From NCBI GenBank assembly GCA_028386065.3, contig JAKUCV010007341.1, positions 5,548 through 69,547 of the forward strand: a stretch of 64,000 bases of DNA, read 5' to 3'. The DNA is from Turnera subulata (Eukaryota; Streptophyta; Magnoliopsida; Malpighiales; Passifloraceae). A program made the position numbers and the translations under genes. The notes under the pieces were generated by a model. It had not been told where the DNA came from. It ran no database searches and saw only the letters and a program-made list of their open reading frames with translations. This document shows positions 1 to 64,000 of the stretch, one piece after another; the first letter of the stretch is position 1; every line of letters starts with the position of its first letter.

Positions 1-890
1 ATTGTTTTGGGAATGTCCAAAACATCGATGTTCAGCTGTGGAACATCGATGTTATTTGGTCTCGGGTCTTGGACAATATCTTGTGGAACATCGATGTTCA
101 TTTGTCCAACATCGATGTTCTAGTGACCGTTAGCCCAATAATTCATATTTGCTGGCCAGGACATCGATGTCCACATTCAGAACATCGATGTCCTTGTGAC
201 CGTTGGACCTATAATGCTTATTCAAGGCAAGAACATCGATGTCCTAAATATGAACATCGATGTTCAGCCGTCATGGGCAGACACACTTTTTACCTTCCCA
301 TGACAATTTGTCTAAAGATGTTTTTGATTTGTTTCCCCAACAGACATATAAGCTTTTAGACATATAAATAGAGAATTTCACACCTCTGATTATGCAGTGA
401 TTTGACTCTCTAGAATTTCAAGCATTCATTGTTATACACATATATCATTTTTGAGCCAATATCATTGAGAATTGAGAGTTGCCTTATAGAGCTTACTTTG
501 TGTACTCATACCTACTTTTGAAGAGAGTTTTTGCTTTGAGTGACTCAATTGTAATCACACATCTTGAGGGAGGATTATTCCCTTGTAGTGAATTCATAGG
601 AAGAGGGTCCTCTTTCTGTGGGAAAAGTCTTGAAGTGTTGAATCTTCAAGCAGGAGTTGTAAACGGTTTGTTAAGCACACGGAAGCTTAACGGTGATAGT
701 GGAATCTTCGAGAGAGTCTCTCGGAGGACTGGATTAGCCACACGGGTTGTGTGTGTGTGAACCAGTATAAATCGGTTTGCCTTTCTCTCCTTTTTAATTC
801 CGCAATTATTATTGTATAAAGCTTTAATTAGTTCTTAATCGCTAATTCACCCCCCCTCTTAGCTTGTTTGGGCTTACAATATCATCATCG
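1..890 (+). mobile_element. LTR-retrotransposon LTR fragment (copia-like), left end outside window
   Basis: This stretch has no credible gene. It begins with spaced copies of a palindrome (annotated separately) and continues with non-coding sequence that ends in a C-run (AATTCACCCCCCCTCTTAG, near 845-863), a kind of end seen just inside many plant copia-type LTRs. The start lies outside the window and the right end is cut by the LINE that follows. No TG...CA pair or target duplication can be tested, so the copia assignment rests on texture only. Confidence 0.45.
21..264. repeat. Four pairs of the palindrome ACATCGATGT, each pair 21 bp apart
   Basis: The 10-bp palindrome starts at 22, 43, 88, 109, 161, 182, 233 and 254. 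Within every pair the offset is exactly 21 bp, and pairs recur every 66-73 bp. The last two repeats also share flanking words (TGACCGTT and ATAAT), so the array is a diverged tandem repeat of about 72 bp. Two dyads two helical turns apart would suit a protein that binds as a pair of dimers, which is inference. Confidence 0.9.
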
Positions 891-964
891 GCCAAGACGG
901 TAATATCCCCACTCTCGAACTATCTCCATCCTTTCTTTCAAGACTTGAGAAAAGTGGGATAAAG

Positions 965-2536
965 CTGTAATCGTAAAATTATTGGGAAGGAATATCAGTT
1001 ATCAGGTTCTGTGTGCAAGTCATTGTGGCAAACCACTGGTCTCTTTAAGGTTATTGATCTGGAAAATAACTTCTTTATAGTGAAATTTGAGAACAAAAAA
1101 GACTGCTTGCACAGCTTGGTTGGAGGTCCGTGGGCGATATTTAACAGTGCCCTCTGTGTTTTCCCATGGAGCCCGAATTTCAACCCAGCTTCTGGACGGG
1201 TGGAAAAAACTGTAGTGTGGGTTCGTTACCCAGACATCCCACTACATACATATCATACCAGTATCTTATATGTGTTAGGGGATCTGGTGGGAAAGTCTGT
1301 GAAGATTGATCATGCTACACGTGAACATCAGAGGGGGAGATTCACCAAGATTGCGGTGAAGGTGGACTTAACGAAACCACTCAAGGGCACAATCCGATTT
1401 AGGGGGGATCACAAAAGGTTATCTATGAGGGATTGCCAACATTGTGCTACCAATGTGGCAATGCAAGTCACTCCATGGATCGCAGCCCAGAGCTCCACCA
1501 GTCAAAACCGATAACTCCGGGGGCAGACAATGGCATACCGGAGAATAATAAAGGGAAGGAAGTGATGAGTACTCCTGCTGGTCCTTCGAGCAGCTCTCCT
1601 TCAGGAGCCGGGGCATGGATGAACGCGCCAACCAGGCCGCGTAGAAGCCAACAGAAGAAGCAGTCACCAACCCCAACAACCCAAGCCAAAAATCACATCA
1701 CGGTAGATGGTTCGAGATTCCAAGTGTTGGCACGGGATTTGGACAAGGATGGTGGACTAGATGAGCCTATGTCAGATGAGAAGGGTCCTTGGATCACAGT
1801 GGCTGAGAAGCAAGGAAACCGTACTAAGAAGATTCAGAAAAAGCCCAATGCCAGCAACACCCAACAGAACAAACAGAAAAAGTCCGGCAACCAATCTTAC
1901 ACCAAAGCCATACACCGTGACCCCTTGGCAGACATTACCAACCAGTCCAACAGTGCAAATTGGGTACCCAAAAGCGCACACTATGGTCCTACTCATGTTC
2001 ACCCACTAGTTCCTAACCCAGTCCCTACATATCCCGCATAGACCACAACCAGCCCACAACAAGTCCATACAATGGTACCCCTAAATAGACAACCTATAGT
2101 TACCATCCCAAAATTAAAGGGTCAACACACTGTAGTTCCTTCCGACTCCACCTCCGTATGCTCAGTCATTTCTGTGAAGGAGGCGGAATCGATTGCAGAA
2201 CTGAGTCAAAATGCCCCTACAGCCCAGACAGCCGAGAATTCCCCTCTACAAAGAACCCGTGCCAAACCTAAACCACCTGACCTTAACCCAATAGAAACAA
2301 AAAAACCATCCTCCCACCAACCACGAAAGGAAGTTAAGTGGAACATTGTCTTGAAGAAAAGTAAGTCCCCTTTGTTTAAGAGAAAAGGACAAAGGGGAGA
2401 CCTAGGACTGGTTATAGAGGAAGAGGAATCTTTCTTCTTCGATGAGGAGATGAGTGCATCAGATCTAGAGGGAATCCCTCAGCCGGCTTCAGCCCAAGTT
2501 CAGGGCACACCCTCCCCCTCTACCCTGCTTTTATGA
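965..2536 (+). pseudogene. LINE ORF1 (gag-like, DUF4283 and zinc knuckle), frameshifted
   Basis: The conceptual product is an RNA-binding gag-like protein. The first 150 residues match the plant DUF4283 pattern (LFKVIDLENNFFIVKF, then GGPWAIFN, then VVWVRYPDIPLHTY). A zinc knuckle with the start CYQCG follows near 1443. The rest, to 2536, is a basic, Ser/Pro/Gln-rich low-complexity tail. The domain is split by frameshifts near 1015 (one base missing) and near 1425, and by a stop at 2039. These are signs of an old copy. Confidence 0.75.
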
Positions 2537-3324
2537 ATCCAATGATCATTTGGAATTGCCAAGGGGCGACCAAGCCCCAATTCCCTAGATCATTAAATTT
2601 CTTTTGTCAACATTACAATCCAATGGTGGTTGTTATCGTGGAACCACGCATAGGTGGAGTGGCAGCCAATAAAGTAATCAGGAAATTGGGATTTCGGAGA
2701 TCACACGGAGTGGATGCTCGCGGATTCTCAGGGGGAATATGGGTTCTATGGAAAGAGGAAATGGTGACCATCACATTCCTAGTAAATCATGCTCAATTTA
2801 TTCATATGAAATTATGGACCGAAGGCAGAGCATTCCTATTCACCGCTATTTATGGAAGCCCATCTGCATCGCCAAGGAAATTTCTATGGCAGAATTTGAA
2901 TATTCTGTCGGAGACAATTACAGAACCATGGATCCTTGCTAGAGACTTCAACGCAACGTTAAGGCTCCCAGAGAGTTCAAGCAATCGTCGTTCAACCTCT
3001 ACTGGTACGAAAGACTTCCAAGGGTGCCTTCTCAACTCGGGTCTTTTGGACTTGGGTTTTTCTGGCCCTTTGTTCACGTGGCAGAGGGGCAACCTGAAGA
3101 AGAGACTAGACAGGGCATTATGGAACATGAAATGGACTATGGATTTTAATCAGTCTGAGATTTTCCACCTACCATTCCTCCACTCTGACCATAGGCCTCT
3201 TCTCATTAGACCTGAGGGCGAAGGGATGATCAGGAGATGTCAGCGTAGATTCCTCTTCCAAGCATCTTGGATTACCCACGGTAACTTTAATGACTTTGTT
3301 CAGCAGAACTGGCGAAAGCACTAA
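2533..3324 (+). pseudogene. LINE ORF2 endonuclease domain (EEP fold)
   Basis: This segment of about 263 residues is the apurinic-like endonuclease that nicks target DNA for target-primed reverse transcription. Seen in it are the N-terminal WNCQG motif, a Glu in VEPRIGG, GFSGGIWVLW in the middle and the terminal SDHRPLL motif (Ser-Asp-His). The usual GDFN motif reads RDFN here, so one conserved glycine is changed. The frame ends at 3324 and continues in another frame from about 3290. Confidence 0.8.
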
Positions 3325-5304
3325 ATGGGGGGAGACTGTACAGAGTTTTACGCACCGAATTCAATCTTGGCAACAGTCAGTCTTTGGAAGCACGAATAAA
3401 AAGAAGCGAATTTTATTAGTAAGGCTACAAGGCATCCAGAATTATTTAGACAAGGAGCCCTCAAACTTTCTCTCATCTCTTGAAGTCGAACTCCGGAGCG
3501 AGCTAGATCGGATCCTGGCACAAGAAGAACTAGATTGGTACAAGAGATCACGTTGCCAGTGCCTAAAATGGGGGAACCAAAATACCACCTACTTTCACTC
3601 TTCCACCCAGGTGAGGAGAAGACAAAGCAAAGTGCAGGCATTGCGAGATGACAACGAACAGTGGATTACTGAGGCTGCAGAACTGAAAAGATTAGCAGTC
3701 AGCTTCTACCGTAAGCTATTTTCAAATGAACATCCAAACAGAGCTGAAATCCCGTTAATAGGTTTGTTCCCAAAAATACCTCAGTCAAAATTTTCATTGC
3801 TATGTGCACTCGTCACAGACGAGGAAATCAGAAGTACCCTCATCCAAATCGGACCACTCAAAGCACCTGGACCTGACGGCTTTCATGCCCTTTTCTTCCA
3901 ACAGTAGTGGCAGGTGGTTGGTAGCAGCCTATGTGCCCTTGTACCCCAATTTTTCCAATTTTTAGATTAGCCAGAGGGAGTCAATGACACAATATTAACG
4001 TTGATTCCCAAAGTCAGCCCCCCTGAATCGATGGCTCAATTTTGGCCCATAGGCCTATGCAATGTGTCCTACAAGGTTGTTTCCAAGATTTTGGCTAATA
4101 GAATGAAAGGGGTATCATGTGATCTAATCTCCCTTACGCAGGCTAGCTTTGTACCCGGCCGCCTAATTACAGATAACATAAGTCTTATCCAGGAGGTGAT
4201 TCATACAATGAAGAGGAAATCGGGGAATGTTGGATTTCTAGCGATAAAAGTATACCTTGAAAAGGACTACGATAGGGTCATATGGGCCTTCATCAGAAAC
4301 ATTTTGATTGATGCAGGATTTCCAGACACAATGACCGAGGCCGTGATGGTGTGTCTTACCACTTGCCGGATCAGGGTGAACTGGAATGGGGAAATTTATG
4401 ATGCTTTTCATCTGACAAGGGGTTTAAGACAGGGAGACCCTATCTCCCCTTACTTGTTTGTTTTATGCATGGAAAAGCTTAGTCACATTATTGAATGCAC
4501 AGTCAGGGAGGAAAGATGGAGACCAATTCAATTAAGCAGAGGGGGACCTGAACTTTCCCATATATTTTTTGCAGATGACCTCGTCCTTTTTGCAGAAGCT
4601 AACCTGGATCAGATTGAGGCTATATCTTCTTGCCCGAATACTTTTTGTTTCTTCTCAGGTCAGAAGGTAAGCAATTCTAAAACCCGCATCTTTTGCTCGG
4701 AGAATGTTCCTGAGAATCTGGCCCGGAGTTTAAGCCATGGCCTTGGGTTCCAATTAACTTCAGATTTGGGGAAATACTTGGGAGTCCCGGTCTTGCATGA
4801 TCACATCTCGGGGAAAACAGTGCAACACTTGGTGCAGGCGGTGTGGAACCGTCTCAATGGATGGCAAGCGAAGCACTTGTCCCTCCCTGACAGAGTGACT
4901 CTTACACAAGCAGTTCTTGCGACGCTGCCGATTTATACGATGCAAACGATGAAAATTCCTGCATCCATATGTGATAGGATCGAACAGCATTGCAGAAATT
5001 TTGGGGTTCCACCAAGGAGAGCCGAAAGATGCACCTTGTGAGGTGGGAGTCTATCACTCTTCTAAAAAACTATGGAGGATTAAACCTGCGAAGGTTAAGG
5101 TCATGTAACCATGTGCTTATTATGAAACTTGCATGGTCTCTCATTACTCGACCAGATGCTCTATGGGTCAAGGTTATTAGAGGTAATTACATGCAGGATT
5201 TACCTTTTATCCCTGACTCCTTGGAGAAAAAACAGGCTCCCATACATGGAAAGCCATATGTGACGTGTGGGGAGCTGCCCATAACTGGTTTGTATGGCGA
5301 CTAA
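3290..5304 (+). pseudogene. LINE ORF2 reverse transcriptase domain, broken frame
   Basis: Reverse transcriptase of the non-LTR type. The linker region 3290-3907 ends in KAPGPDGF, the entry motif of plant L1 reverse transcriptases. Stops at 3905 and around 3965 interrupt it before the main body at 4001-5041. That body carries GLRQGDPISPYLF and the catalytic FADDLVLF (near 4567-4590). The frame then shifts into 4990-5304. The catalytic aspartates are still present, but the stops and shifts make it non-functional. Confidence 0.85.
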
Positions 5305-6602
5305 GAAACGGACGCACTACCCGATTCTGGTTGGATAAATGGTCTCCAAGCGGGCCTCTGCGGTGGTTGAGTCTCCTTCCAATCCTAGTTGATAAATTGG
5401 AGGACATAGTGAGTGAGTTCTGTAGGCCCAATGGAACCTGGAACTGGAGCCGATTTGCACATTTACTGCCTGAGGTGGCTATACAAGAAATTGAAGCAAT
5501 CTGCCTCCTAACTATAACAAAGGGACAGATCAAGTTTGTTGGTCCTCTTCGACGAATGGAAGATTTACAACCAAATCAGCATATGAGAGTCTTGAAGAAG
5601 ATTCATGGCCAGTCACCGAAAAAGCATGGGACTTGTTATGGAAATGGAGAGGCCCAAATAGGTATAAAAGCTTTATTTGGCTGTTGTATTAGGATAAACT
5701 GCTCTCAAATCTTAATCGAGCAAAACGAGGGATGATAGATGATACAAGCTGCCCTCGATGTAGGCAGCAACAAGAGTCCCTTCTTCACATCATGAGGGAG
5801 TGCCCATTAGCGGTCAGCCTATGGATTTCTCTCCAAGGCTCTATTCGCTTCACGGATTTTCACTGCAACAACATCCAGACTTTGGTGATGACGAACTTAA
5901 AAACGGGGTTAAGCACAGATGATGGACTGGACTGGTCGACACTCTTTGTAATTGCTTGTAACTCGTTGTGGCTTTGGCGCAACGAGTTTATCTTCTCTGA
6001 ACAACCAAAGCGAATTGTTTTGTGCAAGGCAAAGGAAATACTCTGGGTGGAATGTCAAGACCCGCTTAAACCATTTTCGGAGGAACACACAGGTCCCAAA
6101 CTTGTATATTGGAAGCCCCCACCAGCGAACATGGTCAAAATCAACTCTGACAGAGCTGTGGATCCTAGAACTAAACATGCTGCTGTTGGGGGGATTATAA
6201 GAGGAGCAAATGGGAAATGGATTGGAGGATTTGTTAATAATGTGGGCATCTGCTCTGTTGTTCATGCAGAACTTTGGGGGCTTAAAACCTCCATGGAATT
6301 GGCTTGGGAGTTGGGATTCAGAAAGTTAGTGGCTGAAGTGGATTCGCAGGTCATTGTGGACATGATCAATGCAGAGGAGGAAAGCCAAGGATACATGCCT
6401 GCCTTGGCCCTGATTACTAAGACATTAATTCAGCAAGATTGGGAAGTTATTTTGCAGCACACGCATAGGTAGGCAAATCACTATGTTGACGCTCTAGCAG
6501 CTTTAGCTTTTTCTTTTGACAGAGGGGTCACCATCTTAAACAACCCTCCTGACTCTCTTTTGATACATCTACAGATGGATGTACAGGGGAACTCCTTCCC
6601 TA
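5265..6602 (+). pseudogene. LINE ORF2 tail: zf-RVT and RNase H domains
   Basis: The region joins three frames. 5732-5830 holds the zinc-binding zf-RVT motif (CPRCRQQQESLLHIMRECP). From about 6120 a plant-type RNase H follows: NSDRAV for the first Asp, HAELWGL for the Glu and EVDSQ for the next Asp. A stop at 6470 cuts the last helix, which is still readable beyond it (ANHYVDALAALAF). A short 3' UTR and an A-run close the element. Confidence 0.75.
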
Positions 6603-7086
6603 GATTTTACTGATGTATATGTGTTGCTAATGATAGCCTGCGTGACATAATCTTTCAACCGAAAAAAAAAACCCCTATATACGTTTTTTCTCTACAACAA
6701 ATAGGCTTGAAATTCCGTACGGCGCCGTGCTAGTCTCCAAGTAAGTTCCCTGAATCAAACGCTGCATAGCTTCCATAATTTGTGGTTTACTCATCACAGT
6801 CTCCAAGTAACTTCCAAGAATCTAACAATACATATTATGGCTTTCATAATTTGTGTGTTTCCCGCATTGTGCCTTTAATTTCATGTTTCGATCTATCTAT
6901 CTATCTCTCAAATTCTTCTCTATCTCTATCTGGGTTTTATTTTTCTCTAGTAAGAAGATGCTTTCGGATGCTTTGGTGTAATTGAAAGTTTCAAATGCTA
7001 ACAATAAGGTTTGGGGTGGTCGCAGGATTTAACAACAATAAGGTCTCGGGTGGTCGCAGGATTTCCAACAGACATAAGAAAAAGAC

Positions 7087-8402
7087 ATGTCAGAAATAAA
7101 AGTGAAGACAGAACTAGTTAAGGAGATAAATGTTGGGCTTCCTTCAGTAATTGTGGAGAAAATACTTGCATTATTACCTATTGAGACAATACCTCGCTTC
7201 AGGCAGCTTTCCAAGGAATGGTCCTGTTTCCTTGTTAGTGCTGAATTCCAGAATTTGAGAGCCAAAATTGTTTCTCCTGGTGACAAAACCCAAAAATTCC
7301 TCGACTCAAGGCCTTGTGGTTATTGGCTTCAAAACTTTGAGGATGTTATTGAAGAGTCAATCTATTATTTAAACGCGAAAAATATGATTTTGTTGATCTT
7401 TCAACGAATGGGGATCCTCTTGTAGGGTCAATATACAAAAAAGAGGGTGATCATGACGCCAAGGGTAGTTTTGAAGAAGACAAGGGGGATCATAAGTTTA
7501 AACGCGGGTTTAAGTTGTCTTTTCGATTGAAGGGAGGGAAGTGTTTACCAACAAAGTGTTGCAGTGGTCCAGTGTGCTGCGACCCCTTAACTCACACTTC
7601 CCGGGTTCGATCCGGAGAAACGTGGAGGTATGGAAAATGCAACTGTTAGGAGTGGTAAACTATGATGGACCCCGCTCATGGTCCTAGGCTAAATGCCCGG
7701 GAAGCGAGAATGGGTGTCGTGCCAAGAATTGATTATTATACATCAAAACGTCCCTATTGGATAGCATATGGTTTTGGATATGATCCAGGCTCTCAAGATA
7801 ATAAAATCTTCTTATCTTGGAGTTGGACTAGTGATTCTTCTTGAGGAGTGAGGGAGCAAAAGACTCAGATCTTCTCATTAAAAGCAAACTCTTGGAAGGA
7901 GATACCATCTTGTAATCATCAGAAGAGATATCGTTCTGCGGGATTCTTCCTTCATGGAGCAGTCCATTGGCTTGTCGATGATCAACTCATTGCTTTCGAT
8001 TTAGAGAAAGAGGTGTTTTATGATGTTCCTATACCACCTCCGGCAATAGGCTCCCGCTGTTGGCTAGGGATCCTGGGAGGGGAGTACCTTTGTGTATTTT
8101 TTCAGCACAGGCACAGCCTGGGGAAGCGACAATACTGGGTCATGATGGAATTTGGAGTTCATGAATCTTGGGTCCGACTTTTTGATCTAGGCGATGCTCT
8201 ATATGGGAAGGTATTATATAAAAACAAAGATGTCTTGATACGACGATTTATGAACAATTATGGGTATGTGTGTCTAGAACAAGATTTTGGTCAATTAAAT
8301 ATAATTGATTTTAGTGTTAAAGGAAGATTTGGAGAAGACTATTTCAGGAATCACCTCATGGCTTACATTATACCATACACAGAGGGTGTAACTTCTCCAT
8401 AA
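7087..8402 (+). pseudogene. F-box/FBA gene, broken copy of 12663-13916
   Basis: The N-terminal F-box (LPSVIVEKILALLPIETIPRFRQL) and most of the FBA-type C-terminal half are still readable and close to the intact paralogue. Damage seen: a one-base deletion near 7376-7386 that shifts the frame and stops it at 7423; replacement of about 125 bp of coding sequence by a 182-bp foreign segment at 7541-7722; and a TGA where the paralogue reads TCA near 7842. The best remaining stretch (7848-8402) encodes the last 184 residues. No working protein can come from it. Confidence 0.9.
7541..7722 (+). mobile_element. tRNA-derived SINE-like insertion in the F-box pseudogene
   Basis: Absent from the intact paralogue, this 182-bp segment carries a good RNA polymerase III B box (GGTTCGATCC, 7604-7613) and, 39 bp upstream, an A-box-like word (TGGTCCAGTGTG, 7565-7576). 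That spacing is right for a tRNA-derived promoter. It cannot be folded into a complete tRNA, so I call it a SINE. It replaced about 125 bp of host sequence, and no target duplication is seen. The family is not recognised. Confidence 0.55.
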
Positions 8403-8940
8403 ACCAGATTATGGAATAAGCATCTCCGGTGATTACAGGTAATTATAAAGAGCTGAGTTTTTTTTTTTTTTTTTTTTGCTTTGAGCTGATGTTTTCCAGT
8501 ATCTTAACTTGCATTCTTTTCACTTTCATGAATAATCAGACTATATGGCTTCCCCATGGTTCTTGACTACTTACTGAAATATATGCTTACTTAGTTTATT
8601 CTGCAGTCACTTAATAATTAGTTGGTCACCCACGAAGAAAAGATGGAAAGAAGAAAGACAATGTTCACAAGGATATATAATCTCGCTTCCACCTTGTACT
8701 TTTCTATTTACAACTACGATCAGTATGAACATTATTGTTCAACAAATACTTGTTATTGTCAAGACCCTAATTAATTGCTTTTCCAGTTTGTGTTTTTTTA
8801 CCCCTATGTTTAGTACTACTGTATGTTTTTGGTACCACATATAAGATGATTACTGTAATTAAGATTTTTCAGGTACTTTTTTCTTTAATATGATTCTATA
8901 AGTTTCTATAATTTACTTTCTGCGGTGAAAAATCCCTCGA
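8403..8940. other. 3' flank of the F-box pseudogene, no gene seen
   Basis: Collinear with 13917-14450. It contains a T-run (8460-8477) and a few polyadenylation-like AT words, but no reading frame worth annotating. Confidence 0.6.
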
Positions 8941-8954
8941 AAAGCTGGTTCTGC

Positions 8955-9092
8955 TTGAAATTCTCGAGAACCCAAATGTGTCCCTCCTGAAGATACTTAT
9001 GCTCTTGAAGTCTTACTACATGAATGAACAGCTAGAGAAAGTGAAGCTGTATCTGCAGAGATGAGGAAGTACGGCGTTCCTCCAAGTATGTC
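8955..9092 (+). pseudogene. PPR-protein fragment (unit 1 copy)
   Basis: Around 9034-9090 a pentatricopeptide-like helix pair is readable with the end EMRKYGVPPS, but one base is missing relative to the copy at 14490-14610. The fragment covers about one repeat and has no start codon, so it is a relic carried along in the segmental duplication. Confidence 0.5.
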
Positions 9093-9205
9093 TTATATGC
9101 CTTATCTCCCTACTAGATTATAAATTCTGGAAGAAAGGGAGAATAATATGCAAAAAGGAGAGTGTTAAATCACTAAATATTATGAATGAAAAAGTATGGA
9201 TAATT

Positions 9206-9629
9206 CGCATATATAGGGTCCGTACTATTTCAAAAGTATCGTTTGGGTCTGTATTATTTCTTGTCCCTTTTACGTGTATGTACTCTTATTTTCGTCCCCT
9301 TTAGGGAACTCGAAGAGCCCCGCTGATGGCGTGGACTTCTCGGCCCAGAGGTAAGGCACACATGCATCTTTTTCTGACACTTGGCAGCGTGTGAGACTCG
9401 TGTGCTGCACGTGCTGTCCGGTGTCCACCATGTCAGTAGGCCCCACTTCTGTATTTTTTATTATAATTTTTTTTGAATTTTTGTAATATAAATTTCAATC
9501 TATTAAATTGTTTAACATAAATAGAAAATAAAAAAGAAATATTTTTCAATATAATTTTTTCTCCTCCCCTTTCTTATCTTCTTACTTCTCTCTCTTCTCT
9601 ATTTCTTCTTCTTCCCTCCGCCTTCATCG
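9206..9629. other. Unassigned sequence between duplicated unit and 4CL-like fragment
   Basis: Similarity to unit 2 ends just before this stretch. The left part (9218-9310) repeats words such as GGGTCYGTAYTATTTC twice and could be one end of a DNA transposon, but I could not find the matching inverted end. The right part is pyrimidine-rich. No gene seen. Confidence 0.4.
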
Positions 9630-10019
9630 ACGCCCCCACCAGCGGCACCCTCTCCTTCAGGGACCTATAGCGGGTTGTGGACTCCGTCGCCTCCTCCCTC
9701 TCCCACGACATGGGAGGGCGATGTGGCCCTTGCGGGCTCTTTCTACTTCCCCGTCGTCTGCCTTTTCGTCATGTCGTTGGGGGCCATCATCACCACCGCC
9801 AACCCCCTCAACAATCCCTGCAAGATCGCCAAACAAATCGCCGATTCCAAGCCCTCCCTCGCCTTCAGCACCCCGGAGCTTGTCCGCAAGCTCGCCGAGT
9901 CCAGCCCCAACCTCCTCCTCATCCTCATCGGCGACAAAAGCCGGGCTAACTCAACCGAGGATCGATCGACTTCTGGCAAGCTGCTAGGGACAATTACGAA
10001 CCCCGACGAGGAGGTTTGA
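9630..10019 (+). pseudogene. 4-coumarate-CoA ligase-like (acyl-activating enzyme) N-terminal fragment
   Basis: Read in two frames, this GC-rich piece matches the N-terminal region of plant 4CL-like acyl-CoA synthetases: [64 protein letters not shown] and [13 protein letters not shown]. These proteins activate hydroxycinnamate or fatty-acid-like substrates with ATP and CoA. Here there is a TAG stop inside the first motif (near 9668), a frame change near 9715 and no AMP-binding motif, adenylation core or C-terminal domain. It is a truncated pseudogene with strong codon GC bias unlike its AT-rich surroundings. Confidence 0.7.
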
Positions 10020-10149
10020 GCTGGCCGACCATGGCTTTGATGGGTAAGAGAATGGGCCTCTTTCCCCTTCTTTCAATCTGTTTGGAGTAATAGATGTTAA
10101 TGGTTAGATTAATTGTCGTTTTGGAGTTAAAATTGTTTATTGATTTTGA

Positions 10150-10860
10150 ATTCATGTCTCCTTACTAATCATTTAAAGTATAAGAAGGACGTCTTGCCAT
10201 TAGTTTTATATGCCAATGCATATCCTTTGCGCGAAGGCACCAGATCAAATTTTCCACATGCTGTGGTTATGGACAACTCAGTAAAATCAGTTTTCAACTT
10301 AGTAAAAACAACATTCTATTTGGATAAAGTGGATTTTCGGTCCCTGTACTCCCCTTGGATTTTGAATGTGGTCATTGTACTCAATTTTCATGGATTTTGA
10401 TCCTTGTATTCCACGTTTCCATTAAATTTGGTATTTCTAGACACGTGTCATCATTTGATTGGTCCAATTTAAATCCCACATGATAACTTAACCAATCAAA
10501 TGATGACACGTGTTAAGAAATACAAAATTTAATAAAAAGGTGGAGTACAAGGACCAAAATCCATAAAAATTGAGTATAATGACCACATTCAAAATTCGAG
10601 GTGAGTACAGGGACAAAAAATCCACTTTCACCGAATAGAATCAGTGTCCAATGAACTTTTCTTCTAGTAAGCTAACACAGATCAGATTTAGGTAGTCCAA
10701 AAAATTGACAATTGATTATCAACAAAGGATTCCGTATCTCTCCCTGAAAAGAAATATAGGTCAGTGCAATAAAATTTAAGTTTCAAATACTACTAGGTAC
10801 ACCCTATAACTGAATAATATGATAATTTTTCGGATGGAACAAAGATAGAAACTTCAGCCA
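10150..10860 (-). pseudogene. Remnant copy of the PLD gene 3' end and flank
   Basis: 10245-10310 and 10645-10800 match 21222-21425, the 3' flank of the intact PLD gene. 10812-10860 matches 22026-22074, which lies in PLD intron 2. The last exon and the flank adjoining it are missing between these two blocks. The block is therefore the stump of a second PLD copy that lost its coding part. A MITE has been inserted into it. Confidence 0.7.
10313..10641. mobile_element. MITE with long terminal inverted repeats
   Basis: The two halves are inverted copies of each other over about 140 bp. The left arm reads AAGTGGATTTTCGGTCCCTG and the right arm, on the opposite strand, AAGTGGATTTTTTGTCCCTG. The arms continue through TTTTGAATGTGGTCATT, and near the centre both carry ATCATTTGATTGG and its complement. 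It encodes nothing. The related sequence at 21255-21285 lacks it, which confirms it as an insertion. The superfamily is not clear because the target duplication is not obvious. Confidence 0.8.
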
Positions 10861-11690
10861 CTACTGATCCTCTTGAATTTTGATGTTGAAGAAGACGGCA
10901 AAGAACAACAAGTGGTGGAGTTCTTGGGGGCAGCACCCACAATGGCATAGCATTGTTGTCTCATGAATTCCTCCCCGTCCCCTCTTGGATCCATCGTGTC
11001 CTTTGCAAAGTGCACACTCTTCTTCTCATTTCTTTTTGTTTGTCATTCACTTTTGTTACTGGTAGTCTAGTACTACTTTAGTATTTTAAGATGCAAGTTC
11101 TAAGATTTAAGGTTTTAAATTTTAATGTTTAAATTTTATTATTTTAAGATTAATATTTCAGAGTTTAAAATTTAAAATAAAAAAATTTATATTATTTTAA
11201 GATTAAAGATCCTTAGAAATCTTATAATTTATAAAAGAATTTTAATCAAGTTCTATATATTTTTTTTATTGATCAATTTAGTCCTAATGATGTGGAAATT
11301 ACAGGTAGGACATCTTTGATTAATGATTCAAATTAATAAGTCTTGATTAATAAAAAAAATAATCATTAGACTTGATTGTAAATTAGCTAAGACCAATCGG
11401 TGATCCAAAGTTCTTTATCTGAAGATGTCATGATTGACCAGAAATCTGAAACTTGGACCGAATTGATATTGATAACCCCTCTGACACTTGGGCCGAACTG
11501 ATAATCATAACACCTTTAATGGTTTGTTTTTCCTTCCAAAAGAAACTTCTACCTAAAATTGCAGCAAAATTAGGACTTAGGAGGATGCCCCCGAAGAAAA
11601 CGCCTCATGGGCCAGGAGAGCAAAGCTTATAAATATGTCAAGCCCATGGTCATCAACTATCAAGAAACCCTATATATGTTTTAGACCAAA
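10861..11690. other. Intergenic, AT-rich, no gene seen
   Basis: 11080-11260 is simple TTTAAAATTT-type sequence. 11440-11515 has two copies of a short CTTGGRCCGAAYTGATA word. Nothing codes. Confidence 0.6.
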
Positions 11691-12040
11691 AAAAAAAACA
11701 ACCCTGTATACGTTTCTTCTCTACAAGCTTAAAATTCCGTACGGCGCCGTGCTAGTCTCCAAGTAAGTTCCCTGAATCAAACGCTGCATAGCTTCCATTT
11801 GTGGTCTTCTCACAGAGTAACTTCCAAGAATCAAACAATACATATGGCTTTCATAATTTGTGTGGTTTCCGCATTGTGATGTTTCGATTTATCTATCTGT
11901 CAAATTCTTCTCTATCGGGTTTTGTTTTTCTCTAGTAAGAGGCTTTGGTTTAATTGAAAGTTTCAAATGCTATATTTTTTTGAGGGTTGTTATTTTTATA
12001 ACATAACTATGTTTCCGCGATCTTATTTGCTACTCTATCA

Positions 12041-12573
12041 GGAAACTCATTGTTGAAACTTGGGCTGTGCTCTATGTCTGTAACGCGATGCACATGCACT
12101 GGACATGAAATAGATATCTTTTTTTCTTCTTTGTGTTTGGTTAGCTTTTTGGCCATAAAGTGTCAATAAGTGTCATCAACCAGACAAACCTTTTAGTGGT
12201 ATTTGCTACTCTGCTTGAGTGTTGCCAAGTAGAATATATAAGATTAAGCAATGACATGCAGTCTGTGTGTATTGTCTGTGATATAAGATTAAGCAATGAC
12301 ATGCAGAATATATAAGATTTAAGGAATGGGCTGGTTGGTCTGACTTGACTTGAAGAATTTTGTAATTCATAATTTGAGCATATAACATGTAGCAGGAAAA
12401 TCATTGAAGAAACTTGCTATGCTCTATGTTTGTTACGCGATGCACTGGATATGAAATAGATATCTTGTTTTCTTCTGTGTTTGGTTAACTTTTTGGCCCT
12501 TTTAGTTTGGTTTTCCTAGAATTTGAGGCTAAGACCTGTTGCTTTGGTTTGTCATCAACCAGACAAACCTTTT
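12041..12573 (+). repeat. Local duplication in the F-box 5' flank
   Basis: 12041-12194 recurs, imperfectly, at 12394-12573. Both copies hold the phrases GAAATAGATATCTTG/TTT and CATCAACCAGACAAACCTTTT. Between them a 40-bp segment with AAGATTAAGCAATGACATGC is itself repeated (12238-12262 and 12283-12306). It lies just upstream of the F-box start codon and may fall in a leader intron. Confidence 0.7.
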
Positions 12574-12662
12574 CTTTTTGTTTGTTTTTCATCTTGTTAT
12601 GAATTTAACAACAATAAGGTTTGGGTTGGTCGCAGGATTTCTAAACCAGACATAAAAAAGAC

Positions 12663-13916
12663 ATGTCAGAAGTAGAAGTGAAGCCAGGACTAGTTAAGGA
12701 TGTAAATGTTGGGCTTCCTTCAGTGATTGTGGAGGAAATACTTGCATCTTTACCTATTGAGACAATAGTTCGCTTCAGACAGCTTTCCAAGGAATGGTCC
12801 TGCTTCCTTATTAGTGCTGAATTCCAAAATTTGAGAGCCAAATTTGTATCTCCTGGTCACAAAACCCAAAAATTCCTCGTCTCAAGGCCTTGTGGTTTTT
12901 GGCTTCAAAACTTTGAGGATGTTCTTGAAGAGTCAATATATCATTTAAAACAAGAAAAAACTGATTTTGTTGATCTTTCAACGCTTGGGGATCCTCTTGT
13001 AGGGTCAATACACAAAAAGGAGGGTGATCATGACGCCAAGGGTAGTTTTGAAGAAGACAAGGGGGATCATAAGTTTAAACGCGGGTTTAAGTTGTCTTTT
13101 CCATTATTAAAGAGTGGGAAGCCTTTCGATTTCTTAGGATCATGCAATGGATTGGTTCTTTTAAATCTTGAGGAGAGCCGCGATCACTTTGTTTTGTGGA
13201 ATCCATGTACTGGTATCTACAAAGAATTGCCTAGAATTGATTGTTATACATCAAAACGTCCCCATTGTATAGCATATGGTTTTGGATATGATCCAGGCTC
13301 TCAAGATAATAAAATCTTCTTATCTTGGACTTGGACTGATGATGATTCTTCAGGAGTACTACTCAGGGAGCAAAAGACTCAGATCTTCTCATTAAAAGCA
13401 AACTCTTGGAAGGAGATACCATCTTGTAATCATCAGAAGAATTTGGATTATGCGGGAGTCTTCCTTCATGGAGCACTCCATTGGCTTGTCGATGATCAAC
13501 TCATTGCTTTCGATTTAGAGAAAGAGGTGTTTTATGATGTTCCTATACCACCTCCGGCAATAGGCTCCCGCTGTTGGCTAGGGATCCTGGGAGGGGAGTA
13601 CCTTTGTGTATTTTTTAAGCACAGGCACAGCCTGGGGAAGCGACAATACTGGGTCATGATGGAATTTGGAGTTCATGAATCTTGGGTCCGACTTTTTGAT
13701 CTAGGCGATGCTCTATATGGGAAGGTATTATATAAAAACAAAGATGTCTTGATACGACGATTTATGAACAATTATGGGTATGTGTGTCTACAACAAGATT
13801 TTGGTCTATTAAATATAATTGATTTTAGTGTTAAAGGAAGACTTGGAGAAGACTATTTCAGGAATCACCTCTTGACTTACCTTATACCATACACAGAGGG
13901 TGTAACTTCTCCATAA
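12663..13916 (+). CDS. F-box protein with F-box-associated (FBA) domain
   Basis: A single-exon gene of 417 aa. Residues about 17-58 form an F-box (LPSVIVEEILASLPIETIVR), which binds SKP1 in an SCF ubiquitin ligase. Residues about 130-400 are an FBA-type C-terminal domain with the landmarks FLGSCNGLVLL, LWNPCTGIYKELP, YGFGYDP, VFLHGALHWLVDD and GGEYLCVF, which in this family recognises the substrate. Length and layout suit the large plant F-box/FBA family. The start is the first ATG, just ahead of the conserved acidic N-terminus, and the broken paralogue shares it. An acidic, Lys-rich insert (about residues 115-140) separates the two domains. The substrate cannot be inferred. An intact frame next to a decayed twin suggests this copy kept the function. 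Confidence 0.9.
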   Translation: MSEVEVKPGLVKDVNVGLPSVIVEEILASLPIETIVRFRQLSKEWSCFLISAEFQNLRAKFVSPGHKTQKFLVSRPCGFWLQNFEDVLEESIYHLKQEKTDFVDLSTLGDPLVGSIHKKEGDHDAKGSFEEDKGDHKFKRGFKLSFPLLKSGKPFDFLGSCNGLVLLNLEESRDHFVLWNPCTGIYKELPRIDCYTSKRPHCIAYGFGYDPGSQDNKIFLSWTWTDDDSSGVLLREQKTQIFSLKANSWKEIPSCNHQKNLDYAGVFLHGALHWLVDDQLIAFDLEKEVFYDVPIPPPAIGSRCWLGILGGEYLCVFFKHRHSLGKRQYWVMMEFGVHESWVRLFDLGDALYGKVLYKNKDVLIRRFMNNYGYVCLQQDFGLLNIIDFSVKGRLGEDYFRNHLLTYLIPYTEGVTSP

Positions 13917-14480
13917 ACCAGATTATGGAACAAGCATTTCCGGTGATTACAGATAATTATAAAGAGGTGAGCTTTTCTTTTTTTTAAAAAAATTGTCTTT
14001 GAGCTTACGTTTTCCTGTATCTTAACTTGCATTCTTTTCACTTTCATGATTAATCAGACTATATGGCTTCCCCATGGTTCTTGACTACCAACTGAAATAT
14101 GTCTTTATTTAGTTTATTCTGCAGTCACTTGATAATTAGTTGGTCGCCGGCGAAGAAAGGATGGAAAGAAAGACAATGTTCACAAGGATATATAATCCAG
14201 CTTCCACCTTGTGCTTTTCTATTTACAACGACGATCAATATGGAGATTATTGTTCAACAAATACTTTAGTTGTTATTGTCAAGACCCTAATTAATTGCTT
14301 TTCCAGTTTGTGTTTTTTCCCCCCCTATGTTTGGTACTACTGTATGTTTTTGGTACCATCTATAAGATGATTACTGTAATTAGAGTTTTCCAAGTACTTT
14401 TTTTTAATATGATTCTATAACTTTCTATTTCTGTGGTGAAAAATCCCTCTACATGAAAACTGATCTGCTTGAAATTCTCG
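13917..14480. other. 3' flank of the F-box gene
   Basis: Collinear with 8403-8940 and likely to contain the 3' UTR. No further gene seen. The 76-aa frame at 14140-14370 is not conserved in unit 1. Confidence 0.6.
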
Positions 14481-14489
14481 AAGCCAAAT

Positions 14490-14612
14490 GTGTCCATACT
14501 GAAGATACTTTATGCTCTTCTTCGAAGTCATACTACGTGAATGAACACAGCTAGAGAAAGCTGAAGCTGTATTTGCTGAGATGAGGAAGTATGGCGTTCC
14601 TCCAAGTATGCC
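14490..14612 (+). pseudogene. PPR-protein fragment (unit 2 copy)
   Basis: 14559-14610 reads EKAEAVFAEMRKYGVPPS, a good match to the second helix and tail of a pentatricopeptide repeat. PPR proteins bind organellar RNA. The upstream part (EDTLCSSSKSYYVNE) is in a different frame and a TAG lies between. It is an isolated repeat without start or neighbours. A weaker PPR-like phrase, VYTAYIDGLIKSG, lies at 15632-15670, so more of the same lost gene may be scattered here. Confidence 0.55.
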
Positions 14613-14628
14613 TTATATGCCTTATCTC

Positions 14629-15293
14629 TGTTGATTGTTGACCAAGCTGATGCTAATTAGTTAGTGGAGTGTTTGGTGTGATTAAGATGTTAGTGGAGTG
14701 GTCACTTTAATTAAAGTGTGATGTGTCTTTTTATCATGATGTTTATTCTGATTGTAAGTGTGTTTTGTTGTATATGATGTGCTATTATGAGCATATTAGG
14801 TAAAGCAAACCCACTACTTAAAGTAGTAGGGTCAGCTGAGTAGGAATTGTTGGGTTATAGGTTGATTTTCTACCTATATATTGAGTCTTGTAATCTGAGT
14901 TCTACAAGTGAAATAAGAGTAAATTGAGTGTGTTTCACTTCATAAAGTGTTTCTTGACTTGTTCATTGAGTGTTCAAGCCAAATGATTGAGTGAATTGAG
15001 AGAAAACTAATGGAATAGTAACCCAGAAAACCAACTTTTGCGTTTCTACAGATTTCTGGAAATTTCCCAGAAAACATTGATGTTTAAATTCAAACATCGA
15101 TGTTATTTGCATTCTGCCGATTTTGTTTAAAGCCCCGAATCAACCAAACATCGATGTTTTAAATCCAACATCGATGTTCTAAGCTTTCGGCAGAATTGCT
15201 TGAAGTTCCAGTAGCCTAAAAACATCGATGTTATTGATTCAACATCGGTGTTCTTGATCCATTTCAGAATTGATTGAAGAAAAAAAGCCAACA
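14629..15293 (+). mobile_element. Solo LTR (665 bp) with 5-bp target duplication ATCTC
   Basis: The segment starts TGTTGATTGTTG and ends AGCCAACA, and is bordered by ATCTC at 14624-14628 and 15294-15298. In the duplicated unit 1 the corresponding place (9104-9112) reads ATCTCCCTA without interruption, which is an empty site. There is no internal domain, so the element was reduced to one LTR by recombination. It contains three palindrome pairs (annotated separately). Confidence 0.92.
15074..15251. repeat. Three palindrome pairs on an exact 74-bp period
   Basis: ACATYGATGT-type palindromes start at 15074 and 15094, 15148 and 15168, and 15222 and 15242. Spacing within each pair is 20 bp and the pair period is 74 bp. 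The sequence between pairs is a diverged tandem repeat. The same palindrome, with 21-bp pair spacing, fills 21-264. Confidence 0.9.
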
Positions 15294-15298
15294 ATCTC

Positions 15299-17342
15299 CC
15301 TACTGGGCAAGGAGTCTTTATAAATTATAATCATGAATTCTAGAAGTCTGGGAAAATAATATGTAAAAGGGAGAATGTTAAATTCACTAAATGTTATGAA
15401 TGAAAATGCAAAGGATAGTTGAATAACCAAATCCTGTGAATTTCGTCTGGTAGGTGTCTTTGTGGATCTGCAATTTCCATTGGCTGCACCTTCTGCTGTG
15501 GTTATGTATATACTTTATTTTCCCTGATCGTGGGAAATACGGCTGCTCTGCCAGTCTTCAAAGCTGTTGTATCATTGCACATTCTACTATGAAATGTAAC
15601 CTCACGTGGATACACAATTTATCAGGTGCAGTTGTGTATACTGCTTATATTGATGGATTAATTAAGAGTGGAAAAAAACTACAAGACCCATTGAGATCTT
15701 TAATTGAATGAAAAGAGACAGTTGCTAGCCATCAGTAATTTTATTTTTATTTACCAATTCATCTGAATTTTTAAAAATGAAATATTTTATTTTAAAAAAT
15801 GAAAACCTTCTTTTCTTAAAAAAAAAATGAAAACCTTCTTTTATTTTTCTTCTTCATCTACATACTCTTCACGAATATCTCCCCTATCATGCCCCCCTAA
15901 AGTACAACTTCAATGGCAACAAGCAAATCATGTTTGGGAAGATGCTCAAGACTTCTGTTATGCTATTGGAAGGGGACTACAATGGGGCATCGGCTTTGCC
16001 AATTGACGACCTAGTGGTGGCGATGTGGGCACCGTTTTGTTGGTGGAAATCTTACCTCTTGAATCGTAATGACTCTGCAGTATATTGTTGAATACAGGTA
16101 GGGATGGCAACAATCCCCACTGTCCAAAGCATCACCGACCACCGACCATGTGATGTCCAACGCCCCATTCTTTCTCAATGGGTATGAATTTACATTTTTT
16201 TTTCCCCAAACGGTGTGGATCCAGAATAGGTCCATCTTGTGGATGTGGAGGTCCATCTGGGTGCCAATGAAATCCATTTCTTCAAAATCATGATCGATTT
16301 AGGTTTTCTGACTCTAGCAATTGCTTTGGATGGAAAAATCTTGTAAACCATCAAACATTTAAGAGGCTTGTGAATCGAGGGGACCTGGAGGTTCAAGCTC
16401 TACTTTGTATGCTGATGAGGATTTTAAGTAGGAAGATGATGGTGGAACGGATAAGCTCACTTGGCAAATTAATTACTTTAGGGTTGTGGGTGGCTTCTGC
16501 AATAAGAAATGGTTGGCTAGTCTGTCGTTCAAACTTCGGTGCATTGATGCTAATATTATTTTGGATGTGACTGAAAGGAAGGCATGGGATATATATTGTG
16601 GTCTTTTGTGCTTCTAACTAAAACTCCTGCTCCTAAATAAGAATGATGGTTTTAACACTCTACATAGAGAGTCTTTTGTTGATGGTTATGTGGGTGATGG
16701 CAATGAAATGACCATCAACATCATATATAATGTCATAATTGAAGATTTTGTGAAGATGGATATAGAGAATACACATTTCTAGACAATTCGCAACTTCACA
16801 ACCATCAATGATAAGTTTTAAAGAAGACAGAATAGAAAACCAATAACTTGTGTCATGGGAAGTACTCAACTTTGGCTGTCTTTTAAGAATCACCCATATA
16901 GGTAAGCCAATATGGCTTTGCTTGGTATTGTAGTGTGGTTGCATTTACTTAAATTGAAGTGTTGTCTTAATTTCCTTTGTATACTTTCCCACCTGTCTCC
17001 TTTTGTCCGCCCTGCCAAACAAGATTTAAGGAGATATTTTCCAATTGTTATTCAATTTTTGTATGCCCTTATTTTATGGATTCTTTTATTTTTTTTTTAT
17101 GTGGAAGACTAACTCTTGTCATGATGGATGAGAACTTGAAAATTTGAAACTGTGAGTGAACTTAGAATTTAAAATCTGTACTTCATTTCTACACCAAAAA
17201 ATATAAAAGAAAATTTGACGTTAAGAAAGTTCTTAAAGTAGAAAACACATGGCTATCAAGAGTAAATAAAAATGACTCATTTTAGATATATTGTATAATT
17301 ACTTTCTTAGATGTTTTAGATATATCGTATAATTATTTTTTT
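15299..17342. other. Intergenic sequence with undetermined relics
   Basis: 15300-15415 matches unit 1 (9109-9205). Beyond this, frames such as 15454-15711 and 16370-16570 are short, interrupted and not recognised. 15632-15670 could be a PPR scrap. I can support no gene here. Confidence 0.5.
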
Positions 17343-17521
17343 AAAGAATGATTATGTCATAAATAGTTGCCATGTCTCCTTACTAATTAGTTGTAAATAA
17401 AAATGATTCATTTTTAGAAATATTCTACAATTAGTTTCTTAAATTTCTTAGACCAATCCGTTTTAGATATATTATATAATTTTTTTTAAGAATGATTATG
17501 TCATAAATAGTTGCCATGTCT
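17343..17521. repeat. Two copies of a 34-bp word at the LTR border
   Basis: An identical 34-bp segment containing ATGATTATGTCATAAATAG occurs at 17344-17377 and 17488-17521. AT-rich relatives of TTTAGATATATTGTATAATT lie around it. The second copy ends exactly where the solo LTR begins. Confidence 0.75.
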
Positions 17522-17827
17522 TGTAACGGCCCGGATAAAATTTATGTTTTTACCGGGACTGTAAAATGATTTGTACAGTAACTTACCTAATGAAATTAAT
17601 CTTGGGTAATTATTTCAGGGTGAGTTATGCATCGGATTCCGAAACCGACCCTTACCCCACGCTCGGGATTTTTCTGCGGATTTTACGGACCAGAGTTGGT
17701 ATTTTTCGGGTCCAGGAATCTCGAGAAAAGTCAGGTTTAACCTCGTCCTATCGGACCAGAAATAAAGTCAAGGGGGTATTATAGTTATTTTCTGGTCCGG
17801 TCGGTACACGGTTTGTGTGCAGACAAA

Positions 17828-17859
17828 CCTGCATAATTGAGGTGGCTCAATCATACAGG
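17828..17859 (+). repeat. Conserved hairpin near the LTR start (14-bp stem, two mismatches)
   Basis: The arms CCTGCATAATTGAG and CTCAATCATACAGG pair at 12 of 14 positions around a 4-nt loop. The same place in the LTRs of element A and in the solo LTR at 59773-62345 has perfect stems of related sequence. Confidence 0.75.
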
Positions 17860-19816
17860 CTGCCGCCGCCTCTTTCCTATTTAGCCAGTATCCATGCACG
17901 TGTTTTTTACCTGTGATTCTTTTGCCTTCCAATACCACCATCACCCACTCACCTCTACAAATAACTCCTCTGCCAGTTCTTCCACTTACAACCCAGTACA
18001 CCACCATCTCCTGTAAACACACACACAAAACTCCAGCTTTCTTCCTCGTTTTCATTTCTGCAACCTACACACAAAACCTGTAAAAGAAGAAATAAAGAAA
18101 AAAAAAAGAAAACAAAAACACATAACACACACCACTGCCACCATCCACCACCGACGCCACTACCAACCACCAACCGCCGAGACGACCAGCCACCAGCCGC
18201 CGCCTCCCTCTTCTCTTTCTCCTCCTGCCCACCGTCGCACCACCACAGCAAGTCACCGCCGCCACCGTGAGCTACGCACACCACCTCTTCGTCACCTCCT
18301 CGTCGCAGCCACCTGGAGCCAACGCCGTCGTCATCCTTCCGTGCGCGCGTCACTGCCGTCGCCTTCCCTCGGCTGTGACTCGCCACACGCAGAACCCAAC
18401 GTCGCCGTGAGGAGATCCGTACTCGACGACGAGCAGGCCGCCTCGCACCTCCACCTTCGCGCCGTCAGACCCGTCACCAACAGACCACCGTCGCCTTGCC
18501 TCGCCATCCCGTGCCGCGCCGCCGTTCTGCCAAAGTGAGCCTTGGGTTGAAGACGACCCGGATGTGGGTCGCGGGTCGCGGGTTGACCCGGTTAGGGGTA
18601 GGAGTGGGTCGTGGGCTGGGTATGTGGATTGTGTGTGTGGGCTGAGTGGAGTTGGGTTTGGGCTGGGTTGTTGGGTCTGGTTCTAGGCCTGCGCGTGGGC
18701 CTGAGTCTGGGCTCCTGGTTGGGGCCTGGGCTTGGCACTGTGCATGGTCTGGGCTGGCACTATTTGGCCCAGTCCGAAATTTAAAAAAAAGAGAGAGGAA
18801 TAAATCTGAAAGAAAAGAATAATAATTATGGAAAAATAATAATTCTAGGAAAATAAAAGTAATTTGTGGAAATAATATTTTGAGGAATAATTTTGGGAAA
18901 AATAATATTATGGAGATATAATTTTAGGGAAAGTATATATAAATGGTGTATAATAACTACTTTGAGAAAATATTTGGGAAAGGTATATGGAATATGTAAT
19001 TTTTGGGAAAAAAATAAATACATAGTATTCTGTGAAAATAAATAGAGTAATTATCATGTTCAAGAAACTAAGGAAATTAAAATATGAATTATTATATCCT
19101 TTGTTAAATTGCTATATAGTAATTACTTTAGGAAAGAATACATGTACTATAAAAGTATTCTGGGAGTATGAGCATACGTTATATTTTCAGGGAATAGTAA
19201 TTATATTTTTGGAAAAGAAAATAAATGGTAATAATAATTATTTGGGAAAGGGTATTATCAAAGTAAATACCGGAACAATAACCGGGCATATGTACAGTAT
19301 GGTATTTTGACACAGGAATAATAAATAGTGAATTATGATGATAACGGGGTTTCACCGGGACGTAAACGAACCAGTTAGGTTTTATTTTTACGGTATAGCA
19401 TCATTTGCATTTATGTGCATCTTATGTGAATATATGCTGTTATTTGCCATATAGGAGCCGATAACGAATAGTATCCCGAGGAACCGGAGCTGGGACAATT
19501 TGTGGACTTCCAAGAGTGGGGAAATCGGCTAAGGTGAGGATGGATAACCTTTGATATGTTGCACATAATACTGTGTGTGTTTCTCTGATAATTATTTGCT
19601 TGATTGAACTGCTGAGCCGATTGAGTTTGATTGTTGTGTTACTATTATTGTTGATCTGTTAACCATGGATAAACTGATATGAAGAGATAATTGGATAATT
19701 GGAAGTTGTGTTGACGACTTTATTGTCACTTGGAAAGTAGTGGTACGACTAGATGGTTAGAGACTGTTTTGTGGTGGCTATGATCTGGGTTACTTGTGAT
19801 AAGCATGTCTACGCTT

Positions 19817-19888
19817 GAGATGTCTATCCCGCAATTATATTTTTGGGATGTCTATCCCTGGGATCTATATTTTTGGGATGTCGATCCC
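19817..19888 (+). repeat. Hairpin array of the solo LTR (GGGAT/ATCCC stems)
   Basis: GGGATGTCTATCCC at 19845-19858 and GGGATGTCGATCCC at 19875-19888 each form a 5-bp stem with a 4-nt loop. A decayed third unit is at 19817-19830. It occupies the same LTR position as the arrays in elements A and B and the solo LTR at 59773-62345. Confidence 0.7.
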
Positions 19889-20145
19889 TGGGTTCTCTCG
19901 GACTGATCTAGCATCCGGAACATGTTAATAACCAGGTACGACCCTAGCTTGTCCAGTGACAGGGCCCTGAAAGATAAAATTGGTAATAATAAATATTCTT
20001 TTGGTCTTGGCTCAGTTAAGTTTTGGTTGTTTCTCTGTTTGTCTTTTGCTGGAATTTTACTTCGAAAGTATTGTGTTTGCCTGCATATTACTGTTTATCC
20101 TTCGTCGGTGAGCACTTCGGACTCACCCCTCGCCTGCGGGGTTTC

Positions 20146-20846
20146 TGTTAGCAAGTAAAGCGCCGGGAGTAGCCCGCAAATCGGGGAGAAAACAAGCGAG
20201 GCCCAAGTGAGATCCACACTCGTGGGCTTGGACACCACAAAGTAACCCAAAACCTTAAGGCATTGGGTACATGGGTCCATTCCACTTATATTTTACTCAC
20301 TTGGTCTCTTTCTATCCGATGTGGGACAAGTACTCATACTTGAACACCCAACAATCTCCCCCTCAAGTGTGAGTTTCTTCCACATCGGGCTTAGGCATAC
20401 TCCCCCTAGAAGCATCTTCTGCGACATCCTCAAGAGCCTGCTCCATAACACCAAGCCCGTGTTCAGAGGAGCACGCGCCTGCCAATCTCTTAGGTTTTTA
20501 AGAGTCACGCCTTACAACTCCACACCTGGGCCTGAAACTGGAGTCTCGAGCTCGCTCCACGTGGGGGCAGCAATCACAGGGCAAACCATGTCGCGTATCA
20601 ATATCGATCACAGCCGAACCTTCGGCTCCGCTACCACTTGTTAGCAAGTAAAGCGCCGGGAGTAGCTCGCAAATCGGGGAGAAAACAAGCGAGGCCCAAG
20701 TGAGATCCACACTCGTGGGTTCAGACACCACAAAGTAACCCAAAACCTTAAGGCATTGGGTACATGGGTCCATTCCACTTATATTTTACTCACTTGGTCT
20801 CTTTCTATCCGATGTGGGACAAGTACTCATACTTGAACACCCAACA
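20146..20846 (-). mobile_element. TRIM (terminal-repeat retrotransposon in miniature)
   Basis: Two nearly identical 208-bp terminal repeats (20146-20353 and 20639-20846) flank a 285-bp core. The target duplication GTTTC is at 20141-20145 and 20847-20851, and the interrupted LTR reads on correctly across it. On the minus strand the LTR starts TGTTGGGTGTTC and is preceded by a polypurine tract (GAGGGGGAGAT). The other LTR is followed by TGGTAGCGGAGCC, close to the initiator-Met tRNA primer site TGGTATCAGAGC. There is no coding capacity, as usual for TRIMs. Confidence 0.92.
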
Positions 20847-21514
20847 GTTTCATCCCGTAGGATGAGTTGCTCGTGGTACAGGTACGTGGTTCGGCCAGCT
20901 GCTGTTTCTACTCCACTAGACTCCGGATCCATACCTCCGCTGCATCTCATTCTAAGTCTTCCGCTGCTGATTATTATATGTTGCTGTATTTTATATGTTG
21001 CTGTGTTGCTGTATTACTTCCTTTGCTGTATCATGTATTATATGTTTCTGCTACTGCTGTTGTGGCTTGAATAATGGTCCTCGGGATCGGGTGACGGATG
21101 TTGTATTTGGGAATTACTTGTATTGTATTTTATATTGTATGTACTGTCTGCTACTGTAGTAAGAACAGTTCTGGCACGTATTTACTGTGTACGGTAAATA
21201 CGGGTCGGGGAGCTTCATAGCACTGGAGCAAATTTTCCACATGCGGTCATGGAAAAAGTAGCATTTTATTCTGTCCAATGAACTTTTCTTAGGTAAGCTA
21301 ACACAGATCAGATGTAGGCAATCTAGGAAATTGACAATTGATTATCAACAAAGGATTCTATCTCTCTCTACCTAGGAGAAATATGGGTCAAACCAATCAA
21401 ATTTAAGTTTCAAATACTACTAAAAACACCGCTGCTAAAGAAATTGTTTTTAGTATGCACAGTAAATAATATGACCAATTTGGCGCCAACTCATGGGTGA
21501 GGCAATACATCTAG

Positions 21515-24500
21515 CTAGGTAGTCAGGATTGGGGGAAGTAATTCAGATTTGGACCCCAAAACATGAGCTCTTGTGTCAGGAAAAATTTCTGTCCAAGGAA
21601 GATTGATTATTTCTCCACTTGTGGTAACTCCAACAGGATAAGGAAGCAAATGGCCAGGCAAATCATGGACAAATTTATCAGATGAGTAGAGTTCCCAGTG
21701 CTTGTTAGCTGTGTGGTTCACTTTCCGGACGCATTCCAGGCTCTCAGGTTGGAGAAAGGAGTCATCAAGTAGGCCCAAGTGTTCATACCATAATGACAAC
21801 CTGAACCCATGAATTTCACCCCTGACTGGCTGCTTGGTGGCCAAGTAGTGTGGCTGGAAAGCTCCCATTGCTATCTCTGTATCTCTTGCACCATCCATAG
21901 ATCGTTGATTAATGTTGGAGGATCCAATGATTATATACTCATCGTCAACTGCAAAATGACACGGAAGGGAAATTATACAATCTGCTATGTTGTTAATGAA
22001 CTGTACTTTGTTGAGCTAGTAACTCAACAATATGATAATTTTCCGGATGGAACAAAGAAAGAAACTTTAGCATTACAAAAAATTTAGTGAACTCACCAAT
22101 CATCATCTTGGCATGGACATAGATCATAAATCGTCTAGATTGTTGAGCTCTACTGTAGTTTGAATTAGGTTCAGGTCTCTCAGGAGGTGCATATTCTCTG
22201 GCCTTTTTCAGCTCTCGGTTGCCAAGGCAAAAGAAAGACAAATAATCCTTTGGATTTGCCTCAATCCCTTTGTCACGAAGAGCTTCAGCTATGTCTCCGT
22301 ACATCATTTCCATTGTCTTATTTTGCCAGTTCAGTATTGCTTGAACAGATCCACTTTCTGGGATACCTTCAGGCCACATAGGAATGACAACGTAGACCAT
22401 AAATCTTTCTCCAGTTTTAATCTTGCTAACAATCTTTAATGACAGTTCTTTTGGGATAAGATGCAGTGAAACAACCTGGTCATCCTTTATGTCTTTTGTG
22501 TTCCAACAAAATGAACTTCCAAGAAAGTACTGGTTTTCAATGTAGATGAAGTTTTTTGCTCGCCGAATGGCATTGATATAAGCATCCTGAATACTTCTGT
22601 CAATGATATTTTCCTTCCAGCTAACAAGACCTGCCCTTGCTGCTTCTTCAGGATCTTCAGGTAAGCCAATAGCAGCTCCGCTATTGATGGAGCGAAATAA
22701 TTGAACATTCCATGTTTCATGGTCTTCAGGGGACACCACAGAAGATGCTGGCATAACAATGCCATCAAGTTCTTCCAGTTGCAGAAGCAGGTCCTTCTTT
22801 CCTTGCCTCCTCCATCTTTGCTCGAAATTAAGCAATACATCCCAAGCAATTTCTCCCTCTAACCTACAATGAATATCATGCCAAGGCTCCCTTGGTCCTC
22901 CCCTTACAATCGAAGCACCTGTAAAATTAGGCTGATGAAAATCATTATGGTGTACTGTCCCCAAAGTCCCGAAAAGGGGATGACATGGTGTATCATATCT
23001 ACCATCGCAAAGATCAATACCACCAATGAAACTCACAATCCTTCTCTTCCCCAGTTCTGCATTTGGATATTCACCATCAACCACCACCGTCTTCTGATGA
23101 TGTGTGAACAGTGTGGAAATCACAATGTCTTGTTCAATGCTTTCTTCATGATCAGTGTTACGAGGGCATAATACACAATGGACCTTCGAGTTTTTGAAGT
23201 AACTTTCAGTATCTTCGTCATGTGTAGCCATAACTCCGTCATTTTTTAGTAATTTCACTGATGTTCTGTCATCCCAGACAAGCATTAGGACCCTAACACC
23301 TTCATCAGCCTTTCTCTTGAGTAATTCTCCCAGGATTATGTCTCCTCCGGGTTTTTGTCTCCTCAGGTCCCTTACCAAGGTGATCTTAGTATAGACAGAC
23401 CATCCTGTGATGTAGATTAAGTGTTTTGCATTAGAAATGGCATCATAAATATCTTCCCAGCATCGATGTGGCTCATACTGCTTTCCCTCAGCTAGAGTGA
23501 TTTTAGGAACAAATTCATATGGCAGATGAGCATCTTGGTATAGGGAAACCTTGCACCCACTTCTTTGAGCAAAGAATGTGTACGGTACACCTGGAAACGT
23601 AGGACTTTCAATCCCTTTGGACCAGTTACGTCGTTTCATGGCATCGAAAAATTGCACTTTAACATGAATCTTTGTATGTCTGTGAAGAGGCTTATGGTTT
23701 TCATCCATGACTTGAAGCCATCTACTCACTTCTTCGCCCTGTAGGAGTTCCACAGCAGGCATATAAGCTTTACCTATTTCCCCAATAGGATTGTGTTCTT
23801 TGATAGAGAAGACAACATTAGAAGTCAAATGTGCACAGTAAATGCGCAAAGACTCTTGCCACTGCGGATTAGTTCGTGTGTGCTCTAGCAATCTGGTTTG
23901 GCCAACTGTAGCAACATCCAAATCAATTGTAACATATAACTTGGAATTGGAGGAAGACTTTCCACATCCTATACTTCCTTCAAAATTTTCCAATATCTGC
24001 AGAAACATTAAAGATGATGAACTTAGAACATTTCCTGGAAATGATCTTTGTTTGAGAACCAGCAGGTACGTATGCAGCTTAAACTTTTAGGTTCCAAAGT
24101 GCCTCTCAATGGAAATTGGCACAGTATAACCGACAAGAGCATTCCCAGATATACGTAACCTGAGGTACTACATCTTTGTTGTGAGAGCACTTTTTTTACA
24201 ACATCAGTCTTTAGTGAATTGAAATACATATTCATCTTATGGCCAGCACCAGCAACAGCCGGTCACAATTTTTTTTTTTAACTAAACACTTTTTTCGATT
24301 TTTTAAAAATATAACTACAGAGAACGAATGGCTTACTTAAACTAAAGTATATATGACAAAGAAGATGTGACAACGAAGATATCACTCAAGGGCAATGATG
24401 AGATAAATTCTCTTAAGTAATGAAATAAGCAATCGAGGAAAATCAAATGCAGCAGTAAAAAAGTTTGTTCTCCAACAAGAGAAATGCAGTAGGATATCTG

Positions 24501-24649
24501 AAGCGTTGAAGATGATGATCATGAAATTGAATTGAGAGGATTGAGAACATATATACCTTGCAAAACAAGTTGCCGCAACAATGACCGTGAAGCCCATCAA
24601 CCTCATAGACCGTCACATGAAGGGTTCCATGCAGCAAAACACGCTCCAT
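21515..24649 (-). CDS. Phospholipase D alpha-type, three exons, 808 aa
   Basis: Exons are 24557-24649, 22097-23996 and 21515-21948, all with GT-AG borders, giving 2,427 bp and 808 aa, the usual length for plant PLD alpha. The enzyme hydrolyses phosphatidylcholine and related lipids to phosphatidic acid at membranes. An N-terminal C2 domain ([16 protein letters not shown], then [12 protein letters not shown]) gives Ca-dependent lipid binding. The two HKD catalytic motifs are complete: HHQKTVVVD with [13 protein letters not shown], and [18 protein letters not shown], which spans the exon 2/3 border. The C-terminus LPPILTT is the family end. An intron after the first 31 codons is typical. It is diverged from the commonest alpha1 forms, so I assign only the alpha class. 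It lies 1.46 kb downstream of the TBC gene on the same strand. A stump of a second copy lies at 10150-10860. Confidence 0.93.
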
Positions 24650-26113
24650 TCCTTTTCTTGATTTCAGGAGCCTAAGTTTTGTATGCTACAGATAGGTTTA
24701 GGCCCAAACCGAGCAAGGCCGGTGAACCAGAAGAACTGGAATAGATATGGAAGACAAGAAAAGAAGAACAATATAATGTCAGGAATGTTTTAGAAAGTAA
24801 ATAAATGATGAAGCAGGCCTCAACTCTCGGGGCAATTTGATTTTGTTTAATTCTGCTGATGAATTGCCACGGTCTGTGCTTTGAAGATTACAAATAAAAC
24901 CTTCTAAATAACCATGTGTTTGACTTGCAGCATAGGTACTAGTAATAAAATGAAAGAAAGTTCCATTGAACATCTTTCAGATGTGGACTCTTGAAACTAA
25001 GGGTGCATACCAGGTACAAATTTCACACAGAGGAAAAAGATCCTAGGTAATTTGGAGTAGGAAATTGGGAATTTCTCACAATTTCTACATGACTAGGGTC
25101 AATGTACTTAATGGTGTAGGATTCTAGAGTTCTTATTGGTGTTAAACACTTACCTAATCTATTCGGGGTAAATTTCCCCGAGGAGAGCCTTTCAGCTCCA
25201 AAAAAGCTTATAACTGGGGAAGGCTGATCCTGTACTTACCGGTTTTTCCTGATAGAAGCTGTGCCTGTTCCAAATAAAATTGGAGCTAAAACTTTTGTTA
25301 TCCCAACTTTGTGACTCTACATATGTGCATTGCAAGGCGCCAATTTGATTTTGTTTACTACAAGTGGACTCTTTCGTGGAGACACAGCGGTTTATCTTGT
25401 CAGAAACTAGTACAACTAAACACCCTTCGAGAGCGAAACGTAGGATGCATTTTATATTCCATGATACCTAATCTTTGTCCTGGTCCATCTTGTCACCAGT
25501 TATTTTTCTCTTATACCGTTTGTTTTTTGCTCTCTAATTCCGGATGAGTATTGACTGCAGAAAGAGGATCTGAGATTGTACCTAAGTAGTCCACATAACC
25601 TATGACTTGGTCCTCATAAAGTCTAAACCTGCTAAATAAACAATCTTAGATCATTTTGTGACACAACTGGAGGGTTCTTTTAACAAAATACAACTGAGGA
25701 CATAGTTACCTGGGAAGTTAATCCCTCTAATCAAAAGCTATCACTATCAGGTAGGAAAAAAAGAAAGCAACAATGCATCTGGACGCGTAACTGCATGCAA
25801 CTTGTTCATTGTGTCCAAACTCAAATAAGCAGCTTGCTTTATTCTATTAGCAACTGTCACTATCATGACATTCTTAACCCTCCAATGAGTAAAGAAATAG
25901 GGGGTTTACTCTTGAGGATGTTCAGACTTGAGAGTTAAGAAATTTCATAACACCTTTGAACACTATTTTCGGTTGATCAGTTCCACCATTTGAATAAGAA
26001 GTCAAACATTTCACACTGTTTCTTTTTCTTTTTTTTTTTTGCTTTTTTTGTTATTACAATTTACTTGGCAAACATACAACATATACCAGAGAAAATTCAG
26101 ATGAGCAGTTACT
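24650..26113. other. Intergenic between PLD 5' end and TBC 3' end
   Basis: It should hold the PLD promoter and leader and the TBC 3' UTR. I see no further gene or recognisable repeat. A T-rich run lies at 26022-26050. Confidence 0.6.
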
Positions 26114-28308
26114 TTACAAGGATAAGGGATACAATGAAGCATTAGGAGTGAGATCACGAGCGACCCTAAGAAGGTGTTCTATATTGATATCAGGGTAGTG
26201 CTGTAAAAGCCTCAGGTTGGCCGCAAAATCACCACTTAAGAGCCTGCTTTTGACACACAACAGCATTGCACAACAGATCCTCAAAAGCATGTCCTGCAAG
26301 GAAATTAGTCAACATCTCCTCAAGATTTTGCTGGACTGAGAAGCTGGACGAGTGATGTATCACTAATAACTTAAAAGCTAGAAATCGAAGGAAAGAGAGA
26401 GGAGACCTGAATACCGAAAGGATTACTCAGAAGAGAATCCCAAATTCTTAAGATGGAGTGGAAGTTGAACTCTTGCGTCAGTAGCAATGTGATCCATCTG
26501 AATGCATAGAATTGTGGCTTCACCTGCTCATTTCAACAAATCATATATGTGAGCTTCCATGATGGAGATTAATTTGTTTAATCAGCAGATTCTGATAACT
26601 GATGACCCAGTAGGGAGTTTTTAACACAGCCTCAAACAACCAAGAAGGCTTGGTAAGAAAATTCCATCATCAGGCACAAACATTTGTCACAGACAAATTT
26701 TATAAGAATCATGCATGCTAAGCATTTTCTTGAGTAGGGACCTAAATTCACCTTATTTCTAACTTCAAGATGTTGCCACAGTTCCTCATCATTTGCTTTC
26801 AACAAGTCGACCAAGCGGGAAAGAGTAGAGAGAATACCAACAGGACTGTTATCCAGCTGTTGACAAAAGTGGTCTACTGATTCGCCAAGTAGTCTAACAA
26901 AACAGAAAAAACTATCTGCTTCTATATTTGCCTGTGAAATGGAGCAACAGAATGAATCAAATCAATATCCTTTCAGAACTTCCAATATGATACTGGGATA
27001 TATAAAATGTTTCTGTAAACATCTTCATGTCTGCTTAGGAATAGTGAAACAGAATATGCCTTACAGCATTTTGTTCATCATTGTCCGAGCTAAAGACATA
27101 CAAGATTGGAGCCAAAACCTCATTCATCCCTTGAACATAACAAATAGCGGGATTCAGTTTTGCAAATAGAAGTAGAATGTTCCTCATTGCTTCCTGCAGG
27201 TAGACATATATGAAATAATTCTCAGTTACCTTTGTCCTACATACTTCCTGAGAAAAGTCTAGGAATTAAGAGAAACAGGAGACATGTTTTCACGAAGGAA
27301 ACTGACTGCAACTTTTCGCTTTCATTTTGGATACAGCAAAAAGCACCACATACAAAATTGAATATCAAGGGAAAGGAAAAAGAAAAGATGAAGTATAGAG
27401 AAAAGATAACCCTGTTTTTCGTACTGAATGGCGATTCCCCGGAGAAGAATTTCATGTCTGGGTGCGTACGTTGCAGATCACGATCAATTTGTTCAGCAAT
27501 TTCCGTGTGCTAGAAACAGAATGTGATTTGATGAAACTAGAACACCAACTAAGTTGAAAGAATTCCACACAAAAACTTTTTTAAAAAATTTAGGAGACCC
27601 ACCTGAAAGTATTGATGCCAAGGACTAGCCTTACCAACACTTAAAGGATGATCTTCATCAGAAATTTCTTGCCGCTTAAGGGGACCAGCAGCATCACCTA
27701 CAGCATTCAGCTCATCAGAATCTAATCCACCATCTTCTGTCTTTCTTTGCTCTGACTGTCCAGATTCAGCATTTCGATTAGTGATATCAAATATCAATCA
27801 CAGCCCAATAATACAACCGGTAGTGATATACTTCTGCAAATTGAGAAGTCAGCAAAGCTGTATAAAAGGGCACACAGGAATCAGCAACTTACAGGACTTG
27901 ATAGAAGCTCCTCTTTCAGCTTACTATATTTCTGTCTGTTTTCAATCAGTTCCTTCTCCCACATGTCACGAGATGGAGGCAAGTAACCCAGGAGTAGCTG
28001 CAAGAATTAAAGCTTGCAGAAAATTGTGCGCGTGCATCAACAAGTAATAACACTGTTGCACTTGGTAGTGAATATCTATGCAATTCATTTCCACCGCAAT
28101 GTGTGCTACAAAGTGATAAGACAAGGGAACATGCAGGCCTATCGTTTTATAATTTTGCAGTAATCATAGTCTCCCTTTCATCCAATTCGTATTTTTCAGT
28201 AACACATGTCATGTAACACAGTTGGAGGGATGCCTAGGTTTTCTCATAAGCTTTGGCTGCCGATTGCTGGTGCTTTTCCAAGGCATATAGACATAACTGT
28301 ACTACTGT

Positions 28309-28375
<67 letters not shown>

Positions 28376-29225
28376 AATAGACATACCTTCCAAACTGTTG
28401 CCCGTAAACCTCCTCCATCAGGGAGTCCCGTGCTAGCAAGTGCCTTCAATTTCTCCAGATTGATCTCCTTCTGAGAAACCTGACCAGGAAACAGAATGGA
28501 AAGACGAATAAGAAAGAAAGAAGTACAAACTTGAAATGTAGCCATAAAGCACCTTTGCTGTGTCAAATGAAGGATAATTAAAGAAGTGAACGGAAATCTT
28601 TCACATTAGTAAATGAACTGAATTGAACTATTTGCATTCACATTAGTAAAAAGCATTGATCTGAACAAGACAAACAGATGGATTACTGCCAATCCCATAA
28701 CCCATCAAATCAGACCACAGAAATGACATTTATAATTCTCACCTCATACTCAATATCAGATCTTTTCTCATCAACAGCAAATGCCTCCATCTCCTTAACC
28801 TGACCCAACTCATCTTTCTCGGTCCTTTTACGGGTATGATGAACATTAATCTCTTCATCCATCTTTTTGTCACGTTCATATTGATATTGGAATTCCAAGT
28901 CTTTAATATTACCACCTTCCTTATCTTCCAACCAAACCCCATTTGGTTCTATAATCTCCAGCTCCTTCCCGAACTCAAGCCCTCCATTTTCCTCTTCGGT
29001 AATATCCTCAAGACCTGCAACCAGGCTCCCAAGCCGGTCCGGGAAGACCCGGCGAGCTTTGTCAGGGAGCTTGATAAGCTTTCCTTGATGCATAACGTGA
29101 CTGAGCTCAGGAGAGTTGAACCGGGCGAGTTGGGGTTCTGAGGGCGTGTAGCTGTTACGAGTAGCTTGAGAAAGTGAAGACAAAAATGGAAAAGAAAAGA
29201 GTGAATGTCTCCGCTTGAGGGTCAT
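26114..29225 (-). CDS. TBC-domain RabGAP (TBC1D13-like), nine exons, about 512 aa
   Basis: Exons: 28743-29225, 28387-28479, 27893-27997, 27603-27755, 27411-27509, 27065-27193, 26752-26931, 26407-26523 and 26114-26293. All inferred junctions are GT-AG and every intron is phase 0. The protein accelerates GTP hydrolysis by Rab GTPases in membrane traffic. The N-terminal 160 residues are charged and poorly conserved. The TBC domain begins at INLEKLKALASTGLPDGGG. The catalytic arginine finger is IDRDLQR (IxxDxxR) and the glutamine finger is YVQGMNE (YxQ). The rest includes FRWITLLLTQEFNF and IWDSLLSNPFG. One oddity is the start of exon 4. The usual family phrase after SSP (SEIT-R) is present as DITNR but has no acceptor AG in front of it. 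The nearest in-phase acceptor is 45 bases downstream, giving SSP followed by SEQRKTED. Confidence 0.88.
28310..28377. repeat. (AAAG)n microsatellite, about 17 units, in TBC intron 2
   Basis: An uninterrupted tetranucleotide run. In the TBC transcript it reads as CUUU repeats beginning about 10 nt after the 5' splice site of exon 2. Confidence 0.97.
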
Positions 29226-32200
29226 GACTCGGTGGTTAACTCGGTTATGAATTGAACTCCGTCTTTACCATTTCAGAGAGTAGAATGGTAGTTATTGTAA
29301 CCGTTGAATTGCAGTTGAAGTGAGGGATTTTGTGGTTTTAAAAAAAAGTTTGAAAATGGTTGGATTTTGTGGATTTTTGGGCTTTCAAGCCCAGGTGATT
29401 CTTTTACCCGGAAAAAGAAATACTACGTAAGCGCCCACTCACCTAAGCAAACACCATTTGTTTCTATCAAGTCCAATGCCAAGAAATAAGAAGTAGCCCG
29501 TAAGTCCGTGATTAAGTTCTGATCCCAAATTAAGGCCATCAAAATCCAAATCCCAAGCCATGAGACTGGATTAAAACTAGTCCAGAACACTCTTTTTCAT
29601 TTTTTTCTTGAGCGGCCCAAAAGCATAATACTGTACAATCTATGGCAGTAACGTATTCAATTAATTCCACAATCCTTGATAATTTGTGGTTCTGACAGTC
29701 CGGAATATTATAATCATTCATATAACCAATCATTTTCTCAAGAAAAAAAAAAAGAAAGAAAAATACAAACAATCAAATGTTAATGTCAGCATTATTACCT
29801 TCTTAATTCGGGGATATGGTTACAAACTACGTACATTGATTAGGCTTCTTCTCTAGACCGCAGGAAACGTAAGCTACAAGCCTTGGCTATGTACTTTTAA
29901 CTTCGCTAGTACTAAATTAATGATAGTAGAAAAATACGCTTTTTTTTTTCTGGTATACTCATGTTAATATCTACATTATTACCTTCTTAATTCTGGGTGG
30001 GACTGCTATTCCATCATAATTCATCTCTAGCTTCCACGCTTCCTAGCTAGCTACCAGTGGTCTTAACTCTTTATTTCACTTGAAGAGCGCACACGCTCAC
30101 TACAATTAATTTCCCCCATACCATCACATCAATGGTAACCTTTTTTTCTACGCAATACATGTGAAATGAGAGATAATATATATGTATAAAACAAAATTAT
30201 AAACTCGGTATAGATTTACTACTAATGAGAGCTGTTTTAACAAGACATTTCGATTTCAAGTCTTAAAAACTAATTAGGATTCCGCGAGTCAAAGCTATCA
30301 ACCTTTATTATTTCATCATGCTTTCATTTGAATTATTCTAAACCAGTGAAAATAGGCTAGCCTAAGACACCGATACAAAAGAAAAAAATGAAACAAAACT
30401 ATAACCAACCACATATAACTTTGCGTTTAGTAATAAAAGCAGTGTCACCCGCAGGTTAAATAGAACAGAAAGTAAGGGAAGGGCTTGTGTACGTGACAAT
30501 GGTGTGTCGGGCCGGAGAGCAGTACTATAGCTAGGCAAGGATGGTAACTCATCATAGTTAACTATATATAATGGAGTTTTGGACCATATTGTTGTTGTTA
30601 ATGATCTGTCACAAATGTGTCACTGTTTGTCAAACGAATGTGTGTACTATTCTGCAAATCTTGATGGGTGTTTGCATTTCCCCAAGTCTCACTCATGCAT
30701 GTGAGGTTGGTCTCATAATTTATGATATGTTTTAACCCGTACGTCTTATAGCAATGTCTTTGTATGCTTATATATGTGGCTAAGCTAGGGCTATTGGTCC
30801 AGACAACAAAATAAGTGCACATGCAATCGGATGAGATGTAAACCTTCTTTTTTCGTTTCCGGTCTAAAGTAGTCAAAATTTTGATCTTTTCATAACCAAT
30901 ATCGAGTCAAGAATATATCAAGGTTGCTTAATTTGTTGGTCAAAAAAAAGAAACTAAAAATGGGATTTAGTAAGTGGCTGAATATATGCAGGAGAAAAAT
31001 AAACTATTTGACGCAAATTAAGAAAGTATAGGATGAGTAGTAAAATTTGTATAGAAGAGTTATGCAGATACATTTGATATATATATATATATATATGATA
31101 AGTGAATTTATTATTTTATAATTTGTCTATATGTGAACTTTTCAACGTGTTCTAAGCATTTTCTACAAGAAAAGCCTATACGTTTCTTATACTTTTCCTG
31201 ATTTATTACTTGGAAGGTAAACCAAAAATCCTTTCTTTCTTTTCTTTTCTCTTTTTTCTTGATAAGAGTACCAAACGTCCTATATTCATCCCTATTGTTC
31301 TTTGTTTTCAAAAAAGCTCGGTAGGATTAATAATGCACCACCAAAAGTGGTGGAGAATTATATCACAGAGTGGACCGCAACATAAGCATAGACTTTAGCT
31401 TTAATTTAGTTATTAAAATCCTAAGAAGGATGACCAGATGTTGTTTTCCATAACAAGACATGTAGATGAAGCTATATTGACAAGTCTTATTTTATATACT
31501 TCTACCGGGGCTTCCCACATGAGCCATGTAAGAAGTGTTATAAGTAAAGTTCCCATAAAAATTCAAAAGATAAACACAAATTGATCTCATGTATATAATC
31601 GGTTCAATTTCGGGTGAGAATTATTATTTTAGTAAGAATTATTTTTCTTGCTTTACTTTGCTATGAAGAAACATGAAAAAGAAATCTCTTAATCTTCACT
31701 GGAATTTGCATGGTGATATCGTTGTTGTGCAAATGATGCCGAAATCCTAAAACTGCTATATATTGGTCTTAATCGCCCACCATGTGTTAGGTGTTCAGTT
31801 CAAATCTCGCACTTTTGTAAGTTGTCCAGCTGCATCATTATAAATATTGTCAATCCAATGATGATTACATGACGCATAGCGCTCTACGTCTTAATTAATT
31901 AGTTTTCATCAGAAAGAAAAGAACCCTAAAAATTAAGGTGGGGATTTTGGAGTAAGACACAACAAAGATTGTGGGCGCGGGTCCTAAATCATCGGTTAGG
32001 AAAAAGACATGGAGGATGAGAAAAAAAGATACTAGCATAAGAAAAGGACAAGTATTAATTAATCCAAAGAAACAGATTATATTTGATTGTTGATTTAAAA
32101 TCTCTCTTGATTTGTTAAGGCTGATTTTCTTCTTCTTTTTCTTTCTTTCTTTTTGACACTCTTTTGATCATTCAAGCCGAAAAGCAATGTAATTCACCCG

Positions 32201-33678
32201 AATCTCGAAGCTGCTTCTTGAAATTGGATGTGAAAGGTGGATTGTACTGGAATAGCTAGTGAAAACAATAATTGAAATATAGTTTCAACTTTATTCTTAT
32301 TACGTTAGTTGACAATTTTTTTTTCATAGTAGCTACTACGCACTAGAAATCATCTGGATACCATTTCATCTATGTCTTGAGTAACCAAAGTACCAAACAC
32401 GGTAAGAAAAATATTAAGTTTCTAAATCGTCGTTGTTTAGTTGTCTCCAATGCTCACTTCGTAATGCTAAACTTAATTAACTCGATCGGTTTTAACTAAA
32501 TAAAAGATTACTGCTCACTAGCTTTTACTTAACGGAAACGAACTAAAATCATTCATGAATTGAGAAATCAAATTTCTATCCGAACCTTGCTAAAATTTTG
32601 AAAATTTCCTTGAAAGATGGAGTATGCACACATGGAGTGGAAAACAAAGACAACAAATCACAAATATTTTGCATGACCCCAATTTCATCTGAAAAAAGTA
32701 AAGATAAGCATTTAATAGAGGTTGTACAAAATGAGAAATTCCAAGGGGAAACAAAAAAGCAAAATGTGCAAGCTAATCAGTACAACCATTAGCTTCTTTA
32801 TTGATTTTATCTTTTCTTTTAAAAGGTGTTACTAGTATAATTCGTTTTGTGGGATATAGTATACGTACGACATTTGACATCGGACATGTAGCAATGAAGA
32901 AGAGTACTTTTTGTGGAACTAGTGCATGTAACGTACATTCATGGAGAGACGAACGTGAAACCGGTTTTCTTTTCTCTTTTCAATACAGGTCATCAGCGCT
33001 ATATATCTTAATTAATTTTCGATATATAATTTCTTTTCTGGAAAATTTTCAATCACCTAAATTTTGCCATAGAGGCTCCCCTCAACCTAAACTTTAATTC
33101 ACTAAAAAAAACTTTGCCATACAAGTCATATATACTTACAGGTTAATGTTTTCTCATCTTCCACGCTTTTCGCATCTTACACGCAATGTGTATATATATG
33201 CAAGTCTAGCTCCTTCTTAATATGCGCCTAATCTTTTGCTCGTACGTCCCCTCTAGCTAGACTTGTTTTAATGAATTTTAACTGCCCATTTATTTCACTT
33301 CCATTTAAACTTTAAACTGATTAAGCCAGGACAGGACAAAGTTGAAACCAAACACAGAAGATGATGCATGAGTCCCCACATCATCACATCATCCGTTTCC
33401 GTTTCCATGGATTTGGGTATGGAACAAAAACGCCTAGCCAATGGCAATGCAAATCTAGGAAAGGTGTGCCAGCCCCATTATTTAAGAGGGTAGGTCAAGT
33501 CACTTGCAGACTGAGTGAGGGGAGAGAGAGCTGTGGGTGCGGGTGGGGATATGATCTGATACTTGTTAAATATACTACTTGCACCTTCTTTGTACTAGAA
33601 ACCTTTTTAGTTCGCCGACAAATTGTAATACGTTGCACTGGACAGTACTGGATGTGTCCACGTACTGCCTTGATCTCT
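29226..33678. other. 4.4-kb divergent intergenic region between TBC and ERF genes
   Basis: It is AT-rich with many short A/T runs and a (TA)n stretch at 31075-31098. No coding frame, RNA gene or clear transposon ends were recognised. It should contain both promoters. The words TTTGTTGGTCAAAAAA and CTTTCTTTCTTTTT are low complexity only. Confidence 0.55.
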
Positions 33679-33686
33679 TATATATC
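33679..33686 (+). promoter_or_regulatory. Possible TATA box of the ERF gene
   Basis: TATATATC lies 81-88 bp before the ATG, which would give a leader of roughly 50 nt. An alternative TATTTAA is at 33479-33485 with a CCAAT word 36 bp upstream. The sequence alone does not decide between them. Confidence 0.35.
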
Positions 33687-33766
33687 ACAACCTTTCTGTA
33701 CTTTCACCCATCTCTGAGCATTGTGTACTTTCTTTGTCTCCAAAAAATCTCTCCCTGCAACAAAGA

Positions 33767-34531
33767 ATGGTGCATTCCAAGAAAAAGTTCAGAGGAGTCA
33801 GGCAGCGCCATTGGGGTTCTTGGGTGTCAGAAATTCGACATCCTCTGCTGTAAGAATCTTCCAAGCTAGAACATTTTTCATTTCCTTTTGTCAAATTTCT
33901 TACGTTTTCCTTAAAACTTTTATTTTCCTTCCTGGTTAATTCGTATTAATTTTTGCACAGGAAAAGGAGGGTCTGGCTTGGAACATTTGAGACAGCAGAA
34001 GAGGCAGCTAGAGCTTATGATCAGGCTGCAATTTTGATGAGCGGCCGAAATGCCAAAACAAACTTCCCTGTAACTCAAGCTCCAGCAGGTGATGAAGACC
34101 AGGCCGCCGCCAAAGCAAGTCATGAACAACCTACACCCACGCCACCAAATGGCTTATCCGAGATCTTACACGCCAAGCTTCGAAAATGCAGCAAGATCCC
34201 GTCGCCTTCCATGACTTGCTTGCGTCTTGACACCGAGAACTCCGGCCATATCGGAGTGTGGCAGAAGCGTGCCGGCCAGCGCTCCGATTCCAATTGGGTC
34301 ATGACCGTGCAGCTTGCAAAGAGAAACAACCAAGCCCTCCCTGAAGGCACATTGCCCTTGCCGGAGTCCTCTCAAGGTTTAGCCGGGCCGGAGCTCCGAG
34401 CAGAAATGGATGAAGAGGAGAGGATTGCACTGCAAATGATTGAAGAGCTTCTTAACAGGAATTATGCTAGCCCTTCCTTTGGAGCTCAAGATGGGGATAG
34501 TAGCAACTTTTACCTCCATGGGGATCCTTGA
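33767..34531 (+). CDS. AP2/ERF transcription factor, SHINE/WIN1-like, two exons, 217 aa
   Basis: Exon 1 is 33767-33849 and exon 2 is 33961-34531. The intron splits the AP2 domain in the usual SHINE-clade position, between HPLL and KRRVWLGTF. The joined AP2 domain (residues about 7-65: [19 protein letters not shown], then [19 protein letters not shown]) starts almost at the N-terminus, as in group V ERFs. The C-terminal end [16 protein letters not shown] is the conserved clade motif. Relatives activate wax and cutin synthesis genes in epidermis, so the inferred role is control of cuticle formation from the nucleus. A central motif with [19 protein letters not shown] is also a clade hallmark. 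The start codon follows a purine-rich context (AAGAATGG). A fragment of the last exon recurs at 36025-36110. Confidence 0.93.
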
Positions 34532-35573
34532 TTCACGGTATACTTAATTCGGTGCTTGTTTGACTTAATTAAGTGATTGATGTGATTTGTATAGCTTGGT
34601 GTATGTATTGCACACATGATTATATATAGCTACCTATACATGATTATTAAGTATATATATAGCTTATCTATTTTGAGTGTATCTTCATAAACGGGTTCAA
34701 AAGGGGGTGATATGTAACAGGAAATATTATTTATTTTGTAATTGTGTTTATCCAAAATAATGGAGTGCTATGAGTACCCAAAAAAATGATCCAAGGAATT
34801 AATTCGTGTTCTTTCGTATAAATGACTCTATGATTTAATCTTATATATATAATAATCCGGCTGGGGATATATATAATGTATGGCTTTTTATCATTACAAA
34901 GCCTAACCAGCTTCCGACTCTACAGGGTAATATACTTGATCCTCTTCCAAATTTACAGGGTAATACGTGATCCTCTTCCATTGCTCAACATGCACTCCTT
35001 TTCCTTTTTTGTTGTCTTTATATATATATTGTGGACTAGAATGGTTCAAGAATTGTACGTACGAGTATGCTGCTGCCTTACAATGTTCTTTCCCTGTACA
35101 CTTGACAAGTCAAAGTCAGGAATTAAGTTACAAGATATTTTATTTTATTCTTCAGACAGTACGATAATAAAACTTAAGTTTCGTGGAGATCGGAGAAATT
35201 AAGTCACAGAAAAGGACTTTCTTCTTTTTCTGCGAAATTGAAAACGATTCATATGCGAGGGAAACAGAGTAAAACCTACGGGATTCCACCAATTGGTACC
35301 GGATAGAACTGAAACACTATTTAACTAAACATCATCCGTAATATGCTCTTTCTAGGAAAGTATACCAAGTCGTTGTTGGCTTTTCTCACACCACTAACCT
35401 TTTTTTTTTTTCCTGAAGATTTTGCTACTAGCTAGGTGGAAATTTTTGAAATTGGCGCACCTTATTGGTTTGTATGATATTAGCATGCACGATATGATAT
35501 ATTGAAAAAATTGAAAAAGAAACAAGTTTCACTCCCATTATGAAAAATGAAAAGCAAAACGGAAAGTAAATAG
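34532..35573. other. 3' flank of the ERF gene, no further gene seen
   Basis: It begins with the ERF 3' UTR. A near-repeat (AGGGTAATA and TGATCCTCTTCCA, about 34926-34982) is the only structure noted. Confidence 0.6.
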
Positions 35574-35587
35574 AACTAATAGGAGAA

Positions 35588-35811
35588 CTTATATGTGCAG
35601 AAAGTATTTTAGCTTGGGAGGGACCATTATGCAGACCTTGTATGGTGTAGGCTAGTTTTATCTGGGGTTGTTTTGTTCTGGTTTTTTTTTTCCTCTTAGT
35701 TATCGCCTTACTGTTTACACATATTTTCCTGAGACCATGAGGGTGTCATTCGTTTCGATGACCACCTGAGTACTTTTATTCAATCAAGATCGTGTTTTAC
35801 CCAAAAAAAAA
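35588..35811 (+). mobile_element. 5'-truncated LINE insertion with 14-bp target duplication
   Basis: A 224-bp non-coding segment ends in an A-run (35803-35811) and is flanked by the perfect direct repeat AACTAATAGGAGAA (35574-35587 and 35812-35825). This is the signature of target-primed insertion of a LINE 3' end. The tail phrase TTCAATCAAGATCG before the A-run is typical of a plant L1 3' UTR. Confidence 0.88.
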
Positions 35812-36024
35812 AACTAATAGGAGAAATTAGCGAACCAAAGCATAAATGAAAAATATAAATTAAGTGTGAAGAAATTCATACTTTTTTACCTGAATATGGG
35901 GACAAACTTAAGGGTTGATACATTAGATATATTTTTTGGCTATATTTAATTATCTACTATATATATGCTTACACAATATGTCAATAAAAATATGAATCAC
36001 TTGAATTTCTCAGGGGGAGTAGCG

Positions 36025-36110
36025 AATATGATCGAAGAGCTTCTTAACAGGAAATATGCTACATTAATTAATTAAACCCAAGGGTTACATGGGCGGGGAT
36101 ACCCTGGAGG
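36025..36110 (+). pseudogene. Fragment of the ERF last exon
   Basis: GAAGAGCTTCTTAACAGGAA at 36033-36052 and its flanks match 34441-34475 of the ERF gene, which encodes [15 protein letters not shown] word further on may match the gene's end. Start, AP2 domain and middle are missing. It is a local partial duplication 1.6 kb downstream. Confidence 0.7.
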
Positions 36111-36136
36111 AGGTGGTTGCTGGAAGTAGTTAACAA

Positions 36137-36240
36137 CCTAATGAACGGAAGGGAGGAGCATGTGCTAATTTAAAAACAAAAAGAGAAACCTAATGATCGG
36201 AAGGGAGGAGCATGTGCTAATTTAAAAACAAAAAGAGAAC
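36137..36240. repeat. 52-bp tandem repeat, two copies
   Basis: The unit begins CCTAATGAWCGGAAGG and contains GAGCATGTGCTAATTT. The copies at 36137-36188 and 36189-36240 differ by about one base, so the duplication is recent. Confidence 0.9.
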
Positions 36241-36462
36241 CATATAGTATGCATATATTTTCCAGGGATAACGTCATTTTGTGTTGGTTAAGAGAATGTA
36301 ATTAATCTTGTAACATATCCATCTCCAATTTGTATAACAGAATTCGTTAAAAAAAAAATTGCTTGAATTACAGAGAACAAATTAAGGATCATATATATAT
36401 AATGCCAAGCATTGACATTTCATGTCCAGTCGTGAATTTTAAGGTCACTACATCAAGTCCGG

Positions 36463-38055
36463 CTGCGTTTGGTTCACTGGACGGGACTGGACTGGATTGG
36501 ACTGGACGGGACTGGACTGAACTGAACTGAACTGGGTAATTGTACTGTCCAATATAGCGTTTGGTATGAGGGACACTGAATGGAACTGTTGTACTGAATT
36601 ATGTTTGGTTAGCTGTACACTAAACGGGACTAAAAGCTAGAATGTCATTGTCCTTGATGCGGTAGAGATTATTTAAATACGTAATGTAGTCAAATCTAGG
36701 CTTTAAACAACATATATAACTTTATTAGACCATTTATTTTTGACAATATATATTTTGATATTATGATCATAATTTGAATATTAAAATTAATAAATTGGTC
36801 AATATAGTATTTATAGATGATAAATACATAATTAATATATACAATTTAGACTATAATTAATACATGAAATTTTATTATTATTTACAACATCTATATCATA
36901 CTTGGAATATAAAATTAAGAAATTGGTCTCAAGATATTTTGCCAAATCAAATTCATAATATATAGGTACATACAATCACCGAGATTTTGACAAACTAAAT
37001 GGTGATTTTCTTATTTAGAAAAATAAAAAAAATAAAAAAATCTCACGTCACACCCAACTACTCAACAAATTAATTGTTGATTTTCAAATTTAGAAAAATA
37101 AAAAAGAGAAAAAATCTCACCTCACGCTTGACAAATTAAATGGTGATTTTCAACTTTAGAAAAATATTAAAGGAAAAAAAGTCTCACCTCACGCCGCAAT
37201 TACTTGACAAATTAAATGATGATTTCCAAATTTTTAAAAATAAAAAAGGAAAAAGAATCTCACCCTCACTCAGCAATTAATTAAGACTTTAAAAAATTAA
37301 AAATAATCTAATTTAGAAAAATAAAAATGGTAAAAAAATCTCACGCTCACACCGTCTTCCCTTCTCTTCTCAAAGTGATTTCCTTAATTTAAAAAAAAAT
37401 GAAAAACAACAAAAAAAACTCCCCCTCTCCCTCAAATCCCTAAACCACCGCCCCACCCCTACAGCACAGCCTTCGTCTTCCTCTCCTCCTCCTCCCTCAA
37501 TCTCCGTCCCCGTTTATGGCCTCTCTCCTCGCACTCACCGCCGAAGTTGAAACCTCAGGCGTGCACACGGCGGCAAAATCTCACCTTTTTCTCCCTCCCT
37601 CTTCACCTCCACGCCACCCTCCTCCTCCGGCCGACTCTTCTCCCCTCCGCGCCACCCTCCTCCCTCAAATCGTCTTCCTCGGCCCCCATCCTCCTCCCTA
37701 TCAGATCAGTTGCCGTCGCCATGGTTATCTCCCTCGCCGTCATGGTTCTTCTTGGGTGTGGAAAAAAATATGGAGGAAAAAATTAAAACGAAAATTTAGT
37801 TTAGGTTTTGTATCTTGGATAGTTTTGTCATTAGGAAAAATATCTAGGGATAATTTTGGCATGTGAACAGGGTTGTCCCATTGGACATGTTCTTGCCGCA
37901 GCTTTTGCTGTGGACAAGAATTCATAAAATTTGTCCCAGTAGTTTGGGACGCGTGTCCCACGTAATTTGTTGTCCTGCGAGGCAAACAATACCAAAAACT
38001 AATCTGTCCCAACGCGCTTAGGACATGTCCCGTGAGGCAAACGCGAAGTGACTTA
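36463..38055. mobile_element. Non-autonomous DNA-transposon-like element
   Basis: The left edge reads GGCTGCGTTTGGTTCACTGG. The right edge read on the opposite strand gives CGCGTTTGCCTCACGGGAC, so the ends are roughly inverted. Both edges carry GGGAC/GTCCC-rich sub-repeats, the kind of ends seen in PIF/Harbinger- or hAT-like elements. The core holds an AT-rich tandem repeat and a GC-rich Pro-rich patch (37500-37750) whose frames look like leader or captured sequence, not a transposase. Target duplication and superfamily are unresolved. Confidence 0.45.
36987..37365. repeat. Diverged tandem repeat, about five units of 60-80 bp
   Basis: The units share ACAAATTAAATGGTGATTTTC, then TTTAGAAAAATAAAA, then ATCTCACCTCACRC. 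They lie inside the transposon-like element. Confidence 0.7.
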
Positions 38056-40235
38056 GTAGGTACGAAGTTCACCGTGGTGACAACGGGTCGTTGGCTTTAG
38101 GTAGGTTTGCATGCTGATCACTCGTCAAGGGTTGATGTGGAAAGAAAGCTAAGTCATCAGTGCATGAACGAATAAAACAAATTTTCTTTTTACAAATGAC
38201 AATCACATTTTTCTTTTTTATCTTCTCGGTATTTTGGTCTGATATGGCATTATATGCATATGCACCAGTTACTCCATATTGTGCCAATACCTACATGTAC
38301 ATGGGTACGCTGGCTGAATGCTATAATTATGAAGATTGGATTTTTTTATATATATGTATATATATATAGGTTCCAAATCTGGATGAATTTCTTATTCTAT
38401 GGTTTTTGTTTTCAGCGAGACGCTGATATACGTAGGAATTATAATAGTCATGGTTCTTATAACCATTGACTACGAATATTCAAAGTCGCAAAAATTCAAG
38501 ATAAAAAAATAGAAACTTTTTAAAGCATATTAATCAATATATCAGCAGATTCCTAAAATGTGACAAGTGCTTTTACTTATATATCCTTCTAAAAATTTCT
38601 ATATTACAATTGACATGTAAATAATTTAATCGTAATGGTTTCACCCACACTGCTGCTGTAGTGCTCTGTTGTATTATGACTCAAATTGGAAACATAGGTA
38701 CAACCCACTTACCATGTTGATGGACTTGATGAATCCAAAACAACAGAAAGTTTATGTTCGGCCTCTTACTGTTCGGTCCCAGAGGGTAAGCCGACACCAA
38801 AGTCTTATGAAGCATTTGATGAGTTGGGTAACGTTCTGACATGGCAGCCCAAATCTTTTAATACCAGAAGAAGTTGTATGTATCCTTAAATAGCAGTTAG
38901 CGCTTAGCACCAACGCCTATTGAACAATAATAGCCTTCTTAGTTACCAGAGAAACAATAATAGCATTCTAGAACAAGAGAGTATTATTTAATACAAGATT
39001 ATTTCCGACATAATTTTGTCATGATAGAACTCCATTAACTTTCTAATCATCTTTCTTTCCTTTTGTTGTATGGATTGAGTATCCTCCTGGTATTATACTC
39101 AGGGAACTCAATTTAGACTGTACTTAACATCGTATGTGAATAAAGCGTCATTTTCAATCAAAAAAAAATTCCACCTCTATTGTTAACCTCTTCGTCAAGT
39201 CCTCTCTGCCTCTGGTTTCACAATGGAACAGCTCTTCCCAGAGAAACAATAATAGCATTCTAGAACAAGAGAGTATTATTTAATACAAGATTATTTCCGA
39301 CATAATCTTATCATGATAGAACTCCATTAACTTTCTAATCATCTTTCTTTCCTTTTGCAACCGTTACTTTGGAAGGATCCAGAAAGCATTAAAGGATAGG
39401 CGCACTATGACTTAGTTTTCAAATATTGTGGGTATGACTCAATAAATCCCTCCACTTATCCCAAGAGACACTACCTACTACTTTAAAAAACATGAGAGAC
39501 AGACACTGACCAATCTACTAATCAACCAAGACAAAGACTATCTTTTGGGTCATCCTACTTCTATACAGGTCCGTATTTTGGACAACCTTGAATTAAAATC
39601 CTTGGTTTTATTTCTTCAAGTTACTTCTTTCTCCAAAATTTGGGAAAAAAAAACTTTTTTGGTTTTTTTTCCAAATCATCTTCCTATCTGTGTGTGTATT
39701 TTCAATTTTTTTGGTCAATTTCTGTGTATATATATTCGTTTGCAGTCACTACTAACTATGCTTATTCTTTAAAGAAAGAATACTAAATTTACTACATAAT
39801 TTGTTTGGTTTTTATTTTTTATAGGTTGGAAAGCTAAGATATTGCAGAAGAGATATCCAAGGTGAGTTTTGTATGTTAACCTTTTTAGTTTGAGTTTCTC
39901 TCAGCCCAAAATTTTGTTTCTGAATAGAGTAAAAACATAAAAAGACCCTCTTTAGATCGGAAGATAAAGAATTAGAGAGTTTGAGGTTGAACTTTTGATG
40001 CAAATCTTTTATAATGTCACTGTTTAATAGCAATCTTTATATTTTTAGTTTTTTCTATAGAATAAAAGTATATGAGGGTCAGAATGCTTATTAAATTATG
40101 GTTGCAAAATCAGCCGTGTAATCAGGCTTTCTTAGGTTATTAAATTTCTTTGCTTCCAAGCTTCTATTCTTTCAATCTTTATGCTGAAGTGTATGATTTT
40201 CTTTGCTAAAATTTTTTCAATTCCAGCCTCTCTAT
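38056..40235. other. Unassigned sequence left of the nested LTR elements
   Basis: Apart from a direct repeat (annotated separately) no gene or element is recognised. 39090-39175 resembles a LINE 3' tail ending in an A-run. Short exon-like pieces near 39570-39610 and 39824-39862 have splice-like borders, and this sequence continues beyond the LTR insertion at 57387, so it may be the other half of the Helitron-derived locus. Confidence 0.4.
38946..39358 (+). repeat. Direct repeat of about 120 bp flanking a LINE-tail-like segment
   Basis: 38946-39067 and 39238-39358 are nearly identical. Both contain GAGAGTATTATTTAATACAA. Between them is a non-coding segment with an A-run (39162-39170). Confidence 0.85.
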
Positions 40236-40240
40236 GAGCT

Positions 40241-42682
40241 TGAAACGCCCCGCCCCGTATTTACTGTACACAGTAAACACGTGCCGGAACTGTGACAACC
40301 CAACCCAACAAAGCCCGACGGACTGCGTATAAAACAATAAACTGGCCAACGGCCCAATATCAAAAACTGTAAACCGGCTCTTCGGCCCAACATAGAACTC
40401 GTCACCCGAACCCCGGGGACATCAACAACAACCAACTGGCCCAAAGGCCCAAATACAACATATACTCAGCAGAAGATTTAACAATATGCACAGCGGAAGA
40501 CTCTTAACTCACATGACAACATATGCAAAGCCCAATGCAACTAATGGATCCGAGACCTGTCCGAGGGTACGCATCAGCTTGCCCGGTACGTTCCTGCACT
40601 ACAAACAACTCATCCTACGGGATGAAACCCCGCAGGCGAGGGGTGAGTCCGAAGCGCTCACCGACGAAAGATAAACAGTGATATATTCAACCATAATACT
40701 TTCGAAATAAACACAATAATCACAACAATAAGCAAAAACAATCACATCACAAGGATACTGCCATAACAACCAACACATACTTCACGACAGAGGAATCCAA
40801 CTCAAACAACACATCAGAGAAAACCAACACGAACAACACGATAGAGGAATCCTACTAAATCATATCAGGCCAAGACCAAGTGAATACTCAATAATTTTTA
40901 TTACCAATTTTAACTTCCGGCCCTGTCACTGGACAAGCTAGGGTCGTACCAGGTTATCAATTAATTCCGAATGCCAGGTCAAAGAACCATACCAAATCTT
41001 ACCATACCGGGACCACGTCCCAAATTACCAAATCACATCGGGTTCAACAACCCAAATACCAACCGGGATCAACATCCCAAAACCGGATATTCGGTATATC
41101 CGAACCACTGGGTATTTGGTATACCCCAACCACAGGCATCAACATGCCAACCGGATATTCGGTATATCCGAACCACTGGGTATTTGGTATACCCCAACCA
41201 CAGGCAACAAGCCAAACGGATATTCGGTATATCCGAACCACTGGGTATTTGGTATACCCTAACCACAGGCAACAACATGCCAACCAAATCAAGTAACCAA
41301 ACCAAGTAACCGACCATAGCATCCCAGAATTAATTTTCAAACCATCGGGTCGTACCACTACTTCCCACATATATCATCATATCATATCAACTCCAATTTC
41401 CACTTTCTACTTTCCAATTTCCATTTCTCAATTATCCACAGTCAATAATTTATTCCAATTATCTAATCACAACACTGTCTACCGACAACAATCACAATTT
41501 CCATAACAGTCAAACAATTATCCAACTTCCTATTAGCTCAAGTTATACAACTGACCATTCCATCAACAGTTTCATAACATCAACTACTCACAGTCCAACA
41601 TCAATCACAACACAGTACCCAATAAACCAATAACAGTCATACAACGGTTCAATCAAGCAAACCAACATCTTAGCAACAACAGCAACAATAACCGTAGCAG
41701 CCAAGTAACCAACACAATTCCATATTGCCAAATATCCATCAACAATACATGTAACACCAATTAATCACAATTAACAGTTCATCACAATATCCACACGACC
41801 AATAGCACAGTCCAACAACAGCAACATCAATAACCATAATAGTCAAATATCCAACAATGACCCTCTCAGTAGTTCATTCAAACACACACAACTATCCACA
41901 TTGACCAGTTCATCAATATTCTCAACACAATATACACAAGTCTATCACAATCCAACAACAGCATCGATAATTCCACCGCAATCAGGTAACAGTCAATAAT
42001 TATTCCAACAGAACAATCTAGCAGCAAGATACGCAAACAAAGAAGCACACACAGCATTACGGCACATATCAAGGTTTATCTATCCTCACCTTGGCCGATT
42101 ACTCAACTCCGAAAATAATGACCGGTACGACGCCGGCTCCTCGGGAAACTGCCCGATATCCAAACCTATACAACAAAACCACATATATTCACATAAATAC
42201 ACATAAGAGTATGTCATGATGCCAATTTTACGAAATAAACCCATCCCGGTTACTCATCTTTTATTATTATCTTTTGCAGAAAATATTTACCGTACGTATT
42301 TCCGAATATAATTTCGGTACCATACTTTAATTAAAACTCTTTTAAAAACATTCTCATAAATTAATTATATTTTTCCCAAAATAGTAATTACCATAATTTT
42401 CTGGAAAATATAACATATGTATACATAGATATTTCCAAGATATCATATTTAATAAAACTATTTACCATATTATAATTACTAAATATTTTTATATTAGGAA
42501 AACTATATTCCAGAAAAATTAGTCATATGAAACTACTTCCTAAAACTAAATTCGTATTAATAAATATACCCATATACATTTTCCCAAAGACAAAATATTT
42601 TTTTCCCAAACCATTATAATATCGAAATATTATCCAAGTATATATTTTTTTTCCAAAGGTAATCAGTTACCATTTTTTTTTT
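40241..42682 (-). repeat. Element A left LTR, outer part
   Basis: It contains the terminal dyad TTTACTGTACACAGTAAA (40260-40277), a long A/C-rich zone and the hairpin array, then an AT-rich zone. It continues at 52380 after the inserted element B. Confidence 0.9.
41009..41290. repeat. Covarying hairpin array in element A
   Basis: Consecutive short hairpins all keep complementary arms although their sequences differ: GGGAC/GTCCC (41009-41021), GGGTT/AACCC (41040-41053), GGGAT/ATCCC (41065-41078), GGATAT/ATATCC (41085-41101), GGGTAT/ATACCC (41110-41126) and GGCAT/ATGCC (41135-41148). The last three types are then repeated on a unit of about 65 bp to 41290. Loops are mostly CAAC or YNGGT. Confidence 0.9.
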
Positions 42683-45600
42683 TGAGACGCCCCGACCCGT
42701 ATTTACCGTATACAGTAAACACGTGCCGGAACTGTGACAACCCAGCCCAACAAGGCCTAGCATACAGTGTATAAAGCATAACCTTGGCTCAACAGCCCAA
42801 AAGTATAAACTACAATATGGCCCTACGGCCCAACATCAACAACATCAATAAAAACGAAACTGGCCCAATGGCCCAACAACATTAACAATATGCACAGCGG
42901 AAGACTTAAACTCACTAACACTGTATGCGACACATGCAATCGATGGATCCAAGCCTGTCCAAGGGAAACATCGCAGCCTGTCTGGAATGCACTAAGCCTG
43001 TACATGAAACAACTCATCCTGCGGGATGAAACCCCGCAGGCGAGGGGTGAGTCCGAAACGCTCACCGACGAAAGATAAACAGTGATATATTCAACCATAA
43101 CACTTTCGAAGTAAACCCAACAATCACAACAATAAGCACAAACAATCACATCACAAGGATACTACCATAACAACTGACACATACTACACGACAGAGGAAT
43201 CCAACTCAAACAACACATCAGAGGAAACTCACTAAATCATATCTAAGCCATGACCATCTATACTGACTATACCATACACTAGTTCCCGATCAGGACACTT
43301 CAACTCTACCACATGAAGGGTAACCGACCCAGTCTCAACAGACTATACTACACACACTCTGGTCCTGACAGACTATACTCAACTAAGGTTCCTCATCGTA
43401 TGTTGACTTACCGCTACTATGCTTGCTGATCATCCAACCCGGTACCAAAACAATCTCAACATCTCGTGAGCCTCGCTCACCGGGTAGCCGGCAACCAGCA
43501 CGGACCATACCCAATCAACATCACAAACCGGTCCCCGGGTAGAATCACAACACAACACGGCAACAGCAGTCACCACAACAACTAGTAACCACAACATCAA
43601 CAATACTCAATATCTGATCAAAACGACAGGAGATACTCATCCAACAATTATCAAAAGAAGCCAACAAGCAAAGGACAACTGGCAACCGATGCCCACGACA
43701 ATGGACTACTCACAACCAACGACAATAATTAACACCCGTAAACTGGCAACCTATGCCGACCACGGTCAACCGACTAAACTGAGGACTGACAACATCCAAG
43801 GGAATAATCAAGAGACATCATGCAAATGAACATATCACATCATAGCCCAATAAGCAAAAGCACATTTCAAACAACACTGAGTCAAGACCAAAAGAATATT
43901 TATTATTATTTCCAATTTTAACCTTCGGGCCCGTCACTGGACAAGCTAGGGTCGTACCTGGTTATTAACTAATTCTGGATGCCAGGCCCCACCATAATCC
44001 GGGATCAACATCCCCATATCTCAAATCCGGGATCAACATCCCAATATCTCAAATCCGGGGTCAACACCCCAATATTACAAATCCGGGATCAACATCCCAA
44101 TACCATAAATCCGGGGTCAACACCCCAACCAACAAACCCTCTGGCAAGACACCACAGAACTAGTCTCTAACCATCTAGTCGTACCACTACTTTCCAAGTG
44201 ACAATTATATCATCTCAATTCAATTCCAATTCTCATTCCAATTTCCGTTATCCTTTTCCCAATTATCCACAATCAATAATCCAACATCATTCTCAACACA
44301 TCATCCAAGAATCAATATCACAATCCAGACAACAATTTCATATCACCAAACTTTCACATCAAACAATTCAACAATAACAAACCGTTCAACAATATTTCCA
44401 ACACGACATACACAGGACTAACACGTTTCTACAACAGCATCAACAATACCATAGCAATCATGTAACAGTCAACAATCATTCCAGCAGATCAAACAAACAA
44501 CAAACCACAAAACTACACACACAGCATTACGGGCACATATCAGGGTTTATCCATCCTCACCTTGGCCGATTATTCAACTCCGGAAATACTGACCGGTACG
44601 ACGCCGGCTCCTCGGGAAACTGTCCGATATCAAACCTATACACAAAGCAATGTACACACATATAAATGCACATAATCGGTATACTATGATGCCAATACTA
44701 CGAATTAATCCCATCCCGATTACTTATCCTTTATTTCCATCTTTTACCAAAAACAATTTACCGTACGTATATCCGAATATAATTTCGGTACCATACTTTA
44801 ATTAAAACTCTTTTCAAATATTTTTCATAAATTAATTATACTTTTTCCAAAATATAATTACCATAACATGATTTTTCTGAAAATACAATATATACTTATG
44901 CTCCCAAAGTATTTGTAGAATGTATCCTTTTCTAAAATAGTTACCATATAGTAATTTGCAAATGTTATTATTCATATTATAATTACCTTGGTTTCTTGAA
45001 ATATAACAAAATAATTACTTCATTTACTTTCACAAAATTACCATATATTTATATTTCCCAGAATAAATAATCCATATCCCCTTTCCATAATGTTAGATAG
45101 AATAATTATTACCATCACATATATTCTTTTCCAAAGGAAATAATTATGATAAAATAATATTTCTAGAAATTAAATACATATATATTTACATATGTATGTA
45201 TACTAGAAAGTATTTAACCAAATTTTCCAAATATAATTATAAATCCATTACTGATTACTATTATTATTTTTTATTTTTTTATTATTTTTATAAACTGGGT
45301 TGGGCCATAAATAGTGCTGGACCAGGTCTTGCACAGTACCCAGCCCAGACCCAGCCAGCCCAAACCACAAACCGGCCCAGAATAATTAGCCCACACTCAC
45401 CCTGCCCATGACCCGTTCGACTCAGCCCATACCCAGATGTAATCGGGTCAGCACCACACGGATCCGGGTAGCTACCCGGGTCGTCCAACCCGTTCCACAC
45501 CAAACTCGACGGTGCTGGCTCGGGCGCAGCAGCTGCAAGGCGAGGTCGGCGTGGCTGTTGTCGTGTGCAGGCGAGGAGGCGACGGCAGTAGGTGGGTCGT

Positions 45601-46289
45601 GGCGGCGTCGCTGTGCTGCAAGCGTCGACGGAGGAGGGCGGCGAGCCAAAGAGGAGAGGATAGCCCCGTCGGGTTTCCAGCCAAGCGCGGCGCGTCTGGC
45701 GGCGAAATCGAGCGGCGACGGTTGCGTCTGGTTGGCGACGGCACGGGGGTGCGATGGTGAGGGTGGTGCCGGTCGTGGTGGAGGTGGTGGCGGTGAGGTG
45801 AAGGTGGCCGGCGGCGGTGCTCCTTCCCTTCTCTTGTTTCTTTTTTTTTTCCACTCTTTTCTTTCTTTCTCTCTTATTTTTCTTTTTCTCTCCATTTTTC
45901 TCTCTTCTCTTTTTTTTTTTTTCTTCTGCTCTCCTCCTCTCTTCTACTGGCTTTAAACTGGTTTCTTTTTTTTATTTAATTTTTTATTGTTTTACTATTA
46001 AGCATGTGAACATCAAATAATATAAATCGTCCGTATTACGGGCGAATCCGATCCGGACCAGAAAATAACCGATACCTCCTTAGTTATTTTCCGGTGTGAT
46101 TTTCCGAGAAATTTCGAAACTCGAAAAATACCAACTTAGGTTCGAAAAATCCACGAGAAAACACTCGGATTCGAAAAACGACTCCCGATTTACCTTGAAC
46201 TAATTACCCAAGATTAATTCAACAGTAAATCACGGTAAAACGACTTTTACAGTCCGGTAAAAATCAAAAATTTTACCCGGGCTATTACA
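42683..46289 (-). repeat. Element B left LTR (3' LTR in element orientation)
   Basis: The ends are TGAGACGCCCC and GGGCTATTACA as read on plus. It contains the hairpin array at 44001-44126, an AT-rich zone (44700-45290) and a GC-rich zone (45450-45830). The long frames in the GC-rich zone are compositional. Confidence 0.93.
44001..44126. repeat. Hairpin array, five units on an exact 28-bp period
   Basis: The units start at 44001, 44029, 44057, 44085 and 44113. Each is GGGAT-CAAC-ATCCC or GGGGT-CAAC-ACCCC. Both arms change together, so the stem is kept. The spacer is CAATATCTCAAATCC-like. Confidence 0.95.
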
Positions 46290-46302
46290 GTCTACCCACC
46301 TT
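46290..46302 (-). other. Polypurine tract of element B
   Basis: On the minus strand AAGGTGGGTAGAC lies directly before the LTR start TGTAATAGCCC. The matching tract in element A is AAGGGGGTAGAA (53680-53691). It fixes the orientation of the family. The opposite edge (CGCAACCAAAA before 48758) is not purine-rich. Confidence 0.75.
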
Positions 46303-46475
46303 AAAAAGAATTTCGTCCCCGAAATTCCGTCTTATCTGTGGGTCCTACCACGATAAGATTCTGGCACACTCTGCCGGATGTCCAAAATCAACACGAGATA
46401 CCGCTTATACCCTTAAGCGACATCTCATCAGCTTACAAATACCAAACCTCACAGCTGAGGCATTCACTCTCAGCC

Positions 46476-46853
46476 ATGGACTCTCCACTTCGTTCTCGAA
46501 CGACTTCAGACTCCGAGAACAACAGCTACATCGGCGGCACAGCTTTCCCAACAAGCTCCGATGAAGAGCCTCCGAAGAAGCGGTTCAAGTCCAACATCAT
46601 CGGTCTGGAGGAGCACATGGTGGTCTCCCCAAAGCGACGGAAGAAGCGTGCCGGCAAGAAAGCTGAGGACAGGAAGGGCAAGGCGGTAGCTGAAAGCAGC
46701 ACACCGCAGCAGAAGTTGACGCAGCTGAACGTCTCCCTGAGGAAGGTCAGCTCGGCGGTGGCACAGATCGAACTGGCGTGCATGGAGCTCTTCCCGCACT
46801 TAAGGAATGTTCAACAGCTTGTAAAAGATCTTGAGAAGCAAGTAGCTCCTTAG
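46476..46853 (+). CDS. Antisense ORF1 of element B: basic nuclear-type coiled-coil protein, 125 aa
   Basis: Not a family I recognise. The ATG sits in a strong plant context (GCCATGG) and is shared with the copy in element A. The N-terminal 50 residues are Ser/Thr-rich. Two basic nuclear-localisation-like patches follow (PPKKRFK and PKRRKKRAGKK). The last 50 residues (QQKLTQLNVSLRKVSSAVAQ onward) are heptad-like and likely helical or coiled coil. It lies antisense to the retroelement. A polyadenylation word AATAAA is 38 bp after the stop (46891-46896). Compared with the A copy (53865-54242), about 17 base changes are silent and 8, in 7 codons, are replacing and mostly conservative. A nuclear binding protein is inference. 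Confidence 0.7.
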   Translation: MDSPLRSRTTSDSENNSYIGGTAFPTSSDEEPPKKRFKSNIIGLEEHMVVSPKRRKKRAGKKAEDRKGKAVAESSTPQQKLTQLNVSLRKVSSAVAQIELACMELFPHLRNVQQLVKDLEKQVAP

Positions 46854-47583
46854 AGCACTTCTTCTCTGTTGTAACACCTTTATTAAAATAAATAAAATGA
46901 GTTTCCTTTTTAAATCAAAATTCTCTTATGTTAAGAAATCTTATGTCAAATGGAAAAATAAAACGTCTCAAGGTAAAACAAAAATCAATAATAAGAATAT
47001 AAAATCAAATTTAAAGAAATTTAAAAAAAAAACTCGTTTAACAAAATCGAACAAAAAGAAATTAAACTAAATATGTTTCATGAACGGTGTTCGTATCGGA
47101 CGTGAACATCCTCGAATCACGAAACGTTCCGTACAACTAACGGTGACGTCGGTTAACCTCGTGAAAAAATACCCGTTAACTCGGAAGGCGATGTTCACGG
47201 GATCATCCTGTGTCCCTCGAAGGAAACGATACCCACTTGTTCACATTTTCCGCATAAGACAAAACGTCTGTCAAGGCTCGTATCTCTCCACGATGTCCGA
47301 ACAGCTGTGAGCTTGTCGCACATGCGCTCTACTCGAAATACGGCCCCATCCGTCTGGCCTCAACGGTCACGGATGCAAGTGATAAAAGATGCAAGAAAAT
47401 ATAGAAAGACCATAACAAGAAAAGACAAGGTAGCCAGAGCGAAAGAAAATCATGAGTTAGGAAAAGCCTGAAAAACTCTGGCATGGGTCCGAAAAACGCG
47501 TAAAGCAATAAATGCAAGCAATGGTAAAATACAAAAGGCAAGATCTTGAAAATCAAAAACGGTAATCACGCTTCCTATAAGAG

Positions 47584-47591
47584 TATAAAAG
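47584..47591 (+). promoter_or_regulatory. TATA box before antisense ORF2 (element B)
   Basis: TATAAAAG lies 114 bp upstream of the ORF2 ATG and is conserved at 54972-54979 in element A. A TGACGTCGG word (bZIP-type core) lies further up near 47143-47151 and is also conserved. Confidence 0.6.
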
Positions 47592-47697
47592 AGTGAGCGG
47601 TGATGAGTAAATTATTAAAAGCATTAAAAGCAACAAACACTCAAGCAAACAAAACCACAAAACTCCGAAAAACCAAACACAAACACGTCCCAACACA

Positions 47698-48381
47698 ATG
47701 CCTGCTCCTTCATCCGTCTTCTTCGTCGAAGGTGCCAATCTTGGCAGAAGGAACCGACTGGCTTACAGCATGGTCAACGAACGTGCTGAGGAGCTGCCGA
47801 ACGAGCTCGGCAGAATGCCACGTCTAGTCTTCGTCGACGAACTCTATTCGTCACGATTCTTCGTCACTCCCATGGAAGAGGTATTCTACCTAGAGGACCA
47901 TGGGACACTTAGGACTTCCTACTACGGCTCAGCAAACTCCGTGATGTTCTTCATCTCGGATAGGCTTCAAGAATTCAACCTGGAGTCCACTTGCCAGACT
48001 GTGGAGCAAGGTGCTTACTACCAGCTCGCAATGACAGCCCAGAGCATACCCAGAATGACTCGGCTACCTCCAACCTGGCCAAAGGTACGTCTGCTGGTGT
48101 GGAACTGCAGAGGAGTTGCAAGACGTGCACAGGAATTCTCACGCACTCTGAGGGACCTGAAGAACCAGTACAAGCCCAACATGGTTCTTCTGACGGAGAC
48201 GCAGTGGCAACCACGGGACGACCACGGTCTGATTCCACTCCGATTCCCTCAAGCTAACCGGTTCGAGATTCCTGGCCAGCACGACAGAGGCGGCATGTGG
48301 TTCTCCTGGAGCGACAGGGTCACGGTCAACGTCAACAGTGACGCAAACAGTTTCCGTGTCAACGTCGTTGCAAACCGTTGA
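47698..48381 (+). CDS. Antisense ORF2 of element B: novel N-terminal domain fused to a half EEP nuclease fold, 227 aa
   Basis: Residues 1-125 form a domain I do not recognise (FFVEGANLGRRNRLAYSM, FVDELYSSRFFVTPMEEV). From residue about 130 the protein resembles the first half of a LINE-type endonuclease: VRLLVWNCRG, then KPNMVLLTETQ for the conserved Glu, then GGMWFSWSDRVTVNV. The LINE at 2533-3324 has the same motifs in the same order. The second half of the fold, with the GDFN and SDH catalytic motifs, is absent, so nuclease activity is unlikely. A splice-like fusion of a captured LINE piece is inferred. In element A the first 197 codons are shared, with about 29 silent and only 5 or so replacing codon changes. 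The start is fixed by this conservation. Confidence 0.7.
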   Translation: MPAPSSVFFVEGANLGRRNRLAYSMVNERAEELPNELGRMPRLVFVDELYSSRFFVTPMEEVFYLEDHGTLRTSYYGSANSVMFFISDRLQEFNLESTCQTVEQGAYYQLAMTAQSIPRMTRLPPTWPKVRLLVWNCRGVARRAQEFSRTLRDLKNQYKPNMVLLTETQWQPRDDHGLIPLRFPQANRFEIPGQHDRGGMWFSWSDRVTVNVNSDANSFRVNVVANR

Positions 48382-48757
48382 ATGTATTTCTGTTTTTATA
48401 ATTTATCAAAAATCAATGTATTATTTCCCTTTTTATTAAATATAAAATATCCATGTAATATTTCCCTTTTTATAAATATAAAATATCAATGTACCATTTC
48501 CCTTTGCAATCAAAATAATTTTTTTTCCCTTTATCTCGAAATATCGGTATTATCAATAATATTTGTATTTTCGCATATTATGGCATCATTTACCTCATAT
48601 GTGTATGTTCCGCGACAGCTGGCGTCCCTCGACTGGATCCATAATGCACTTAACTAAAATGTTATAAAATAATAAACAACTGGAGCGAACTATGCAAGCA
48701 AGACAACAACACACATAGACTGCCCGACAAGACCTAACGCCCGCGCCGCAACCAAAA
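48382..48757. other. Element B internal end with possible primer-binding site
   Basis: AT-rich sequence follows ORF2. The last 20 bp, on the minus strand, read TTTTGGTTGCGGCGCGG next to the LTR end, a degenerate match to the initiator-Met primer site. No coding potential seen. Confidence 0.5.
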
Positions 48758-51700
48758 TGAGACGCCCCGACCCGTATTTACCGTATACAGTAAACACGTG
48801 CCGGAACTGTGACAACCCAGCCCAACAAGGCCTAGCATACAGTGTATAAAGCATAACCCTGGCTCAACAGCCCAAAAGTATAAACTACAATATGGCCCTA
48901 CGGCCCAACATCAACAACATCAATAAAAACGAAACTGGCCCAATGGCCCAACAACATTAACAATATGCACAGCGGAAGACTTAAACTCACTAACACTGTA
49001 TGCGACACATGCAATTGATGGATCCAAGCCTGTCCAAGGGAAACACCGCAGCCTGTCTGGAATGCACTAAGCCTGTACATGAAACAACTCATCCTGCGGG
49101 ATGAAACCCCGCAGGCGAGGGGTGAGTCCGAAACGCTCACCGACGAAAGATAAACAGTGATATATTCAACCATAACACTTTCGAAGTAAACCCAACAATC
49201 ACAACAATAAGCACAAACAATCACATCACAAGGATACTACCATAACAACTGACACATACTACACGACAGAGGAATCCAACTCAAACAACACATCAGAGGA
49301 AACTCACTAAATCATATCTAAGCCATGACCATCTATACTGACTATACCATACACTAGTTCCCGATCAGGACACTTCAACTCTACCACATGAAGGGTAACC
49401 GACCCAGTCTCAACAGACTATACTACACACACTCTGGTCCTGACAGACTATACTCAACTAAGGTTCCTCATCGTATGTTGACTTACCGCTACTATGCTTG
49501 CTGATCATCCAACCCGGTACCAAAACAATCTCAACATCTCGTGAGCCTCGCTCACCGGGTAGCCGGCAACCAGCACGGACCATACCCAATCAACATCACA
49601 AACCGGTCCCCGGGTAGAATCACAACACAACACGGCAACAGCAGTCACCACAACAACTAGTAACCACAACATCAACAATACTCAATATCTGATCAAAACG
49701 ACAGGAGATACTCATCCAACAATTATCAAAAGAAGCCAACAAGCAAAGGACAACTGGCAACCGGTGCCCACGACAATGGACTACTCACAACCAACGACAA
49801 TAATTAACACCCGTAAACTGGCAACCTATGCCGACCACGGTCAACCGACTAAACTGAGGACTGACAACATCCAAGGGAATAATCAAGAGACATCATGCAA
49901 ATGAACATATCACATCATAGCCCAATAAGCAAAAGCACATTTCAAACAACACTGAGTCAAGACCAAAAGAATATTTATTATTATTTCCAATTTTAACCTC
50001 CGGGCCCGTCACTGGACAAGCTAGGGTCGTACCTGGTTATTAACTAATTCTGGATGCCAGGCCCCACCACAATCCGGGATCAACATCCCCATATCTCAAA
50101 TCCGGGATCAACATCCCAATATCTCAAATCCGGGGTCAACACCCCAATATCACAAATCCGGGATCAACATCCCAATATCACAAATCCGGGGTCAACACCC
50201 CAACCAACAAACCCTCTGGCAAGACACCACAGAACTAGTCTCTAACCATCTAGTCGTACCACTACTTTCCAAGTGACAATTATATCATCTCAATTCAATT
50301 CCAATTCTCATTCCAATTTCCGTTATCCTTTTCCCAATTATCCACAATCAATAATCCAACATCATTCTCAACACATCATCCAAGAATCAACATCACAATC
50401 CAGACAACAATTTCATATCACCAAACTTTCACATCAAACAATTCAACAATAACAAACCGTTCAACAATATTTCCAACACGACATACACAGGACTAACACG
50501 TTTCTACAACAGCATCAACAATACCATAGCAATCATGTAACAGTCAACAATCATTCCAGCAGATCAAACAAACAACAAACCACAAAACTACACACAGCAT
50601 TACGGGCACATATCAGGGTTTATCCATCCTGACCTTGGCCGATTATTCAACTCCGGAAATACTGACCGGTACGACGCCGGCTCCTCGGGAAACTGTCCGA
50701 TATCAAACCTATACACAAAGCAATGTACACACACATAAATGCACATAATCGGTATACTATGATGCCAATACTACGAATTAATCCCATCCCGAATACTTAT
50801 CCTTTATTTCCATCTTTTACCAAAAACAATTTATCGTACGTATATCCGAATATAATTTCGGTACCATACTTTAATTAAAACTCTTTTCAAATATTTTTCA
50901 TAAATTAATTATACTTTTTCCAAAATATAATTACCATAACATGATTTTTCTGAAAATACAATATATACTTATGCTCCCAAAGTATTTGTAGAATGTATCC
51001 TTTTCTAAAATAGTTACCATATAGTAATTTGCAAATGTTATAATTCATATTATAATTACCTTGGTTTCTTGAAATATAACAAAATAATTACTTCATTTAC
51101 TTTCACAAAATTACCATATATTTATATTTCCCAGAATAAATAATCCATATCCCCTTTCCATAATGTTAGATAGAATAATTATTACCATCACATATATTCT
51201 TTTCCAAAGGAAATAATTATGATGAAATAATATTTCTAGAAATTAAATACATATTTATTTACATATGTATATATACTAGAAAGTATTTAACCAAATTTTC
51301 CAAATATAATTATAAATCCATTACTGATTACTATTATTATTTTTTTATTTTTTTTATTTTTTTTATTTTTTTTATAAACTGGGTTGGGCCATAAATAGTG
51401 CTGGACCAGGTCTTGCACAGTATCCAGCCCAGACCCAGCCAGCCCAAACCACAAACCGGCCCAGAATAATTAGCCCACACTCACCCAGCCCATGACCCGT
51501 TCGACTCAGCCCATACCCAGATGTAATCGGGTCAGCACCACACGGATCCGGGTAGCTACCCGGGTCGTCCACCCCGCTCCACACCAAACTCGACGGTGCT
51601 GGCTCGGGCGCAGCAGCTGCAAGGCGAGGTCGGCGCGGCTGCTGTCGTGTGCAGGCCAGGAGGCGACGGCAGTAGGTGGGTCGTGGCGGCGTCGCTGTGC

Positions 51701-52374
51701 TGCAAGCGTCGACGGAGGAGGGCGGTGAGCCAAAGAGGAGAGGATAGCCCCGTCGGGTTTCCAGCCAAGCGCGGCGCGTCTGGCGGCGAAATCGAGCGGC
51801 GACGGCTGCGTCTGGTTGGCGACGGCACGGGGGTGCGATGGTGAGGGTGGTGGCGGTGAGGTGAAGGTGGCCGGCGGCGGTGCTCCTTCCCTTCTCTTGT
51901 TTCTTTTTTTTTTTTCCACTCTTTTCTTTCTTTCTCTCTTATTTTTCTTTTTCTCTCCATTTTTCTCTCTTCTCTTTTTCTTTTTTTTTCTTTTGCTCTC
52001 CTCCTCTCTTCTACCGGCTTTAAACTGGTTTCTATTTTTTTATTTATTTTTTTATTGTTTTACTATTAAGCATGTGAACATCAAATAATATAAATCGTCC
52101 GTATTACGGGCGAATCCGATCCGGACCAGAAAATAACCGATACCTCCTTAGTTATTTTCTGGTGTGATTTTTCGAGAAATTTCGAAACTCGGAAAATACC
52201 AACTTAGGTTCAAAAAATCCGCGGGAAAATCACGAGCGCGGGAAAACACTCGGATTCGAAAAACGACTCCCGATTTACCTTGAACTAATTACCCAAGATT
52301 AATTCAACAGTAAATCACGGTAAAACGACCTTTACAGTCCGGTAAAAATCAAAAATTTTACCCGGGCTGTTACA
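48758..52374 (-). repeat. Element B right LTR (5' LTR in element orientation)
   Basis: Nearly identical to 42683-46289. I count only scattered single-base differences, plus a few small indels such as in the T-run near 51340-51372. It has the same landmarks, including the hairpin array at 50076-50201. Confidence 0.93.
50076..50201. repeat. Hairpin array of element B right LTR
   Basis: Five 28-bp units with the same alternation of GGGAT and GGGGT stems as 44001-44126. The spacers differ from the left LTR at two or three bases, while all stems stay complementary. Confidence 0.93.
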
Positions 52375-52379
52375 TTTTT

Positions 52380-53679
52380 CCTAGGGTGATAATATTCCAG
52401 AAAAAAATAGATTTCCATAATATATTCGGAAATATATCAGTTTATGTGTATTATGTATATATATATATTCCATTTTATTATTAATTTTATTATCAAGTTA
52501 TTAAGCAGACTGGGCATGAACAATGGACTATTCAAGCCCATGCCCAAGCCAAAGTTTCGGCCCAACACCCAGCCCTCACACATAACCCACAAACACTATC
52601 CCACAAATCACAGCCCAAAATCTAGCCCAAACCACAACCCATAAACCCAGCCCACGACCCATACCTACCCAAACGATAAACCCAAAGCCCCATTAATCTC
52701 ACAGCCTATAACTTATGCCCAAGCCCAAAATCAACACAAAACCCATCTCAAAAGCCCACACGACCGTCATCTTCAACCTTTGAACTCACCGTGGCAAGGT
52801 GGGTTGCAGGCGGCTGGGCACCGACGAAGCGGCAGCTGGACGGCAGCATCAGCGGGAGAGGAGGGTGGAGGTGCTGGTGGCGGGTCATGGTGGTGTCGCG
52901 AAGGAGAAGGAAGAGCGGGCGGACCCGGCGGCAGCTCGCGGGTCGTATTGCGTCGGCTGCGTCGTGCGGTGCTGCGACTGCGTCGGGGAGGAGGAGAAGG
53001 AGATGCAGGCGACGGTGGGGACGGTTGCAGTGGAAGGCTCGGCGGTGGACACGGGTGGAGGTGGTGGTCGGCTAGCTTCGTCAGGCGGCAGCGTCGATTG
53101 CTGCGTGTGACTCCGGCGGCAGCAGGGGGAAAAAAAAAAGAAGAAGGGAGCAGGGGAGAGGAGGGGAGGAGCTGGCGGCGCGCTGGCTGTGAGGAGGAAG
53201 GAAGGGGATGGAACGGGTTGTTTTATTTTTCTCTGGTTTGTGCCTTGGTGTTGTTGTTTTTTTTTTGCTGGAAGGTGAAGATTGAGAGAATGATTGCAGG
53301 CAGAAATTAAGAAGATCACAGGTGAGCATCACGGGTTACACAGGAAATGAACACTGGTAGCACAGAAAAAGTAGACGCTGCCCTGCATAATTGAGGCGGC
53401 TCCATTATGCAGGGCCGTGTCCAAATCGGACCAGAAATTAATCGATACCCCGTAGTTATTTTCCGGTGTGATTTTCCGAGAAATTCCGAAACCCGAAAAA
53501 TACCAACTTAGTCCCGAAAAATCAACGGAAAAATCGCGAGCGCGGGAAAACTCTCGGTTTCGAAAAACGACTCCCGTTTTACCGTGAATTAATTACCCAA
53601 GATTAATTCAACAGTAAATCACGGTAAAACAATTTCTACAGTCCCGGTAAAAATCCAAAATTTTACCCGAGCTGTTACA
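52380..53679 (-). repeat. Element A left LTR, inner part
   Basis: Continues 42682 across the inserted element B. It has an AT-rich start, a GC-rich patch (52780-53220) and the terminal hairpin, and ends GAGCTGTTACA. Confidence 0.9.
53381..53414. repeat. Perfect 11-bp hairpin near LTR end (element A left LTR)
   Basis: The arms CCCTGCATAAT (53381-53391) and ATTATGCAGGG (53404-53414) flank a 12-nt loop. The stem is present in the other LTR at 57083-57116, and in related form at 17828-17859 and 62035-62056. Confidence 0.9.
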
Positions 53680-53822
53680 TTCTACCCCCTTAAAAAGAAT
53701 TTCGTCCCCGAAATTCCGTCTTCTCCGTGGGTCCTACCACGATAAGCTTCTGGCACACTCTGCCAGGTATCCAAACTCAACATGAGATACCGCTTATACC
53801 CTTAAGCGACATCTCATCCGCT

Positions 53823-53830
53823 TATAAATA
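53823..53830 (+). promoter_or_regulatory. TATA box before antisense ORF1 (element A)
   Basis: TATAAATA lies 42 bp before the ATG. In element B the same place reads TACAAATA, so the box is weakened there. Confidence 0.55.
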
Positions 53831-53864
53831 CCGAACCTCATAGCTGAGACATTCACTCTCAGCC

Positions 53865-54242
53865 ATGGACTCTCCACTTCGTTCTCGAACGACCTCAGAC
53901 TCCGAGAACAACAGCTACATCGGTGGCACGGCTTTCCCGACAAGCTCCAATGAAGAGCCTCCAAAGAAACGGTTCAAGACCAACATCATCGGTCTGGAGG
54001 AGCACATGGTGGTCTCCCCAAAGCGACGGAGGAAGCGTGCCGGCAAGAAAGCTGAAGACAAGAAAGGCAAAGCGATAGCTGAAAGCAGCACACCGCAGCA
54101 GAAGTTGACGCAGCTGAACGTCTCGTTGAGGAAGATCAGCTCGGCAGTGGCACAAATTGAACTGGCGTGCGCGGAGCTCTTCCCGCACTTAAGGAACGTT
54201 CAACAACTTGTAAAAGACCTTGAGAAGCAAGTAGCTCCTTAG
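53865..54242 (+). CDS. Antisense ORF1 of element A, 125 aa
   Basis: Same length and start as the B copy at 46476-46853, and no frameshift or stop despite about 6-7 percent nucleotide divergence. The replaced residues are mostly mild (Asp/Asn, Ser/Thr, Lys/Arg twice, Val/Ile twice) plus one Met/Ala. Both basic patches and the C-terminal heptad region are kept. A polyadenylation word AATAAA is at 54284-54289. The function is unknown. The open frame in an older, otherwise damaged element supports real constraint on the family. Confidence 0.7.
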   Translation: MDSPLRSRTTSDSENNSYIGGTAFPTSSNEEPPKKRFKTNIIGLEEHMVVSPKRRRKRAGKKAEDKKGKAIAESSTPQQKLTQLNVSLRKISSAVAQIELACAELFPHLRNVQQLVKDLEKQVAP

Positions 54243-54971
54243 AGCACTTCTTCTCTGTTGTAACACCTTTATGAAATAGATAAAATAAATTTCCTTTTTA
54301 AATCGAAATTCTCTTGTGTTAAGAAATCTTGTGTTAAATAGGAAAACAAAACATGTCAAGGCAGATTAAAAATCAACCATAAGATTATAAAATCAAATAT
54401 AAAGAAATCAAAAATTAAAACTCAGTTAACAAAATCAAAACAGAAAGAAATTAAAACAAAACATGTTCCCATGAACGGTGTTCGTATCGGACGTGAACAT
54501 CCTCGAATCACGAAACGTACCGTACAACTAACGGTGACGTCGGTTAACCTCGTGAAAAAGATACCCGTTAACTCGGAAGGCGATGATCACGGGCACGTCC
54601 TGTGTCCCTCGAAAGACACGTTACCCACTTGTTCACAATTTTCGCATAAGCCAAAACGTCTGTCAAGGCTCGTATCTCTCCACGATGTCCGAACAGCTGT
54701 GAGCTTGTCGCACATGCGCTTTACTCGAGATACAGCCCCATCCGTCTAGCCTCAACGGTCACGGATGCTTGTGATAAAAGATGTAAGAAAAATAATGACA
54801 CCATCAAAAGAAACGCCAAGGTAGCCAGGGCATAAGAAATCGTGAGTCAGAAAAGAGCTGTAAAACACCGGCACAGTAGCCGAATACGCGCAAAGCATTA
54901 AGTAAAGCAACGGTAAAATTCAGAAACAAAATCTTGAAAATCAAAAACGGTAATCACGCTCCCCATAAGAG

Positions 54972-54979
54972 TATAAAAG
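54972..54979 (+). promoter_or_regulatory. TATA box before antisense ORF2 (element A)
   Basis: TATAAAAG lies 111 bp upstream of the ATG at 55083, in conserved surroundings (CCATAAGAG before it). Confidence 0.6.
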
Positions 54980-55082
54980 AAGGAGCGGTGAAGTGTAAAT
55001 CACCAAAAGCAATCAAGGCAACAAAACGCTAAAGCAAAAGAAAACACCACGTTCAAAACAAAACCCCACACGTCCAAACAAA

Positions 55083-55715
55083 ATGCCTGCTCCCTCGTCG
55101 GTGTTCTTTGTCGAAGGTGCCAATCTTGGCAGAAGGAACCGACTGGCTTACAGCATGGTCAACGAACGTGCTGAAGAGCTGCCGAACGAACTCGGCAGAA
55201 TGCCACGCCTGGTCTTTGTCGACGAGCTCTACTCGTCGCGGTTCTTCGTCACTCCAATGGAAGAGGTGTTCTTCCTAGAGGACCATGGGACACTGAGGAC
55301 TTCATACTACGGCTCAACAAACTCCGTGATGTTCTTCATCTCGGATAGGCTTCAAGAGTTCAACCTGGAGTCCACTTGCCAAACTGTGGAGCAAGGCGCT
55401 TACTACCAGTTCGCAATGACAGCCCAGAGCATACCCAGAATGACTCGGCTACCTCCAACCTGGCCAAAGGTACGGCTACTGGTGTGGAACTGCAGAGGAG
55501 TGGCAAGGCATGCACAGGAATTCTCACGTACTTTGAGGGACTTGAAGAACCAGTACAAGCCCAACATGGTTCTTCTGACAGAGACGCAGTGGCAACCACG
55601 GGACGATCACGGTCTGATTCCACTCCGATTCCCTCAAGCTAACCGGTTCGAGATTCCTGGCCAGAGAGACAGAGGCGGCATGTGTATACATATTTCGGTA
55701 CCATACTTTAATTAA
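55083..55715 (+). pseudogene. Antisense ORF2 of element A, C-terminus replaced by LTR sequence
   Basis: The first 197 codons match ORF2 of element B. After GGM the frame runs into LTR sequence at about 55685, because a deletion fused the internal domain to the middle of the LTR, and it stops after some 13 foreign residues. The half-EEP region therefore loses its last strand (FSWSDRVTVNV). The unknown N-terminal domain and WNCRG remain. Confidence 0.7.
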
Positions 55716-57381
55716 AACTCTTTTAAAAACATTCTCATAAATTAATTATATTTTTCCCAAAATAGTAATTACCATAATTTTCTGGAAAATATAACATATG
55801 TATACATAGATATTTCCAAGATATCATATTTAATAAAACTATTTACCATATTATAATTACTAAATATTTTTATATTAAGAAAACTATATTCCAGAAAAAT
55901 TAGTCATACGAAACTACTTCCTAAAACTAAATTCGAATTAATAGATATACCCATATACATTTTCCCAAAGACAAAATATTTTTTTCCCAAACCATTATAA
56001 TATCGAAATATTATCCAAGTATATATTTTTTTCCAAAGGTAATCAGTTACCATTTTTTTTTTCCTAGGGTGATAATATTCCAGAAAAAAATAGATTTCCA
56101 TAATATATTCAGAAATATATCAGTTTATGTGTATTATGTATATATATATATATTCCATTTTATTATTAATTTTATTATCAAGTTATTAAGCAGACTGGGC
56201 ATGAACAGTGGACTATTCAAGCCCATGCCCAAGCCAAAGTTTCGGCCCAACACCCAGCCCACACACATAACCCACAAACATTATCCCACAAATCACAGCC
56301 CAAAATCAAGCCCAAACCACAACCCATAAACCCAGCCCACGACCCATACCTACCCAATCCATAAACCCAAAGCCCCATTAATCTCACAACCCATAACTTA
56401 TGCCCAAGCCCAAAATCAACACAAAACCCATCTCAAAAGCCCACACGACCGTCATCTTCAACCTTTGAACTCACCGTGGCAAGGTGGGTTGCAGGCGGCT
56501 GGGCACCGGCGAAGCGGCAGCTGGACGGCAACATCAGCGGGAGAGGAGGGTGGCGGTGCTGGTGGCGGGTCACGGTGGTGTCGCGAAGGAGAAGGAAGAG
56601 CGGGCGGACCCGGCGGCGGCTCGCGGGTCGTATTGCGTCGGCTGCGTCGTGCGGTGTTGCGACTGCGTCGGGGAGGAGAAGAGGGAGGAGGAGAAGGAGA
56701 TGCAGGCGACGGTGGGGACGGTTGCAGTGGAAGGCTCGGCGGTGGACACGGGTGGAGGTGGTGGTCGGCTAGCTTCGTCAGGCGGCGGCGTCGATTGCTG
56801 CGTGTGACTCCGGCGGCAGCAGGGGAAAAAAAAAAAAGAAGAAGGGAGCAGGGGAGAGGAGGGGAGGAGCTGGCGACGCGCTGGCTGTCAGGAGGAAGGA
56901 AGGGGATGGAACGGGTTGTTTTATTTTTCTCTGGTTTGTGCCTTGGTGTTGTTGTTTTTTTTTTTTTTGCTGGAAGGTGAAGATTGAGAGAATGATTGCA
57001 GGCAGAAATTAAGAAGATCACAGGTGAGCATCACGGGTTACACAGGAAATGAACACAGGTAGCACAGAAAAAGTAGACGCCGCCCTGCATAATTGAGGCG
57101 GCTCCATTATGCAGGGCTGTGTCCAAATCGGACCAGAAATTAATCGATACCCCGTAGTTATTTTCCGGTGTGATTTTCCGAGAAATTCCGAAACCCGAAA
57201 AATACCAACTTAGTCCCGAAAAATCAACGGAAAAATCGCGAGCGCGGGAAAACTCTCGGTTTCGAAAAACGACTCCCGTTTTACCGTGAATTAATTACCC
57301 AAGATTAATTCAACAGTAAATCACGGTAAAACAATTTCTACAGTCCCGGTAAAAATCCAAAATTTTACCCGGGCTGTTACA
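55690..57381 (-). repeat. Element A right LTR, truncated by deletion
   Basis: It corresponds to 42308-42682 plus 52380-53679. The outer 2 kb of the LTR, including the hairpin array and terminal dyad, and the primer-site edge of the internal domain are gone. Similarity to the left LTR is high where both exist. The GC-rich patch here has a small insertion near 56680. Confidence 0.88.
57083..57116. repeat. Perfect 11-bp hairpin near LTR end (element A right LTR)
   Basis: Identical arms to 53381-53414. Confidence 0.9.
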
Positions 57382-57484
57382 GAGCTTAGAAATATTTGTT
57401 TTCCCAAAAATAAAATGGAGAAGGCACTTAGAAAATCCTCTCCAGATCTGTCAAGTTAATTACTGATTATTGTGATAATTTATT

Positions 57485-57946
57485 GGAGAAATATAGTGAA
57501 TAACTGAGAAATGAGAATAGTCTTTGGAAACTGAATATTTAATTGTTAGCACACTGTAAGGGTGTTATTACGAATCATTTCTACTTATATCTTAAATAAA
57601 AATGCATGCATTATTTTTCAGTAATTTTTTTTTGAACTTTGTATAGGTTACAAGGATAAAAGAATTGTATAGCTGAGCTTCATTGGTAAGTCTCTATGGT
57701 TTGTGATGATCTTTTGGAGAAATATAGTAAATAACTAAGAAATGAGAATAGTCTTTGGAAACTGAATATTTAATTGTTAGCACACTGTAAGGGTATTTTT
57801 ACGAATCATTTCTACTTATATCTTAAATAAAAATGCATGCATTATTTTTGAGTAATTTTTTTTTGAACTTTCTATAGGTTATAAGGATAAAAGAATTGTA
57901 TAGCTGAGCTTCATTGGTAAGATTCTATGGTTTTCAATTATAATGC
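57485..57946 (+). repeat. 231-bp tandem duplication including a small exon-like unit
   Basis: 57485-57715 and 57716-57946 are close copies. Each has a splice-like unit: a TATAG acceptor, then about 44 bases containing AAAAGAATTGTATAGCTGAG, then GGTAAG as donor. Confidence 0.85.
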
Positions 57947-58079
57947 GAATGCTTCAATTATTTTTTAAAATTATTTTGATAATTGAGAAATAATTAATTT
58001 TTCATTGCCAACCATATTTATGTTTTTAGATTGTTCTATTACAGCTGCTAATTATGTTTTATTTTTATGGTACAAGAAT

Positions 58080-58388
58080 ATGAGGACTAAAATGCTTAGA
58101 GAACTATGGTCACAAAAAGAGCAGCCTGATCACACTTTCTTAGAATGTTGTACTAAAAATCCAACTGAAACCTCAAGTAGCTCTTCTAAGCCAACAAAAA
58201 AGAGAGGTCGTCCTTCCAAAAAATTAAATTTAGAAGATCATAAAAAATGTCATGTTAAAAAAAGACGAACATGCCAAAAGAAATTACTAGAAAATGAAGA
58301 CTCTATTCTACGTAGATTTGAGCAGCCATGTGAAACTCAACATCCACTAGAAAAGAGAATGGTGATTACCATACTTTGGAACAAAATG
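58080..58388 (+). pseudogene. Helitron-locus exon with AT-hook
   Basis: About 100 residues of basic sequence with an AT-hook-like core (KKRGRPSKK) and Lys/Arg clusters (KKRRTCQKK), which suggests DNA binding. The frame slips by one near 58355, because the continuation reads ENGDYHTLEQNVAFANTNEQ in the next frame up to about 58490. No start is certain. In Helitron proteins such basic regions precede the zinc-finger segment. Confidence 0.45.
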
Positions 58389-58619
58389 TAGCCTTTGCCA
58401 ATACAAATGAACAATCTTTTACTCAGACAATTAGACATTCTCAGCATCAAACAATTGGACAAGCTACATATCAAGCAAGTCGAACAAGTATGATTCTTAT
58501 GCATTTATCTACTTTTAGTTTTATAGATTTCGTAATTGTTCTCTTTTTTTTTTCACTATATTACTAGGCTTATAACATACATTCTTTTGTTGGCCTTGCT
58601 TTTCATATCTAAATATAGG

Positions 58620-59091
58620 AATATCAGATACATATGTTGACTTTGGAGACAAAGAATATGAATGTGAGCATTGTCACGCACTTTTTTGGTTTCAAGAACG
58701 TCTAAAACGGTCAAGCCGCAAAAAACCAAAGTTTGGAACTTGCTGTCTTGGTGGTAAAATCAAACTTCCTCCACATAAGCCTGCACCTCCCCTTCTTGAT
58801 CGTCTTCTTAATCCTCAAAATGGCATAGAGAGTATTAAATTTAGAGAAAATATTAGAGCATATAATTCTATGTTTGCCTTTACATCCATGGGAGCCCAAA
58901 TAGATAAATCTATAAATGATGGCCATGGACCATATGTTTTCAAAATTAGTGGCCAAATTAATCATTTGATGGGTTCACTTTTACCTGTAGAAGGTCAAAC
59001 TCCTAAATTAGCCCAACTCTACAACAAGTACAACGTCAATCTTGCAACAGAAATCAAATTGAGGACAAGATGGAGTTTATACTGCTGGATG
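58620..59091 (+). pseudogene. RepHel N-terminal segment (zinc-finger and Helitron-like N region)
   Basis: It reads SDTYVDFGDKEYECEHCHAL, CCLGGKIKLPPHKPAPPLL, NIRAYNSMFAFTSMGAQID, GPYVFKISGQINHLMGSLLP and LAQLYN. This order is characteristic of the segment that precedes the Helitron-like N domain in plant RepHel proteins, including a Cys-pair zinc motif (CEHCH...CC). The acceptor is TATAG before 58620. The exact donor is uncertain (59028 or 59091). The Rep catalytic HUH motif and the helicase motifs do not follow. Confidence 0.75.
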
Positions 59092-59191
59092 ACAGGTGCT
59101 ATTTATTTACAAATGATCTCTATTATTTTGTATTTTTTAATTTATAAATCGTTTTATTTTAATTATGGTTTCACAATTCTTATCTTACAGG

Positions 59192-59772
59192 AAGAACAAA
59201 GCAAGGGTAACATTGTGGGCTTCCTATGCACGAACATTCGACCAACAAACACTTGAAGCTCAATCTCATCCCATCATTGTTTTGTTTACCAGTGTTAAAC
59301 CCACTAATTTCGAGGTATCATAATTATTGTTTCCTTTATTTCTAGACTTAATTATATATATCTTATCATTACATATAGTAGATTTGATTGTACTTCACAT
59401 ATAAGTAACATGTATAAAATTGGAATTCAATTTTTATAATCAAATATAATTATTTATTTAATTTCTTCTAAAACTTGATTTATACAGGTGGTAATATACA
59501 ATAACTCAAATTCAACCATGATTTTATTCAACCCAGAAATTCCGCAGGTCGCACATTACAAACAAATGTTAGTATTCTTTGTAACTGTATGATTATGATT
59601 TATTACTATTATTCCTCTTTCTTATTCGTTTATAAATTGGGCAGTTTCTCCAGTAGTACTGGAATCAAAATTCTTCCATCATCACCAAGTCCAAATATTG
59701 ATGTAGGTGGGATTCAGCATCTACAAAAGAAAAGTCTTGAAGAATTGCTCTTACTCAATCCAAATGACAATC
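59192..59772 (+). pseudogene. RPA1-like DNA-binding domain exons, interrupted by a solo LTR
   Basis: Three exon-like pieces encode a replication protein A large-subunit OB fold: KARVTLWASYARTFDQQ with SHPIIVLFTSVKP (59192-59313), YNNSNSTMILFNPEIPQ (from 59489) and LQKKSLEELLLLNPND (to 59772). RPA binds single-stranded DNA. RPA-like genes are common cargo or partners in plant Helitrons. The last exon would end two or three bases after the LTR insertion (CAATCAG, then GT). Confidence 0.7.
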
Positions 59773-60152
59773 TGAAGCGCCCCGACCCGTATTTACCTTA
59801 CAGGGTAAACACGTGCCGGAACTGTTCTTACTACTGTAGCAGACAGTTCATACAATGTGAAATACAATACAAGCAAACCTCAAATACAACATTCGTCACC
59901 CGATCCCGGGGACCTTATTCAAGCCAATACACTCTGAATTAATCCACAACAGATATAATACAGCAACAATAGCAAAAACACACTAGAAAGATAAGCAGCG
60001 GAAGACTAAAATGCAGATGCAGCGGTGTATGGATCCGGGTCAGGTGGAGAAGTAAGCAGCAGCCAACGAACATCGTACCTGAACTACGATCAACCAAACC
60101 TACGGGATGAAACCCCGCAGGCGAGGGGTGAGTCCGAAGCGCACTCAAATCC

Positions 60153-60222
60153 GGGGTCAACACCCCAATATCACAAATCCGGGATCAACATCCCAATATC
60201 ACAAATCCGGGGTCAATACCCC
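60153..60222. repeat. Hairpin array of the solo LTR, three units
   Basis: GGGGT-CAAC-ACCCC (60153-60166), GGGAT-CAAC-ATCCC (60181-60194) and GGGGT-CAAT-ACCCC (60209-60222), on a 28-bp period. Confidence 0.93.
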
Positions 60223-62034
60223 AACCAACAAACCCTCTGGCAAGACACCACAGAACTAGTCTCTAACCATCTAGTCGTACCACTACTTTCCAAGTGACAA
60301 ATATATCATCATCTCAAATTCCTGTTCAATTCCTTTACTCTTCCATCATTTACCCATTTTCAATTACTTCAGATTAATCCAAATTTCACTCAATCAACAA
60401 TCACCAATCTTTCACGTTAAACAGTCCAACAATATTTCCATCACAGTATATACAAAACTAACACATTTCTACAGCAGCATCAACAATTCCATAGCAATCA
60501 TGTAACAGTCAATAATTATTCTAGCAGACCAATCTAGCAACAAAATACACAACAACAAAGAAACACACACAGCATTACGGGCACATATCAGAGTTTATCT
60601 ATCCTCACCTTAGCCGATATCAAGTCTGGAACTGTCCAACTGACTCCAAGTCCGGCTCCTCAGGTATCAGCTCGTTATCAATTCCTATATCAAACAAATA
60701 ATATGCACATATAAGTGGTATGCAATGTGATGCCACTACTGTATTTACGAAAATTAAATACGGACTTGTCAAAGTTTCTTTCCCGGGTTATTTTTATCGT
60801 CGTCACAATTCACCATGTACTTCCCGGTGTCCAAATAATACTATTCTTATACCTATACTTACTTCCGGGTATTATTCCGGTACCATTCCTAATTGATAAT
60901 ACCCCTTCCATCTATTTTCCACAGATATGTATTTCCAAGATTATTAATTACTATTACTATTATTATTATTATTTCCATGATTATCCCCTCAATTTAATTA
61001 TCACATTTATTATTATATATTTTTTTTCCTAGAATACTATTTATTCCCAAATTATATCTATTTTATTTCCAGAATATTACTTCCTAATTATATCCCTTTT
61101 TACCAATTTTTCCAATTAATTCCTTTTCCAGAATTTTTAAATCTATTTCAGAAATATATATTATCTTTCTTTTTTTTTTTTACTTTCGGACTGGGCCAAG
61201 TCCAAGTCCAAACCTAACCTCTAAGCCCAACTCACCCAGGCCCAGATCCTTTTGTCCAAGCCCAACTACTAAGCCTACACACCAAAACCCAAGGCCCAAG
61301 GTCCAAGTATCCTAGCCCAAATCCATGACCCAAACGCGGGTCGCATCCATATCAGCCGGGTCGACCCACACGTGACCGGGTCAGATCCAGCTAGAACGGA
61401 TCCAACCCGCCATGCTCACCTTGCTGTCGACGAAGAGGACGTGCGGCGAGACGAGGCGAGGCGTGCGGCACGGCGACGACTGGCGCGAGGAGCAGAGGCG
61501 GCGCGAGGGGGTCTTGGGTGCAGGTGGAGAAATCAGTGAAGGAGGCCGGCAACGGGGCGGGTTGCCCTTGTCGGATTCGCCTTGTCTTGGACGGCGACGA
61601 CGACAGTAGGAAGGCGGTGGCAAGTGTGGCGGTGCGAGCGAGGAAGGGGAAGAAACGGGTGGCGGCAGGCGGTGAGGAAGGGAAGAAGAAAGTGATGGTG
61701 GTGGCCAGCAAGGTGGCGCTGCCGGTGTGGGTGTTTACGGCAGGAAGGAAAAAGAAGGAAGGAAAAGAAAATGGGCTTGGGTCCTTTGTCAAAACGTCAC
61801 AGTTTTGGGGTTGGGGTATATGTGTTTTTTTTTTTTGGCTTAGGTGGGTGGATGAGTTGCAGATAAACTTGTAGGAATGGTTTTTGCTGATGTTTTGCAG
61901 AGAAAGGTTGGTGGCAGAGAGTTGCAGGCAGATGGTGATGAGGAGGGTGAGTGCAGGCTGAAGAATAAAATAATGGCTACTCACGGGCATAACAGGGGTG
62001 ACATGAGTTCACGAGCATAATAGTAAGGAGGCGG

Positions 62035-62056
62035 CTGCATAATTTCAATTATGCAG
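62035..62056. repeat. Perfect 10-bp hairpin near the solo LTR end
   Basis: The arms CTGCATAATT and AATTATGCAG are separated by TC. It is equivalent to 53381-53414, with the stem extended inward and the loop shortened. Confidence 0.88.
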
Positions 62057-62465
62057 TCGTGTCCTGTCCGGACCAGAGGATATCAATAATACCCCCCTTG
62101 ATTAATTTCTAGCCCGATATTTCGGGGTAAATCTCGATTTTTCTCGACATTCCTGGACCCGAAAAATTCCAACTTTGGTTCGGAAAATCCGCAGAAAAAT
62201 CCCGAGTGTGGAACACTGCTCGTTTTCGGATTCCGAAGCATAAATTACCGTTAATTAATTATTCAAGATTAATTTTAATGGTAATTAACTGTAAATCAAT
62301 TATTACGGTGACGGTAAAAACATAGAAATTACCGGGGCTGTTACACAATCAGGTTTAAAAAATTCTTCAGTTTTCATGCATTAACTATACTAAATATTTT
62401 AGCATCTACCATTATCCACAATTTAAAACCTCTACTTTATTTCTATTGACAAAATAATCACTTTA

Positions 62466-62610
62466 TTTGCGAAGCCACAATTGTGGACATTGATACCAAG
62501 CCAGGATGGTGCTACAAGGCATGTCATACATGTTATAAAAAACTAGATGAATCAACAGGAGCACCAGTATGTCCCCAGCATGGCATCATAAACGGATTAC
62601 CATTGCCATG
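62466..62610 (+). pseudogene. RPA1-like C-terminal zinc-finger exon
   Basis: CEATIVDIDTKPGWCYKACH and onward, then VCPQHG, match the Rep_fac-A_C zinc ribbon. The pairs are CHTC and CPQH, the last ligand being His in place of Cys. The donor is GT at 62611. The acceptor is unclear. Confidence 0.65.
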
Positions 62611-62848
62611 GTTAGTTAAAAATGCTTATACATTAAACACAATAGAAATATAAATATTTTTTTAATACTAATAAATATTTTATTTAAAGTTTATCCATCT
62701 TACTAACTTTATGTGAGTATAGCTGATGTGATTGTTTTTAGTGATGTAGATTTCTTTTTCTCTCTATTTTGACAATCCTTTCTCATATATTGATTTTTAC
62801 AAAGCAAACTTTATATATAGCTTCAGGTATTAATTTTAATGTATCCAG

Positions 62849-63502
62849 GTACAAGATACATTGTATTGTGCAAGATGATGTTGAGCAAACTACATTCATA
62901 TTAATGGGAAGGACTGCTGAAAAGGCCTTGAACATTACCTGTTATAACCTATTTTATGAACAAGAGAATTCTAATCCCCATGTTCTTCCAACTGTTGTGT
63001 CCAACCTCATAGGGTGTCAAAAACTATTCCAAGTTCGTTTTGGCAAGCCAAAACTTAGCTCTTCCCGGTGTGATTTGATCGTCACTTACATTCATGATGA
63101 TTTCTCTCAATCACCCATTGCTCTAACATTATCTTCACAGTCTTCCTTGAGCCAAACACTAGAAAACACTTCCAAATCCTTTCAGACACCATCAACACCT
63201 GGAACCCCATATATTGAAAAGAAATCATCTACCCAGCGAAAACTGGCCTTTCAATCAGGTGGAGAAGAGAACCCAAAGACAAGGTAATTAAATGATGCTT
63301 GATGTTTGTTTTTGTGAATTTAATATTATTTTTATTAAGTGATGAAATGAATTATGCCTATTTTATAAATAAATTTTCTTATAGGTTTTAAAAAAAGCAA
63401 GAATTATCTCCAAATTTGCATGAGGATGACTCTGGAGATGACATGCCATTGAGTTCACTATTGCAGAGAGAAGAAGGAAAAACTAGAGTGTCCCCAAAAT
63501 AG
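62849..63502 (+). pseudogene. RPA1-like C-terminal OB fold and tail
   Basis: The exon 62849-63283 (acceptor ATCCAG, donor GTAATT) encodes YKIHCIVQDDVEQTTFILMG, then LPTVVSNLIGCQKLFQVRFG. This is the C-terminal single-stranded-DNA-binding OB fold seen in Helitron-associated RPA proteins, followed by a Ser/Thr-rich tail. The last exon (from 63385) is out of phase, because joining at GT-AG gives an immediate stop. The frame that continues sensibly (NLHEDDSGDDMPLSSLL, stop at 63500) is shifted by one. Confidence 0.65.
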
Positions 63503-63742
63503 TTATAAGAGTGGCATCAATTTACTGTATTTTGGCATTTTATATTACTACATATTTTGGATGTTACCATACTTATTTTGTATTGTCTGTAATGTTTAGA
63601 TGTAATAAACTTCTAAACAAAACAGACAATGAAAAAAATGACATGTACTCTTAATGTTTAGATATTGGTAATGCATGATGTTTGTGGATATCTTTGAAAA
63701 ATTTAATGAAATTTGTTAAATATGTAGAGTACTTGATAATAA

Positions 63743-63771
63743 CCCGCAGCAACGCGCGGGCAATAAGCTAG
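63743..63771 (+). mobile_element. Helitron 3' terminus: hairpin plus CTAG
   Basis: The stem CCCGC (63743-63747) pairs with GCGGG (63756-63760). Seven bases later CTAG (63768-63771) is followed by T. This is the standard CTRR end and A/T target context of Helitrons. Confidence 0.9.
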
Positions 63772-64000
63772 TATTATACTATATGTGAACAATACTAAGC
63801 AAATGACTAAATGATGAACATATCAAATATATATTAGACAATGACACAAAACGAACAAGGAAAATAGCAGAATTTAATTTGTCGGTAGCGAAGCACAGAA
63901 ACCATTGATCGAAGGGCATGATTGTTTAGAGCATACATGTCCTAATATCATAATGATGATTTGGTTATCATACCAAACAAAATTGGTGGAAATTAATGAT

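Follow-up and report, generated by a model that had tools for sequence, protein, structure and literature searches.

What keeps two antisense reading frames open in a long terminal repeat (LTR) element that has no gag-pol of its own? This question is raised by two nested elements, here named A and B, in the window analysed, a stretch of 64,000 nucleotides of Turnera subulata DNA. The answer proposed is that, in an LTR element with a chromovirus-like end and no gag-pol found beyond a remnant, purifying selection acts on the proteins of two antisense genes among the copies compared, each gene being preceded by a TATA box; to this description we assign a probability of about 0.85. The constraint at codon level in an element devoid of gag-pol is the firm and unusual part of this result.

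Element A is inserted within the left LTR of element B (Table 1). The LTRs of A are 97.5% identical by BLAST (42683–46289 vs. 48758–52374), agree at 3544 of the 3584 bases aligned without gaps, and thus differ by 1.1%, and the element is flanked on both sides by TTTTT, a target duplication within a T run. The target duplication of B, GAGCT, is found at 40236–40240 and 57382–57386, and about 2070 bp are absent from its right LTR. The LTRs of A and B are far apart from each other (2202 of 3237 aligned bases identical), and the stretches 46054–48299 and 53427–55684, mostly internal sequence of A and B, are 89.5% identical. According to the initial annotation, both elements carry both ORFs, which holds for A; in B, ORF2 lacks its last 27 codons.

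Table 1. Positions in the window of the features of elements A and B.
Feature	Position	Strand	Remark
Element A, whole	42683–52374	−	internal part of 2468 bp between LTRs of about 3.6 kb
Element A, LTR at 3' end of sense strand	42683–46289	−	3607 bp; TG...CA ends
Element A, LTR at 5' end of sense strand	48758–52374	−	3617 bp
3' end of internal part: polypurine tract and pol-end remnant of a chromovirus	46290–46325	−	reads NFGDEILFKVGR directly before the LTR
ORF1 TATA box, decayed in A	46434–46441	+	TACAAATA
ORF1 of A, 125 aa	46476–46853	+	open in 28/30 copies that include all of ORF1
Two overlapping AATAAA signals behind ORF1	46887–46896	+	AATAAA in 27/28 rows, not in L033
ORF2 TATA box	47584–47591	+	TATAAAAG
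ORF2 of A, 227 aa	47698–48381	+	full-length in 36/42 places
Dip in silent diversity, ORF2 codons 76–135	47923–48102	.	piS 0.123 vs. mean 0.226
Start of LINE-type endonuclease/exonuclease/phosphatase domain, ORF2 residues 132–210	48091–48327	+	first third of the domain
Putative primer binding site, TGG...	48738–48754	−	3 bases inside the LTR; conserved stretch among copies
Dyad array in A's LTR, 28-bp period	43996–44128	.	GGGAT-CAAC-ATCCC and GGGGT-CAAC-ACCCC
Same 28-bp dyad array in A's other LTR	50071–50203	.	tandem
Element B, left LTR, first part	40241–42682	−	split by the insertion of A
Element B, left LTR, second part	52375–53679	−	beyond A
Element B, right LTR, remaining part	55685–57381	−	96.9% identical to left-LTR positions 2071–3747
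Dyad array in B's LTR, 68-bp period	41068–41285	.	GGATAT-TCGGT-ATATCC and GGGTAT-TTGGT-ATACCC
ORF1 of B	53865–54242	+	intact; counterpart of A's ORF1
ORF2 of B, truncated behind codon 200	55083–55684	+	deletion joins to right LTR at about 55685

Except for the remnant of the pol end, the internal part of A shows no gag-pol, and no gag-pol domain was found by Pfam search in its two plus-strand and five minus-strand ORFs or in eight ORFs of the LTRs. Six of the LTR ORFs, and one of the two others, gave no Pfam match at all; one LTR ORF has a weak match to MatE (E 0.019), unrelated to gag-pol. A search for tRNA genes in the 64-kb window found none, and an Rfam search of positions 40000–58000 returned a single match (E 0.54) far under its gathering score. 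Large retrotransposon derivatives (LARDs) have long LTRs and a short internal part without gag-pol, and are described as non-coding. The two long LTRs, the target duplication, and the absence of gag-pol domains in the ORFs scanned thus support the LARD-like status given to the element in the initial annotation, but its internal part differs from a LARD in coding for two conserved proteins under purifying selection.

The orientation of the element is set by the minus-strand polypurine tract end, present in all 27 of the 28 aligned internal copies that have letters there. Additional evidence came from a genome-wide search for chromovirus integrase-end domains, in which 150 of 3800 candidates were scored and 20 of these, picked mostly for long open frames, were fetched. 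One of them (L096), with an open frame of 2312 aa, ends in a similar polypurine tract and LTR start (75.5% identity over 94 bp, E 2.8e-9), whereas the other 19 ends fetched show no similarity to the end of A. L096 is a relative and not the helper itself, and no autonomous helper was found among the 20 ends. Judged from its protein, L096 is presumably of the Tekay type, a label that would extend to A through the match of the polypurine tract and pol-end sequence. Because of the polypurine tract and the likeness to the end of L096, the minus strand is the sense strand and, therefore, ORF1 and ORF2 on the plus strand are antisense, as originally proposed from the polypurine tract. At the other end of the internal part, the putative primer binding site of A has two bases unlike most other copies, and no primer tRNA was matched to this conserved stretch.

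In the same 28 aligned copies, promoter-like and polyadenylation signals were read as sequence signals only. TATAAA is found ahead of ORF1 in 27 of the 28 rows, A being the exception, and ahead of ORF2 also in 27 of the 28 (exception L015). The ORF1 box of B is intact (TATAAATA, 53823–53830). Hence, of what had been annotated, a TATA box for each ORF and an AATAAA behind ORF1 are borne out, while the decayed ORF1 box belongs to A rather than to B, unless the labels of A and B had been swapped.

Copies were sought in the 518.7-Mb assembly (7125 contigs), so that all copies compared are from this one genome. By DNA search, the best 40 of 4904 candidates were scored, giving together with A and B 42 places with ORF2. 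In 36 of these, ORF2 is open over its 227 codons without any indel, 35 of them with an ATG; five copies are interrupted (L011, L013, L018, L044, and L047), and that of B is truncated. Twelve loci with a partial ORF1, or none, in the stretch fetched were left out of the ORF1 count. A search with the ORF2 protein scored the best 150 of 8181 candidates, a set picked by score, among which seven contain a stop. Thirty ORF2 loci were fetched by protein match, including A. Behind ORF2, the leader and the LTR start follow in the same orientation in 29 of them, the remaining one (L068) having ORF1 and the spacer; ORF1 sequence lies upstream of ORF2 in 25 of the 30 (L069 only partly; L060 begins at a contig end). 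The ORFs might have turned up on the sense strand of a different element type, a possibility raised in the initial annotation; within this genome, 29 of the 30 loci are in the usual setting.

The evidence for constraint on the proteins comes from the pattern of codon changes. Between A and B, the changes fall mainly at third codon positions of both ORF frames. ORF1 shows 17 silent and 8 replacing changes, the same numbers as counted by hand before, and ORF2 shows 30.5 and 6.5 over the 200 shared codons, where the earlier hand count had been about 29 silent and 5 replacing codons. When the same substitutions were placed at random 2000 times for each ORF, replacing changes were as few in three of the ORF1 draws and in no ORF2 draw. 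Pairwise Nei–Gojobori estimates extend this to the copies. For ORF2 (36 copies), the median dS is 0.28, dN 0.012, and dN/dS 0.045 (range 0.01–0.18), and for ORF1 (28 copies), 0.57, 0.082, and 0.16 (range 0.05–0.38), respectively. Among the 64 distinct ORF2 sequences out of 66 in both sets, mean pS is 0.226, pN 0.0082, and pN/pS 0.036. By distance class, pN/pS of ORF2 falls from 0.10 among the closest pairs to 0.04 among the most distant ones, a trend that a small number of neutral changes after insertion would produce; in ORF1, it ranges from 0.15 to 0.26 without such a trend and is highest in the farthest class. In simulations with point changes only, 10–14% of neutral change leaves 4–9% of ORF2 copies open, in contrast to 36 of 42 observed. 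Moreover, since the LTRs of A differ by 1.1% and the median dS of ORF2 is 0.28, most of the change predates insertion, at least for A. With dN/dS far below 1 in the copies compared, which are the best-matching ones, selection acts on the proteins, and the protein-level constraint that the initial annotation had read from A and B is upheld.

Neither protein had been recognized in the earlier reading, and this can now be amended for the last part of ORF2. Its similarity to the endonuclease/exonuclease/phosphatase (EEP) domain is under the curated cut-offs in Pfam (PF03372, E 0.016 for the whole protein and 0.0022 for the piece) and under the cut-off in NCBIfam (EEP, E 0.017). A LINE endonuclease at positions 2533–3321 of the window is matched by BLASTP at E 3e-5; the comparison with it scores 73, whereas 2000 shuffles average 29.5 and none of them reaches this score. 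The motifs WNCRG and LLTET, which we take to be the first EEP motifs, are present in ORF2 and align with the LINE endonuclease. The domain match spans only profile positions 2–84 of 225, and the later catalytic residues are therefore missing from ORF2, which lacks a complete domain. On its sequence, ORF2 is thus placed as a fusion of a 128-aa part without a match and the N-terminal third of an endonuclease of LINE type. No convincing match was found for the first 128 residues in Pfam, solved structures, or the LINE proteins of the window. For ORF2 as a whole, a protein database search gave 99 candidates, none reaching E 0.01; viral contigs gave no match; in prokaryote genome contigs, none of 33 pattern matches was confirmed; and solved structures gave no convincing hit (best E 0.33 for the whole protein, 0.091 and 0.31 for parts). 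A structure model of ORF2 was unusable (mean pLDDT 29). A candidate full-length parent of ORF2 (C978), a copy listed in an open frame of 1307 aa, proved to be an artefact, the stretch (L078) containing the usual 227-aa ORF2 behind 3081 N.

ORF1 encodes a basic protein. In its predicted structure, residues 1–76 are of low confidence and residues 77–123 form a single helix, mostly with pLDDT above 90. The basic clusters of the N-terminal part may be read as resembling nuclear localization signals (NLS), and the long C-terminal helix, if modelled correctly, would be fit for pairing. No homologue of ORF1 was found in the databases searched: a protein database search returned 8 candidates, none reaching E 0.01, and the LINE proteins of the window gave no signal.

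Antisense additional ORFs (aORF-3R) are conserved in Grande, RIRE2, Retand, and PvRetro13, according to passages of a 2020 review that leaves open what the antisense ORFs of plant retrotransposons do (PMC7264820). For the ORF of Grande, the same passages report its own promoter and a nuclear protein (PMC7264820). The elements described here likewise have antisense ORFs conserved within a plant LTR element, and among the best-matching copies most are open (36/42 and 28/30). However, the known ORFs are located between pol and the 3' LTR, while here no pol was found and two ORFs fill the internal part; moreover, the known proteins are said in those passages to be unlike any other transposable element, whereas ORF2 has a LINE-type endonuclease fragment (PMC7264820). 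The TRP28 ORFs of Retand are also antisense and widely kept, with a regulatory role proposed and with some clusters being non-autonomous, but Retand, in the portions of the source that describe it, belongs to a non-chromovirus lineage with the TRP28 domain (PF04195), which is not among the Pfam matches here (PMC11963269). Captured ORF3 genes in LTR elements of bdelloid rotifers show that enzyme-like ORFs can be common to LTR and other retroelements; the passages on them mention a DEDDy exonuclease and a GDSL esterase, and no LINE endonuclease, and report no significant departure from neutrality (PMC5408684). The survey of Neumann et al., as its excerpts state, considered extra ORFs only if they had 250 codons or more and lay beside a polyprotein region (PMC6317226). 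It would therefore pass over ORF1 and ORF2, which have 125 and 227 codons and belong to an element devoid of gag-pol. Thus, the kind of gene is already known from the antisense extra ORFs of Grande and others in the passages cited (PMC7264820), and the setting in a chromovirus without gag-pol, the gene pair, and the LINE-type fragment in such an element were not met in the open-access papers searched.

The LTRs of A and B themselves contain tandem arrays of dyads, located about 0.8–1.5 kb from the plus-strand start of the LTR. Ten stretches were read for them, namely the right LTR of A, the left LTR of B, the 1500-base flanks of L002–L008, and 3800 bases of L078, which resemble an LTR. Together these stretches have 38 perfect dyads built on the loop pattern, where 0.7 would be expected, a descriptive comparison that overstates the surprise, because the loop pattern was picked after seeing the arrays and the array units share descent. 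Nine arm sequences occur, with both arms changing together and two of the nine found outside arrays. At least two dyads are present in 8 of the 10 stretches; no such array was found within the 1500 bases read of the other two of the seven flanks, one (L007) having a single dyad of another kind and one (L008) none. By its sequence, the dyad symmetry fits a dimer-binding site or an RNA hairpin, and the arrays are candidate binding sites of the proteins of the cassette.

VANDAL elements are DNA transposons. The target motifs of their VANC anti-silencing proteins in Arabidopsis often form tandem repeats, as passages of one study put it (PMC5735166). The likeness to the present case would lie in a protein carried by a transposable element and acting on such elements through motifs, and it concerns the proposed mechanism only, not the sequence (PMC5735166).

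As to the role, the initial annotation had suggested nuclear import, defence against silencing, or trans-mobilisation. On the above grounds, a tentative explanation, given somewhat less than even odds, is that nuclear proteins help their own family. Both genes would be read from their own promoters and their products would work in or at the nucleus, as the NLS-like clusters and the long helix of ORF1 suggest, and the catalytically incomplete endonuclease fragment of ORF2 might bind nucleic acid or a partner but not cleave. The proteins would act in cis or near-cis, to the benefit of elements of the same family. The low dN/dS of ORF2 (about 0.045) suggests that the advantage falls to the copy making the protein, as a gene acting only in trans would be expected to be lost from a non-autonomous element. 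The likeliest way would be that expressing copies are kept transcribable by anti-silencing or activation in a VANC-like manner, for which the proteins might bind the LTR dyad arrays, while an autonomous chromovirus would supply the enzymes for copying. Anti-silencing itself, suggested by the dyad arrays, the NLS-like ORF1, the need for an expressing copy to gain from its own proteins, and the VANC analogy, is possible but rather unlikely to be the role. Still less can be claimed for the most specific version, an unlikely one, in which two antisense proteins that counter silencing have taken the place of gag-pol and act on the fast-changing dyad arrays in the element's own LTRs, with only the copying enzymes borrowed. 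If true, a non-autonomous element would be protein-coding and self-interested. With many copies, two promoter-like sites, and candidate target arrays, the function of plant antisense ORFs becomes directly testable.

Instead of countering silencing, the proteins may act in the copying cycle, for example as an RNA-binding or pre-integration factor, in which case ORF2 could assist in targeting or import as a partner, a proposal that deserves attention at well under even odds. LINE ORF1p is a model of a basic RNA-binding protein with a long helix, and the basic ORF1 with its long C-terminal helix would suit such a role, as would the LINE-type fragment in ORF2. Roles in the nucleus or accessory functions were also proposed for antisense ORFs by Vicient and Casacuberta, as reported in passages of the review (PMC7264820). 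However, the endonuclease match does not extend beyond profile position 84 (of 225) and, since the ORFs are antisense and their mRNA is not the packaged genome, a preference for action in cis would be hard to explain. The TATA box of each ORF and the AATAAA of ORF1 would equally suit a passenger cassette, i.e., two genes that are under selection because they benefit themselves or the host, and that the element happens to spread. This is improbable, given that no free-standing copy is found among the best matches (29 of the 30 loci have the leader and LTR start, and L068 has ORF1 and the spacer) and that many equally constrained copies would be unlike a host gene.

As for the constraint on the proteins, the low ratios could in principle stem artificially from recent bursts or from the choice of best matches, since only the best 40 of 4904 and the best 150 of 8181 candidates were scored. 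This is very improbable: the set chosen by DNA was not picked by openness, silent distances are large (median dS 0.28 in ORF2), and bursts or gene conversion alone would not be expected to lower dN/dS. Equally remote is a selection on nucleic acid, either antisense RNA or overlapping signals, with the open frames as a by-product. The leader near the primer binding site is conserved among aligned copies, one minus-strand frame has a low dN/dS between A and B as well (0.16 in each ORF, though with 3 to 9 stops), and silent diversity dips within ORF2. Nevertheless, the concentration of changes at third codon positions contradicts this account for the ORFs overall, and the spacer between them has many indels, in contrast to none in the 36 open copies of ORF2. 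Single-strand foldings of the dip, the leader, and the spacer on both strands (six foldings) gave z values from −1.69 to 0.61 and leave the dip unexplained. The dip is as low in 1 of 5000 random codon sets, with codons treated as independent, and these 180 bases may hold an overlapping signal of either strand.

Among the copies of the antisense cassette (ORF1 and ORF2) collected elsewhere in the same genome by DNA match, six (L022, L029, L031, L032, L033, and L035) combine an ORF1 only 72–75% identical to that of element A with an ORF2 that is 97–98% identical, a disparity in sequence identity which suggests that ORF1 variants have been exchanged between element lineages. A further copy, L009 (G000:C2472:61365-66178), consists of two immediately adjoining cassettes, in both of which ORF1 and ORF2 are open; since one cassette match stops at 2469 and the next begins at 2470, no LTR lies between them. 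Across 64 distinct copies, silent diversity in ORF2 codons 76–135 (47923–48102) falls to approximately half of the average. The LINE pieces at 1011–6472, which contain DUF4283, endonuclease, RT, and RNase H domains, provided the reference against which ORF2 was compared.

The LTRs of A and B also carry G+C-rich stretches with ORFs (45408–45953 in A and 52780–53307 in B), which differ between the two elements and whose ORFs have no Pfam match. Moreover, these LTRs contain tandem arrays of dyad motifs, the arms of which vary in step, and the motifs of A are unlike those of B. Short segments at 60144–60631 are 82–97% similar to the LTR of A, its array included, and are perhaps the remnant of a further element copy.

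Positions of the tandem dyad-motif arrays within the LTRs
Location	Positions
LTR of element B	41068-41285
LTRs of element A	43996-44128 and 50071-50203
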